37,100 nt of DNA, taken from contig CALAIW010000028.1 of assembly GCA_937922705.1 (NCBI GenBank), positions 1-37,100 on the forward strand, read 5' to 3'. Under the pieces are notes generated by a model, which saw nothing but the letters and a program-made list of their open reading frames with translations, did no database searches and was not told where the DNA came from. Every line of letters starts with the position of its first letter. The stretch's first letter is position 1. Positions 1 to 37,100 of this stretch are shown here, one piece after another. The translations under genes were made by a program, and so were the position numbers. This DNA comes from an uncultured bacterium. Lineage in GTDB: Bacteria; Atribacterota; Atribacteria; Atribacterales; Caldatribacteriaceae.

Positions 1-403
1 CTTCATCAATCTTTTGGATAAATACTTCAGTCCCCTGGTATTGTCGCAAATTCCTCCGAGCATGGAACACAGCTCCTTCAAAGAAAGAAAAGGCGAGAAA
101 GAGACGTTTCTGAGGATCGAGATAATGTTCAACCTGGCGAATTAAAAGCTCTCCGGACACGTTTTTCTGGCGGGGGAGAAAAGCACCATTGTAAAAACCA
201 TGGTAGTTGTAAAACTGAATCACTACATTGTGTTGAACAAGAAAAACGAGTATTTCCTGGTTGAGAGTTATCGGTCCGAAAACATGGAGATCTTCAATAT
301 CTTCAATGGGGACAACCTTACGGCTTCCATCCTCCTTTTCCACGAGAGTGGTATTTCCGTCCCGCTTTATTCTTCCACTGCTAAAGACATAATATGAACG
401 CAT
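1..403 (-). CDS. cas1: CRISPR integrase Cas1, N-terminal part (runs off the window)
   Basis: Cas1 is the integrase that, with Cas2, inserts new spacers into the CRISPR array. Reading the minus strand from ATG at 403 gives 134 codons without a stop up to the window edge. The visible part has the Cas1 N-terminal beta-rich domain: a start of MRSYYVFSSGRI, a segment IEDIEDLHVFGPITLN, then NVVIQFYNYHGFYNGAFLPR and QVEHYLDPQKRL. These match the usual I-B Cas1 N-terminus, in which the first domain ends with a 'GxY.G.F.PR' stretch. The catalytic Glu/His/Asp residues lie beyond the window. The start is 5 bases after the cas4 stop, so the gene is co-transcribed with cas4. Identity is confident from the sequence and position; the intactness of the rest is unknown. 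Confidence 0.9.
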   Translation of the reverse strand, partial: MRSYYVFSSGRIKRDGNTTLVEKEDGSRKVVPIEDIEDLHVFGPITLNQEILVFLVQHNVVIQFYNYHGFYNGAFLPRQKNVSGELLIRQVEHYLDPQKRLFLAFSFFEGAVFHARRNLRQYQGTEVFIQKIDE

Positions 404-408
404 AGGGT

Positions 409-921
409 TTACCCAAAACAGAACTCGGAATAGACACACCGAACACAATAAAGCTTGCGCTCAGCCTTTGGCAGGGAGGAAGCTTTTAAGATCTTTCCAA
501 TCTCCCGTACGGCTTCCTCTATCTCCTGAACCATCACCTCGGTAAGGACAACCCCTTTTCGCTTTCGGAGGCGAGGATATAAGAGTACCCCCTCCCGCTC
601 TATCCCAAGACCCCTCAAGTAGTAGAGGTAGTAGCCAACCTGCATGGTGCTTGCTTTTCCCATGGCTTTGCTGTGCTTTACTTCCTGCACCAAGTTGTCA
701 AGGATATCAATAGAAATTAAGTCATCGATAGTGATATGCCTTCTTCGCTCTCGAGGATAGCTCTCCTCACCCAGGATTTTGCCCAAGAGAACTCGTTCGG
801 AATGTTGTTCCATTGACAATCCTCGATCAAAGAGCCAAAGCTTTCGGGGGCATACAAAGAAGTAGTTTACCCTAACCCCGGTAAGGTGAAGACTTTCTAG
901 GGCTTCTAAGAAATTGTTCAT
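409..921 (-). CDS. cas4: CRISPR adaptation exonuclease Cas4
   Basis: Cas4 is a PD-(D/E)XK nuclease with a [4Fe-4S] cluster that trims prespacers and selects their PAM before integration. Four Cys are placed as expected: Cys24 in VCPRKLWL and Cys159, Cys162 and Cys168 near the C-terminus (CVRC...FC). A nuclease core is visible in the DDLISIDILD and QEVKHSK segments. I chose the ATG at 921, which overlaps the cas3 stop in an ATGA junction, giving 170 residues, a normal Cas4 length. An ATG 15 bases upstream (936) would add five residues inside cas3. cas1 follows after 5 bases. The gene sits in the adaptation half of the operon. Family call is confident. Confidence 0.92.
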   Translation of the reverse strand: MNNFLEALESLHLTGVRVNYFFVCPRKLWLFDRGLSMEQHSERVLLGKILGEESYPRERRRHITIDDLISIDILDNLVQEVKHSKAMGKASTMQVGYYLYYLRGLGIEREGVLLYPRLRKRKGVVLTEVMVQEIEEAVREIGKILKASSLPKAERKLYCVRCVYSEFCFG

Positions 922-3176
922 ACGATGCCATCCCAAAAAGCTTCCCTCTCAAGGGAAGTAAGGTTTTTGTGATCTCTAATGCCAATCTTAAAGCCCTCTT
1001 CGTCATATGTCCCGTCAACCACTAAGATGCCTCTAAAAAGGTTGTTGTTAACGAGGCTTGATAGATCTGTTCTCTCGGTTTTTTGTAAAGCCCAGGTCCT
1101 TATAGGTACAAGGAAGTCCTTGATGAGTTCGTAGCCAAGCATCCTTTGAGCTCGGTCTTCATGATTAATTCCAATAAGTGCAGACTCTAAGAGGGTACCT
1201 TGCGGGAGACGCAAGCGCTTTAAAAGAAAAGGGTTTTGAATCGGGCTCTTCAGGAAAGAGGAAGGCAAGACACTAACACAATCCATGCCCCGAAAAATCT
1301 GCTGTGCCTCATCCCTACTGTTTGCGTTGTAATTTTCAAGTAATTCCAAAGCGTTCGAGAATAGGGTAAAGTACCGAGTATCCTTAAGATTCTCTTCTGA
1401 ATAGAACTGATTTACTATCTGTAACTTTCTCCTTTCCGAAAGAACACCATCTTGAAGAAAGGACCGGGTTTTCGAAATGATTTCCGATTCATACACTGGC
1501 CCTATTCCCGAAGGATTTTCGGTAAAGATGTAAACATTCGGTTCCCGTGGAGTGTATACTCCATCCTCCTTGTACCGTCTATAAATTCTACCCATTCTCT
1601 GAATTAAGACCTCAGGAGGTGCAAGCTCAGTTAAGAGGACGTCAAAATCAATGTCTAAAGAAACCTCGACCACCTGCGTTGCCACTAAGATGCCCACAAA
1701 TTTCTGATCGAGGACAATGCGCTCCTTTTCCCTCTTATCCCAGGACGTGAAGCAACTATGAAACAGGACCAGGGGGATTTTTTCTGTACGGTAGTCCTCT
1801 GTATTGTGCCTCTCAAGTCGGGAAAGTTGGTCTTTGAGAATTCGATACACCTCTTGAGCTTTCCTAACTGTGTTGCAGACAATTAAGATTTTCTTTCCCC
1901 AGAACTTCTCTACAAGCTTTATGACTTGAGAGCTTATCTCTGCAGAAACTAATTCCACCCGGTGTTTCTCTAGGTTGGGAATGCGCTCAACATAAAAGTC
2001 ATACTCGAGATGATTCTTGATAATAGGGGGTAAAGTAGCTGTAAGAACAAGATACTTTCCTCCAAGTTTCTGGACCTCGTGAAGAGCTCGTACGATTATA
2101 GCAACAGTAGCGGGAGAATAAGCCTGGATCTCATCCACGACGATTTTTGAATACGACAAGGTAGCATAAATCTTCTCAAATCCCAAAAATTTTAGGGCTG
2201 AAGTAAATACCTGATCTGCTGTGGCTACGGTAAGGGGAAATGAGAGGTTTTTGGCTGTATCGTAGTGTACCAATGCGTCGTCGGTCTCTCCTTCCTCTCC
2301 CACACCAAGCAAGGTTTTTCCAAACGCATCACTGTGGAGAAGACCAACATTTTCATTCCCGAAATATCCGACTAATCGGTCAAATATAGCATTGACCGAG
2401 GTTCGCACAGGGAGCGTATAGAAAGTTTTTTCTCCGCCGCTCCACAAAAGCCCCATCTCGGTCTTTCCCAATCCTGTAGAGGCCACAATAACCCCGTTTT
2501 GCTGCCGATATTGGTCTTTAAATTCCTTTAATTGCCAGGGACAAGGAGTCTTTTGCAATAATTTTTCCTTAATTATTGAAAATTTTTCGAGTCTGCCCTT
2601 TTCTACAGGTACCCCTGCAGATGAGGCATGATCTAAGCGATTCAACAAACCCAAGAGAATGACAAATCGTTTTTCTCTCTCGAGGGAAAAGCTCTGATCC
2701 ATTCGACGCTGGTAGTAATCTTCGAGCCTCTCAATCCTCTTTTTAAAGATATAGAACTTTAAAAGCTCATAATTCTTGCGGAAATATTCGTTAATCTTTG
2801 GCAAGTACCTTCCCATACCTTGATGAATAGTCTTTAAGTCCACGTTCTGATAAGACAAGACATTTCTCCAGTGGTGGAAGGCCACCAATCGTATGAGTAA
2901 TTCATCATCTTCAGGGATAAAAGCAACAGAGAGAAAATTGTGGGGAAAATTTAAGCGTTGACTGAGGTTACCTTGACCCTTAATACGGGATTGAAAATAT
3001 TCATTTGCCTTTCCAAAATCATGAAAAAGACACGCTTGTCGTAATATTTCCCAATCATTTGCGTCTAAAGAGATTAAATAGCTTTCTTTAAGAACTTGAT
3101 AATTCTCAAGAAGTTTTTCAGTGTGCTCCTTCAGGGTTTGCTTTGGCTTCGATTTAGCTATGATGTCATCCACCAT
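918..3176 (-). CDS. cas3: CRISPR effector nuclease-helicase Cas3 (HD + DExH)
   Basis: Cas3 is recruited by Cascade to target DNA, which it unwinds and degrades. The 752-residue protein has an N-terminal HD nuclease domain: His52-Asp53 in FHDFGKANEYF, and further His at about 79 and 101-102 (VAFHHW). The SF2 helicase follows: Walker A STGLGKTE at 233-240, motif II as DEIQ at 348-351 (Cas3-type rather than DEAH), motif III LTATLPP, and motif VI QRMGRIYRR. HD and helicase are fused in one chain, the common arrangement. The start overlaps the end of cas5 by 19 bases and the stop overlaps the cas4 start in an ATGA junction, so translation is probably coupled. All key motifs look intact, so the effector should be active. 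Confidence 0.95.
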   Translation of the reverse strand: MVDDIIAKSKPKQTLKEHTEKLLENYQVLKESYLISLDANDWEILRQACLFHDFGKANEYFQSRIKGQGNLSQRLNFPHNFLSVAFIPEDDELLIRLVAFHHWRNVLSYQNVDLKTIHQGMGRYLPKINEYFRKNYELLKFYIFKKRIERLEDYYQRRMDQSFSLEREKRFVILLGLLNRLDHASSAGVPVEKGRLEKFSIIKEKLLQKTPCPWQLKEFKDQYRQQNGVIVASTGLGKTEMGLLWSGGEKTFYTLPVRTSVNAIFDRLVGYFGNENVGLLHSDAFGKTLLGVGEEGETDDALVHYDTAKNLSFPLTVATADQVFTSALKFLGFEKIYATLSYSKIVVDEIQAYSPATVAIIVRALHEVQKLGGKYLVLTATLPPIIKNHLEYDFYVERIPNLEKHRVELVSAEISSQVIKLVEKFWGKKILIVCNTVRKAQEVYRILKDQLSRLERHNTEDYRTEKIPLVLFHSCFTSWDKREKERIVLDQKFVGILVATQVVEVSLDIDFDVLLTELAPPEVLIQRMGRIYRRYKEDGVYTPREPNVYIFTENPSGIGPVYESEIISKTRSFLQDGVLSERRKLQIVNQFYSEENLKDTRYFTLFSNALELLENYNANSRDEAQQIFRGMDCVSVLPSSFLKSPIQNPFLLKRLRLPQGTLLESALIGINHEDRAQRMLGYELIKDFLVPIRTWALQKTERTDLSSLVNNNLFRGILVVDGTYDEEGFKIGIRDHKNLTSLEREAFWDGIV

Positions 3177-3871
3177 AGAGGAAACCCCTCACTATCTACA
3201 GGGATATCCTGTACAATCGATCTCCCTTTCTGCACGTAAAAGACAGGGATTAACTCAAAGACTCGCAAACATAGTCCTTTAGCAGAATTTCTTTTAGTTC
3301 CTTTTCCTCCTTCTTTCTTGCAATAGTAGCTTGGGAGAAAATAATGTATGCCGCGCAGATCGTAAGTCTTCGCCTGGACTACAGGTACATAAGCATCAAA
3401 GGGCAGCGCTAATCCTCCCTCTGGCGAGCTCTCAGAACAAAAAACAGTTTCTTCCACCTCATTTACCTTAAGCTCAGTAACTAAGTCCTCTGGACGCCCC
3501 AGGTAGGGAAAATAGGGAGGGTTTTGTAACGCCGTTAAAAGTCTCTTGTGCCAATCTATAGTTGGCATTTTTACGTGTATTATTAAAAAGGGCTTCACCA
3601 AGGAAGTGACTATTATCGGATAGATTTTCCCTTCCCGCTTCTTTTTTTCATACTTATGAAAACTTACATATTCCCTCAACACTCCTTCATAGCGACCCTG
3701 AACAGACAAGTTGATCCCCCAAAGAGCTTCTCTTAAACCCAGCATATTATGGAGGAATCCAATGATCGTAGAATAGGGAGGTAAAGGATACGTCTCGATG
3801 ACTTCCATAGAGTAAGGTGTTCTATACACTGCTTTGTCCTGTTTGACTTCAATTTTAAGAATCATGCCCAT
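3158..3871 (-). CDS. cas5: Cascade subunit Cas5 (Cas5b/Cas5t type)
   Basis: Cas5 is the RAMP-fold subunit that caps the 5' handle of crRNA in the type I Cascade complex. The 237-residue protein begins with the typical beta strand MILKIEVKQDKAVYRTPY followed by the family hallmark ETYPLPPYSTIIGFLHNMLGL, in which the 'PP.ST..G.l' glycine-containing helix start is conserved in Cas5. The start may be the ATG at 3871 or the one two codons later (3865); both overlap the cas7 end. The stop lies 19 bases inside cas3. Its place between cas7 and cas3 is the usual I-B order. There is no sign of the catalytic Cas5d variant, and a dedicated cas6 gene is present in this operon. Confidence 0.9.
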   Translation of the reverse strand: MGMILKIEVKQDKAVYRTPYSMEVIETYPLPPYSTIIGFLHNMLGLREALWGINLSVQGRYEGVLREYVSFHKYEKKKREGKIYPIIVTSLVKPFLIIHVKMPTIDWHKRLLTALQNPPYFPYLGRPEDLVTELKVNEVEETVFCSESSPEGGLALPFDAYVPVVQAKTYDLRGIHYFLPSYYCKKEGGKGTKRNSAKGLCLRVFELIPVFYVQKGRSIVQDIPVDSEGFPLWWMTS

Positions 3872-4853
3872 CGTTGAAAGCCCCTTCTACATCCTTTTTT
3901 AGTGCTTCGATGGCCTCAAAGGGAGACTGGTTCCAGTCTTCCTCGTTTCCAAATTCTCCCTTTTGGATACCTATCTTGGTGTAGTCCCTGACTTTCCTGC
4001 TTGCTGAAGATTTTGATTCCTTGTCCGGTATTATCACCTCAAGTACCTGTTCGATACTCTCTCGGTTGATGCAAGCTTTGGAGCCGCGCCAGTAAATATT
4101 GACTGCGTTGTGGAAAAAGAGCGACTTTATAGGATAAACGCCTCCGACTACAAAAAGAGGATGGAGATCTTCTCTGCGACCCCTGATATCTCGGTAGAGA
4201 AACTTTATCGCATCCAAGAGATCTTTTACTCTTTTGATTTTTTCCGCTTTGTCAAGGTGAATACCAAAATTCTCATCTTCACCAACTCTGTCGAGATCCA
4301 CCGCCAAGGTGTACTTGTAGTAACCATAACCTGTTTCAATGTTTGCCAGATTTGGATCCACAGATTTTACGTCATTAGAATCCTTGCCATTAGAAGATGG
4401 CCCTCCAAGTTCCTGCCTCTTCTGAGACGTCAACCTGTCGGCAAAACCCTTATTATTGAGAAACTCTTGGTCTCCGTAGTAAGCCTCAAGAGAGATAAGA
4501 TGTGTCAACCGAGCTACAGCACTTCTCGTTCTGGTATTTCCAACCGTGATCATGTAACCAAAAAGATCGGCTTCCTCGAAATAGTATTCCTTTTTCTCTA
4601 ACGGGGTGGGGTCGAGCTGAATAACCTTTTTGTTTCCCTCACCAGCTTCGTGCAAAACAGCTCTCTTCCAGTTGGCATTTTCAAAACACCACCCGGCGAT
4701 ACTGTAGCGAATTGACTGTCTGGAGGCAAAAAGGTACGTTTCACCATTTCCCCGGTGCACCTTTTTCGCTACCGCTATATTACCGTACCCCTCATCGTAG
4801 TTTAACGGAAAAGCCTTTACTATAACAGTCAAAGTTAACGCTCTTTTCTCCAT
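3855..4853 (-). CDS. cas7: Cascade backbone subunit Cas7 (Cst2/DevR family)
   Basis: Cas7 polymerises along crRNA to form the Cascade backbone. This 332-residue protein carries features of the Cst2/DevR branch: an N-terminal RAMP strand (ALTLTVIVKAFPLNYDEGYG), the segment EEADLFGYM followed by the RTRSAVARLTHLISLEAYYGD region, and a C-terminal PIKSLFFHNAVNIYWRG stretch. Together with the CXXC-type Cas8 upstream this points to the Tneap variant of subtype I-B. The start ATG at 4853 lies one base after the cst1 stop. The C-terminus overlaps the cas5 start by 17 bases. Nothing looks damaged. Confidence 0.92.
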   Translation of the reverse strand: MEKRALTLTVIVKAFPLNYDEGYGNIAVAKKVHRGNGETYLFASRQSIRYSIAGWCFENANWKRAVLHEAGEGNKKVIQLDPTPLEKKEYYFEEADLFGYMITVGNTRTRSAVARLTHLISLEAYYGDQEFLNNKGFADRLTSQKRQELGGPSSNGKDSNDVKSVDPNLANIETGYGYYKYTLAVDLDRVGEDENFGIHLDKAEKIKRVKDLLDAIKFLYRDIRGRREDLHPLFVVGGVYPIKSLFFHNAVNIYWRGSKACINRESIEQVLEVIIPDKESKSSASRKVRDYTKIGIQKGEFGNEEDWNQSPFEAIEALKKDVEGAFNDGHDS

Positions 4854-4854
4854 A

Positions 4855-5193
4855 TCACGAGACCTCCTCTGTTTGATTTTCTACCTCGGGTTGAGGCTGG
4901 CTCTCCACTGAGCTCAAAAGTCCAGTGATAAACGCCAATGCCTTCTCCTGAAAGGAGACAACTTCACTCTCGTAAATGAGATCGCCCACTGCTTCAGGTA
5001 TCGGTTTTTCATGGACTACATACAATCTCAAGAGTTCATTACAGAAATCCTCTTTCCTTGCTCCTCGGGCAAGCGATAAAAATCGTTGCGCAAGGTGGAA
5101 ACGTCTTTTGGAATCAATCTCTTTCATGGAGAAACTGGAAGCACCGCAATCTCGAATTTTTCGAAGAATACCGTAAATTTCTCTGCTACCCAA
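4855..5193 (-). CDS. Predicted Cas11-like small subunit from an internal start in cst1
   Basis: In types I-B, I-C and I-D the Cascade small subunit (Cas11) is known to be translated from an internal start inside the large-subunit gene. Here no separate cas11 gene exists. Within cst1 the minus strand reads AGGAGGTGA at 5207-5199, a nine-base match to the anti-SD of 16S rRNA, and 8 bases after AGGAGG stands an in-frame TTG (5193-5191, Leu473 of cst1). Translation from it gives 112 residues (MGSREIYGILRK...), mostly helical and basic in the first half (RKIRD, SKRR, ARGARKED), which suits a Cas11 fold. The SD and the frame are seen; the product and its role are inferred from the precedent. Confidence 0.6.
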   Translation of the reverse strand: MGSREIYGILRKIRDCGASSFSMKEIDSKRRFHLAQRFLSLARGARKEDFCNELLRLYVVHEKPIPEAVGDLIYESEVVSFQEKALAFITGLLSSVESQPQPEVENQTEEVS

Positions 5194-6609
5194 TGTACTC
5201 ACCTCCTGAGAATCGGTCCTTTTTTTACGAAGCACAAAATCGAGTACAATCATTGACCAAAGAGGGCAAAGACGTGAATCGTGTCTACTGATTTTTTCAG
5301 CAAGATATCTGAAAGCAAGGGGTACAATGGATTGTTTTTGGATAAGCCTTTTCAAGACTTCAGTAGAGAGGTAGATATTGACATTTTTACTTATTTCATA
5401 ACGGAAAGATAGAACGTCAATCAGTTTTTTGAAGTCGCCGAATTCTTCAACGACCTCGGCAAAGGCTCGTTCCAGGTTAAAGTAAACAAAGCGAGGTTTA
5501 TCCTGATTTTTCCTTGCCGAGGTTTTTATTTCGACAAAAAGGATATTTTCTAAGGTCCACCGTACCTTTCTCTCCACAACCCCAAGGACTATCTCCAAAG
5601 TGCGGAAGTAGGGGTTAAAAGGTCTTTGTTCCGCCGTAAAAATTTTTAAATTCACTTCCTGCATAGAACTATTCAGCCGGTTATTAATCCGATAGGCTTC
5701 CTCTACATGGGGATAGTTAACAAAGAGGTACTCTGTTTCGTCAATTTCACTTATCTGCCATGGTTTCCTATTAAACCCGGCGAAAGCACACAAAAGGATC
5801 AACTGACACAGTGGGCACTTCACTGGATGCGAAACACCGTCACTGGTGTAGAAAGAATACACATTATCAAATTCATTTTTGCTTATCCCCAAGGACGAAA
5901 AATCCCCTTCAGTAAGTTCAGAAAAGGACTCTAAATCCTGGTATTTGTGACCACAGAGAAAGCAGGTGTATTCTCCGTCCTGGGAAAGGTTAGCGTTCAA
6001 AAAGCAAAGGTATTTTTTGTCGAATTTCTCAACCCTTTGGGGTCTCTTGCCTTTTGGATTAGCTATGACATCTTTGTTGAAGTAGAATCGCCCTAAGTAA
6101 TCAGAGGCCTTTTTTGTTGTCGTCAATTCACTCAGGAACTCTGAAAAATCATCCAATTCTATTCCCAATCGAGTTGCTGAAACACCGAGGTTCTGCAAAA
6201 CCTCGCTTAAATTCTTCTTACCTCCCTCTAAAATATCCTCTACGTGTTCTATAAACCGTTGCCAACCTTCTCTCGCCTCAAGGGCAAAAATCTTTTGCCT
6301 GATCTCCTGATCAATGTTTTTAAGTTCCGTTCTGACCTGCCTTTCTCCCTCCTCACCTAACTGTTTCTTCACCTTATTCTGATTGTACTTCAGGAACGAA
6401 AGTAGATTGAAGCTCTCCTGTAAGTAAAGCTTGGTTGCGTAAGCAAAATAAAGAAAACCAAAGTCGTAAAGGGCTTCTCGGGCTATTCTAACGCCATCCT
6501 CGGTAAACTCATAACTATTACTCCGCTTACCGAAATCAAGAATGCGGAGCAATCCCACCACACCCGCGTTGTACAGCCAATTTCCCGGATACAGCACAAT
6601 CTCATCCAC
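4855..6609 (-). CDS. cas8b1: Cascade large subunit Cas8b1/Cst1 (CXXC-CXXC family)
   Basis: The large Cascade subunit recognises the PAM and recruits Cas3. The 584-residue protein has the two zinc-finger-like pairs that name the Cst1 family: Cys216/Cys219 (CFLC) and Cys265/Cys268 (CPLC). The N-terminus MDEIVLYPGNWLYNAGVVGLL is the usual Cst1 opening. The start is a GTG at 6609 that overlaps the cas6 stop by 8 bases, with a GAGGTGG sequence just upstream. The last 112 residues form a helical domain preceded, inside the gene, by a strong SD sequence, so this region is probably also made as a separate small subunit (see the nested entry at 4855-5193). The tail is acidic and polar and may be disordered. 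Confidence 0.9.
   Translation of the reverse strand: MDEIVLYPGNWLYNAGVVGLLRILDFGKRSNSYEFTEDGVRIAREALYDFGFLYFAYATKLYLQESFNLLSFLKYNQNKVKKQLGEEGERQVRTELKNIDQEIRQKIFALEAREGWQRFIEHVEDILEGGKKNLSEVLQNLGVSATRLGIELDDFSEFLSELTTTKKASDYLGRFYFNKDVIANPKGKRPQRVEKFDKKYLCFLNANLSQDGEYTCFLCGHKYQDLESFSELTEGDFSSLGISKNEFDNVYSFYTSDGVSHPVKCPLCQLILLCAFAGFNRKPWQISEIDETEYLFVNYPHVEEAYRINNRLNSSMQEVNLKIFTAEQRPFNPYFRTLEIVLGVVERKVRWTLENILFVEIKTSARKNQDKPRFVYFNLERAFAEVVEEFGDFKKLIDVLSFRYEISKNVNIYLSTEVLKRLIQKQSIVPLAFRYLAEKISRHDSRLCPLWSMIVLDFVLRKKRTDSQEVSTLGSREIYGILRKIRDCGASSFSMKEIDSKRRFHLAQRFLSLARGARKEDFCNELLRLYVVHEKPIPEAVGDLIYESEVVSFQEKALAFITGLLSSVESQPQPEVENQTEEVS
5199..5207 (-). promoter_or_regulatory. Internal ribosome binding site within cst1
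   Basis: The minus strand reads AGGAGGTGA, followed by GTACA and TTG. It is among the longest SD matches in the window, yet it lies in the middle of a coding region, 8 bases before an in-frame start codon. It would drive separate production of the cst1 C-terminal domain. Confidence 0.6.
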
Positions 6610-7366
6610 TGCCTACCACCTCAAGCATTCCAAAACCCTGGGCTCGACGACGGCCAAGGCCAAGGACCTGGATGTCATAGAGATCCTGAGGATCTCCACG
6701 GAGAAGAAATTCTCCGCTGAAACAGGTGAAGGTGTACACCCGGGATTCTCGTTCCCCCTCCCTTATAGCATGTTTTACCACTTCCTTTCGGATTTTTAAT
6801 GGTTCGAATCCAAGTTCCTGCGCAAGGCCCTTACCCCGTACTCCCAAAAGCATGGCATCGGCATAGTAATTGAGTTCTCGCAAGAAAGCCTGGGGGTCCT
6901 CATCTGGGAGAAGGGGCTTTTGCGAATCGTCTTCGATAAGGACCGGTGCAAGAGTACGGAAGCGAACCTCATCCTTCAGGATTTTTTTCTCTCGAAGGGG
7001 AAGAATGCGCACCGGTCGAGGAAGCACAAACTCTCCCTTGCAAAAGGGATAGACCGTTTCCTGGAGAAGACCATTGTAAAAGTCGACCAAAAGTCCAGCC
7101 TCGAAAACGGAGAAGTACAAAAAGAGAGGAGAAGTCAGGTACAGCCATTCCTGTTCCTGGGCAAAACGCTCTCTGTCATGGGCAAAACGGACTGCGAAAC
7201 AGAAGGGTTTGGGCGCTTTGTTTTTCCGGTGGCCATAGAAAAAGAGTGCGTGAAAACGCCTCTCTCCCGAAGGTGTTGCCTGCAAAACCTCTTTGAGGAA
7301 GCTCATGAAGGCATTGCGGTATAGGAGAGGCACCCGTTCGACTTTGAAAACAACCTGTAACCGCAA
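6602..7366 (-). CDS. cas6: pre-crRNA endoribonuclease Cas6
   Basis: Cas6 cuts the CRISPR transcript within each repeat to give mature crRNAs. The 254-residue protein has the tandem RAMP layout: an N-terminal strand RLQVVFKVERVPLLYRNAFMSFLK and the C-terminal glycine-rich loop GLGRRRAQGFGML typical of Cas6. His residues near the N-terminus (RRFHALFF, YGHRK) are candidates for catalysis, but the catalytic residue cannot be fixed by eye. The start is a TTG at 7366, supported by AGGAGG at 7376-7381 with 9 bases of spacing. The stop overlaps the cst1 start. It lies 48 bases downstream of the WYL regulator and heads the structural cas genes. Confidence 0.88.
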   Translation of the reverse strand: MRLQVVFKVERVPLLYRNAFMSFLKEVLQATPSGERRFHALFFYGHRKNKAPKPFCFAVRFAHDRERFAQEQEWLYLTSPLFLYFSVFEAGLLVDFYNGLLQETVYPFCKGEFVLPRPVRILPLREKKILKDEVRFRTLAPVLIEDDSQKPLLPDEDPQAFLRELNYYADAMLLGVRGKGLAQELGFEPLKIRKEVVKHAIREGERESRVYTFTCFSGEFLLRGDPQDLYDIQVLGLGRRRAQGFGMLEVVGSG

Positions 7367-7407
7367 ATCTCTATCCCTCCTCTCTACCTCCGATTGTACA
7401 CTTATGG

Positions 7408-7426
7408 AATGACACTACATGTCACT
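7408..7426. promoter_or_regulatory. Possible operator: imperfect inverted repeat between the regulator and cas6
   Basis: The plus strand holds AATGACA-CTACA-TGTCACT: five perfect pairs (TGACA/TGTCA), one mismatch and one more pair, around a 5-base centre. It covers the stop codon of the WYL regulator and sits about 45 bases before the cas6 start. It could be a binding site for the regulator or a weak RNA stem. The match is short and could be chance. Confidence 0.25.
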
Positions 7427-8425
7427 CTGAAAGTACTGTGCAAACATTTTTTGCACCTCTTTTCTCACCTCCTCACGAAGTGCAGGGGGACTAACAATCT
7501 CTGCGTGGCTTCCATATCCGATGACCCACCTTTTAACCTCTTCCGGATTTGCCTCCACCTCAAAGAGGAGACCCCCGTCGGGAAGCTCGGTAATTTTCTG
7601 CGTGGGGTGCCAGATGCGTTCTCGAATCCACCGGGCCTGGTAAGCATCGAAACGTACCACCACTTTGCATACCTTTCCCCGAAACATGCGAAAAGCTTGA
7701 GAAAGATACTTCTGAGGATCAAAGTCTGGAGGAATTGTGAATCCCTCAGGGAGAATAGTAACCTCTTCTATCCGGTCCAGGGCAAAATCCCTTAACTCCC
7801 CTCGGAGACGACAAAAACCACAGAGATACCAGATGCCCTCAAAATTGTAGAGATGGTAAGGTTCGACATCCCGGATTGTTTTCTCGCCTGAGGAAATAGA
7901 TTGATAGGTGATACGAATCCTTTTTCTCCGTTGAATGGCTTCAAAGAGAGCCCCGAAGACCTTGCTAACCTCCACCCGGGGACGAAGAACCAAAACGAAA
8001 GGAGAGAGCATCATTGCAAGATGTTCTGGAGTCGTTTTGAAAGGAGAAGGGAGGAATTTTTCCAACTTTTTACGAAGACTCTGAAGAGGGGCTTCCAGAG
8101 GAGTATTGGCAAACTGCCTGAGGACGCTAACTAGGATGAACAATGAAAGTACTTCGCCTTCCGTAAGCTCAGGGAATGGAAAGACCCAATGCTCAGTGAA
8201 AAAATATCCTCCCCTTTTACGATCAAAAGCAATGGGGGCTCCAAAATCGTCTTTCAGCATTTCAAGGTAACGGTATACCGTACGGCGACTTACCTCAAGA
8301 AGGTTTGCCAGACGATCTATATCTGGAAAAGAACCCTCTTGTATTTCCTGAGTAAGACAGTACAAGCGGAACAGAAGCGAGCGCTTTGCTGGAGATGCAA
8401 AAAACTTTTCCAAATGCTCAACCAT
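7415..8425 (-). CDS. HTH-WYL transcription regulator heading the cas operon
   Basis: This 336-residue protein has an N-terminal helix-turn-helix (RLANLLEVSRRTVYRYLEML, roughly residues 35-55) followed by a WYL domain (ITYQSISSGEKTIRDVEPY, then NFEGIWYLCGFCR, roughly 175-215) and the WYL C-terminal extension. WYL proteins are ligand-sensing regulators and several repress CRISPR-Cas operons in other bacteria. The gene lies directly upstream of cas6 in the same direction, so it may be the first gene of the operon and control it and itself. I chose ATG at 8425: a plausible promoter (-35 AGTCTA complement at 8483-8488, -10 at 8460-8465) would place the transcript start near 8453, so the in-frame TTG at 8458 would lie at or before the transcript start. 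Confidence 0.85.
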   Translation of the reverse strand: MVEHLEKFFASPAKRSLLFRLYCLTQEIQEGSFPDIDRLANLLEVSRRTVYRYLEMLKDDFGAPIAFDRKRGGYFFTEHWVFPFPELTEGEVLSLFILVSVLRQFANTPLEAPLQSLRKKLEKFLPSPFKTTPEHLAMMLSPFVLVLRPRVEVSKVFGALFEAIQRRKRIRITYQSISSGEKTIRDVEPYHLYNFEGIWYLCGFCRLRGELRDFALDRIEEVTILPEGFTIPPDFDPQKYLSQAFRMFRGKVCKVVVRFDAYQARWIRERIWHPTQKITELPDGGLLFEVEANPEEVKRWVIGYGSHAEIVSPPALREEVRKEVQKMFAQYFQSDM

Positions 8426-8459
8426 CCCCCCTTTGCTTTTTGCAATCCATCTAGACAAC

Positions 8460-8488
8460 TATATACCACAAGTAAAAAGAGCAGTCTA
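8460..8488 (-). promoter_or_regulatory. Probable promoter of the WYL regulator / cas operon
   Basis: On the minus strand TAGACT (8488-8483) is followed after 17 bases by TATATA (8465-8460). Each box matches four of six consensus positions. It lies about 35 bases upstream of the ATG chosen for the regulator. Confidence 0.45.
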
Positions 8489-8513
8489 CTCGACTCTCCA
8501 GAGCACAAACCCT

Positions 8514-8543
8514 TTGACCAAGACGACGCAGAAGGAGTACTAT
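8514..8543 (+). promoter_or_regulatory. Probable promoter of the secreted protein gene
   Basis: TTGACC at 8514-8519 and TACTAT at 8538-8543 are separated by 18 bases. The predicted transcript would start near 8550, about 33 bases before the ATG at 8583. It is divergent from the promoter of the WYL regulator. Confidence 0.4.
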
Positions 8544-8582
8544 GGTAATGGACTTCTTGAGAAAAATTCTCGATTGGAGGGG

Positions 8583-9251
8583 ATGCGTGTGCTCTGGAGA
8601 GTTTCGTTTCTTCTCTTGCTTCTTGGGGTAATGTGTTCTTTTGCCTTCTCCCAGGATTTCAGTGGCGAAGCTTCTATTGCTTTTGCACCCTTTACTGAGG
8701 AATTGGAATCGATTCTTGAATCTGACCAAGGCACAGCAGGAGGTATTGTCTTCTACTACCTTCCCCTGAAACGCCTCGTGGTGGGATACCGCGTGAGTAT
8801 CGTGGAGCCACCAGAGAACTCGGTTTCCCCAGGGTACTGGACTCGGGATTCCCGCTACCCGTATCCCGTCTACTTTGCCGACTACCAAGCCCAGTACGTT
8901 CCAGATACCCAGCACACCACCTACACTCAGGCCAATCCTCAGAGTTTGACCCTGAAAGGCCTTGTTTCGGGAAAGTCCTACCACGTCGTGGTGACACCCC
9001 TCTGCATTTGGCCCAAGTCCCCCCACAACCTCGATGAAAAGGGGAAACCTTTCTTCTACTGCTGGCTTCGGGCTAAAACCTTTGGTTGGGTTTACCAAGA
9101 TGGATCAGGCTGGGGCCTGGTGATGGCCTCTGGTCCGGGAGGAGAAGCAAAACGTGGCTACTTTGAGGTCAACCGGGTGGTTTTTGAGGGAACAGTTCAG
9201 GCGAAAAAGTCCTCCTTCCAGCCAGGAACCGGACAGGAGTCGGCAATTTAG
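8583..9251 (+). CDS. Secreted protein of unknown function
   Basis: I do not recognise a family. Starting at ATG 8583 the 222-residue product opens with a clear signal peptide: MRVLWR, a hydrophobic core VSFLLLLLGVMCSFAFS and probable cleavage before Gln24. The mature part is rich in Tyr, Pro and Gly, lacks further membrane segments, and contains a segment SLTLKGLVSGKSYHVVVTP that resembles the later strands of a fibronectin type III-like beta sandwich. GGAGG stands 2 bases before the ATG, unusually close; an in-frame TTG nine bases upstream would place it worse. The gene has its own likely promoter and is single, convergent with the DUF362 gene. An extracytoplasmic location is well supported; a role is not. 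Confidence 0.7.
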   Translation: MRVLWRVSFLLLLLGVMCSFAFSQDFSGEASIAFAPFTEELESILESDQGTAGGIVFYYLPLKRLVVGYRVSIVEPPENSVSPGYWTRDSRYPYPVYFADYQAQYVPDTQHTTYTQANPQSLTLKGLVSGKSYHVVVTPLCIWPKSPHNLDEKGKPFFYCWLRAKTFGWVYQDGSGWGLVMASGPGGEAKRGYFEVNRVVFEGTVQAKKSSFQPGTGQESAI

Positions 9252-9277
9252 GCGTTTGAGAGAAAAGCAAAGCCAAA

Positions 9278-10390
9278 TCACATCTCCTCAAGGACGTACT
9301 CCTTATTCCCTAAGCCGAGCTCTGCGGCATAGTCAATTTGCCGCTGCCATAAAGCTGTAGGATGCACGGCAAGGAATTTGTCCTCTCCTGGCAAAAGGGG
9401 CCTCCCAAGTTTTGAATGTGCTAGACCTTCGGCTCTCTGTACCAGGTCCCCAGAGGCTTGGTCAATGGCGACAATGTCTGTGGAGCCCAGAATCCCGATA
9501 TCAGGAACAAGGCTCGCGTCATGCCAAGGGGCACAATCACAATCGGGGCTGATATCGAGGAGAAAGTTCACGAAGACTGCTTTCTCCCTCTTCCCCTTGA
9601 GTACCCCAAAAGCATACTCCACCATCCGTTCCTGGAGGATTTCGCTTTTTGCTGACCAGGAGGCATCGATAGCCCCCGTGGGACAGTAAAGAAGGCACTC
9701 AGCGCAGCCAATGCAAAGCTCTGGATTGACCTTGGCCTTGCCATGGGCATCAAGAAAGAGGGCTTTTGGAGGACAATGGACGATACACCGTTCACAACCG
9801 ATGCACTTTTCCTCATTGGGCGCAGGAAGGAATGTCCCCCCATGTTGCATCTGTTTCCCTATTCGGGAAGCACAACCCATGCCTACATTTTTTAAGGCTC
9901 CACCAAGCCCTGCCTCAATATGCCCCTTGACATGGGTGAGAACAAAGAGGAAGTCGGCTTCCAGAATCGCCGAAGCAATGGAGACCCGGCTAAAGTGCTT
10001 GAGGGCAACCTCGACCCACTCGTGGTCCTTACCCCGGAGTCCATCGGCGATAACAACCGGGGCAGGAACGGAGGGGTAACCAAATCCATGAAACAGCGCT
10101 GTTTCAAGGTGATCTACAGCGTTGTGCCGAAACCCAGTATAGAGGGTATTCGTGTCGGTAAGAAAGGGTTTTCCACCCATATCCCGAATGACCTCAACAA
10201 TGGCTCGAACGAATATCGGTCTTATAAAGCCGTGATTGCCCCGCTCCCCAAAATGGAGCTTTACTGCCACAAGGTCTCCCGAGGAAAGTCTTCCCTCAAG
10301 GAGCCTCTGCGCACATCTTTTCAAGCGGCTTATGACCGTATTGTGCTCATTTTCTGCTCTGAGACCCACAAAGTACACTGTCGAAGCCAT
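9278..10390 (-). CDS. DUF362 protein with two [4Fe-4S] ferredoxin motifs
   Basis: The 370-residue protein has a DUF362 domain (VAVKLHFGERGNHGFIRP at about 41-58, then TDTNTLYTGFRHNAVDH, then LTHVKGHIEAGLGGALKNVG at 151-170), interrupted by a bacterial ferredoxin insert with two CxxCxxCxxxC motifs: Cys196/199/202/206 and Cys226/229/232/236. DUF362 proteins are widespread in anaerobes and their reaction is not established; electron transfer is the natural guess from the clusters. I chose ATG at 10390, with AAAGGGGG about 7 bases upstream, rather than the start 48 bases further out. It is a single gene and points away from the fluoride riboswitch unit. Confidence 0.85.
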   Translation of the reverse strand: MASTVYFVGLRAENEHNTVISRLKRCAQRLLEGRLSSGDLVAVKLHFGERGNHGFIRPIFVRAIVEVIRDMGGKPFLTDTNTLYTGFRHNAVDHLETALFHGFGYPSVPAPVVIADGLRGKDHEWVEVALKHFSRVSIASAILEADFLFVLTHVKGHIEAGLGGALKNVGMGCASRIGKQMQHGGTFLPAPNEEKCIGCERCIVHCPPKALFLDAHGKAKVNPELCIGCAECLLYCPTGAIDASWSAKSEILQERMVEYAFGVLKGKREKAVFVNFLLDISPDCDCAPWHDASLVPDIGILGSTDIVAIDQASGDLVQRAEGLAHSKLGRPLLPGEDKFLAVHPTALWQRQIDYAAELGLGNKEYVLEEM

Positions 10391-10541
10391 AGCAAAGCCC
10401 CCTTTCAAGCGCCAGAGAAAACCTTTTGCGGCAATCAATTAACCGAAATTGTATATGTCTTTATACCACATTCTATGTGATTTTGCAGCAAATCCCCAAG
10501 GCCAGTTCCCAAAATAAAGACCTAGCATCAAGCTCAAGGAA

Positions 10542-10570
10542 TTGCAATTTGACTAGAGGGGTGGTATAAT
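10542..10570 (+). promoter_or_regulatory. Promoter of the fluoride riboswitch unit
   Basis: A perfect -10 box TATAAT at 10565-10570 follows TTGCAA at 10542-10547 with a 17-base spacer. A TTGACT at 10549-10554 is too close to serve. The transcript would begin near 10577, eight bases before the riboswitch. Confidence 0.65.
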
Positions 10571-10583
10571 ACTACAAAACTTT

Positions 10584-10650
10584 AGGGGATGAAGCTCCCC
10601 TGGGGTTAGGACCCAAACCGCCCATTAAGGGCTGATGGCTTCTACGAAAG
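10584..10650 (+). ncRNA. Fluoride (crcB-type) riboswitch aptamer
   Basis: Fluoride riboswitches turn on genes when the ion binds. The sequence matches the core of the known Thermotoga petrophila aptamer: P1 AGGG/CCCT (10584-10587 with 10598-10601) enclosing GATGAAGC; then AAAC; then the stem GCCC/GGGC (10620-10623 with 10629-10632, loop ATTAA); then the conserved TGATGGCTTCTACG. The pseudoknot GAAGC (10591-10595) with GCTTC (10638-10642) is complementary over five bases. One difference is an insert of about 13 bases before AAAC that can itself fold as GGGT/ACCC. The 3' part of the aptamer overlaps the arm of an intrinsic terminator, the usual ON-switch design. No covariance search was possible. 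Confidence 0.85.
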
Positions 10651-10674
10651 CGTAGAGCTATCAGCCCTTTTTTT
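10629..10674 (+). terminator. Riboswitch-controlled intrinsic terminator
   Basis: GGGCTGAT (10629-10636) pairs with ATCAGCCC (10660-10667), and the stem continues inward through GGCT/AGCT and CTACG/CGTAG with one bulge, closing on an AAAG loop. Seven T follow (10668-10674). The 5' arm includes the bases needed for the aptamer pseudoknot (10638-10642), so the two folds exclude each other: without fluoride the stem forms and stops transcription. Confidence 0.85.
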
Positions 10675-10697
10675 ATGGGCAAGGGAGGCGCATCTTT

Positions 10698-12242
10698 GTG
10701 GGGTTTACAAGCATTCTCTTCCCTGACAGCATAGGGGCAGGTAGCATATCTTGGGAACCTCCCAAACCAGAGTACTTCGCCGATCTAAACCTTGACCAAA
10801 TCGTTCGGGGGTGCACCCTTGGTCGAGAAGAGTACCACCTTATCCCCTTCTTCTACTTACCCCTACAAAATGGCGATACCGTGCGTTTCCGCCAGGAAGT
10901 TACAAGAGACCTCGAAGAAAATGAACCGCTCAGGCAAAGCATTCAAGCATTCGCCCAAAAAATGCAGAAGGTACGGATGTACCGGTCTCTTGCGGAGAAG
11001 CTCTACTATAAGTTGAACAAGGAAGGGTGGTTCCTAGAAGCCATTGATACGTATTGTGACGCTGTTTTGCAACTTACCGAAGAGCTTCTCCATCTTCCTC
11101 TCTCTTCTTGCGGCTTTCTTGCCTTTCGAGAGTACCTTTCCCACCACGTTCAGTCACCCTCCTTTGTAGCCTTGCGAGAGGGGGTAAAAAACCTGAAAAG
11201 GGCTTTGCAATCCATAAAATACTGCATCCAGATAAACGGTCTTCGGGTAAAAGTGCGCCATTACGAAGAGGAAACCGACTACAGTGCCGTGATTGAAGCA
11301 ATCTTTGCCAGATTTCGACAGGAAGCCTCCCAGGATTACAGAGTTCAGTACCATACCGGTGTCGATATGAACCATGTTGAAGCAAAGATTGCAGAGGGGG
11401 TAGCTCAACTTTTCCCCGAAGTATTCTCGAATTTGGAGAAGTACTGCGCAGAGAACGCCAATTTCCTAGATGCAAAGATTGTCGCTTTCGACCGAGAGAT
11501 ACAATTCTATATGGCATACCTTGAGTACATTGCTCCACTCAAAAAGAGAGGACTAAAGTTTTGCTATCCTGAAATATCCTCAAATCCTGAAGGAATCTAT
11601 GGACATGAGGTGTTTGACCTTGCTCTCGCCTATAGTCTCCTTGCTGAGGGGAAAACACCGGTTTGCAACGACTTTTTCCTCCAGGGGCAGGAACGAATTT
11701 TTCTCGTTTCTGGTCCAAACCAGAGTGGCAAGACGACTTTTGCCCGAACCTTTGGACAACTGCACTACCTTGCAAGTTTAGGACTCCCCGTTCCGGGAAG
11801 CTCAGCACGTCTTTTGCTTCCCGATCGCATCTTCACCCATTTCGAACGAGAAGAGGACATCACTACCCTTCGGGGGAAACTCGAGGATGACCTGGTGCGA
11901 ATGCACGTTATGCTCACCCAAGCAACCTCAAAAAGCGTTCTCATTATCAACGAAGCCTTCAACTCCACCGCACTGCACGATGCCATTTTCCTCAGTACCG
12001 AGATTATGCAAAAGATTCTGCAACTTGGGGCAGTATGTGTTTGGGTCACTTTCGTTATAGAACTGGCCTTCCTTGACCCGGAACGGATAGTAAGCCTGGT
12101 GAGTACAGTTCACCCAGATAACCCTGAAACACGGACGTACAAGATTCTTAGGAAAGCGCCTGATGGTCTGGCCTTCGCCCTCTCTCTTGCTAGGAAGTAT
12201 CGGCTCACTCGGGAGGCAATAAAGGAGCGCATACGGACATGA
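10698..12242 (+). CDS. MutS-like ATPase, first of a tandem pair
   Basis: The 514-residue protein has an all-helical core resembling the MutS lever/clamp region and a C-terminal MutS-type ABC ATPase. Walker A is GPNQSGKTT (339-347). The THFEREEDITTLRGKLEDDL stretch (about 382-401) corresponds to the MutS ABC-signature region. Walker B reads SVLIINEAF with Asn418-Glu419 where MutS has Asp-Glu. There is no N-terminal mismatch-recognition domain (no FxE), so it is not a canonical mismatch repair MutS. The start is GTG at 10698 with GGGAGG 9 bases upstream. It is the first gene after the fluoride riboswitch and overlaps the next gene by 4 bases (ATGA), suggesting a heterodimer. Function is unknown; the family call is confident. 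Confidence 0.8.
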   Translation: MGFTSILFPDSIGAGSISWEPPKPEYFADLNLDQIVRGCTLGREEYHLIPFFYLPLQNGDTVRFRQEVTRDLEENEPLRQSIQAFAQKMQKVRMYRSLAEKLYYKLNKEGWFLEAIDTYCDAVLQLTEELLHLPLSSCGFLAFREYLSHHVQSPSFVALREGVKNLKRALQSIKYCIQINGLRVKVRHYEEETDYSAVIEAIFARFRQEASQDYRVQYHTGVDMNHVEAKIAEGVAQLFPEVFSNLEKYCAENANFLDAKIVAFDREIQFYMAYLEYIAPLKKRGLKFCYPEISSNPEGIYGHEVFDLALAYSLLAEGKTPVCNDFFLQGQERIFLVSGPNQSGKTTFARTFGQLHYLASLGLPVPGSSARLLLPDRIFTHFEREEDITTLRGKLEDDLVRMHVMLTQATSKSVLIINEAFNSTALHDAIFLSTEIMQKILQLGAVCVWVTFVIELAFLDPERIVSLVSTVHPDNPETRTYKILRKAPDGLAFALSLARKYRLTREAIKERIRT

Positions 12243-13795
12243 GGGTTTTTCTGCTCTTTCAGGACCGGGATTTTACGCCTTCGGGAAAGCGTTCTTCCCT
12301 GGTCGATGACCTTGTGAAGGACTTAGAGCTTGAAGTCCTCCTGCGCGCTATGGCCTGTGGGGATGAGCATCTTTTTAAAGTTGCAAAAGAAGTCCTTCTC
12401 GCAGGTCTCGACGATCCTGAAACCATTCTCTATCGGCAGGATATCCTCAGGGATTGCCTGAAGCATGTATCTCTCGTGAGGAGAATGTACGACATATCTG
12501 TACAGGCAATTGAAGCAAAGAGGAAAGCTTCATTTGCAGGGATATTCTCTCGTTACCCTTCATCGATTCTCGCAGGAGCCGTACGAATTCTCCAACCCCT
12601 TGTGGACATGCTTGAAGATCTCCGACACATTGCGGATGAGTACGTCCATGAATTTGAGTCCAAAGGGTTTACACGGTTTTGTACCATGCTTCAGAGCGAG
12701 TTACCAGATACATACCTTGCCGCTGTCAGAGAATGCTTGCACGATTTAGAGTTTACGAAAGGCGTTCTTATCAGTGCTGAGTTGCAGCATGGATGTGTGG
12801 GCAACAATTACCTTCTCCGAAAGCCTCCTGCCAAGAAAGGCTGGATTTCCAGGATGTGGCAGAAAAGGCTCCCAGGGTACTCCTTCTCTGTCGACCCTCG
12901 AGATGAAGGCGGCGCGAGAGCTCTCTCTGAACTTAAGGATAGAGGGGTGAATTCTGCAGCGAATGCCCTTGCTCAATCTGTGGACCATGTTGTGCATTTC
13001 TTTGAAACACTCCACCAGGAACTCGCCTTTTATCTGGGATGTTTAAACCTTTATGAGCAGCTTTCCGCACTTGGAGAACCAGTGTGCTTCCCCTTACCCT
13101 TCCCTCCTCACGAAAGAAAGCACTTTGTCCGGGGACTCTACGATCCCTGCCTTGCACTCACAATACAGAGAAAGGTTGTAGGAAACGACATCTATGCTGA
13201 CGGTAAAGACCTGGTTATTATCACTGGCGCAAATCAAGGGGGAAAATCGACGTTTCTGCGCAGCATTGGTATCGCCCAGCTTGCGATGCAATGTGGCATG
13301 TTTGTTCCTGCTGAGGTTTTCCAAGCTAACATTTGTCGAGGGATTTTTACGCATTTCAGGAGAAAAGAGGATGTAACGCTGCGAAGTGGGAAACTCGATG
13401 AGGAACTCAAAAGAATGAGTGACATCGTTGACGAAGTTGTGCCAAATTCGCTCATCCTCTGCAACGAGTCTTTTGAGTCCACAAATGAACGGGAAGGTTC
13501 CGAAATTGCCCGAAACATCCTCGATGCATTCCTGGAAAGACGCATCAAGGTTTTCTTCGTGACCCATCACTATGAGCTTGCCCACAGTTTCTACATTCAG
13601 CGAAAAAACAACGTCCATTTCCTACGAGCTGAGAGAAAAAGCAATGGAGAACGAACCTTTAAAGTTATAGAAGGAGAACCATTGCGAACAAGTTACGGTG
13701 AAGACTTGTACCAAAAGATTTTCAAAGACTCAGAAACTCCTGTCCCCAAAGTGGAAGGTGTGCCTCGTGAGCAGGTTGCGCATACTGCGCCTTAA
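12239..13795 (+). CDS. MutS-like ATPase, second of a tandem pair
   Basis: The 518-residue protein is a distant paralogue of the preceding one. It has the same layout: a helical N-terminal two thirds, Walker A GANQGGKST (330-338), the segment GIFTHFRRKEDVTLRSGKLDEEL (about residues 363-385) parallel to that of its neighbour, Walker B SLILCNESF with Asn409-Glu410, and a His switch (VTHHYELAH). The last residues are Pro-rich and probably flexible. Both proteins keep the catalytic Glu but replace the preceding Asp by Asn, so this is likely a family trait rather than damage. The ATGA junction implies coupled translation. Loss of the DNA mismatch domain argues for a different DNA or RNA transaction; which one cannot be said. 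Confidence 0.8.
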   Translation: MRVFLLFQDRDFTPSGKRSSLVDDLVKDLELEVLLRAMACGDEHLFKVAKEVLLAGLDDPETILYRQDILRDCLKHVSLVRRMYDISVQAIEAKRKASFAGIFSRYPSSILAGAVRILQPLVDMLEDLRHIADEYVHEFESKGFTRFCTMLQSELPDTYLAAVRECLHDLEFTKGVLISAELQHGCVGNNYLLRKPPAKKGWISRMWQKRLPGYSFSVDPRDEGGARALSELKDRGVNSAANALAQSVDHVVHFFETLHQELAFYLGCLNLYEQLSALGEPVCFPLPFPPHERKHFVRGLYDPCLALTIQRKVVGNDIYADGKDLVIITGANQGGKSTFLRSIGIAQLAMQCGMFVPAEVFQANICRGIFTHFRRKEDVTLRSGKLDEELKRMSDIVDEVVPNSLILCNESFESTNEREGSEIARNILDAFLERRIKVFFVTHHYELAHSFYIQRKNNVHFLRAERKSNGERTFKVIEGEPLRTSYGEDLYQKIFKDSETPVPKVEGVPREQVAHTAP

Positions 13796-13876
13796 AAGCT
13801 GTAACCTTGGAACCGACAACCTGGGGTATTCAGGGATTTCCCTTCTTAGCCCTTGAAGTAAGAGGAGGAATGGGCC

Positions 13877-15664
13877 GTGCGTCAAGAAACACCTCTTCAG
13901 GAAACAGGAAACCTTGAGAACCTCTTTGAGGAAATTCTCCAAGAACTTTCAAAACTCGGGTCGGAGTTTGAGAGTGAAAAGATAAGTATAGAAAACCTCA
14001 GAGAGCGTCTTCAAAAGGAACGTTTTCATCTTGCCGTTCTTGGACAGTTCAAGCGAGGAAAAAGCACCTTTATTAACGCTCTTCTTGGAGAAGAGATACT
14101 TCCTGTGGCAGTTCTACCCCTTACCGCTTTGCCCATTTTCCTTTCTTTTGGCTCCCAGCCACGTGCCCAGGTTCTTCTTGAGAATGGCGTTAAGGAATGG
14201 AGTGGTGAGGACCCTGAGGCTTTAAGAGAATTTCTCTCCCAATTTGTCGCCGAAACGGAAAACCCAGAGAATCGTAAGGGCGTTCTTCAGGTTGAGGTTT
14301 TTTACCCCTCCCCACTTTTGCAACATGGGGTAGTACTCATTGATACTCCTGGGATTGGCTCAACGCTCCGCCACAACACGGAAGTTACCTTGAACTTTCT
14401 TCCCCAGTGTGATGCTGCTTTGTTCTTAGTCTCTGCTGATCCCCCAATCACTGAGGTGGAAGTCGCATTCCTGCAAGCGGTACGTTCTAGGGTAGCACGC
14501 CTTTTCTTTGTCCTCAATAAAATTGACTACCTCTCTGAGACGGACATAGCTTCTGTGCACGACTTCTTGAGAGAGGTGCTTCGCGAGAGAGCGGGTTTTG
14601 AGAATCCCCTTATATTTCCTGTTTCAGCTCGCATGGCTTTAGAAGGGCAGAAAAGGGGTGATAGAGTACTCCTTGAACGCAGTGGAATCCACAAGATTTT
14701 GCAGCACCTTTTAAGTTTCCTGCAGAAAGAGAAAAGCCATGCTCTCCGGGAAGCTCTGATGAGGAAAGCCATTGAGGTCTTAAATGAGCTTTCGATGCAT
14801 TTGCGTCTTTGTATTCGCTCTCTTGAAATGCCTATTCACGACCTTGATGAGCGCTTGCAGATCTTTTCTGAAAAGGTTAGGGAGGCAGAAAGAGAACGGA
14901 TACACATGGGAGACCTTCTCCTTGGTGAGAGGAAAAGAATGATAGCCTTTCTTGAGGAATGGGCTGAGAACCTTCGTCAAGGGGCACGAGAACACTTTCG
15001 AAGTATACTCAAGGAACATCTTGCAGATAGAGCCGAGAATCCTGAAGCACGCATTCAAGAAGTTTTCGACAGAGAAGTTCCTGCTTTCTTTGAGCGTGAA
15101 CTCTCTAAGGTAGTACGTGTCTTCGAGACCAAGGTCACTGAAGCTCTTAAGCCTTATGAACAAAGAATACACGAGCTCACCGAGGCAGTGAGAAAGAAAG
15201 CTGCAGAACTTTTTGACATTCCCTGCTATGTTTCCAGGAGTTCAGAGGTATTTGCTGTGGAAAAGAAACCGTACTGGGTCACCCATAAGTGGTATACCCA
15301 TTTCCACCTACTCCCCGAAGGTTTTCTTGCAACCCTCCTCCCAGAAAAAACTCGCCGTGCGAAGCTACGCCAAAGAATGGAAAAGGAAATCGAGGAACTG
15401 GTCACCACGAACGTCGAGAACCTTCGCTGGGCTACTCTTCAAAACCTCGACCAAACCTTTCGCCAGTTTGTCGCCACCATTAACGAACACCTGGAACGAA
15501 CCGTTTCTGCTACCCAAGGGGCTATAGAACGAGTTCGATCCAAAAAGGCAGAAGAGAGCCAGAACGTAGCTTGGGAACTTGAAAAGCTTCGGAGAGCTCT
15601 CAAGAGATTGCAGGCTCTGCAGGAACAGCTTTCCATGGGGCATAATTTGGAAAACACTTCCTAA
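13877..15664 (+). CDS. Dynamin-like GTPase
   Basis: The 595-residue protein has a dynamin-type G domain: G1 GQFKRGKST (56-64), a likely G2 Thr in PLTALP (about residue 83), G3 DTPG (156-159), G4 NKID (214-217). It is followed by long helical, heavily charged segments (about 290-430 and 480-590) that fit the stalk of bacterial dynamin-like proteins. I see no long hydrophobic segment; the stretch HFHLLPEGFLATLLPEK near residue 475-490 could be a small membrane-touching loop. The GTG start at 13877 is backed by AGGAGG 8 bases upstream. The gene begins 81 bases after the MutS-like pair, with no terminator or convincing promoter between, so it may share the fluoride-controlled transcript. Bacterial dynamins act in membrane remodelling or stress; the role here is unknown. 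Confidence 0.85.
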   Translation: MRQETPLQETGNLENLFEEILQELSKLGSEFESEKISIENLRERLQKERFHLAVLGQFKRGKSTFINALLGEEILPVAVLPLTALPIFLSFGSQPRAQVLLENGVKEWSGEDPEALREFLSQFVAETENPENRKGVLQVEVFYPSPLLQHGVVLIDTPGIGSTLRHNTEVTLNFLPQCDAALFLVSADPPITEVEVAFLQAVRSRVARLFFVLNKIDYLSETDIASVHDFLREVLRERAGFENPLIFPVSARMALEGQKRGDRVLLERSGIHKILQHLLSFLQKEKSHALREALMRKAIEVLNELSMHLRLCIRSLEMPIHDLDERLQIFSEKVREAERERIHMGDLLLGERKRMIAFLEEWAENLRQGAREHFRSILKEHLADRAENPEARIQEVFDREVPAFFERELSKVVRVFETKVTEALKPYEQRIHELTEAVRKKAAELFDIPCYVSRSSEVFAVEKKPYWVTHKWYTHFHLLPEGFLATLLPEKTRRAKLRQRMEKEIEELVTTNVENLRWATLQNLDQTFRQFVATINEHLERTVSATQGAIERVRSKKAEESQNVAWELEKLRRALKRLQALQEQLSMGHNLENTS

Positions 15665-16108
15665 CACCACACTCCACAACGTTCTCTGAAGTTTCCCAGA
15701 CCCCTGAGGAAAGACCCCAACACACCCTTTAATCCCCCCTCCTTTGTCCTATTCTCCTCTCCATCCAAATCCCACTTCTTGTGGTCTTTCCTGGCCCAGT
15801 GAAGGTAGAGAAAATTTGGGACACCTAAAAAGGGGAAACAATCCATCCTATAAAACACCTAAGGGGAGCCAGGTCAACCTGGCTCCCCTTAGGTGCAAGG
15901 AGGGGAAAGACTTCTATTTAGGAGGTGCTAGTGGGGTACTCGCTATTCACTTTTCAAAAAGAATTATAAAAGCATCTCCCCCCTCCGTCAAGAGGGAAGC
16001 AGAGATTTTTTGCCGGTAGCCTGAACCAAGAACCCCAGACAGGAAAGCCATGGAATAAAACGCCCTCCTTTGAGTTTGAGGAGTGTAAAAACGCAAGGGG
16101 TGGAGCAT
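15665..16108. other. 444-base gap between the dynamin-like gene and the DUF427 gene
   Basis: No convincing gene. It holds one striking perfect inverted repeat (15856-15895, listed separately), a purine-rich stretch with AGGAGG at 15920-15925 followed by a GTG and only 12 codons, and a TATAAA at about 15964 without a clear -35 box. Short open frames on both strands here show no family resemblance or credible start. Confidence 0.6.
15856..15895. repeat. Perfect 18-bp inverted repeat, probable terminator
   Basis: Bases 15856-15873 pair perfectly with 15878-15895 around a TCAA loop. On the minus strand the stem is followed at once by TTTTAT, like an intrinsic terminator; on the plus strand no T run follows. 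It could end read-through from the B12 operon (stop at 16421) or act as a bidirectional stop that also ends the dynamin transcript. A stem this long and perfect could also be a processed RNA element. Confidence 0.55.
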
Positions 16109-16393
16109 ATGCCCAGGGCTATATACCAAGGGACGGTAATTGCTGAAAGCAACGAAACCATTTTCCTCGAGGGAAATCACTACTTTCCTCCCGAAGCAGT
16201 GAAAAAAGAATACCTTGTGCCCAGTGACCACAGGACGGTCTGCCCCTGGAAAGGGGAAGCAAGCTATTACCACGTGAAGGTAGGAAACGTTGTGAGTGAA
16301 AACGCTGCCTGGTACTATCCTCATCCCAAGGAAGCAGCTCGAGAAATCGCTGGGTACATCGCATTCTGGAAGGACGTCACGGTCGAGCCATAG
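16109..16393 (+). CDS. DUF427 family protein
   Basis: The 94-residue product matches the DUF427 family: PRAIYQGTVIAES near the start, NHYFPPEAVKKEYL, the conserved TVCPWKGEASYYHV core, and a C-terminal AAWYYPHPKEAAREIAGYIAFW with the typical end of the fold. DUF427 is a small beta-rich domain with no assigned reaction. I chose ATG at 16109 with GGGGTGGAG just upstream. The gene stands alone and is convergent with hemL, whose stop lies 27 bases away. Confidence 0.85.
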   Translation: MPRAIYQGTVIAESNETIFLEGNHYFPPEAVKKEYLVPSDHRTVCPWKGEASYYHVKVGNVVSENAAWYYPHPKEAAREIAGYIAFWKDVTVEP

Positions 16394-16420
16394 GAAGAAC
16401 ACTTCCTCTGAGGAGAGAGT

Positions 16421-17713
16421 TTAAGGCGAGAAGAAACCCCTTTTTGAGGCAAATTTCTGCGCAATTTCCAGCGTCATATCGATGTCGTCGTCACTATGCG
16501 CAAGGGAGAGAAACATCGCCTCGAACGGGGATGGTGGCAAGTACACCCCATTGCGTAGCATCTCGTGGAAGAAATCCGCATAGAGCCTTCGATCCACCCG
16601 AGAGGTACTGGCACTATCATGAACGGCCTCTTGACTGAAAAAAAGAGTCAGCATGCTTCCCAACTGGTTCACATGCACTGGGATACCTGCGTTTTGGAAA
16701 ATCGACTTCATTCCCAGCGCAAGACGTTGTGTTCTGCACTCCAGTTCTGAGTAAATTTCAGGATGGTCCCTAAGGTACGTTACAACCGCGTATCCAGCGC
16801 TCAAGGCAAGGGGATTTCCAGAGAGTGTTCCAGCCTGGTATACTTTTCCCTCAGGAGCAACATACTCCATAATCGCACGCCGACCACCGTATGCTCCCAC
16901 TGGAAGTCCTCCACCGATGATTTTTCCCAAAATCGTCAGGTCGGGGAAAATGCCGTAATACCCCTGCGCTCCAGAGTAGGAAACTCGAAAACCGGTGATG
17001 ACTTCATCAAAGATAAGTAGAGCTCCATAGTCGAGGGTGACTTGGCGCAATGTTTCTAAAAATTCCCTACTGGGTACCACTACCCCCATGTTTCCCGCCA
17101 CTGGCTCCACAATCACAGCGGCAATCTTCTCTCCCCATTGGGAGAACGCCTTCGTAACTTCCTCTACATGGTTATAGGGAAGGAGAATTGTGGTCTGGGC
17201 AAATGCTTCTGGAATACCTAGAGAATCGGGAATTCCCAAAGTCAAAAGACCCGAGCCTCCCTGAACTAGGAGGCTATCAACGTGGCCATGGTAACATCCG
17301 CTGAATTTTACCACCAATGTCCTTCCAGTATAACCCCGGGCCAGACGCAAGGCGCTCATCACCGCCTCGGTTCCAGAGTTGGTGAACCGAACCATCTCTA
17401 TCGAGGGAAATACCCTACAGATTTCTTCCGCCATAAGCACTTCAAGCTCATGGCAAGTTCCAAAACTCGTCCCGCACACAATCTGCTTTTGCACTGCCTC
17501 TACTACCACAGGGTGCGCATGCCCCAGGATAATGGCCCCCCAGGACATGCAGTAATCAAGGTAACTTTGCCCCTCCACGTCAAAAAGACGACTTCCCAGC
17601 GCTCGGGCAATAAATAGTGGTGTACCCCCCACGGCCCGAAAAGCCCGAACTGGACTATTGACACCCCCAGGCATAACTTGCCGAGCCCGCTCAAAGAGCT
17701 CTTGAGAATTCAT
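16421..17713 (-). CDS. hemL: Glutamate-1-semialdehyde 2,1-aminomutase
   Basis: HemL is a PLP enzyme that converts glutamate-1-semialdehyde to 5-aminolevulinate, the second step of the C5 route. The 430-residue product is of normal length, begins ELFERARQVMPGGVNSPVRAF, and has the PLP-lysine context DLTILGKIIGGGLPVGAYGG, the DEVITGFR aspartate motif and the phosphate-binding GCYHGHVD. The ATG at 17713 overlaps the preceding stop as ATGA and is preceded by GGAGGAGAAG. It is the last gene of the B12 operon. HemA, its partner, is five genes upstream in the same transcript. Confidence 0.95.
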   Translation of the reverse strand: MNSQELFERARQVMPGGVNSPVRAFRAVGGTPLFIARALGSRLFDVEGQSYLDYCMSWGAIILGHAHPVVVEAVQKQIVCGTSFGTCHELEVLMAEEICRVFPSIEMVRFTNSGTEAVMSALRLARGYTGRTLVVKFSGCYHGHVDSLLVQGGSGLLTLGIPDSLGIPEAFAQTTILLPYNHVEEVTKAFSQWGEKIAAVIVEPVAGNMGVVVPSREFLETLRQVTLDYGALLIFDEVITGFRVSYSGAQGYYGIFPDLTILGKIIGGGLPVGAYGGRRAIMEYVAPEGKVYQAGTLSGNPLALSAGYAVVTYLRDHPEIYSELECRTQRLALGMKSIFQNAGIPVHVNQLGSMLTLFFSQEAVHDSASTSRVDRRLYADFFHEMLRNGVYLPPSPFEAMFLSLAHSDDDIDMTLEIAQKFASKRGFFSP

Positions 17714-18297
17714 ATGCTCTTCTCCTCCCAGGATTTCCTCCACTGCCTCAAAAGCTCTCGATACCGACGCTTTTTCTCCTGAAGAGGCATACCCACTCCT
17801 TTAAGCATCTGGCGTTCTCTCTCGAGAACTTGCAGCACTTCACGAAGACCCTGGGGAAAATTGGCTTCCAACCACTTCCTTATGTAGCGAACGAGAAAGG
17901 GACTTTTCCCTCCACTGGTAATAGCAACAAGAATTCCTTCCCGTTCAAAAACTGCTGGGGTCAAAAACGATGAGCATTCAGGACAATCCACTACGTTACA
18001 GAGTATCCCAAGCGCTTCTGCCTCTTTGGCAACTTTCCGGTTGACCACCGGGTCATCAGAGGCGGCAAAAACTAGAAAAAAGCCCTCTAAGTCCCCCTCT
18101 CGGTATGGACGTCTCTTCCAGGTAATTTTCCCCTGACGAACCAGAGCCATCAGTCCCTCCGTAACTTCGGGAGATACCACCGTAACTTTTGCCCCCACCT
18201 GGAGAAGCCTCCGGGCTTTCCGCTGAGCGACTGACCCACCACCCACAAGGAGGCATGGTTTCCCAGACAGAGAGAGCACTATCGGATATCCTCCCAT
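17710..18297 (-). CDS. Precorrin-2 dehydrogenase (Met8/SirC-like)
   Basis: This enzyme oxidises precorrin-2 to sirohydrochlorin with NAD+, giving the substrate for the cobalt chelatase CbiX. The 195-residue protein has the dinucleotide fold with LLVGGGSVAQRKA at about 16-28, then AASDDPVVNRKVAKEA, then LCNVVDCPECSSFLTPA with the Asp conserved in this family, and ITSGGKSP. It lacks the methyltransferase half of CysG, which is supplied by the cobA-hemD fusion in the same operon. Whether it also chelates metal, as Met8 does, cannot be told; CbiX makes that unnecessary for B12. It overlaps hemB by 19 bases and hemL by 4. Confidence 0.88.
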   Translation of the reverse strand: MGGYPIVLSLSGKPCLLVGGGSVAQRKARRLLQVGAKVTVVSPEVTEGLMALVRQGKITWKRRPYREGDLEGFFLVFAASDDPVVNRKVAKEAEALGILCNVVDCPECSSFLTPAVFEREGILVAITSGGKSPFLVRYIRKWLEANFPQGLREVLQVLERERQMLKGVGMPLQEKKRRYRELLRQWRKSWEEKSI

Positions 18298-19247
18298 TGG
18301 GCTATCTCCCTCGCATAGTAGGTAATGAGCAAATCCGCACCAGCTCGCTTTATAGCGGTCAAAAGTTCAAGAACTGCTGGTTTTTCTTCAAGAAACCCTT
18401 CCTGGGCAGCAGTTTTCACCATGGCATACTCCCCACTCACGCTGTAAGCTGCCACAGGAACCTGAAAATGCTCCCGTATCTCTCGAATCACATCAAGGTA
18501 CAAAAGAGCTGGCTTAACCATCACGATATCCGCACCTTCCTCGATATCAAGGGCCACTTCCCGAAGTGCTTCCCAGCGGTTTCCAAAATCCATCTGGTAG
18601 GAACGACGGTCGCCAAATTGAGGCCGAGAACACGCTACTTCTCGAAAGGGGCCATAGAATGCTGAAGCATACTTCGCACTGTAGGCCATAATGGGAATAT
18701 GGGCGAATCCAGCTTCGTCAAGGCGCCGACGTATTGCCCGAACCTGACCATCCATCATGCTTGAGGGTGCCACCATATCGGCGCCAGCTCGAACATGGGA
18801 CAGAGCGATTTCGGCTAAAACCGGGAGTGTCGCCTCATTGTCCACCCGCCCATCCACAACAATGCCACAGTGCCCATGAGTCGTGTAACCGCACAGGCAC
18901 ACATCGGTAATATACAAGAGAGAAGGAGCAACGGACTTGCCAATACGCAGCGCTTGCTGCACCACCCCATCTTCCCGATATGCCCTCTCTCCTTGAGGAT
19001 CTTTTTTTCGAGGAATTCCAAAAAGGAGTACCATTCGCAACCCCAAAGAAACAATTTCCTCGAGAGCTTCGGGAAGCGCCTGTAGGGAAAAACGCTCCAT
19101 CCCAGGAAAGGAGAAGATGCTACCCGCCATACTCTCCTCTTCAACTACAAAAAGCGGGAGAATCAAACTCTCCCTATGAATCCTGTGCTCTCGAAGTGCT
19201 TCCCGCAATACTGGATTCATGCGCAACCGCCGCATAGAAATAGTCAT
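18279..19247 (-). CDS. hemB: Porphobilinogen synthase (ALA dehydratase)
   Basis: HemB condenses two 5-aminolevulinates to porphobilinogen. The 322-residue protein carries both Schiff-base lysine contexts, YSAKYASAFYGPF and VMVKPALLYLD, and the metal loop DVCLCGYTTHGHCG with three Cys, which marks the zinc-using type. The start is the ATG at 19247 that shares a base with the preceding TAA (TAATG), with GAGGTGGGGG upstream; an upstream GTG would lie inside the previous gene. It continues the operon with no gap. Confidence 0.95.
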   Translation of the reverse strand: MTISMRRLRMNPVLREALREHRIHRESLILPLFVVEEESMAGSIFSFPGMERFSLQALPEALEEIVSLGLRMVLLFGIPRKKDPQGERAYREDGVVQQALRIGKSVAPSLLYITDVCLCGYTTHGHCGIVVDGRVDNEATLPVLAEIALSHVRAGADMVAPSSMMDGQVRAIRRRLDEAGFAHIPIMAYSAKYASAFYGPFREVACSRPQFGDRRSYQMDFGNRWEALREVALDIEEGADIVMVKPALLYLDVIREIREHFQVPVAAYSVSGEYAMVKTAAQEGFLEEKPAVLELLTAIKRAGADLLITYYAREIAQWEDIR

Positions 19248-20725
19248 TACCGCCCCCACCTCGCAAGAAGTGCTTTTTCAACCCCTTCCAAGGTATACTC
19301 CTCAGGAAGGTCCACAACTTGAAAACCCCTCTGCTGAATGGAGCGGGCTGTGGTAGGCCCAATGGCCACAAGGCAAACACCCTCAAGAAGCCCTCGATTG
19401 CCTTCAAGCATCTCCTCCAAATACCGAAATGAAGAGGGACTGGAAAAGACCACCGCGTCAACCCTCCTCTGGAGTACCGCCTTTACTCGGTCTTGTACCT
19501 CCCAGTTAGGAAGACTGCGATAGAGAGCCACTTTTTCCACCCTATAACCTTTTGCGACAAGAGCCTTCTTGCCCTCTTCCCCCCCTATCTGAGAAGTCAA
19601 AAGGAGGGCCACCTCTCCTCTCCCCTCTGGTAGTACCTCGAGAAGATGAGAGGCCGTAAAAGAAGAAGGGAGATAGTCGGGAAAAAGCCCTATAGACTCA
19701 AGTTCTTGAGCGGTTTTTCTCCCCACCGCTGCTATACGGATACCGTAAAGATTTCGAATATCCAGACGATAGGACTGCACGAATTTCCGGAAAGCCGCAA
19801 CAGCGTTTTTGCTGCTAAAAAGGAGAAGACGGCATGTTGAAACTTTTCGATACAGCTCTGCAAAACTTTCCAAACAAAATTCGATGCGCACTGTAGGATA
19901 CCGAAGAACCTCTGCCCCCAGTTCTACAAGAGAGGGAAAGGTAAAAGAGTCTGTAGTCGTTCCGGTGACAAGAACCCGTTTTCCGAAAAGAGGTCGCCTT
20001 TCCCAAAACGAGAGGGACTCTCGCAGGAAAACCACTTCTCCCAAAACGAGAACCAAAGGGTTCCGAAAACCAGCCTCTTCTGCCTTCTCGGCAATATCAC
20101 CAAGAGTTCCCACCAAAACTCGTTGTCTTGATGTTGCTCCTTCCATGATAAGTGAGGCAGGAAGAGAAGCCGGTTTCCCCCACCTCTGCAATGTCTCGGT
20201 CAACGTCCGTAAATGCTTTGCCCCCATGAGAACTACAATGGTTCCCGAAAAGCGCGCCAAAATCTCCCATTCGAGGCTCTCCGGGTTATGTCCTGAAACT
20301 ACCATGAAAGAAGGGCTTGTTCCCCTATGGGTGAGAGGGATACCCGCCAGAGCCGGGACAGCAAGAGCCGAACTGACACCAGGAATCACCTCTACCTCAA
20401 TACCTTCCTGAACAAGGTACAGAGCCTCTTCCCCACCTCGGCCAAAAACGAAAGGGTCCCCACCCTTGAGTCGCACTACTCGTTTCCCTTCTTGGGCTTT
20501 TCGCTTGAGGAGTTCTTGGATGGTTTCCTGAGGAAAGGGATGGTACCCTGGTTCTTTTCCCACATCGATACACTCTGCACCCTGAGGAAAAAGAGACACG
20601 AGAGCCTCCCCCACCAAGCGGTCATAAACGACGACATCAGCGCTCTGCAGCACTTCCCAAGCCCTTCGGGTAAGAAGACCAGGGTCACCTGGTCCTGCTC
20701 CAACGATGTATACCTTGTTACTCAT
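19247..20725 (-). CDS. cobA-hemD: Fused uroporphyrinogen-III methyltransferase and synthase (CobA-HemD)
   Basis: A 492-residue two-domain enzyme. Residues 1-240 are SUMT (CobA): KVYIVGAGPGDPGLLT at the start, RLKGGDPFVFGRGGEE, and VIPGVSSALAVPALAGIPLTHRG, which bind S-adenosylmethionine and methylate uroporphyrinogen III at C2 and C7. Residues about 250-492 are HemD (FGKRVLVTGTT, SSKNAVAAF, VVFSSPSSFRYL), which closes the tetrapyrrole ring with inversion of ring D. The fusion joins consecutive steps and commits flux to sirohydrochlorin and B12. Such fusions are known in Firmicutes and other anaerobes. The ATG at 20725 overlaps the hemC end; another ATG two codons upstream is equally possible. 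Confidence 0.93.
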   Translation of the reverse strand: MSNKVYIVGAGPGDPGLLTRRAWEVLQSADVVVYDRLVGEALVSLFPQGAECIDVGKEPGYHPFPQETIQELLKRKAQEGKRVVRLKGGDPFVFGRGGEEALYLVQEGIEVEVIPGVSSALAVPALAGIPLTHRGTSPSFMVVSGHNPESLEWEILARFSGTIVVLMGAKHLRTLTETLQRWGKPASLPASLIMEGATSRQRVLVGTLGDIAEKAEEAGFRNPLVLVLGEVVFLRESLSFWERRPLFGKRVLVTGTTTDSFTFPSLVELGAEVLRYPTVRIEFCLESFAELYRKVSTCRLLLFSSKNAVAAFRKFVQSYRLDIRNLYGIRIAAVGRKTAQELESIGLFPDYLPSSFTASHLLEVLPEGRGEVALLLTSQIGGEEGKKALVAKGYRVEKVALYRSLPNWEVQDRVKAVLQRRVDAVVFSSPSSFRYLEEMLEGNRGLLEGVCLVAIGPTTARSIQQRGFQVVDLPEEYTLEGVEKALLARWGR

Positions 20726-21611
20726 GACCATCGCCTCGAAGTAACCGCACAAGTGACTGTACAAGAGAACTTTGTTCCTCAACCGGCCCCTCTAAAGAAA
20801 CCTTTTTCACCTCTTTTCCGTAAGCTGCCATACCAAAAAGCCGTATCCATCCATTCTCTACTACAGCCAATGCTCCTACCGGAATTTGGCACCCTCCCCC
20901 AAAGAGCCTTAAAAAATTCCGTTCTATCTCTACAGCTTGAGCAGTCTCTTTATGGTTGAGTACGGTCACCATCGATTCCAACGGGTCCTTCGCTCTTCCT
21001 TCCACCACTATCACCCCCTGTCCCACGGCAGGAACAAGCACCTCGGGAGAGAAATACTCCACGATACGAGCCTCTTCACCCAAACGCTTCAATCCCGCTG
21101 CTGCAAGAACAAGAGCATCTACCTCTCCTCTTTCCATTTTCCGGATACGCGTGGGAACGTTACCCCGAAGCGGTACCACCTCAAGGTCAGGTCGCAAGGC
21201 CTCAATCTGCACCTTACGACGCACACTCGATGTCCCAATTGTGGCACCACGAGGAAGTGCTGCAAAGGGCAACCCCTTCCGAGAAAGAAGGACATCTCTA
21301 GGGTCCTCTCGCTTGAGCACAGCAAAAATGGCAAGTCCTGGGGGAAGGTCCACGGGCAAATCTTTGAGGCTATGCACCGCAAGATCCACAATCCCCCTAA
21401 GGAGTGCTTCTTCCACTTCCTTAACAAACATTCCTTTCGCAAAGGTCGTTTTGGGGTCCTCGGGGAAGCGGTCCCCAGTTGTAGTGATGGGAACAACTTC
21501 CCACTGTACCTCTTGGTACACCCGGGATAACCGCTCCACCACTTCCTGCGTCTGACGAAGCGCCAAAACGCTGCCCCGACTACCAACTCGAATAACCCTT
21601 TGGTCTTTCAC
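20718..21611 (-). CDS. hemC: Hydroxymethylbilane synthase (porphobilinogen deaminase)
   Basis: HemC joins four porphobilinogens into hydroxymethylbilane on a covalent dipyrromethane cofactor. The 297-residue protein keeps the catalytic Asp84 in HSLKDLP, GTSSVRRK at 127-133, LRGNVPTR, and the cofactor Cys241 in FGGGCQIPVGA. The start is taken as the GTG at 21611, which lies 32 bases inside hemA; SD support is weak, but IRVGSRGSVLALRQ follows at the expected distance. It overlaps the following fused gene by 8 bases. Confidence 0.95.
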   Translation of the reverse strand: MKDQRVIRVGSRGSVLALRQTQEVVERLSRVYQEVQWEVVPITTTGDRFPEDPKTTFAKGMFVKEVEEALLRGIVDLAVHSLKDLPVDLPPGLAIFAVLKREDPRDVLLSRKGLPFAALPRGATIGTSSVRRKVQIEALRPDLEVVPLRGNVPTRIRKMERGEVDALVLAAAGLKRLGEEARIVEYFSPEVLVPAVGQGVIVVEGRAKDPLESMVTVLNHKETAQAVEIERNFLRLFGGGCQIPVGALAVVENGWIRLFGMAAYGKEVKKVSLEGPVEEQSSLVQSLVRLLRGDGHE

Positions 21612-22776
21612 TATCTCGATTCACTCCTTTGTCCTCACTTTGAAGCACCGTTCTTATGCAAATAAGGAAACGTCGATTTGCTCTGAAGACGGTCTCAATC
21701 ACTCGGTCTTGGTCTTCCCGTCCCAAATACGGTATGTTTCGAAAGAGCTGAGACAGTTCCTCTAAGGCTATTTCCTGGAAATTTGTAGTTAAAGTTCTGA
21801 AGAGCTCATCCCACTCCAAAGAGCGGCAAAAGAGCCTTACCGCTTCTTCAATCATCGCCTCAACCTTGGCCACATCTTGCACAAGCCGAGAGCGTCTTTC
21901 CCGCGCAATTCCCTCTAAATCCTCAAGGGTGGAGAGACGTACTCCTTCGAGGGTAGCAATTTTTGGATCTATGTTTCGAGGCAAACCAAGGTCAAAGAGG
22001 AGTCGAGGAACCTCTGGCCATACCCCTCGAAACGGCTGAAACTCCAGTGTATAGTGAGGGGCTTCAGTGGCACTGACAAGAAGGTCACAACCTCGAAGGT
22101 ACTCGTATTTCTCCCAATACGGGAGAAGCTTAATAGTAGGAAACTCCCTTTGAAGAGACAAAGCCCGTTTTGGATTTCTGCTCGAAACGCGTATTTCCCC
22201 CACCCCACGCTCCAAAAAATAGGCAATAAGTAACCTTCCCATTTCACCAGTCCCGATAAGGAACACTCGCTTTCCTTGCAAATCCCCTAAAAACCGTTCT
22301 GCAAGCTGCACCACAAGAGAAGGAATGGAAAAAGAAGCGCTTCCCAAAAACGTCTTGGCACGAACCTTCTTCCCCAAGGTGATGGCCCGCAAAAAGAGTC
22401 TATTGAGGTCCTTTCCGCATCGTTTTTCCTCGCGAGCTTTCTCCCAGGCCCGCTTCACCTGCCCCAGAATTTGGTGTTCCCCTAAAGCCAGCGATTCCAA
22501 GCCACAAGTAACCCGAAAAAGGCGTCGTACCACATCTCCACCAGAAAGGCAAAGCAGGGCTTCTTGCGGAAAACCAGGGAATAGGGCTTTTTGCACCGCC
22601 TCTGTATCCTCTTTTTCCCCCACAAAATACACTTCGTGGCGTTGGCAAGTCGAAAGAACAACCATTTCCCTCACCATCCCAAGAGGCCAGGGCACCTCCC
22701 GGCAGAAGTACCTTTCCCGGATAGCAAGAGGGGTTTTTTCGTCCATGCCCACCATCCGAAATCCTTCAAGAGCCAT
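21580..22776 (-). CDS. hemA: Glutamyl-tRNA reductase
   Basis: HemA reduces glutamyl-tRNA to glutamate-1-semialdehyde with NADPH, the first step of the C5 route. The 398-residue protein has the nucleophilic Cys44 in LSTCQRHEVY, the active-site GEHQILGQVK, and the NADPH-binding LIGTGEMGRLL. The C-terminal helical dimerisation domain is present. ATG at 22776 is preceded by TAGGTG; a GTG nine bases upstream is a less likely start. It overlaps cbiJ by 11 bases. Placing hemA under the cobalamin riboswitch ties all tetrapyrrole supply in this operon to B12 status. Confidence 0.95.
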   Translation of the reverse strand: MALEGFRMVGMDEKTPLAIRERYFCREVPWPLGMVREMVVLSTCQRHEVYFVGEKEDTEAVQKALFPGFPQEALLCLSGGDVVRRLFRVTCGLESLALGEHQILGQVKRAWEKAREEKRCGKDLNRLFLRAITLGKKVRAKTFLGSASFSIPSLVVQLAERFLGDLQGKRVFLIGTGEMGRLLIAYFLERGVGEIRVSSRNPKRALSLQREFPTIKLLPYWEKYEYLRGCDLLVSATEAPHYTLEFQPFRGVWPEVPRLLFDLGLPRNIDPKIATLEGVRLSTLEDLEGIARERRSRLVQDVAKVEAMIEEAVRLFCRSLEWDELFRTLTTNFQEIALEELSQLFRNIPYLGREDQDRVIETVFRANRRFLICIRTVLQSEDKGVNRDSERPKGYSSW

Positions 22777-23518
22777 AGAGTTCACCTAGCCTCGTAAAGA
22801 GTGCGTCGAAATCATGAAATACCTCCCCATACTGCCTTCGCCTGCGCTTGATAAGAACCAAGGGAATTCCAAGAGCATCTGCCGCTTCAATCTTCTCAAG
22901 AAGCCCACCTTCTTGGCCACTCTCTTTGCTCACCACTACTTCAGCCCCAAACTCCTGAAAGAGCACACGATTGAGCTCCGTACTTACCGGACCAAGAATG
23001 GCCACGACCTCCTTTGGAGTTAAACCCAGCCTTTCGCAGTACCGTAAGGAACGACTTACCGGGAGCACCCGAACCCGGATGCTTTTCCCCTCTTTTTTGA
23101 GCCTGACAAAAGGAGCCAAATACTTGCTCCCAACAGTAAGAAAAATTTTTCGATAGGGCGCAAGAACTCGCAAGGCTTCGTCACAATTTTCCACTTGAAT
23201 TACCGAAGAGGGAAGTTCAACCCGAGGTCTCTCATAGACAAGATGTGGAATGCCCAGGTCCGATGACACCTTTCGAGCTATATCTTTGATTTCCCCTGCA
23301 AAGGGGTGAGTGGCGTCGATAATCAGCCGGACATCCTTCTCGTACACAAAATGCCGCAATCCTTCTGCAGAAAAGGGACCGACCCGCACTGGAATACCAT
23401 TCGGTATGAAACCCCGGCCAAACGCATACACCACACTTACCCATACAGGATACCCTCGCTCCCAGAGTTTTTGGGCAATCGCTCTTCCCTCGGTTGTTCC
23501 TCCCAAAACGAGAATCAT
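22766..23518 (-). CDS. cbiJ: Cobalt-precorrin-6A reductase
   Basis: CbiJ (CobK family) reduces the C18-C19 double bond of the corrin precursor with NADPH. The 250-residue protein begins MILVLGGTTEGRAIAQKL, the family's nucleotide-binding signature, has IIDATHPFAGEI at about 85-97, and IRVRVLPVS and ILGPVS in the second half. Length is normal. The ATGA overlap with cbiH and the 11-base overlap with hemA show it is mid-operon. Confidence 0.93.
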   Translation of the reverse strand: MILVLGGTTEGRAIAQKLWERGYPVWVSVVYAFGRGFIPNGIPVRVGPFSAEGLRHFVYEKDVRLIIDATHPFAGEIKDIARKVSSDLGIPHLVYERPRVELPSSVIQVENCDEALRVLAPYRKIFLTVGSKYLAPFVRLKKEGKSIRVRVLPVSRSLRYCERLGLTPKEVVAILGPVSTELNRVLFQEFGAEVVVSKESGQEGGLLEKIEAADALGIPLVLIKRRRRQYGEVFHDFDALFTRLGELYGS

Positions 23519-24243
23519 AACCGGTACCCCCGAGGTGTAACCATGTACGAGTTGGCCATAAAAGTCTTCTCATTCCCCACGATAACAATGGTGTGCATAT
23601 CTACGGTATAGTGCTCTGCTTCCCCCAGGGTGGTGAGAATCACCACCTCTTCCGGAAGGGAGACATTCCGGACAATCCCCACCAAGGTCTGCGGCCGACG
23701 ATGCTTTTTGAGAATGGCCATAGCTCCTGGAAAGGTATGGGCGCGAAGGGAACTCCCCGGATTGTACAGCACAAGTACCAAGGGTGTTTGCGCTAGGACT
23801 TCAAGAAGTGCGCGAATCTCCTCCCAACGCGTGAGGTAATCAGAGAGACTCACTACTGCGAAATCGTTGCCTATTGGAGCACCAAGCACTGCAGCCGCAC
23901 CGTTCATAGCGCTTACTCCGGGGATAACTTTGACGACATCGGCTATTCCCTCTCTGAAGGCCACCTCAAGAAGGAGCCCAGCCATTCCGTAAATCCCTGG
24001 ATCCCCACCACTCACCAGAGCTACCTTCCAACCCTCACGTGCCAGACGAAGCGTCTCCCGGCAACGAAGGAACTCTTCCCCCATGCCAAAACCGAGTACC
24101 CTTTTACCTTCGAGCATGGGGGTGAGACGTTCTAAGTAGCGCCAATACCCCAGAACGATTTCCGCCTCTTTGAGGGTTGCTTGCGCTCGAAGCGTAAGTT
24201 CCGTAGTATTTCCCGGGCCAATTCCCACCACTTTAACCCACAT
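23515..24243 (-). CDS. cbiH: Cobalt-precorrin-3 C17-methyltransferase
   Basis: CbiH (CobJ family) methylates C17 and contracts the ring. The 242-residue protein shows the class III methyltransferase fold: VKVVGIGPGNTTELTLRA, LVSGGDPGIYGMAGLL and VIPGVSAMNGAAAVLGAPIGNDFAVVSLSDYL, the last segment being typical of CbiH. LVLYNPGSSLR and MHTIVIVGN complete the C-terminal half. It lacks the extra ferredoxin-like domain found in some longer CbiH60 forms. It overlaps cbiG by 11 bases and cbiJ by 4. Confidence 0.93.
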   Translation of the reverse strand: MWVKVVGIGPGNTTELTLRAQATLKEAEIVLGYWRYLERLTPMLEGKRVLGFGMGEEFLRCRETLRLAREGWKVALVSGGDPGIYGMAGLLLEVAFREGIADVVKVIPGVSAMNGAAAVLGAPIGNDFAVVSLSDYLTRWEEIRALLEVLAQTPLVLVLYNPGSSLRAHTFPGAMAILKKHRRPQTLVGIVRNVSLPEEVVILTTLGEAEHYTVDMHTIVIVGNEKTFMANSYMVTPRGYRL

Positions 24244-25270
24244 ACGTGCCTACCCTCCGAAAGAGAGCCAATGTTACCCCTTTCCCCTCAAAATACCCTA
24301 ACTCTCTACCTCCACCACTTGCCAAGAAAGCACTGGGGCGAGCTACGCTTCCCACCCCAAGTGCCTTTTGTACCCGTGGGGAAGTGGGAAAAAAGTGAGC
24401 CACTTTCTGCAACTCTTCCACAGTAAAGAAACGTATGGGAACAGAGAGCATCGTCGCCAATGCTCTCAGTGCAGGGTCATCCTTTTTCCTCTCCACACTG
24501 GCCAACTCCCCAAGACCAGAAAGGGCCATGCCCTGGGCACGAAAAAAGTCGCTGACCAGGGTTTGAAGCATTACCCCAGAGATACCCTTTCGTAGACCCA
24601 CGCCAAGAATAAGATTGCGAGGACGTAGAATGACGAAGGGAAGCAGCGGAGCCTCTACTACCGCATCGGTGATGAACACTATCCCCTTCGCTTCCTGTGG
24701 AACCTGTGGAAAAAGTTGTATCCTCCTGTGCAGCAGTTTCCACACCATTGCATCATCGGTTACATACGTTACCTGCTCCCCTTCAAGGAGGAGAGCGGTA
24801 ACTTTAGGAAGATTTTCCCGTGCCTCGACAACGAAGTTGTACTCTCGAGCTATCACGTCGGGGGTTTCGATACCAGAGAGGTCACTGGCAGTAGTAATAA
24901 CCGGCGTGGCTCCCAAAATATGCGCCACTTCTTGGGCTAGACGGTTCCCCCCACCCCAGTGCCCAGAGAGCAAGCTGATCACGAATTTCCCCTGCTCATC
25001 AACCACCACAACAGCAGGGTCACGCCATTTATCCTTAAGGTGTGGTGCTATAGCTCGGACCGCAATTCCTACCGCCGAGACAAAAATCAACCCCTCGTAA
25101 CCTTGAAACATCCATCCGGTAAATTCCCGAACGCTCCCCCGAATGGGCTGCAAGTCCCCCTCTCTTGGGATTAACTTCTCAAGGGTGTATCCTGCACTCC
25201 CCAGTCGTGCCTGTATAGCTCGGGCCACAGGTATTCCTCTCCTTGTAAGGACAATGACTGCCGTTTTCAT
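24233..25270 (-). CDS. cbiG: Cobalt-precorrin-5A hydrolase
   Basis: CbiG opens the delta-lactone of cobalt-precorrin-5A and releases acetaldehyde, a step found only in the anaerobic pathway. The 345-residue protein has the N-terminal CbiG domain (GLIFVSAVGIAVRAIAPHL, then DPAVVVVDEQGKFVISLLSGH and GGGNRLAQEVAHILGATPV) and a C-terminal domain (NLILGVGLRKGIS ... LSGLGELASVERKKDDPAL) with the conserved GVG-GxRKG pattern. Its presence, with CbiD, fixes the route as anaerobic. It overlaps cbiF as ATGA. Confidence 0.95.
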   Translation of the reverse strand: MKTAVIVLTRRGIPVARAIQARLGSAGYTLEKLIPREGDLQPIRGSVREFTGWMFQGYEGLIFVSAVGIAVRAIAPHLKDKWRDPAVVVVDEQGKFVISLLSGHWGGGNRLAQEVAHILGATPVITTASDLSGIETPDVIAREYNFVVEARENLPKVTALLLEGEQVTYVTDDAMVWKLLHRRIQLFPQVPQEAKGIVFITDAVVEAPLLPFVILRPRNLILGVGLRKGISGVMLQTLVSDFFRAQGMALSGLGELASVERKKDDPALRALATMLSVPIRFFTVEELQKVAHFFPTSPRVQKALGVGSVARPSAFLASGGGRELGYFEGKGVTLALFRRVGTYVG

Positions 25271-26016
25271 AACCTCTTTCGGAAACGGTGGGAGAAAGAC
25301 GGGCTATAAAGACAGGAAGGAGTAAATCTCTCCCCCAGTGCTTCTCCCACCACGATGAGTGTCTGACGGGTAAAATCCTTACTTCTCACCTGTTCCACAA
25401 TGGTTCCAAGAGTTCCCATCACTACTTCCTCATCCTTGCAACTGACCCGATGCAGGACCGCTATTGGTGTTTCCGGAGGGTAGGCAGACAGGAGTTCCGT
25501 AACTACTTTTTCAAAATGGCTGATACTCAGGAAAATCACCATGGTAGCTTGATGGCGAGCAAGTGCTTGTAAGCTCTCCCGCTCTGGTACTAGAGTCCTT
25601 CCCCCAAAGCGACACAGAATCACTGTCTGGGTTACCCCCGGCACCGTGAGTTCTCGCTTCAGGCGTGCCGCAGCTGCTTGAAAAGAGCTCACTCCTGGAA
25701 TAATTTCGAAGGGAATGCCCCTTTTTTGGAGTTCCTCAATTTGTTCCCGCAGGGCCCCATAAAGTGACGGATCCCCACTGTGGAGGCGAGCCACCGAATA
25801 CCCCTTACGGTGGGCTTCTTCCATGAGGGTTATAATCTCCTGCAAATGAAGCTTGGAACTATCGTACACCGCCGCATTAGGACGGCTATAGCGCAAAATT
25901 GCCCTGTTAACAAGCGACCCAGCATAGATGACCACCTCGCACCTCGAGAGGATGCGCTTTCCCTTGAGAGTAAGAAGCTCTGGATCCCCTGGACCAGCAC
26001 CGATAAAGTAAATCAT
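25267..26016 (-). CDS. cbiF: Cobalt-precorrin-4 C11-methyltransferase
   Basis: CbiF (CobM family) methylates C11. The 249-residue protein starts MIYFIGAGPGDPELLTLKG and has the CbiF-specific VIYAGSLVN and RLHSGDPSLYGALREQ, followed by IIPGVSSFQAAAARL and the PGVTQTVILCR stretch that separates CbiF from the other methyltransferases of this fold. Four-base overlaps on both sides indicate coupled translation. Confidence 0.95.
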   Translation of the reverse strand: MIYFIGAGPGDPELLTLKGKRILSRCEVVIYAGSLVNRAILRYSRPNAAVYDSSKLHLQEIITLMEEAHRKGYSVARLHSGDPSLYGALREQIEELQKRGIPFEIIPGVSSFQAAAARLKRELTVPGVTQTVILCRFGGRTLVPERESLQALARHQATMVIFLSISHFEKVVTELLSAYPPETPIAVLHRVSCKDEEVVMGTLGTIVEQVRSKDFTRQTLIVVGEALGERFTPSCLYSPSFSHRFRKRL

Positions 26017-26681
26017 GGCCTCTGCTTCCTCGCCACAAGGAGCGAAAAGTAGTCAAGCTCTTGACCTTGAGGGCACTTGAAATCCTGCATCACTACTTCG
26101 TCCTTCCACCCCAGTCTACTCACCAATCCCCCAACGAATCCCCTTTTCCGCAAAGTTTCACAGAGAAGCTTGCATTGTCGGTTCACCTTAAACACCACTA
26201 TGCTCTCAAAGGAATCCAAAACCGCTTCTGTAAAGCTTTCCCCAGAAAGAATGGCAAGACACTCCTTTCCCTGAACCAGGGGTATCTTGAGCTTTGCTGC
26301 CGCTGCCTGAAAAGAACTCACCCCGGGAATGATTTCCACTTCTACTCCTGGGAGTAACCGCCAGAGTACCACGAAGGTGCTATAAAGGAGAGGGTCACCC
26401 AAGGTTACAAAAGCTACCCGCTTCCCCTCTGCAAGGAATTCACGTATCCGGGTAACACCCCTTTCGAAGGATTCTCCTTCGTCCTTTCGCCCAACCATGG
26501 AGAAAGGGAGAAAAAGAACCACTCCCCGAAGGTATGGTTTGACCACTTGGTACGCTACACTCTCCTTTCCGCCCTTGGGAATCACAACTGCATCCACTTC
26601 CTGAAGAATTCGAATGGCCTTAACTGTGAGGAGTTCTGGATCTCCCGGTCCTACTCCTACCCCGTAAAGCTTTCCATTCAC
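26013..26681 (-). CDS. cbiL: Cobalt-precorrin-2 C20-methyltransferase
   Basis: CbiL (CobI family) methylates C20 of cobalt-factor II / cobalt-precorrin-2. The 222-residue protein has KLYGVGVGPGDPELLTVKA, the CobI/CbiL-type VDAVVIPKGGKESVAY, FVTLGDPLLYST and IIPGVSSFQAAAAKLKIPL. The Lys- and Gly-containing PKGGKES segment distinguishes it from CbiE, CbiF and CbiH. Four-base overlaps on both sides. Confidence 0.93.
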   Translation of the reverse strand: MNGKLYGVGVGPGDPELLTVKAIRILQEVDAVVIPKGGKESVAYQVVKPYLRGVVLFLPFSMVGRKDEGESFERGVTRIREFLAEGKRVAFVTLGDPLLYSTFVVLWRLLPGVEVEIIPGVSSFQAAAAKLKIPLVQGKECLAILSGESFTEAVLDSFESIVVFKVNRQCKLLCETLRKRGFVGGLVSRLGWKDEVVMQDFKCPQGQELDYFSLLVARKQRP

Positions 26682-27265
26682 GAGTACTGCTCCCTTGCTC
26701 CTTGAATGACGTAAACAGGATTAGCAGCCCGCAAAAGATGCTTTCCCCTCACCAGTTCTCCAAAAGAACACTGCAAGAGAACAATGGTACAAGAAAATTT
26801 CTGGCTTTCGAGAATTGAGACCGTCTCCGTCACAGTTTCGAGAGTGATACCGTTTACGACAATCACCCCGTCTTTCTTAAGCCGCTTGGCAGCAACCTCC
26901 AGAATCTCCCCAAGTCTCCCTCCACTCCCTCCTATGAACACTCGATCCGGATCAGGAAGCGCATGCAGAACGTCAGGAGCTTCCCCCCGTACCGGAATTA
27001 GATTTTCAGTCCCGAAAACCAGGGCATTCTCCTCGACAAGACGCAGAGCAACTTCATCCCTCTCTATGGCAAAGACCATTCCTTTGGAGAGGAGCCGAGC
27101 CGCCTCTACGGCTACTGTCCCGGTTCCTGCTCCGACATCCCAAAGCACCAGGTCCTCCCGAAGGCGAAGTTTAGACAAAACCACCACCCGGACTTCTTCT
27201 TTGGTCATGGGGACGTGGCCACGTCGAAATAAACGGTCGGGGATGCCAAAGAAGAAGGGATACAC
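26678..27265 (-). CDS. cbiT: Cobalt-precorrin-6B C15-methyltransferase (decarboxylating)
   Basis: CbiT methylates C15 and decarboxylates the C12 acetate side chain. The 195-residue protein has GIPDRLFRRGHVPMTKEEVR followed by the S-adenosylmethionine site VLWDVGAGTGTVAVEAARL, then FIGGSGGRLGEI, all typical of CbiT. I chose the GTG at 27265, preceded by GGTGGTGAT, because the GIPD...F segment is conserved in the family. That makes the gene overlap cbiE by 61 bases. The ATG at 27208 (176 residues) forms an ATGA junction with the cbiE stop and could be an alternative start. Confidence 0.92.
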   Translation of the reverse strand: MYPFFFGIPDRLFRRGHVPMTKEEVRVVVLSKLRLREDLVLWDVGAGTGTVAVEAARLLSKGMVFAIERDEVALRLVEENALVFGTENLIPVRGEAPDVLHALPDPDRVFIGGSGGRLGEILEVAAKRLKKDGVIVVNGITLETVTETVSILESQKFSCTIVLLQCSFGELVRGKHLLRAANPVYVIQGAREQYS

Positions 27266-27864
27266 CGCTGAATCACCACCAGGTTCAGTCTAAAATTGTC
27301 TTTACTTTGCGCCAACTCCTCCACAGAAAAGTACCGGATGGATTCGTCCTCATAGGAAAGTTGTTCTCCTACGCAAATCGTATATTCGGTAAGACCAGAT
27401 TCCAAAAGCATACGAGCGATAGCCACAGGGGTATAACGGGTATCGGTGAAAACCACTACCGTCTGATAAGCCCGCACCAGATGACTAATTTCCCCTTCTC
27501 GTCCGTGGAGACTCACCACCGCTACGTCCTTAAGAGGGACCCGTAACCGGGCCAGCATGTACTGGAAACTGCTCACCCCTGGCACGATTTCCACTTCTTC
27601 TGGAGGCACAAGACTCAAAACCCAATCCGTAACCCCAAAGAGCAACGGGTCGCCACTTGCAAGAACGACCACTCTCTGGAAACGCCGCACAACTCGTTCA
27701 AGGTCGGCTTTCTCCCGGAGAGGAATCTTTTTTCCCCGCACCCCTGGAAACAAGGCAAGAAGACGCACCCCACCCATGAGGACTTCCGCTTCTTCAATCC
27801 GCTGGCGCGCCAAAGCAGTAAGGTACAAAGAACTTCCCGGACCAACTCCTACCACGCTCACCAT
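27205..27864 (-). CDS. cbiE: Cobalt-precorrin-7 C5-methyltransferase
   Basis: CbiE methylates C5 and partners CbiT (the two are fused as CobL in aerobes). The 219-residue protein has MVSVVGVGPGSSLYLTALA, the CbiE-type VLMGGVRLLALF, VVLASGDPLLFGVTDWV and IVPGVSSFQYMLARL. The family core ends at about FRLNLVVIQR; the remaining 19 or so residues are encoded in the part that overlaps cbiT and look like a run-on tail. It lies two bases after the cbiD stop. Confidence 0.93.
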   Translation of the reverse strand: MVSVVGVGPGSSLYLTALARQRIEEAEVLMGGVRLLALFPGVRGKKIPLREKADLERVVRRFQRVVVLASGDPLLFGVTDWVLSLVPPEEVEIVPGVSSFQYMLARLRVPLKDVAVVSLHGREGEISHLVRAYQTVVVFTDTRYTPVAIARMLLESGLTEYTICVGEQLSYEDESIRYFSVEELAQSKDNFRLNLVVIQRCIPSSLASPTVYFDVATSP

Positions 27865-27866
27865 CG

Positions 27867-28931
27867 CTATCCCTCTACCTTTCCTAGAAATCCCCGCTGC
27901 GAGGAGAACACCTCTACCGCCACCCGTACCTTTCCCTTGGTATACTCTATAACCCTCCTTTGTGCTCTTGCAGCCACAAAATGCCCAAACTCCACAAGCG
28001 AAACCCCCTCTTCCTCTAGAATCTGCAGTACTTCCCCTGTGGAGGAAGCAGAAAGAATCCGAGCTATAGCTTTCTGTGACGCACCAAGGAAAGCTGCAAA
28101 CGAGGCCAAAATCTCCACTCGAGCGTCGGCCACCCGAGAATCACCAAGAAAAATACCCCCTGCTACTTTCACCATTTTTCCCAGTTCCCCAATGAGACGT
28201 ATCCTCTCAAAACCCAAAGAAACAGCCCTTTCTAGGGCAAAACCCAAAAAATTCCCACACGAAACGATACACTCCTCAGGAAACCCCTGTTTTCTGGCAT
28301 ATTCGCGCCCGTAATTCCCAAAAACCAGGACTACTTCCTGATTTCCCTGGTGCACAAGAACCGAGAGTTCCGCCTGAATCGTCCCCAAAAATCCCTCGAC
28401 CGAACGTGGCACCACAATGCCAGTAGTCCCAAGGATTGAGAGTCCCCCAACAATCCCCAAACGAGGATTGAAAGTCTTGGGGGCGATTTTCTCTCCCTCC
28501 GGAATGCTCACCACAAGTTGCACCCCACTTCCTCTTGGCAAAACACCCTGGACTTCTCTACGAATCATCTTCTCCGGAACCGGGTTGATTGCCGGAAACC
28601 CTGGAGGAACAGGGAGCCCAGGCTTAGTTACCCGACCTATTCCTTCCCCTCCCAGGATTGTCACACCGCTTTTCTGTCTCTGAGCCGAAACCACAATGAT
28701 GAGACCATTGGTAATATCGGGGTCATCTCCACTGTCTTTGCGGATGGCTGTCCAAGCCGTATCCCCTTGCTCCTCTTGCCAGGCTACCGGCACAGTCAAA
28801 AGATCTCCACAAGGAAGGGTAATGGTGATTTCGCGACTCTCTATTCCCTGTAAGAGCAAAACACTCCCCTTGGCAGCAGCCGCAGCACAGGAACCGGTGG
28901 TATAACCCAAATGGGTTCTACCGCTTCTCAT
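27867..28931 (-). CDS. cbiD: Cobalt-precorrin-5B C1-methyltransferase
   Basis: CbiD methylates C1 in the anaerobic pathway. The 354-residue protein opens with the invariant-looking LGYTTGSCAAAAAKG, followed by VRKDSGDDPDIT-type sequence (AIRKDSGDDPDITNG), GEGIGRVTKPGLPVPPG, NPRLGIVGGLSILGTTG and, near the C-terminus, GEVLQILEEEGVSLVEFG. Length is normal. It overlaps cbiC by 14 bases. Confidence 0.95.
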   Translation of the reverse strand: MRSGRTHLGYTTGSCAAAAAKGSVLLLQGIESREITITLPCGDLLTVPVAWQEEQGDTAWTAIRKDSGDDPDITNGLIIVVSAQRQKSGVTILGGEGIGRVTKPGLPVPPGFPAINPVPEKMIRREVQGVLPRGSGVQLVVSIPEGEKIAPKTFNPRLGIVGGLSILGTTGIVVPRSVEGFLGTIQAELSVLVHQGNQEVVLVFGNYGREYARKQGFPEECIVSCGNFLGFALERAVSLGFERIRLIGELGKMVKVAGGIFLGDSRVADARVEILASFAAFLGASQKAIARILSASSTGEVLQILEEEGVSLVEFGHFVAARAQRRVIEYTKGKVRVAVEVFSSQRGFLGKVEG

Positions 28932-29562
28932 GTCTTCCCTCCAATGTCAAATGGCACAGCGCATGGAAAATAGCCACCGCAACCGGTGTCCCACCCTTCG
29001 GGCCCAGAGTGGTAATGGAAGGAAGGGAGGTGGCCCGCAGGGCCTTTTTGGCTTCTTCTGCTCCCACTAAACCCACTGGTACTCCGACAACAAGTGGCGA
29101 GGAAAGCTTCCCCTCTTGAAAGAGTTCAACCAGAGCGAAAAGAGCAGTAGGGGCATTGCCAATGAGGAAAATGGCACCATGTACCTTTGACGCTACGCAC
29201 CGCATGGCAGCCATAGCCCGGGTCATTCCCCTTCCCTGGGCTAAGCGTTCCGTTCCTTCTTCCTCAAAAGCACACAAGACTTTCGCGCCGATGGCTTCCA
29301 AAAGCTTCTGGTTAATGCCAGCCTTAGCCATCCGGGTATCGGTAACCACAAGGCAACCCTGTCTCAGGGCTGCAAGACCACTCTGCACTGCACCAGGAGC
29401 AAAACAAAGGTCTTCAGCATACGCAAAGTCAGCCGTAGCATGAATCACCCGCTCCACTATAGTCCGCTCCACAGGGGGCAGGTTTTTTCCAGCAATTCTT
29501 GCCCGAATAATGCGAAAACTCTCCTTCTCAATAGCCTCAGGATCTGAGAGGTATTCCATCAT
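28918..29562 (-). CDS. cbiC: Cobalt-precorrin-8 methylmutase
   Basis: CbiC (CobH family) moves the methyl group from C11 to C12, giving cobyrinic acid, the last ring-building step. The 214-residue protein has the catalytic His41 in VERVIHATADFAYAEDL, then DTRMAKAGIN, and GNAPTALFALVELF and VGVPVGLVGAEEAK in the second half. All are family hallmarks. It overlaps cbiX by 4 bases and cbiD by 14. Confidence 0.95.
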   Translation of the reverse strand: MMEYLSDPEAIEKESFRIIRARIAGKNLPPVERTIVERVIHATADFAYAEDLCFAPGAVQSGLAALRQGCLVVTDTRMAKAGINQKLLEAIGAKVLCAFEEEGTERLAQGRGMTRAMAAMRCVASKVHGAIFLIGNAPTALFALVELFQEGKLSSPLVVGVPVGLVGAEEAKKALRATSLPSITTLGPKGGTPVAVAIFHALCHLTLEGRHEKR

Positions 29563-29930
29563 CGTATCGCTCTCTTTTTTCCTTGGACTCGATCAAGAAG
29601 CACTGCCGCCAAGCGTGGGTCATAACCCAAAGGCTCTGCAAGAAAGAACTCTACACCTGGGTACCGGTGCACCATGGCCTGCAAAATCGCAGGGATATCT
29701 TCAACGACGTGAGCTCCATAGGAAAGAAAAGCCGGCACTACGACAATCTTCCGAATCCCCTCTTGCCACAGGGATGCAATGACCTCTTCAAGGCGAGGAT
29801 GCTGCAACTGCAGGTATCCCAGTCGCACATGGTACGGTACCTGCGACGCCACATCTTGGCGTATCCGTTCCATAACTTCATGGGAATCTTCTCGGCGACT
29901 TCCATGAGCTACGATAATCAAAGCCTCCAT
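29559..29930 (-). CDS. cbiX: Sirohydrochlorin cobaltochelatase, short CbiX form
   Basis: CbiX inserts Co2+ into sirohydrochlorin. From ATG 29930 the product has 123 residues, the size of the single-domain homodimeric form (CbiXS) known in archaea and some bacteria, rather than the two-domain form. The metal-handling His9 (VAHGSRR) and His74 (SYGAHVVEDIP) are present. The frame is open for a further 49 codons upstream, but that stretch has no family resemblance and runs into cbiO; AAGGTG stands before the chosen ATG. Seventy-four bases separate it from cbiO, the widest gap in the operon. Confidence 0.9.
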   Translation of the reverse strand: MEALIIVAHGSRREDSHEVMERIRQDVASQVPYHVRLGYLQLQHPRLEEVIASLWQEGIRKIVVVPAFLSYGAHVVEDIPAILQAMVHRYPGVEFFLAEPLGYDPRLAAVLLDRVQGKKRAIR

Positions 29931-30004
29931 TGCAACACCTTCTCCTCCAGCTTGAATCCCGGCACAAGACACATGAACCCCCACCTGCAGTATAAACCCA
30001 TGCT

Positions 30005-30835
30005 TCACTCGCTCTTTTGTAAAGCAGCAAGGAATTCTTCCACCCGACGGGGGAGAGTGCCATGTAAGTATCCCCACTCCCGAAGTACCGTCGCAATTTC
30101 AAAAAGAAGTGGTCTTCGCCAACTGCTCTGTCCAGAGAAGGGGATGGCGGCAAAAACCTCTTCAGGAGGACCCTCCCTAAGGACCTTTCCCTTCTCGAGA
30201 ACTACCACCCAATCAGCCAGGGCATAGGCAAAGTCGACATCGTGGGTGGCAAGGAGGATTTCTTTCCCACTGCGATACAGTCCTTCGATAATTTCCAAGA
30301 GGCTTGTCTTTCCTTGCTCGTCAAGATATGCATTTGGCTCATCAAAGAGGATGACCTCAGCGTCCATCGCCAAAACATCGGCAATCGCCACGCGTCGTTT
30401 CTCTCCATAACTGAGAAAATGAATGGGACGGTCCTGCAGTTGCTCGATGTGTAAAAGCGCTAAGGCCTTCTTGACCCTCCTTTGAACCTCCTCCTCCGAC
30501 AAGGAGAGGTTCATAGGACCAAAGGAGACCTCTTGAAATACCGTTCCAGCAAAAAGCTGTGCATCAGGGTCTTGAAAGACAATCCCCACTTTCTGGCGCA
30601 ACTCCCGTAAAAAAGAACGAGTATAGGTAATCGGTTCTCCTCGGAACACAATCCTTCCCTTTTGGGGTCGTAGGATTCCGACAAGGTGCAAAAAGAGAGT
30701 TGTTTTGCCTGAACCATTGGCCCCCAAAAAAACCACCTTTTTACGAGAAGGTATCCGCAGAGATAAGCCCTCAAGGGCCACTGTTCCTGTAGGATAGGAA
30801 AAATAGATCTCCTGCATCTCAAAAAGCCAGGTCAC
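30005..30835 (-). CDS. cbiO: Cobalt ECF transporter ATPase
   Basis: CbiO powers Co2+ uptake with CbiMNQ. From GTG 30835 (TAGTG overlap with the cbiQ stop, GGAGGG 8 bases upstream) the product has 276 residues. Walker A is GANGSGKTT at 38-46, the Q-loop is FQDPDAQLFAGTV (typical of ECF ATPases), the signature is LSYGEKRRVAIADVLAM, Walker B is VILFDEPNAYLD and the switch His is in LATHDVDFA. The signature has Tyr in place of the first Gly of LSGGQ, seen in some CbiO proteins. The frame extends upstream into cbiQ but a start there is unlikely. Confidence 0.93.
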   Translation of the reverse strand: MTWLFEMQEIYFSYPTGTVALEGLSLRIPSRKKVVFLGANGSGKTTLFLHLVGILRPQKGRIVFRGEPITYTRSFLRELRQKVGIVFQDPDAQLFAGTVFQEVSFGPMNLSLSEEEVQRRVKKALALLHIEQLQDRPIHFLSYGEKRRVAIADVLAMDAEVILFDEPNAYLDEQGKTSLLEIIEGLYRSGKEILLATHDVDFAYALADWVVVLEKGKVLREGPPEEVFAAIPFSGQSSWRRPLLFEIATVLREWGYLHGTLPRRVEEFLAALQKSE

Positions 30836-31542
30836 TACCGGTGCCCTCCCAAAAGAACCAGGAATACTCCACCCATCCCTATACCCAAGAAAAGTACAAT
30901 TCTTAGAAGGCATAGAGGCCGAAATCGTGGTGGAAGTACCGCAAGTTCTCCTTCACATCCTCGAGCTTCCAGGGAAAAACGGAACTGCTCCATGACTTGG
31001 AAGGTGTAGAGGAAAAGCCCCCCGATAAGGAACGCCAGCGACTGCAACCCTTGCCGGTACGACCCATAGCCCAACCGAGCCTGCTGGGCAAGATAAACCC
31101 GCTCCGCCCTCGCAGAGAGCACAAAAAGATACCGATAGGTCAAAAGCGCGACATCGGTAACGATTTGCAAGGGACGAAAGTTCCGGAGGAATCCCAACAT
31201 GTCTGGAACAGGAGTGGTAGAAGCGACCAAAAGGAAAGACATCCAAAGAAGCAAGGAACGCAAAGCGAGCTGGACACTCAAAGTGACATTCCCCTGGGAG
31301 GAAAACAGCACTACCAAAACTCCAGGAAGGATAAAAAGAAGCGGCGTCAGAAGAAGCTTACTAAAAGAACGCCAAGAAACTCCACTCCAGAAGAGAAGAA
31401 AAGCGATCACCAGGACAAGACCAAAGTGGATCCAGGGAAAAGGGAGAAAACCCCAGAGCAAGAATACACCACAAAGTACCAGTTTCTCACCAGGGTGCAC
31501 AAAACGCCAAAGGCTTTTGTACGCCAGAAGATCAACGAGCAT
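30835..31542 (-). CDS. cbiQ: Cobalt ECF transporter transmembrane subunit
   Basis: CbiQ is the T component linking the ATPase to CbiM. The 235-residue protein has several hydrophobic segments (about 20-70, 85-110 and 205-230) and the coupling-helix region with ARAERVYLAQQARLGYGSYR and RFSLEARGCEG, which carry the conserved Ala-Arg-Gly type motifs of CbiQ that touch CbiO. The ATG at 31542 overlaps the cbiN stop. It is followed by cbiO with a shared base. Confidence 0.92.
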   Translation of the reverse strand: MLVDLLAYKSLWRFVHPGEKLVLCGVFLLWGFLPFPWIHFGLVLVIAFLLFWSGVSWRSFSKLLLTPLLFILPGVLVVLFSSQGNVTLSVQLALRSLLLWMSFLLVASTTPVPDMLGFLRNFRPLQIVTDVALLTYRYLFVLSARAERVYLAQQARLGYGSYRQGLQSLAFLIGGLFLYTFQVMEQFRFSLEARGCEGELAVLPPRFRPLCLLRIVLFLGIGMGGVFLVLLGGHR

Positions 31543-31816
31543 TGCTCATCCTTTTAATTCGCCAAAGACAGTAACCACCTATTCCTACACCAAGCAAGAT
31601 CTGGAGGGCAAATAGTGCCTTTTCTCCTCTTTCGTTTGGTTCAAAAAAATTTTGGACCCAGGGTCGATACTCCGGATGCAACTCCCCAATGGCCAAAGAG
31701 GCTCTGTCGTCAGTCCCCTCTAAGCCAAAGTCAGCGACAATCGAAACCACAAAGAGTGCCACCAAAACTCCAAGAAGTGCAACGCCGAGCACCATTCCAC
31801 TCCCTTTAGCGGACAT
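31532..31816 (-). CDS. cbiN: Cobalt ECF transporter small subunit
   Basis: CbiN is the small protein that inserts next to CbiM and is required for metal uptake. The 94-residue product has two membrane segments (about 8-28 and 71-86) flanking an outside loop with GTDDRASLAIGELHPEYRPW, which matches the CbiN family (GSDGLAE...I...YEPW type). I chose ATG 31816; a GTG nine bases upstream is possible but its SD would be too close. It overlaps cbiM by 11 bases and cbiQ by 11. Confidence 0.88.
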   Translation of the reverse strand: MSAKGSGMVLGVALLGVLVALFVVSIVADFGLEGTDDRASLAIGELHPEYRPWVQNFFEPNERGEKALFALQILLGVGIGGYCLWRIKRMSNAR

Positions 31817-32561
31817 CACTTGCACCCTCTTTCAAAAGGTAACGAACAGTTTCCCCAGCATAGTCCCGCAAAAAGGTAAGAACAAGCACTGCCAAAATTC
31901 CCTCTCCGATGGCCAGAGGCACCTGGGTGATAGCAAAGATGGCGAAAAATCGTTCTGCCGAGGCGAGAACACCACCCTGCACTGCGGGAAAGGCCAGAGC
32001 TAGCTGCAAAGAGGTTACCGCATAAGTGACGAGGTCTGCCAAAGCAGCGGCAAGAAAGGTAGAAACCTGAAACGATGCGTGCCACTTTTTTGCCCAACGA
32101 TGTACACCGTAGGCGACGAAAGACCCAACAACGGCCATTGAGAAGGCATTTGCCCCCAAAGTGGTGAGTCCCCCATGGGCTAAGAGCAAGGCCTGGAAAA
32201 GCAACGCCACTGAACCCACCACCACCATGGGAAGCGGCCCAAAAAGCGTCACACCCAAACCAATACCGGTGGGATGGGAGGAGCTCCCGGTTACCGAGGG
32301 TAACTTCAACGCTGAGAGGACAAAAACAAAAGCACCGGCAAAACCAAGGAGAATCTTTTGGTACGGATCCCGAAGCACCCCTTTGGTAATGGCGGCTACT
32401 CCCAGGGCTAGGAAGGGAACATAGAGGGCATACCAGAAAAGGCACCATTTTGCCGGAAGAAAACCTTCCATGATATGCATGGCAAAGGCCAGATGAGGAA
32501 AGAGCATAAGATGGAGGGAGAAAGCACCAGCACAAAGCAGGATACATCTTTTGAGGGACAT
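31806..32561 (-). CDS. cbiM: Cobalt ECF transporter substrate-binding subunit
   Basis: CbiM binds Co2+ through its N-terminus and crosses the membrane several times. The 251-residue precursor has a signal-like leader (KRCILLCAGAFSLHLMLFPHLAFA) followed by AMHIMEGFLPAKW: the Met-His after cleavage supplies the metal ligands, as in CbiM/NikM. Later segments GSSSHPTGIGLGVTLFGPLPM and LTTLGANAFSMAVVG are family hallmarks. It is the first gene behind the cobalamin riboswitch, with AAGGAGG at 32569-32575, eight bases or so before the ATG. Confidence 0.95.
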   Translation of the reverse strand: MSLKRCILLCAGAFSLHLMLFPHLAFAMHIMEGFLPAKWCLFWYALYVPFLALGVAAITKGVLRDPYQKILLGFAGAFVFVLSALKLPSVTGSSSHPTGIGLGVTLFGPLPMVVVGSVALLFQALLLAHGGLTTLGANAFSMAVVGSFVAYGVHRWAKKWHASFQVSTFLAAALADLVTYAVTSLQLALAFPAVQGGVLASAERFFAIFAITQVPLAIGEGILAVLVLTFLRDYAGETVRYLLKEGASDVR

Positions 32562-32599
32562 ATATACACCTCCTTATCGCCCGTAAGTCGGTGTACTTC

Positions 32600-32744
32600 G
32601 ATACAGGCAGGTCTCCTGGCTTGAAGGTCCAAACCTACTCGGCTCGCCTTCCCAGCGTAACACCAGTGGCAGATTGAGCCTTTCGTCCCTTCTCACAGTG
32701 GCGGGACCGCGCCGGATTCGCACCGGCTTCCCTACACCTGTATC
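32600..32744 (-). ncRNA. Cobalamin riboswitch
   Basis: On the minus strand the leader of cbiM contains the full B12-sensing set: P1 GATACAGG (32744-32737) pairing with CCTGTATC (32607-32600), then GGGAAGCCGGTGCGAATCC, GGTCCCGCCACTGTGA, and the B12 box GCCAGGAGACCTGCC. The folded core is thus complete. No T run follows. Downstream, TACACC (32595-32590) can pair with GGTGTA (32570-32565), which covers the end of the cbiM SD, so control is probably at translation initiation, possibly with effects on transcript stability for the whole operon. Confidence 0.95.
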
Positions 32745-32751
32745 GGGAATC

Positions 32752-32780
32752 ACTGTATACCAAAAGAGGTACTCTGTCAA
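32752..32780 (-). promoter_or_regulatory. Promoter of the B12 operon
   Basis: On the minus strand a perfect TTGACA (32780-32775) is followed, after 17 bases, by TACAGT (32757-32752); TATACA two bases earlier is an alternative -10 with a shorter spacer. The transcript would begin near 32745, right at the riboswitch P1. Confidence 0.65.
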
Positions 32781-32812
32781 GACACAAGCTAGTGCCCCTC
32801 AAACCTGAAAGC

Positions 32813-32924
32813 ATAACGGATCAGATAAACAAAGGAAAACGCAAAGTGAAGCCACAGTATGCTTCCCAAGTTTGCATCCTTCGGAACGCAACAGCGGGAA
32901 ATAAAACTCCCTTGAATCCGTTAT
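32813..32924. repeat. Two 9-bp inverted copies in the leader of the export operon
   Basis: ATAACGGAT at 32813-32821 and its exact reverse complement ATCCGTTAT at 32916-32924, with centres 103 bases apart. The second copy overlaps a TATAAG that looks like a -10 box (32922-32927) but has no good -35. It could be a looping operator pair or a long-range RNA stem; chance is not excluded. Confidence 0.3.
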
Positions 32925-32966
32925 AAGCTTGATAAGTTACTCCGTATCTGAAAAGGGTGTTGTACA

Positions 32967-34154
32967 ATGAAGAAGTGGATTTTGCTTACGCTCATCCCGA
33001 CCTTCCTTGTGATCTTCTTCGCCTACCGAATGTTCACCCCCCAAAGGGTCGACTATTTTCTTCTTGAGCCACGGGACTTGAGAGAGAGCCTCGTTTCTGC
33101 AGGAAGAGTACAATTTTCTCAGGATATCGAGATGGCTTTCCAGGTTCCGGGTGTCATAAAGACCATTTCGGTTAAGGAGGGCCAAAAAGTTGCACCAGGA
33201 GACCTCCTCATGACCCTTGACGATGCTCTAGAGCAGATCCAGGTAGCTCTGGCACGAGCCGATGTAACCCTTGCGGAAGTGCATTTGCAAAAGCTCGTCA
33301 CAAACGAGAGAAAGCTTGCTCAGGAAGAATACCGCCGGGCAGAAATAAACCGTCGTAGCGCCTTTGAGCAATACCAAAAGGCGCAACTCCTCTTTGAGCG
33401 AGGGAGTATCTCTGAGGAAGATTTCAAAAATGCCCAGATCAACTTCGAAAATGCACTCTCCTTAGAAACTTCTGCCCTCCTACGTCTTCTCAATATTGAG
33501 GAAAACGGCCCTGGCTTTCTGGAGGCTCAAGCGCAGATTGAGCGTGCCAAGCTCCAGCTCTCTCAAGTGGAGACCAATCTCAGAAAAAAATCACTTTTTG
33601 CCCCAGCCAATGGAGTTGTAGTTTCTCTCAAAAAGAACCCTGGAGAATTTGTCCAAGCTGGTGAAGTCGTCCTTGTACTGGGAGAAAATCCCTTTCGGGT
33701 GGTCACAAAACTCGATGAACGAGAGTACAGAAAAGTCTGGGTTGGAATGAAAGCACTGGTCAGTGAACAGGCACAAACAACACGAGAAATCCTTCCAGCA
33801 TCAATTGTTGCAGTCGCCCCGCAAGTGGACCCAAACCAAGGCACTGTTGAGGTCACCCTTGCCTTCGACGAGAAGGTAGATATCAAGCCAAATGCGGCAG
33901 TGAACGTGGAAATCATTGTTCGTGAGGAAAAGGATGTCCTTCTTTTTCCAAAACGGTATCTCACCTTCCAGGGGAGCCAGCCCGTGGTATGGATCGAAAA
34001 CAGTGGCCAAGCCCACGCCATCCCCCTTACCAAGGTTGCATATTTCGGTGAGTGGGTGCGGACAGAAGAACTTCCACCTGGGGTAAAACTCCTCAACCCC
34101 CGAAATCTCCGGGAGGGACGGCGGGTGACCCTCGAAGAAAGGATGGAAAACTAA
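32967..34154 (+). CDS. Membrane-fusion protein of a MacA/HlyD-type exporter
   Basis: The 395-residue protein has a single N-terminal membrane anchor (ILLTLIPTFLVIFFAY, about 5-20), a split biotinyl-lipoyl domain (VPGVIKTISVKEGQKVAPGDLLMTLD at about 55-80 and SLFAPANGVVVSLKKNPGEFVQAGEVV at about 209-235), a helical hairpin between them (about 85-200, with regular Glu, Gln and Leu), and C-terminal beta domains. This is the MacA/HlyD layout. It precedes its permease by one base. Such adaptors bridge inner-membrane transporters to the outer membrane in diderms, though monoderm homologues exist. The substrate is unknown. Confidence 0.9.
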   Translation: MKKWILLTLIPTFLVIFFAYRMFTPQRVDYFLLEPRDLRESLVSAGRVQFSQDIEMAFQVPGVIKTISVKEGQKVAPGDLLMTLDDALEQIQVALARADVTLAEVHLQKLVTNERKLAQEEYRRAEINRRSAFEQYQKAQLLFERGSISEEDFKNAQINFENALSLETSALLRLLNIEENGPGFLEAQAQIERAKLQLSQVETNLRKKSLFAPANGVVVSLKKNPGEFVQAGEVVLVLGENPFRVVTKLDEREYRKVWVGMKALVSEQAQTTREILPASIVAVAPQVDPNQGTVEVTLAFDEKVDIKPNAAVNVEIIVREEKDVLLFPKRYLTFQGSQPVVWIENSGQAHAIPLTKVAYFGEWVRTEELPPGVKLLNPRNLREGRRVTLEERMEN

Positions 34155-34155
34155 A

Positions 34156-35379
34156 ATGTTCCGCTTCGCATTACGTATTGCCTGGCGTTTTTTGAAGTCT
34201 TCGCGTTCCCAAACGTTGCTCATTGTCCTGGGAATCACCGCTGGCGTTTCCATACAAATTTTCCTCTCCTCGCTTATCTCTGGTCTACAAGCCAACCTCA
34301 TTCAACAAACGGTCGGCGACGCACCACACATTATCATTGCTCCTGAGGATCGGACCCCAACATCAGTTACTCCTTCTTCGAAAACTGTAGTGGTATCAGC
34401 GCTTGCAAGTCCGGTCAAAGAAGAGGCTAAAATACTTGCCTGGCAGCAGATTCACGGTCTTCTCCTAAATCAACCTAATCTCCGTGTGGCGTCACCTCTT
34501 GTAGAAGGCTCGGGCTCTGTTCGTAAGGGAGAACTTACCCGTAGCGTAGTGCTGAAAGGTATCCTCCTCGAATACGCTGACCAAATTTACGAGCTTCGAG
34601 AACGCACCACTCAGGGAATTCCCCAAATTGGCGGAAACGGAGTATTGGTGGGCGTAGAGCTGGCTCAAGATTTGCGCCTCAGGACTGGTGATTTGCTCCT
34701 TATCACCACGCCCGGAGGGAAAGATGGCACATTTATCGTCAACGGTACCTTCGATCTTGGCAACAAAACCATTAATGCCTCTTGGGTGTTTCTTGATCTT
34801 ATCCCCGCACAAAATCTTTTCGGCCTTGAAGGCGCTATCTCTGCAATTGAAATCCAGATTGATCAGGTCTTTCAGTCAGAATACATTGCCCAAAACCTTA
34901 AAAGGATACTGCCCCAGTACACCATTGAAACCTGGCAAACCCGCAACCGGCAGCTTTTGAGTGCCTTACGCAGCCAGAGCCTTTCCTCATTCATGATCCA
35001 ATTCTTTGTACTTGTCGCTATTACCCTGGGTATTGCCAGTGTCCTTGTGGTTTCCGTAACGCAGAAAATCCGGGAAATTGGTATTCTCAAGGCCATCGGC
35101 ACAACCAATACTGGTATAAGTCTCGTCTTCCTCATCCAAGGTATGATTCTCGGCCTTTTTGGATCCTCACTGGGAGCATTATTTGGATTTTTTCTCATCC
35201 GCCTTTTCCAAGAGGCTGCACGGGCAAGCGGCGGTGCTATCCCATTTTCGATAACCTTGAACACCAGGGCATTGGTAACGATTGTCGTTGTTTCTACGCT
35301 CGCCAGCCTTCTGGCGGCCATTTCCCCAGCCCGCCAGGCCAAGAAACTCACCCCTATCGAGGTGATTCGCAATGGATGA
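34156..35379 (+). CDS. MacB/LolC-type ABC transporter permease (FtsX fold)
   Basis: The 407-residue protein has the four-helix topology of the MacB/LolC/FtsX class: one helix near the N-terminus (about 20-40, LLIVLGITAGVSIQIFLSSL), a large extracytoplasmic domain (about 45-270), and three C-terminal helices (MIQFFVLVAITLGIASVLVV, FLIQGMILGLFGSSLGALFG and LVTIVVVSTLASLLAAISPA). The conserved REIGILKAIG motif that contacts the ATPase and the terminal PARQAKKLTPIEVIR are intact. It overlaps the ATPase gene by 8 bases. Such systems move lipoproteins, peptides or drugs by mechanotransmission. Confidence 0.92.
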   Translation: MFRFALRIAWRFLKSSRSQTLLIVLGITAGVSIQIFLSSLISGLQANLIQQTVGDAPHIIIAPEDRTPTSVTPSSKTVVVSALASPVKEEAKILAWQQIHGLLLNQPNLRVASPLVEGSGSVRKGELTRSVVLKGILLEYADQIYELRERTTQGIPQIGGNGVLVGVELAQDLRLRTGDLLLITTPGGKDGTFIVNGTFDLGNKTINASWVFLDLIPAQNLFGLEGAISAIEIQIDQVFQSEYIAQNLKRILPQYTIETWQTRNRQLLSALRSQSLSSFMIQFFVLVAITLGIASVLVVSVTQKIREIGILKAIGTTNTGISLVFLIQGMILGLFGSSLGALFGFFLIRLFQEAARASGGAIPFSITLNTRALVTIVVVSTLASLLAAISPARQAKKLTPIEVIRNG

Positions 35380-36160
35380 CAACGGACTTGTCGTCACACA
35401 AAACGTGAATAAAATTTACGGTACAGCTGTTCGGTACCAGGTACTGTTCAATATCACCTTAACTGTTCCTAGAGGACAGTTCCTGGCACTCATTGGTCCA
35501 TCTGGTTCGGGGAAAACCACCCTTCTCAACATTATTGGTGCCTTGGACCGACCAACGAGTGGTGCAGTCTTTATCCAGGGGCAAAACCTCAACGACCTTT
35601 CCGAAGAAGATTTGGCAAGATTTCGCAACAAATTCCTTGGTTTCATATTCCAGTTCCACTATCTTCTTCCAGAATTCAACGCCTTGGAAAATGTACTCAT
35701 CCCGTACTGGATTGCATCGGGAAGACCAAAAGGTGAAATCGTGGATCGAGCAATGTATCTTCTGGAACGGGTTGGTCTTAAGGAAGCCGCCAAAAAGCGC
35801 ATCAATCTCCTCTCTGGGGGCCAGCAACAGCGAGTAGCAATTGCTCGGGCACTTATGAATTTCCCACAACTCATTCTAGCCGATGAACCCACCGGAGCTC
35901 TGGATACCAAAACTGGGGAACAGGTCCTTGAACTCCTCGCCGAAATTCGGCACGAATCCAACATGACCATGATTATGGTGACCCACAACCGCGATGTTGC
36001 CCTTCAAGCTGACCGGGTTATTGAGCTTATTGACGGTAAACTCTGTAAAGAGGTCTATCCCAGAGTAATTGGAATCAAGGAGGCAACCGAAATCTTAGAA
36101 TCGCATGCTTGTAATCTCGAAGATATCAATACACCCCGGACACCTCTTCAAGAAGAGTAA
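35372..36160 (+). CDS. MacB/LolD-type ABC transporter ATPase
   Basis: The 262-residue ATPase has Walker A GPSGSGKTT (42-50), Q-loop FQFHYLLPEFNALENVLIP, signature LLSGGQQQRVAIARAL, Walker B LILADEPTGALD and switch MVTHN. The LLP and TGALD details are typical of the LolD/MacB/FtsE group that pairs with four-helix permeases. The C-terminal 40 residues beyond the usual end (from about 222) have no clear homology. It completes the three-gene export operon; no TolC-like gene is nearby. Confidence 0.93.
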   Translation: MDDNGLVVTQNVNKIYGTAVRYQVLFNITLTVPRGQFLALIGPSGSGKTTLLNIIGALDRPTSGAVFIQGQNLNDLSEEDLARFRNKFLGFIFQFHYLLPEFNALENVLIPYWIASGRPKGEIVDRAMYLLERVGLKEAAKKRINLLSGGQQQRVAIARALMNFPQLILADEPTGALDTKTGEQVLELLAEIRHESNMTMIMVTHNRDVALQADRVIELIDGKLCKEVYPRVIGIKEATEILESHACNLEDINTPRTPLQEE

Positions 36161-36448
36161 CCCACGATGACCGTGTTCCCCTTTTACGTATGACCTCCTG
36201 TCGCTTGGCCGTCCTTATGCCTTCGACAATTGCAACCTGCTTCGAGTGCCTCCTCCGAACAGGGCGGATACATCCGAGGGGTGTGAGGCGAAGCACGATC
36301 TCTCAAAAGTGGTAACTTTCGCGATACGTTGCCTTTTTGGGCACACCAACACACTCACGTAAATACAACCCCACCCCTTCTTGACACAAACTCCTTTGTC
36401 TTTTACCCTTATTGGGGAGAAATTTAGACGTCGAAATAAGTGAAACCA
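36161..36448. other. Intergenic stretch before the marR gene
   Basis: No gene is visible in these 288 bases. They hold a promoter for marR (listed separately) and short imperfect stems such as CGGATACATCCG near 36265. No T-rich terminator for the export operon stands out, and I found no tRNA-like fold. Confidence 0.5.
36381..36409 (+). promoter_or_regulatory. Probable promoter of marR
   Basis: A perfect TTGACA (36381-36386) is followed by a 17-base spacer and TACCCT (36404-36409), a weak -10 box. The transcript would begin near 36416, about 33 bases before the ATG. A weak -10 with a good -35 would suit a regulated promoter. Confidence 0.45.
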
Positions 36449-36895
36449 ATGGAAGAAAACGGCAAAGAATCCTTACATGCGCTTTTCCTTCAAATTCTTC
36501 GGTACCACTTCATCAGGTACCACCACCTCCTTGGGCGCATCGGACTGCACCGGGGGCAGCCTCTGGTCCTTGCACTCCTTTGGGAAAAGGATGGAAGAAC
36601 CCAGGGAGAGATTGCGAAGACTTTGCGTCTTCGCCCTGCAACGGTGACCATAGTTCTTCGCCGAATGGAAAAAGCGGGACTCCTCGAGCGAAAAAACGAT
36701 CCTGAAGACCTTCGTGTCATCCGAGTGTGCCTCACCCAGCGTGGGAAAGACCTTGAAAAAGATGTCCAGGCTATCCATGCCATTCTTGAAGAAGAATGCT
36801 TTGCCCATTTTACCCCTCAAGAAAAGGCCATCTTGCGGGAATTTTTCATCCGCATGCGGGACAACCTCAAGCGAGTAACCGGAGAGGGCGAGTAA
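36449..36895 (+). CDS. MarR-family transcription regulator
   Basis: The 148-residue protein is a winged-helix MarR regulator: LILRYHFIRYHHLLGRIGLHRGQP-like N-terminal helices (about 10-40), helix-turn-helix TQGEIAKTLRLRPATVTIVL (about 51-70), the wing with ERKNDPEDLRVIRVCLT (about 79-96), and C-terminal dimerisation helices. The start is ATG 36449 or the GTG three codons upstream (36440); neither has a strong SD. It precedes an ABC exporter gene by 3 bases, the usual pairing in which MarR represses its own operon and releases it on binding a small molecule. Confidence 0.9.
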   Translation: MEENGKESLHALFLQILRYHFIRYHHLLGRIGLHRGQPLVLALLWEKDGRTQGEIAKTLRLRPATVTIVLRRMEKAGLLERKNDPEDLRVIRVCLTQRGKDLEKDVQAIHAILEEECFAHFTPQEKAILREFFIRMRDNLKRVTGEGE

Positions 36896-36898
36896 CGT

Positions 36899-37100
36899 AT
36901 GAAGCGTCTCCTTGCGTATCTTAAGCCATACTGGAAAGCCACTCCTCTTGCTCCACTCCTTATGGTTGTAGAAGTTGTCAAATGACGTGACTCAGCTTCA
37001 AAATGCTGTCCTTGCAGCTTTACGCATCGTTGTTCGAGCGCCTCTCCTCTTTCTTGGAGGAAGAATCATGGCCATCGTCATTGTCCCTCGATTTGCTCCC
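36899..37100 (+). pseudogene. ABC exporter (ABC1 membrane/ATPase type), internally deleted, cut by the window
   Basis: From ATG 36899 the frame reads MKRLLAYLKPYWKATPLAPL then LMVVEVVK and stops at TGA 36983-36985. This is the usual opening of MarR-linked ABC exporters. From 36981 in another frame the sequence continues [20 protein letters not shown] and [20 protein letters not shown], which in the family normally lies about 80-90 codons further on, in the third helix region of the membrane domain. So a block of roughly 80-90 codons is missing, with a frame change at the junction. Either the gene is broken by a deletion or the assembly is wrong at this place. The ATPase domain lies beyond the window. 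Confidence 0.7.

What the first reader, a model, noticed from the sequence alone, without database searches (positions are those of the whole stretch)
10542..15664. Fluoride riboswitch driving a MutS-like ATPase pair and a dynamin-like GTPase
Seen: promoter, aptamer with matching P1, stem and 5-base pseudoknot, overlapping terminator with seven T, then two overlapping MutS-like genes and, after 81 bases with no terminator, a dynamin-like GTPase. Known: fluoride riboswitches usually control CrcB/Fluc or CLC-F exporters; MutS-like genes were among the associations noted when the crcB motif was first described, as far as I recall. Inference: fluoride induces a non-exporter response built from NTPases. 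Fluoride with Mg, Al or Be mimics phosphate in NTPases, so the proteins may protect or repair a fluoride-sensitive process. The three-gene composition seems undescribed.
Basis: partly seen in the sequence, partly recalled or inferred. Interest (0 to 1): 0.78.

Follow-up and report, generated by a model that had tools for sequence, protein, structure and literature searches.

The report
Fluoride-switched MutS-like pair plus dynamin
A fluoride-sensing RNA switch controls two overlapping genes for MutS-like ATPases that are not mismatch-repair proteins, and a dynamin-like GTPase; the same link recurs across many bacterial phyla, which points to a little-known intracellular layer of fluoride defence beyond fluoride pumps.

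Summary
Rfam's fluoride riboswitch scores 54.5 bits at 10576-10651 (gathering 34), with a promoter upstream and an overlapping terminator. It precedes two 4-bp-overlapping MutS-core ATPase genes (A, B) and a true dynamin-like GTPase. The arrangement is conserved in three relatives of this Caldatribacterium-like genome.

A/B is a widespread two-gene family. Of 76 A genes from about 13 phyla, 61 lie under a fluoride riboswitch; in a random Chloroflexota sample, 28/33 genomes with A have one against 63/268 without. A and B lack mismatch, connector, SMR and KOW domains, carry Asn for the Walker-B Asp, and form a clade apart from MutS1, MutS2 and KamC. The genome has no MutS1 and no MutL, so mismatch repair is very unlikely.

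The dynamin is independently fluoride-switched: 21 of 30 Bacillota relatives have the riboswitch upstream, most in genomes without A/B. I found no report of a fluoride-dynamin link in the papers available.

The riboswitch-mutS association itself was published in 2010. Best reading: fluoride induces a heterodimeric remodelling ATPase plus a membrane GTPase. The switch and gene content are shown by sequence; induction by fluoride and the targets are inferred.

The parts
10542..10570 (+). sigma-70-type promoter TTGCAA-N17-TATAAT with TG before the -10
   Evidence: consensus match only
10576..10651 (+). fluoride riboswitch aptamer (RF01734): P1 10585-10588/10597-10600, P3 10620-10623/10629-10632, pseudoknot 10591-10595/10638-10642, with a small extra insert between P1 and P3
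10627..10674 (+). intrinsic terminator hairpin (19 bp) and U7 tract overlapping the aptamer 3' half: expected ON switch with fluoride
   Evidence: and sequence
10698..12242 (+). MutS-like subunit A (514 aa, GTG start): core/lever/clamp plus MutS_V ATPase, Walker B with Asn-Glu (N418 E419)
12239..13795 (+). MutS-like subunit B (518 aa): same architecture, Asn-Glu (N409 E410), positively charged clamp tip
13877..15664 (+). dynamin-like GTPase (595 aa, GTG start): GQFKRGKST, DTPGIGS, NKID

Best explanation
This is a fluoride-inducible intracellular protection operon. Step 1 (RNA shown by sequence, binding inferred): fluoride with Mg binds the aptamer, blocks the overlapping terminator and lets transcription run into A, B and the dynamin gene. 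Step 2 (co-encoding shown, dimer inferred): A and B, made from overlapping genes, assemble as a heterodimeric MutS-core clamp ATPase without mismatch-recognition, SMR or KOW parts. Step 3 (inferred): its ATP cycle opens or releases a macromolecular complex locked by fluoride or Mg-fluoride, as MutS2 uses the same core to split stalled ribosomes and as KamC is annotated as an enzyme reactivase; it is not mismatch repair. Step 4 (inferred): the dynamin GTPase remodels or seals membrane under HF/acid stress. Exporters, antiporters, enolase and pyrophosphatase are the other arms of the same regulon. Likelihoods: fluoride-switched operon about 0.95; dedicated fluoride-stress role of A/B and dynamin about 0.85; A/B a non-repair remodelling ATPase about 0.6; its exact target (ribosome versus fluoride-poisoned Mg enzyme) undecided.
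For: Riboswitch over threshold with covarying helices and pseudoknot. Operon conserved in G003, G004 and G008; G008 has a second riboswitch directly before the dynamin. 61 of 76 A genes in 80 loci lie first (49) or later (12) in a riboswitch-headed same-strand run (earlier count 51 of 76 directly upstream). Random Chloroflexota sample: RF01734 in 28/33 A-positive against 63/268 A-negative genomes, p = 6.6e-12. Negative control: no R2 hit below E 0.27 in 220 kb of MutS1, MutS2, KamC and X-family loci. 26 of 30 dynamins in the A/B loci are in riboswitch-headed runs; 21 of 30 in an independent Bacillota sample, most in genomes lacking A. Neighbours include enolase, CrcB, CLC, PPase and Na/H antiporters. 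No MutS_I and no MutL in the genome. Confident MutS-core models; separate clade. MutS2 ATPase-driven ribosome splitting: PMC10897456.
Against: No expression, binding or phenotype data; heterodimer not modelled. No constant partner gene beside A/B names a substrate. A few A/B loci have no riboswitch found nearby (G257, G289, several of L112-L138). The Asn-Glu Walker B also occurs in the X family, whose five loci show no riboswitch, so it is not a fluoride adaptation. The top-80 set was chosen by similarity to A. Dynamin co-transcription over the 81-base gap is inferred.
Confidence: 0.6

Rival explanations
1. A/B is a MutS2-like ribosome rescue ATPase: fluoride arrests translation and the heterodimer splits stalled ribosomes. 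(A specific form of the best explanation.)
For: Same core/lever/clamp/ATPase layout; the MutS2 core gives the best target-normalised structural match (7vuf, TMt 0.65). The MutS2 ATPase core, not SMR, is its critical splitting part (PMC10897456). B's clamp tip is positively charged, +8.4 per 100 aa.
Against: A/B lacks the KOW and SMR domains that recruit MutS2 to collided ribosomes; A/B forms a clade apart from MutS2; no link to translation genes seen.
Confidence: 0.25
2. A/B is a reactivase for a fluoride-poisoned Mg enzyme such as enolase or pyrophosphatase, pulling out the tightly bound Mg-F-phosphate. (Another specific form of the best explanation.)
For: Enolase sits in 20 of 80 A/B loci and PPase in 7, many in riboswitch-headed runs. 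A MutS-core protein, KamC, is annotated as a lysine 5,6-aminomutase reactivase (NCBIfam NF052383).
Against: KamC groups with MutS2, not with A/B; enolase is absent from most A/B loci and is often in a different transcription unit; no physical evidence.
Confidence: 0.2
3. A/B works on DNA (mismatch, recombination or fluoride-linked DNA damage repair), as first suggested for mutS under the crcB motif.
For: MutS ancestry; MSH4-MSH5-like heterodimers also lack domain I (own knowledge); Weinberg 2010 suggested DNA damage.
Against: No mismatch or connector domain; no MutS1 or MutL in the genome; neighbours are ion transport and glycolysis, not DNA repair.
Confidence: 0.12
4. The dynamin is a Leo-type antiphage or general stress gene that only happens to lie downstream.
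For: PADLOC LeoA model, 75.5 bits; a type I-B CRISPR cluster lies a few kb upstream.
Against: Independent riboswitches directly before related dynamins: 10 of 30 genes in A/B loci are first after a riboswitch, and 21 of 30 Bacillota loci have one within 1.5 kb; a second riboswitch before the dynamin in G008.
Confidence: 0.08

Closest known systems
Fluoride riboswitch regulon (RF01734; crcB motif; Weinberg 2010 and, from memory, Baker 2012), including mutS associations
   Same: Same RNA, ON-type expression platform, same companions (CrcB, CLC, enolase, PPase, antiporters); mutS was named in 2010 (PMC2864571)
   Different: Shows that 'mutS' is a dedicated two-gene family unlike MutS1, and adds dynamin-like GTPases as recurrent members
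MutS2
   Same: Core/lever/clamp plus ABC ATPase, no domains I and II
   Different: No KOW or SMR, two different subunits, Asn for Walker-B Asp, separate clade
KamC, lysine 5,6-aminomutase reactivase (NF052383)
   Same: Short MutS-core ATPase of similar length, annotated as a non-DNA reactivase
   Different: 29 and 70 bits against a cut-off of 300; Asp-Glu Walker B; groups with MutS2; KamB not compared
Enterobacter cloacae FRM GI3 fluoride operon (PMC5533749)
   Same: Riboswitch-controlled enolase, PPase, CrcB, UspA; the Klebsiella plasmid island L202 carries the same enzymes
   Different: The published GI3 table lists no MutS-like or dynamin gene; the Klebsiella plasmid adds riboswitch-antiporter-Usp-A-B
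Bacterial dynamin-like proteins (Nostoc BDLP, IniA, LeoA)
   Same: Dynamin_N GTPase and helical body; best PDB profile hit BDLP 2j68, E 1.5e-38
   Different: Controlled by fluoride riboswitches; some loci add a second dynamin fused to DUF6062

Membership tests
Fluoride riboswitch RF01734 | Score above the gathering threshold over the full model | tested here: met
   54.5 against 34 bits, model 1-64
Fluoride riboswitch RF01734 | P1, P3 and pseudoknot, with covariation in relatives | tested here: met
   97.4% of cells paired, 11 of 13 pairs with a change on both sides
Fluoride riboswitch RF01734 | Fluoride binding and induction of downstream genes | not testable with these tools
   needs in-line probing or RNA-seq
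MutS1 mismatch repair | Mismatch-recognition domain I and connector II | tested here: not met
   only MutS_V found; no MutS_I in the genome
MutS1 mismatch repair | Partner MutL in the genome | tested here: not met
   PF01119 absent, 11 of 14 controls positive
MutS2 | C-terminal KOW and SMR domains | tested here: not met
   proteins end shortly after MutS_V
MutS2 | Falls in the MutS2 clade | tested here: not met
   A, B and X form a separate 100/100 group
MutS superfamily ATPase core | Walker A, catalytic Glu and MutS core fold | tested here: met
   Walker-B Asp replaced by Asn
KamC reactivase | NF052383 above cut-off | tested here: not met
   29.4 and 70 against 300 bits
Dynamin superfamily | Dynamin_N GTPase with G1, G3 and G4 motifs | tested here: met
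   108 bits; motif residues of GQFKRGKST, DTPGIGS and NKID invariant or nearly so
Dynamin superfamily | Membrane binding and nucleotide-dependent assembly | not testable with these tools
   no assay or dynamin model made
Leo antiphage system | LeoA with LeoBC partner genes | tested here: inconclusive
   the dynamin hits LeoA and LeoBC models (75.5 and 48.7 bits) but A and B hit neither

The most novel reading that the evidence does not exclude
A/B is a new class of heterodimeric MutS-core machine that frees a cellular machine or enzyme locked by fluoride, acting with fluoride-switched dynamins that protect membranes: a conserved, non-exporter fluoride-recovery system found across many bacterial phyla and on conjugative plasmids.
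Probability: 0.35. Interest if true: 0.85.

Novelty: new variant of a known kind. Interest (0 to 1): 0.64.

Why it matters
Fluoride resistance is usually explained by export plus overproduction of inhibited enzymes. A consistently paired ATPase and recurrent dynamin GTPases under the same switch indicate a further layer acting inside the cell. The annotation 'DNA mismatch repair protein MutS' on these genes, also on Klebsiella, Burkholderia and Rhodococcus plasmids, is probably wrong in function. The pairing of a known inducer with two genes makes the target directly testable.

Tried and rejected
Mismatch repair: rejected on domain content and absence of MutS1 and MutL. Membership of MutS2 or KamC: rejected by tree and cut-offs. 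Walker-B Asn as a fluoride adaptation: rejected because the X family has it without a riboswitch. A single constant substrate gene beside A/B: not found. Antiphage reading of A/B: no PADLOC hit for A and only weak hits for B. Literature searches for fluoride riboswitch with MutS or dynamin gave only Weinberg 2010 and no dynamin paper; Baker 2012 could not be read. The dynamin structure was not predicted because both jobs went to A and B.
Full report
What is there. The window belongs to a 99.4% complete genome whose closest relatives are Candidatus Caldatribacterium and Atribacteria. At 10576-10651 (+) lies a fluoride riboswitch aptamer: 54.5 bits against a gathering score of 34. A promoter TTGCAA-17-TATAAT ends just before it. 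The aptamer's 3' half is also the 5' arm of a 19-bp terminator hairpin with a U7 tract. This is the layout of an ON switch, although binding was not measured. The genome has one other fluoride riboswitch, before a Na/H-exchanger-family antiporter.

The genes. A (10698-12242) and B (12239-13795) overlap by four bases; the dynamin (13877-15664) follows after 81 bases. At curated thresholds Pfam finds only MutS domain V in A and B; the third gene carries Dynamin_N. AlphaFold models of A and B (mean pLDDT 86.5 and 86.3) match MutS, MutSbeta and MutS2 cores. Domains I and II, KOW and SMR are missing. In 49 A and 47 B sequences, Walker A and the catalytic Glu are kept, but the Walker-B Asp is Asn (alignment to Taq MutS and MutS2). 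E. coli MutS D693N, a Walker-B mutant known from a crystal structure, appears among the hits (3k0s); that this position coordinates Mg is my own knowledge. A single-gene family in Chloroflexota (X) also has Asn-Glu; MutS1, MutS2 and KamC have Asp-Glu. In a tree of the ATPase domain, A, B and X form one group at 100/100, and MutS2 and KamC group together.

Conservation with the riboswitch. Riboswitch, A, B and dynamin recur together in G003, G004 and G008; G008 has a second riboswitch immediately before the dynamin. One scan of a species-level genome collection with A gave 309 relatives; the best 80 loci come from Bacillota, Chloroflexota, Pseudomonadota, Spirochaetota, Desulfobacterota, Actinomycetota, Acidobacteriota, Bacteroidota, Synergistota, Binatota, Acetothermia and two archaeal MAGs (MAG binning may mislead for the archaea). 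With covariance models built here (helices strongly covarying), 61 of 76 A genes lie first or later in a riboswitch-headed same-strand run. The set was chosen by similarity to A, so I drew 301 Chloroflexota genomes: 33 have full-length A, with B adjacent in nearly all. Rfam's own model finds a fluoride riboswitch in 28 of these 33 against 63 of 268 others, p = 6.6e-12. By my reading of the coordinates, nineteen of the 33 have it within about 700 bp upstream on the same strand, and in four it heads a 7.6-kb run of complex-I-like subunits ending in A and B. Loci of MutS1, MutS2, KamC and X gave no credible hit.

Dynamin. Thirty dynamins occur in 22 of the 80 loci; 26 lie in riboswitch-headed runs and 10 are the first gene. 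In Atribacterota of another family, G023 and G024 have riboswitch and dynamin without A/B. In a separate Bacillota sample of 300 genomes, 30 loci with the dynamin profile were fetched with 1.5 kb of flank; by my count have the riboswitch upstream on the same strand. Only 8 of those 30 genomes have A. The dynamin is therefore a fluoride-regulon gene in its own right. Some islands carry a second dynamin fused to DUF6062, and DUF6062 also stands alone behind the riboswitch.

Surroundings. Recurrent neighbours are enolase, CrcB, CLC, Na/H antiporters, PPase, UspA, MFS, metallophosphatase, DUF190 and complex-I-like subunits. The large subunit of those complexes lacks every CxxC in 13 of 13 sequences. 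On a Klebsiella conjugative plasmid the order is riboswitch, antiporter, Usp, A, B, beside CrcB, enolase and a DHHA2-domain (PPase-type) gene.

Mechanism. Shown: the RNA, gene order, domain content, conserved linkage, and absence of MutS1 and MutL from the genome. Inferred: A and B form a heterodimer, their ATP cycle opens or releases something locked by fluoride, and the dynamin acts on membrane. The best-characterised relative without mismatch domains, MutS2, uses this core to split ribosomes (PMC10897456); KamC is annotated as a reactivase. B's clamp tip is positively charged and A's is neutral, compatible with an RNA, ribosome or acidic protein target. I cannot choose between ribosome and enzyme.

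Known and new. Weinberg et al. 2010 already listed mutS with the crcB motif and suggested DNA damage. A 2024 review lists exporters, antiporters, PPase, enolase and formate hydrogenlyase with the switch, and names neither MutS nor dynamin (PMC11139923). New here: the identification of the 'mutS' genes as a dedicated paired family outside mismatch repair, the breadth of the linkage, and the dynamin association, the last with the caveat that Baker et al. 2012 was not readable.

Noticed in passing
L001:1501-1565 (G000:C48:1614-1678): Second fluoride riboswitch of the genome, directly before a Na/H exchanger family (PF00999) gene.
   Followed up: yes
L070, L071, L074, L079, L087, L112, L121, L125, L127, L134, L136, L138 and L143-L146: Complex-I/hydrogenase-like membrane complexes often behind fluoride riboswitches have no CxxC in the large subunit (13 of 13 in the 80 A/B loci), so the 'formate hydrogenlyase' label in the fluoride literature may be wrong; they look like hydrogenase-related complexes without the NiFe site.
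   Followed up: partly
L065:12869-14944, L087:13057-14961, L081:15964-16758, L093:14801-15661: DUF6062 occurs as the C-terminal part of a second fluoride-island dynamin and as a separate gene right behind the riboswitch.
   Followed up: partly
L155-L159: Single-gene MutS-core family X (551-630 aa) with Asn-Glu Walker B, sister to A/B, without a fluoride riboswitch; function unknown.
   Followed up: partly
L202 (Klebsiella pneumoniae plasmid NZ_CP017986.1): Conjugative plasmid with a fluoride island containing the A/B pair annotated as DNA mismatch repair protein MutS; 45 plasmid records carry A.
   Followed up: partly
G000 whole genome: No MutS_I (PF01624) and no MutL (PF01119) match in a 99.4% complete genome, so no canonical mismatch repair.
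   Followed up: yes
window 409-7366 (-): Type I-B CRISPR genes (Cas4, Cas3, Cas5, Cas7, Cas8b1, Cas6) with no repeat array within 1-10600.
   Followed up: partly
window 32589-32756 (-): Cobalamin riboswitch, 111 bits.
   Followed up: no
G005:C6:72418-72657 (L035): Broken remnant of subunit B (45% identity, two stops) in a relative of the same family: the pair can be lost.
   Followed up: no
window 10601-10614; also L011, L013, L014: Small extra insert between P1 and P3 in some Atribacterota aptamers, able to form a short hairpin.
   Followed up: no
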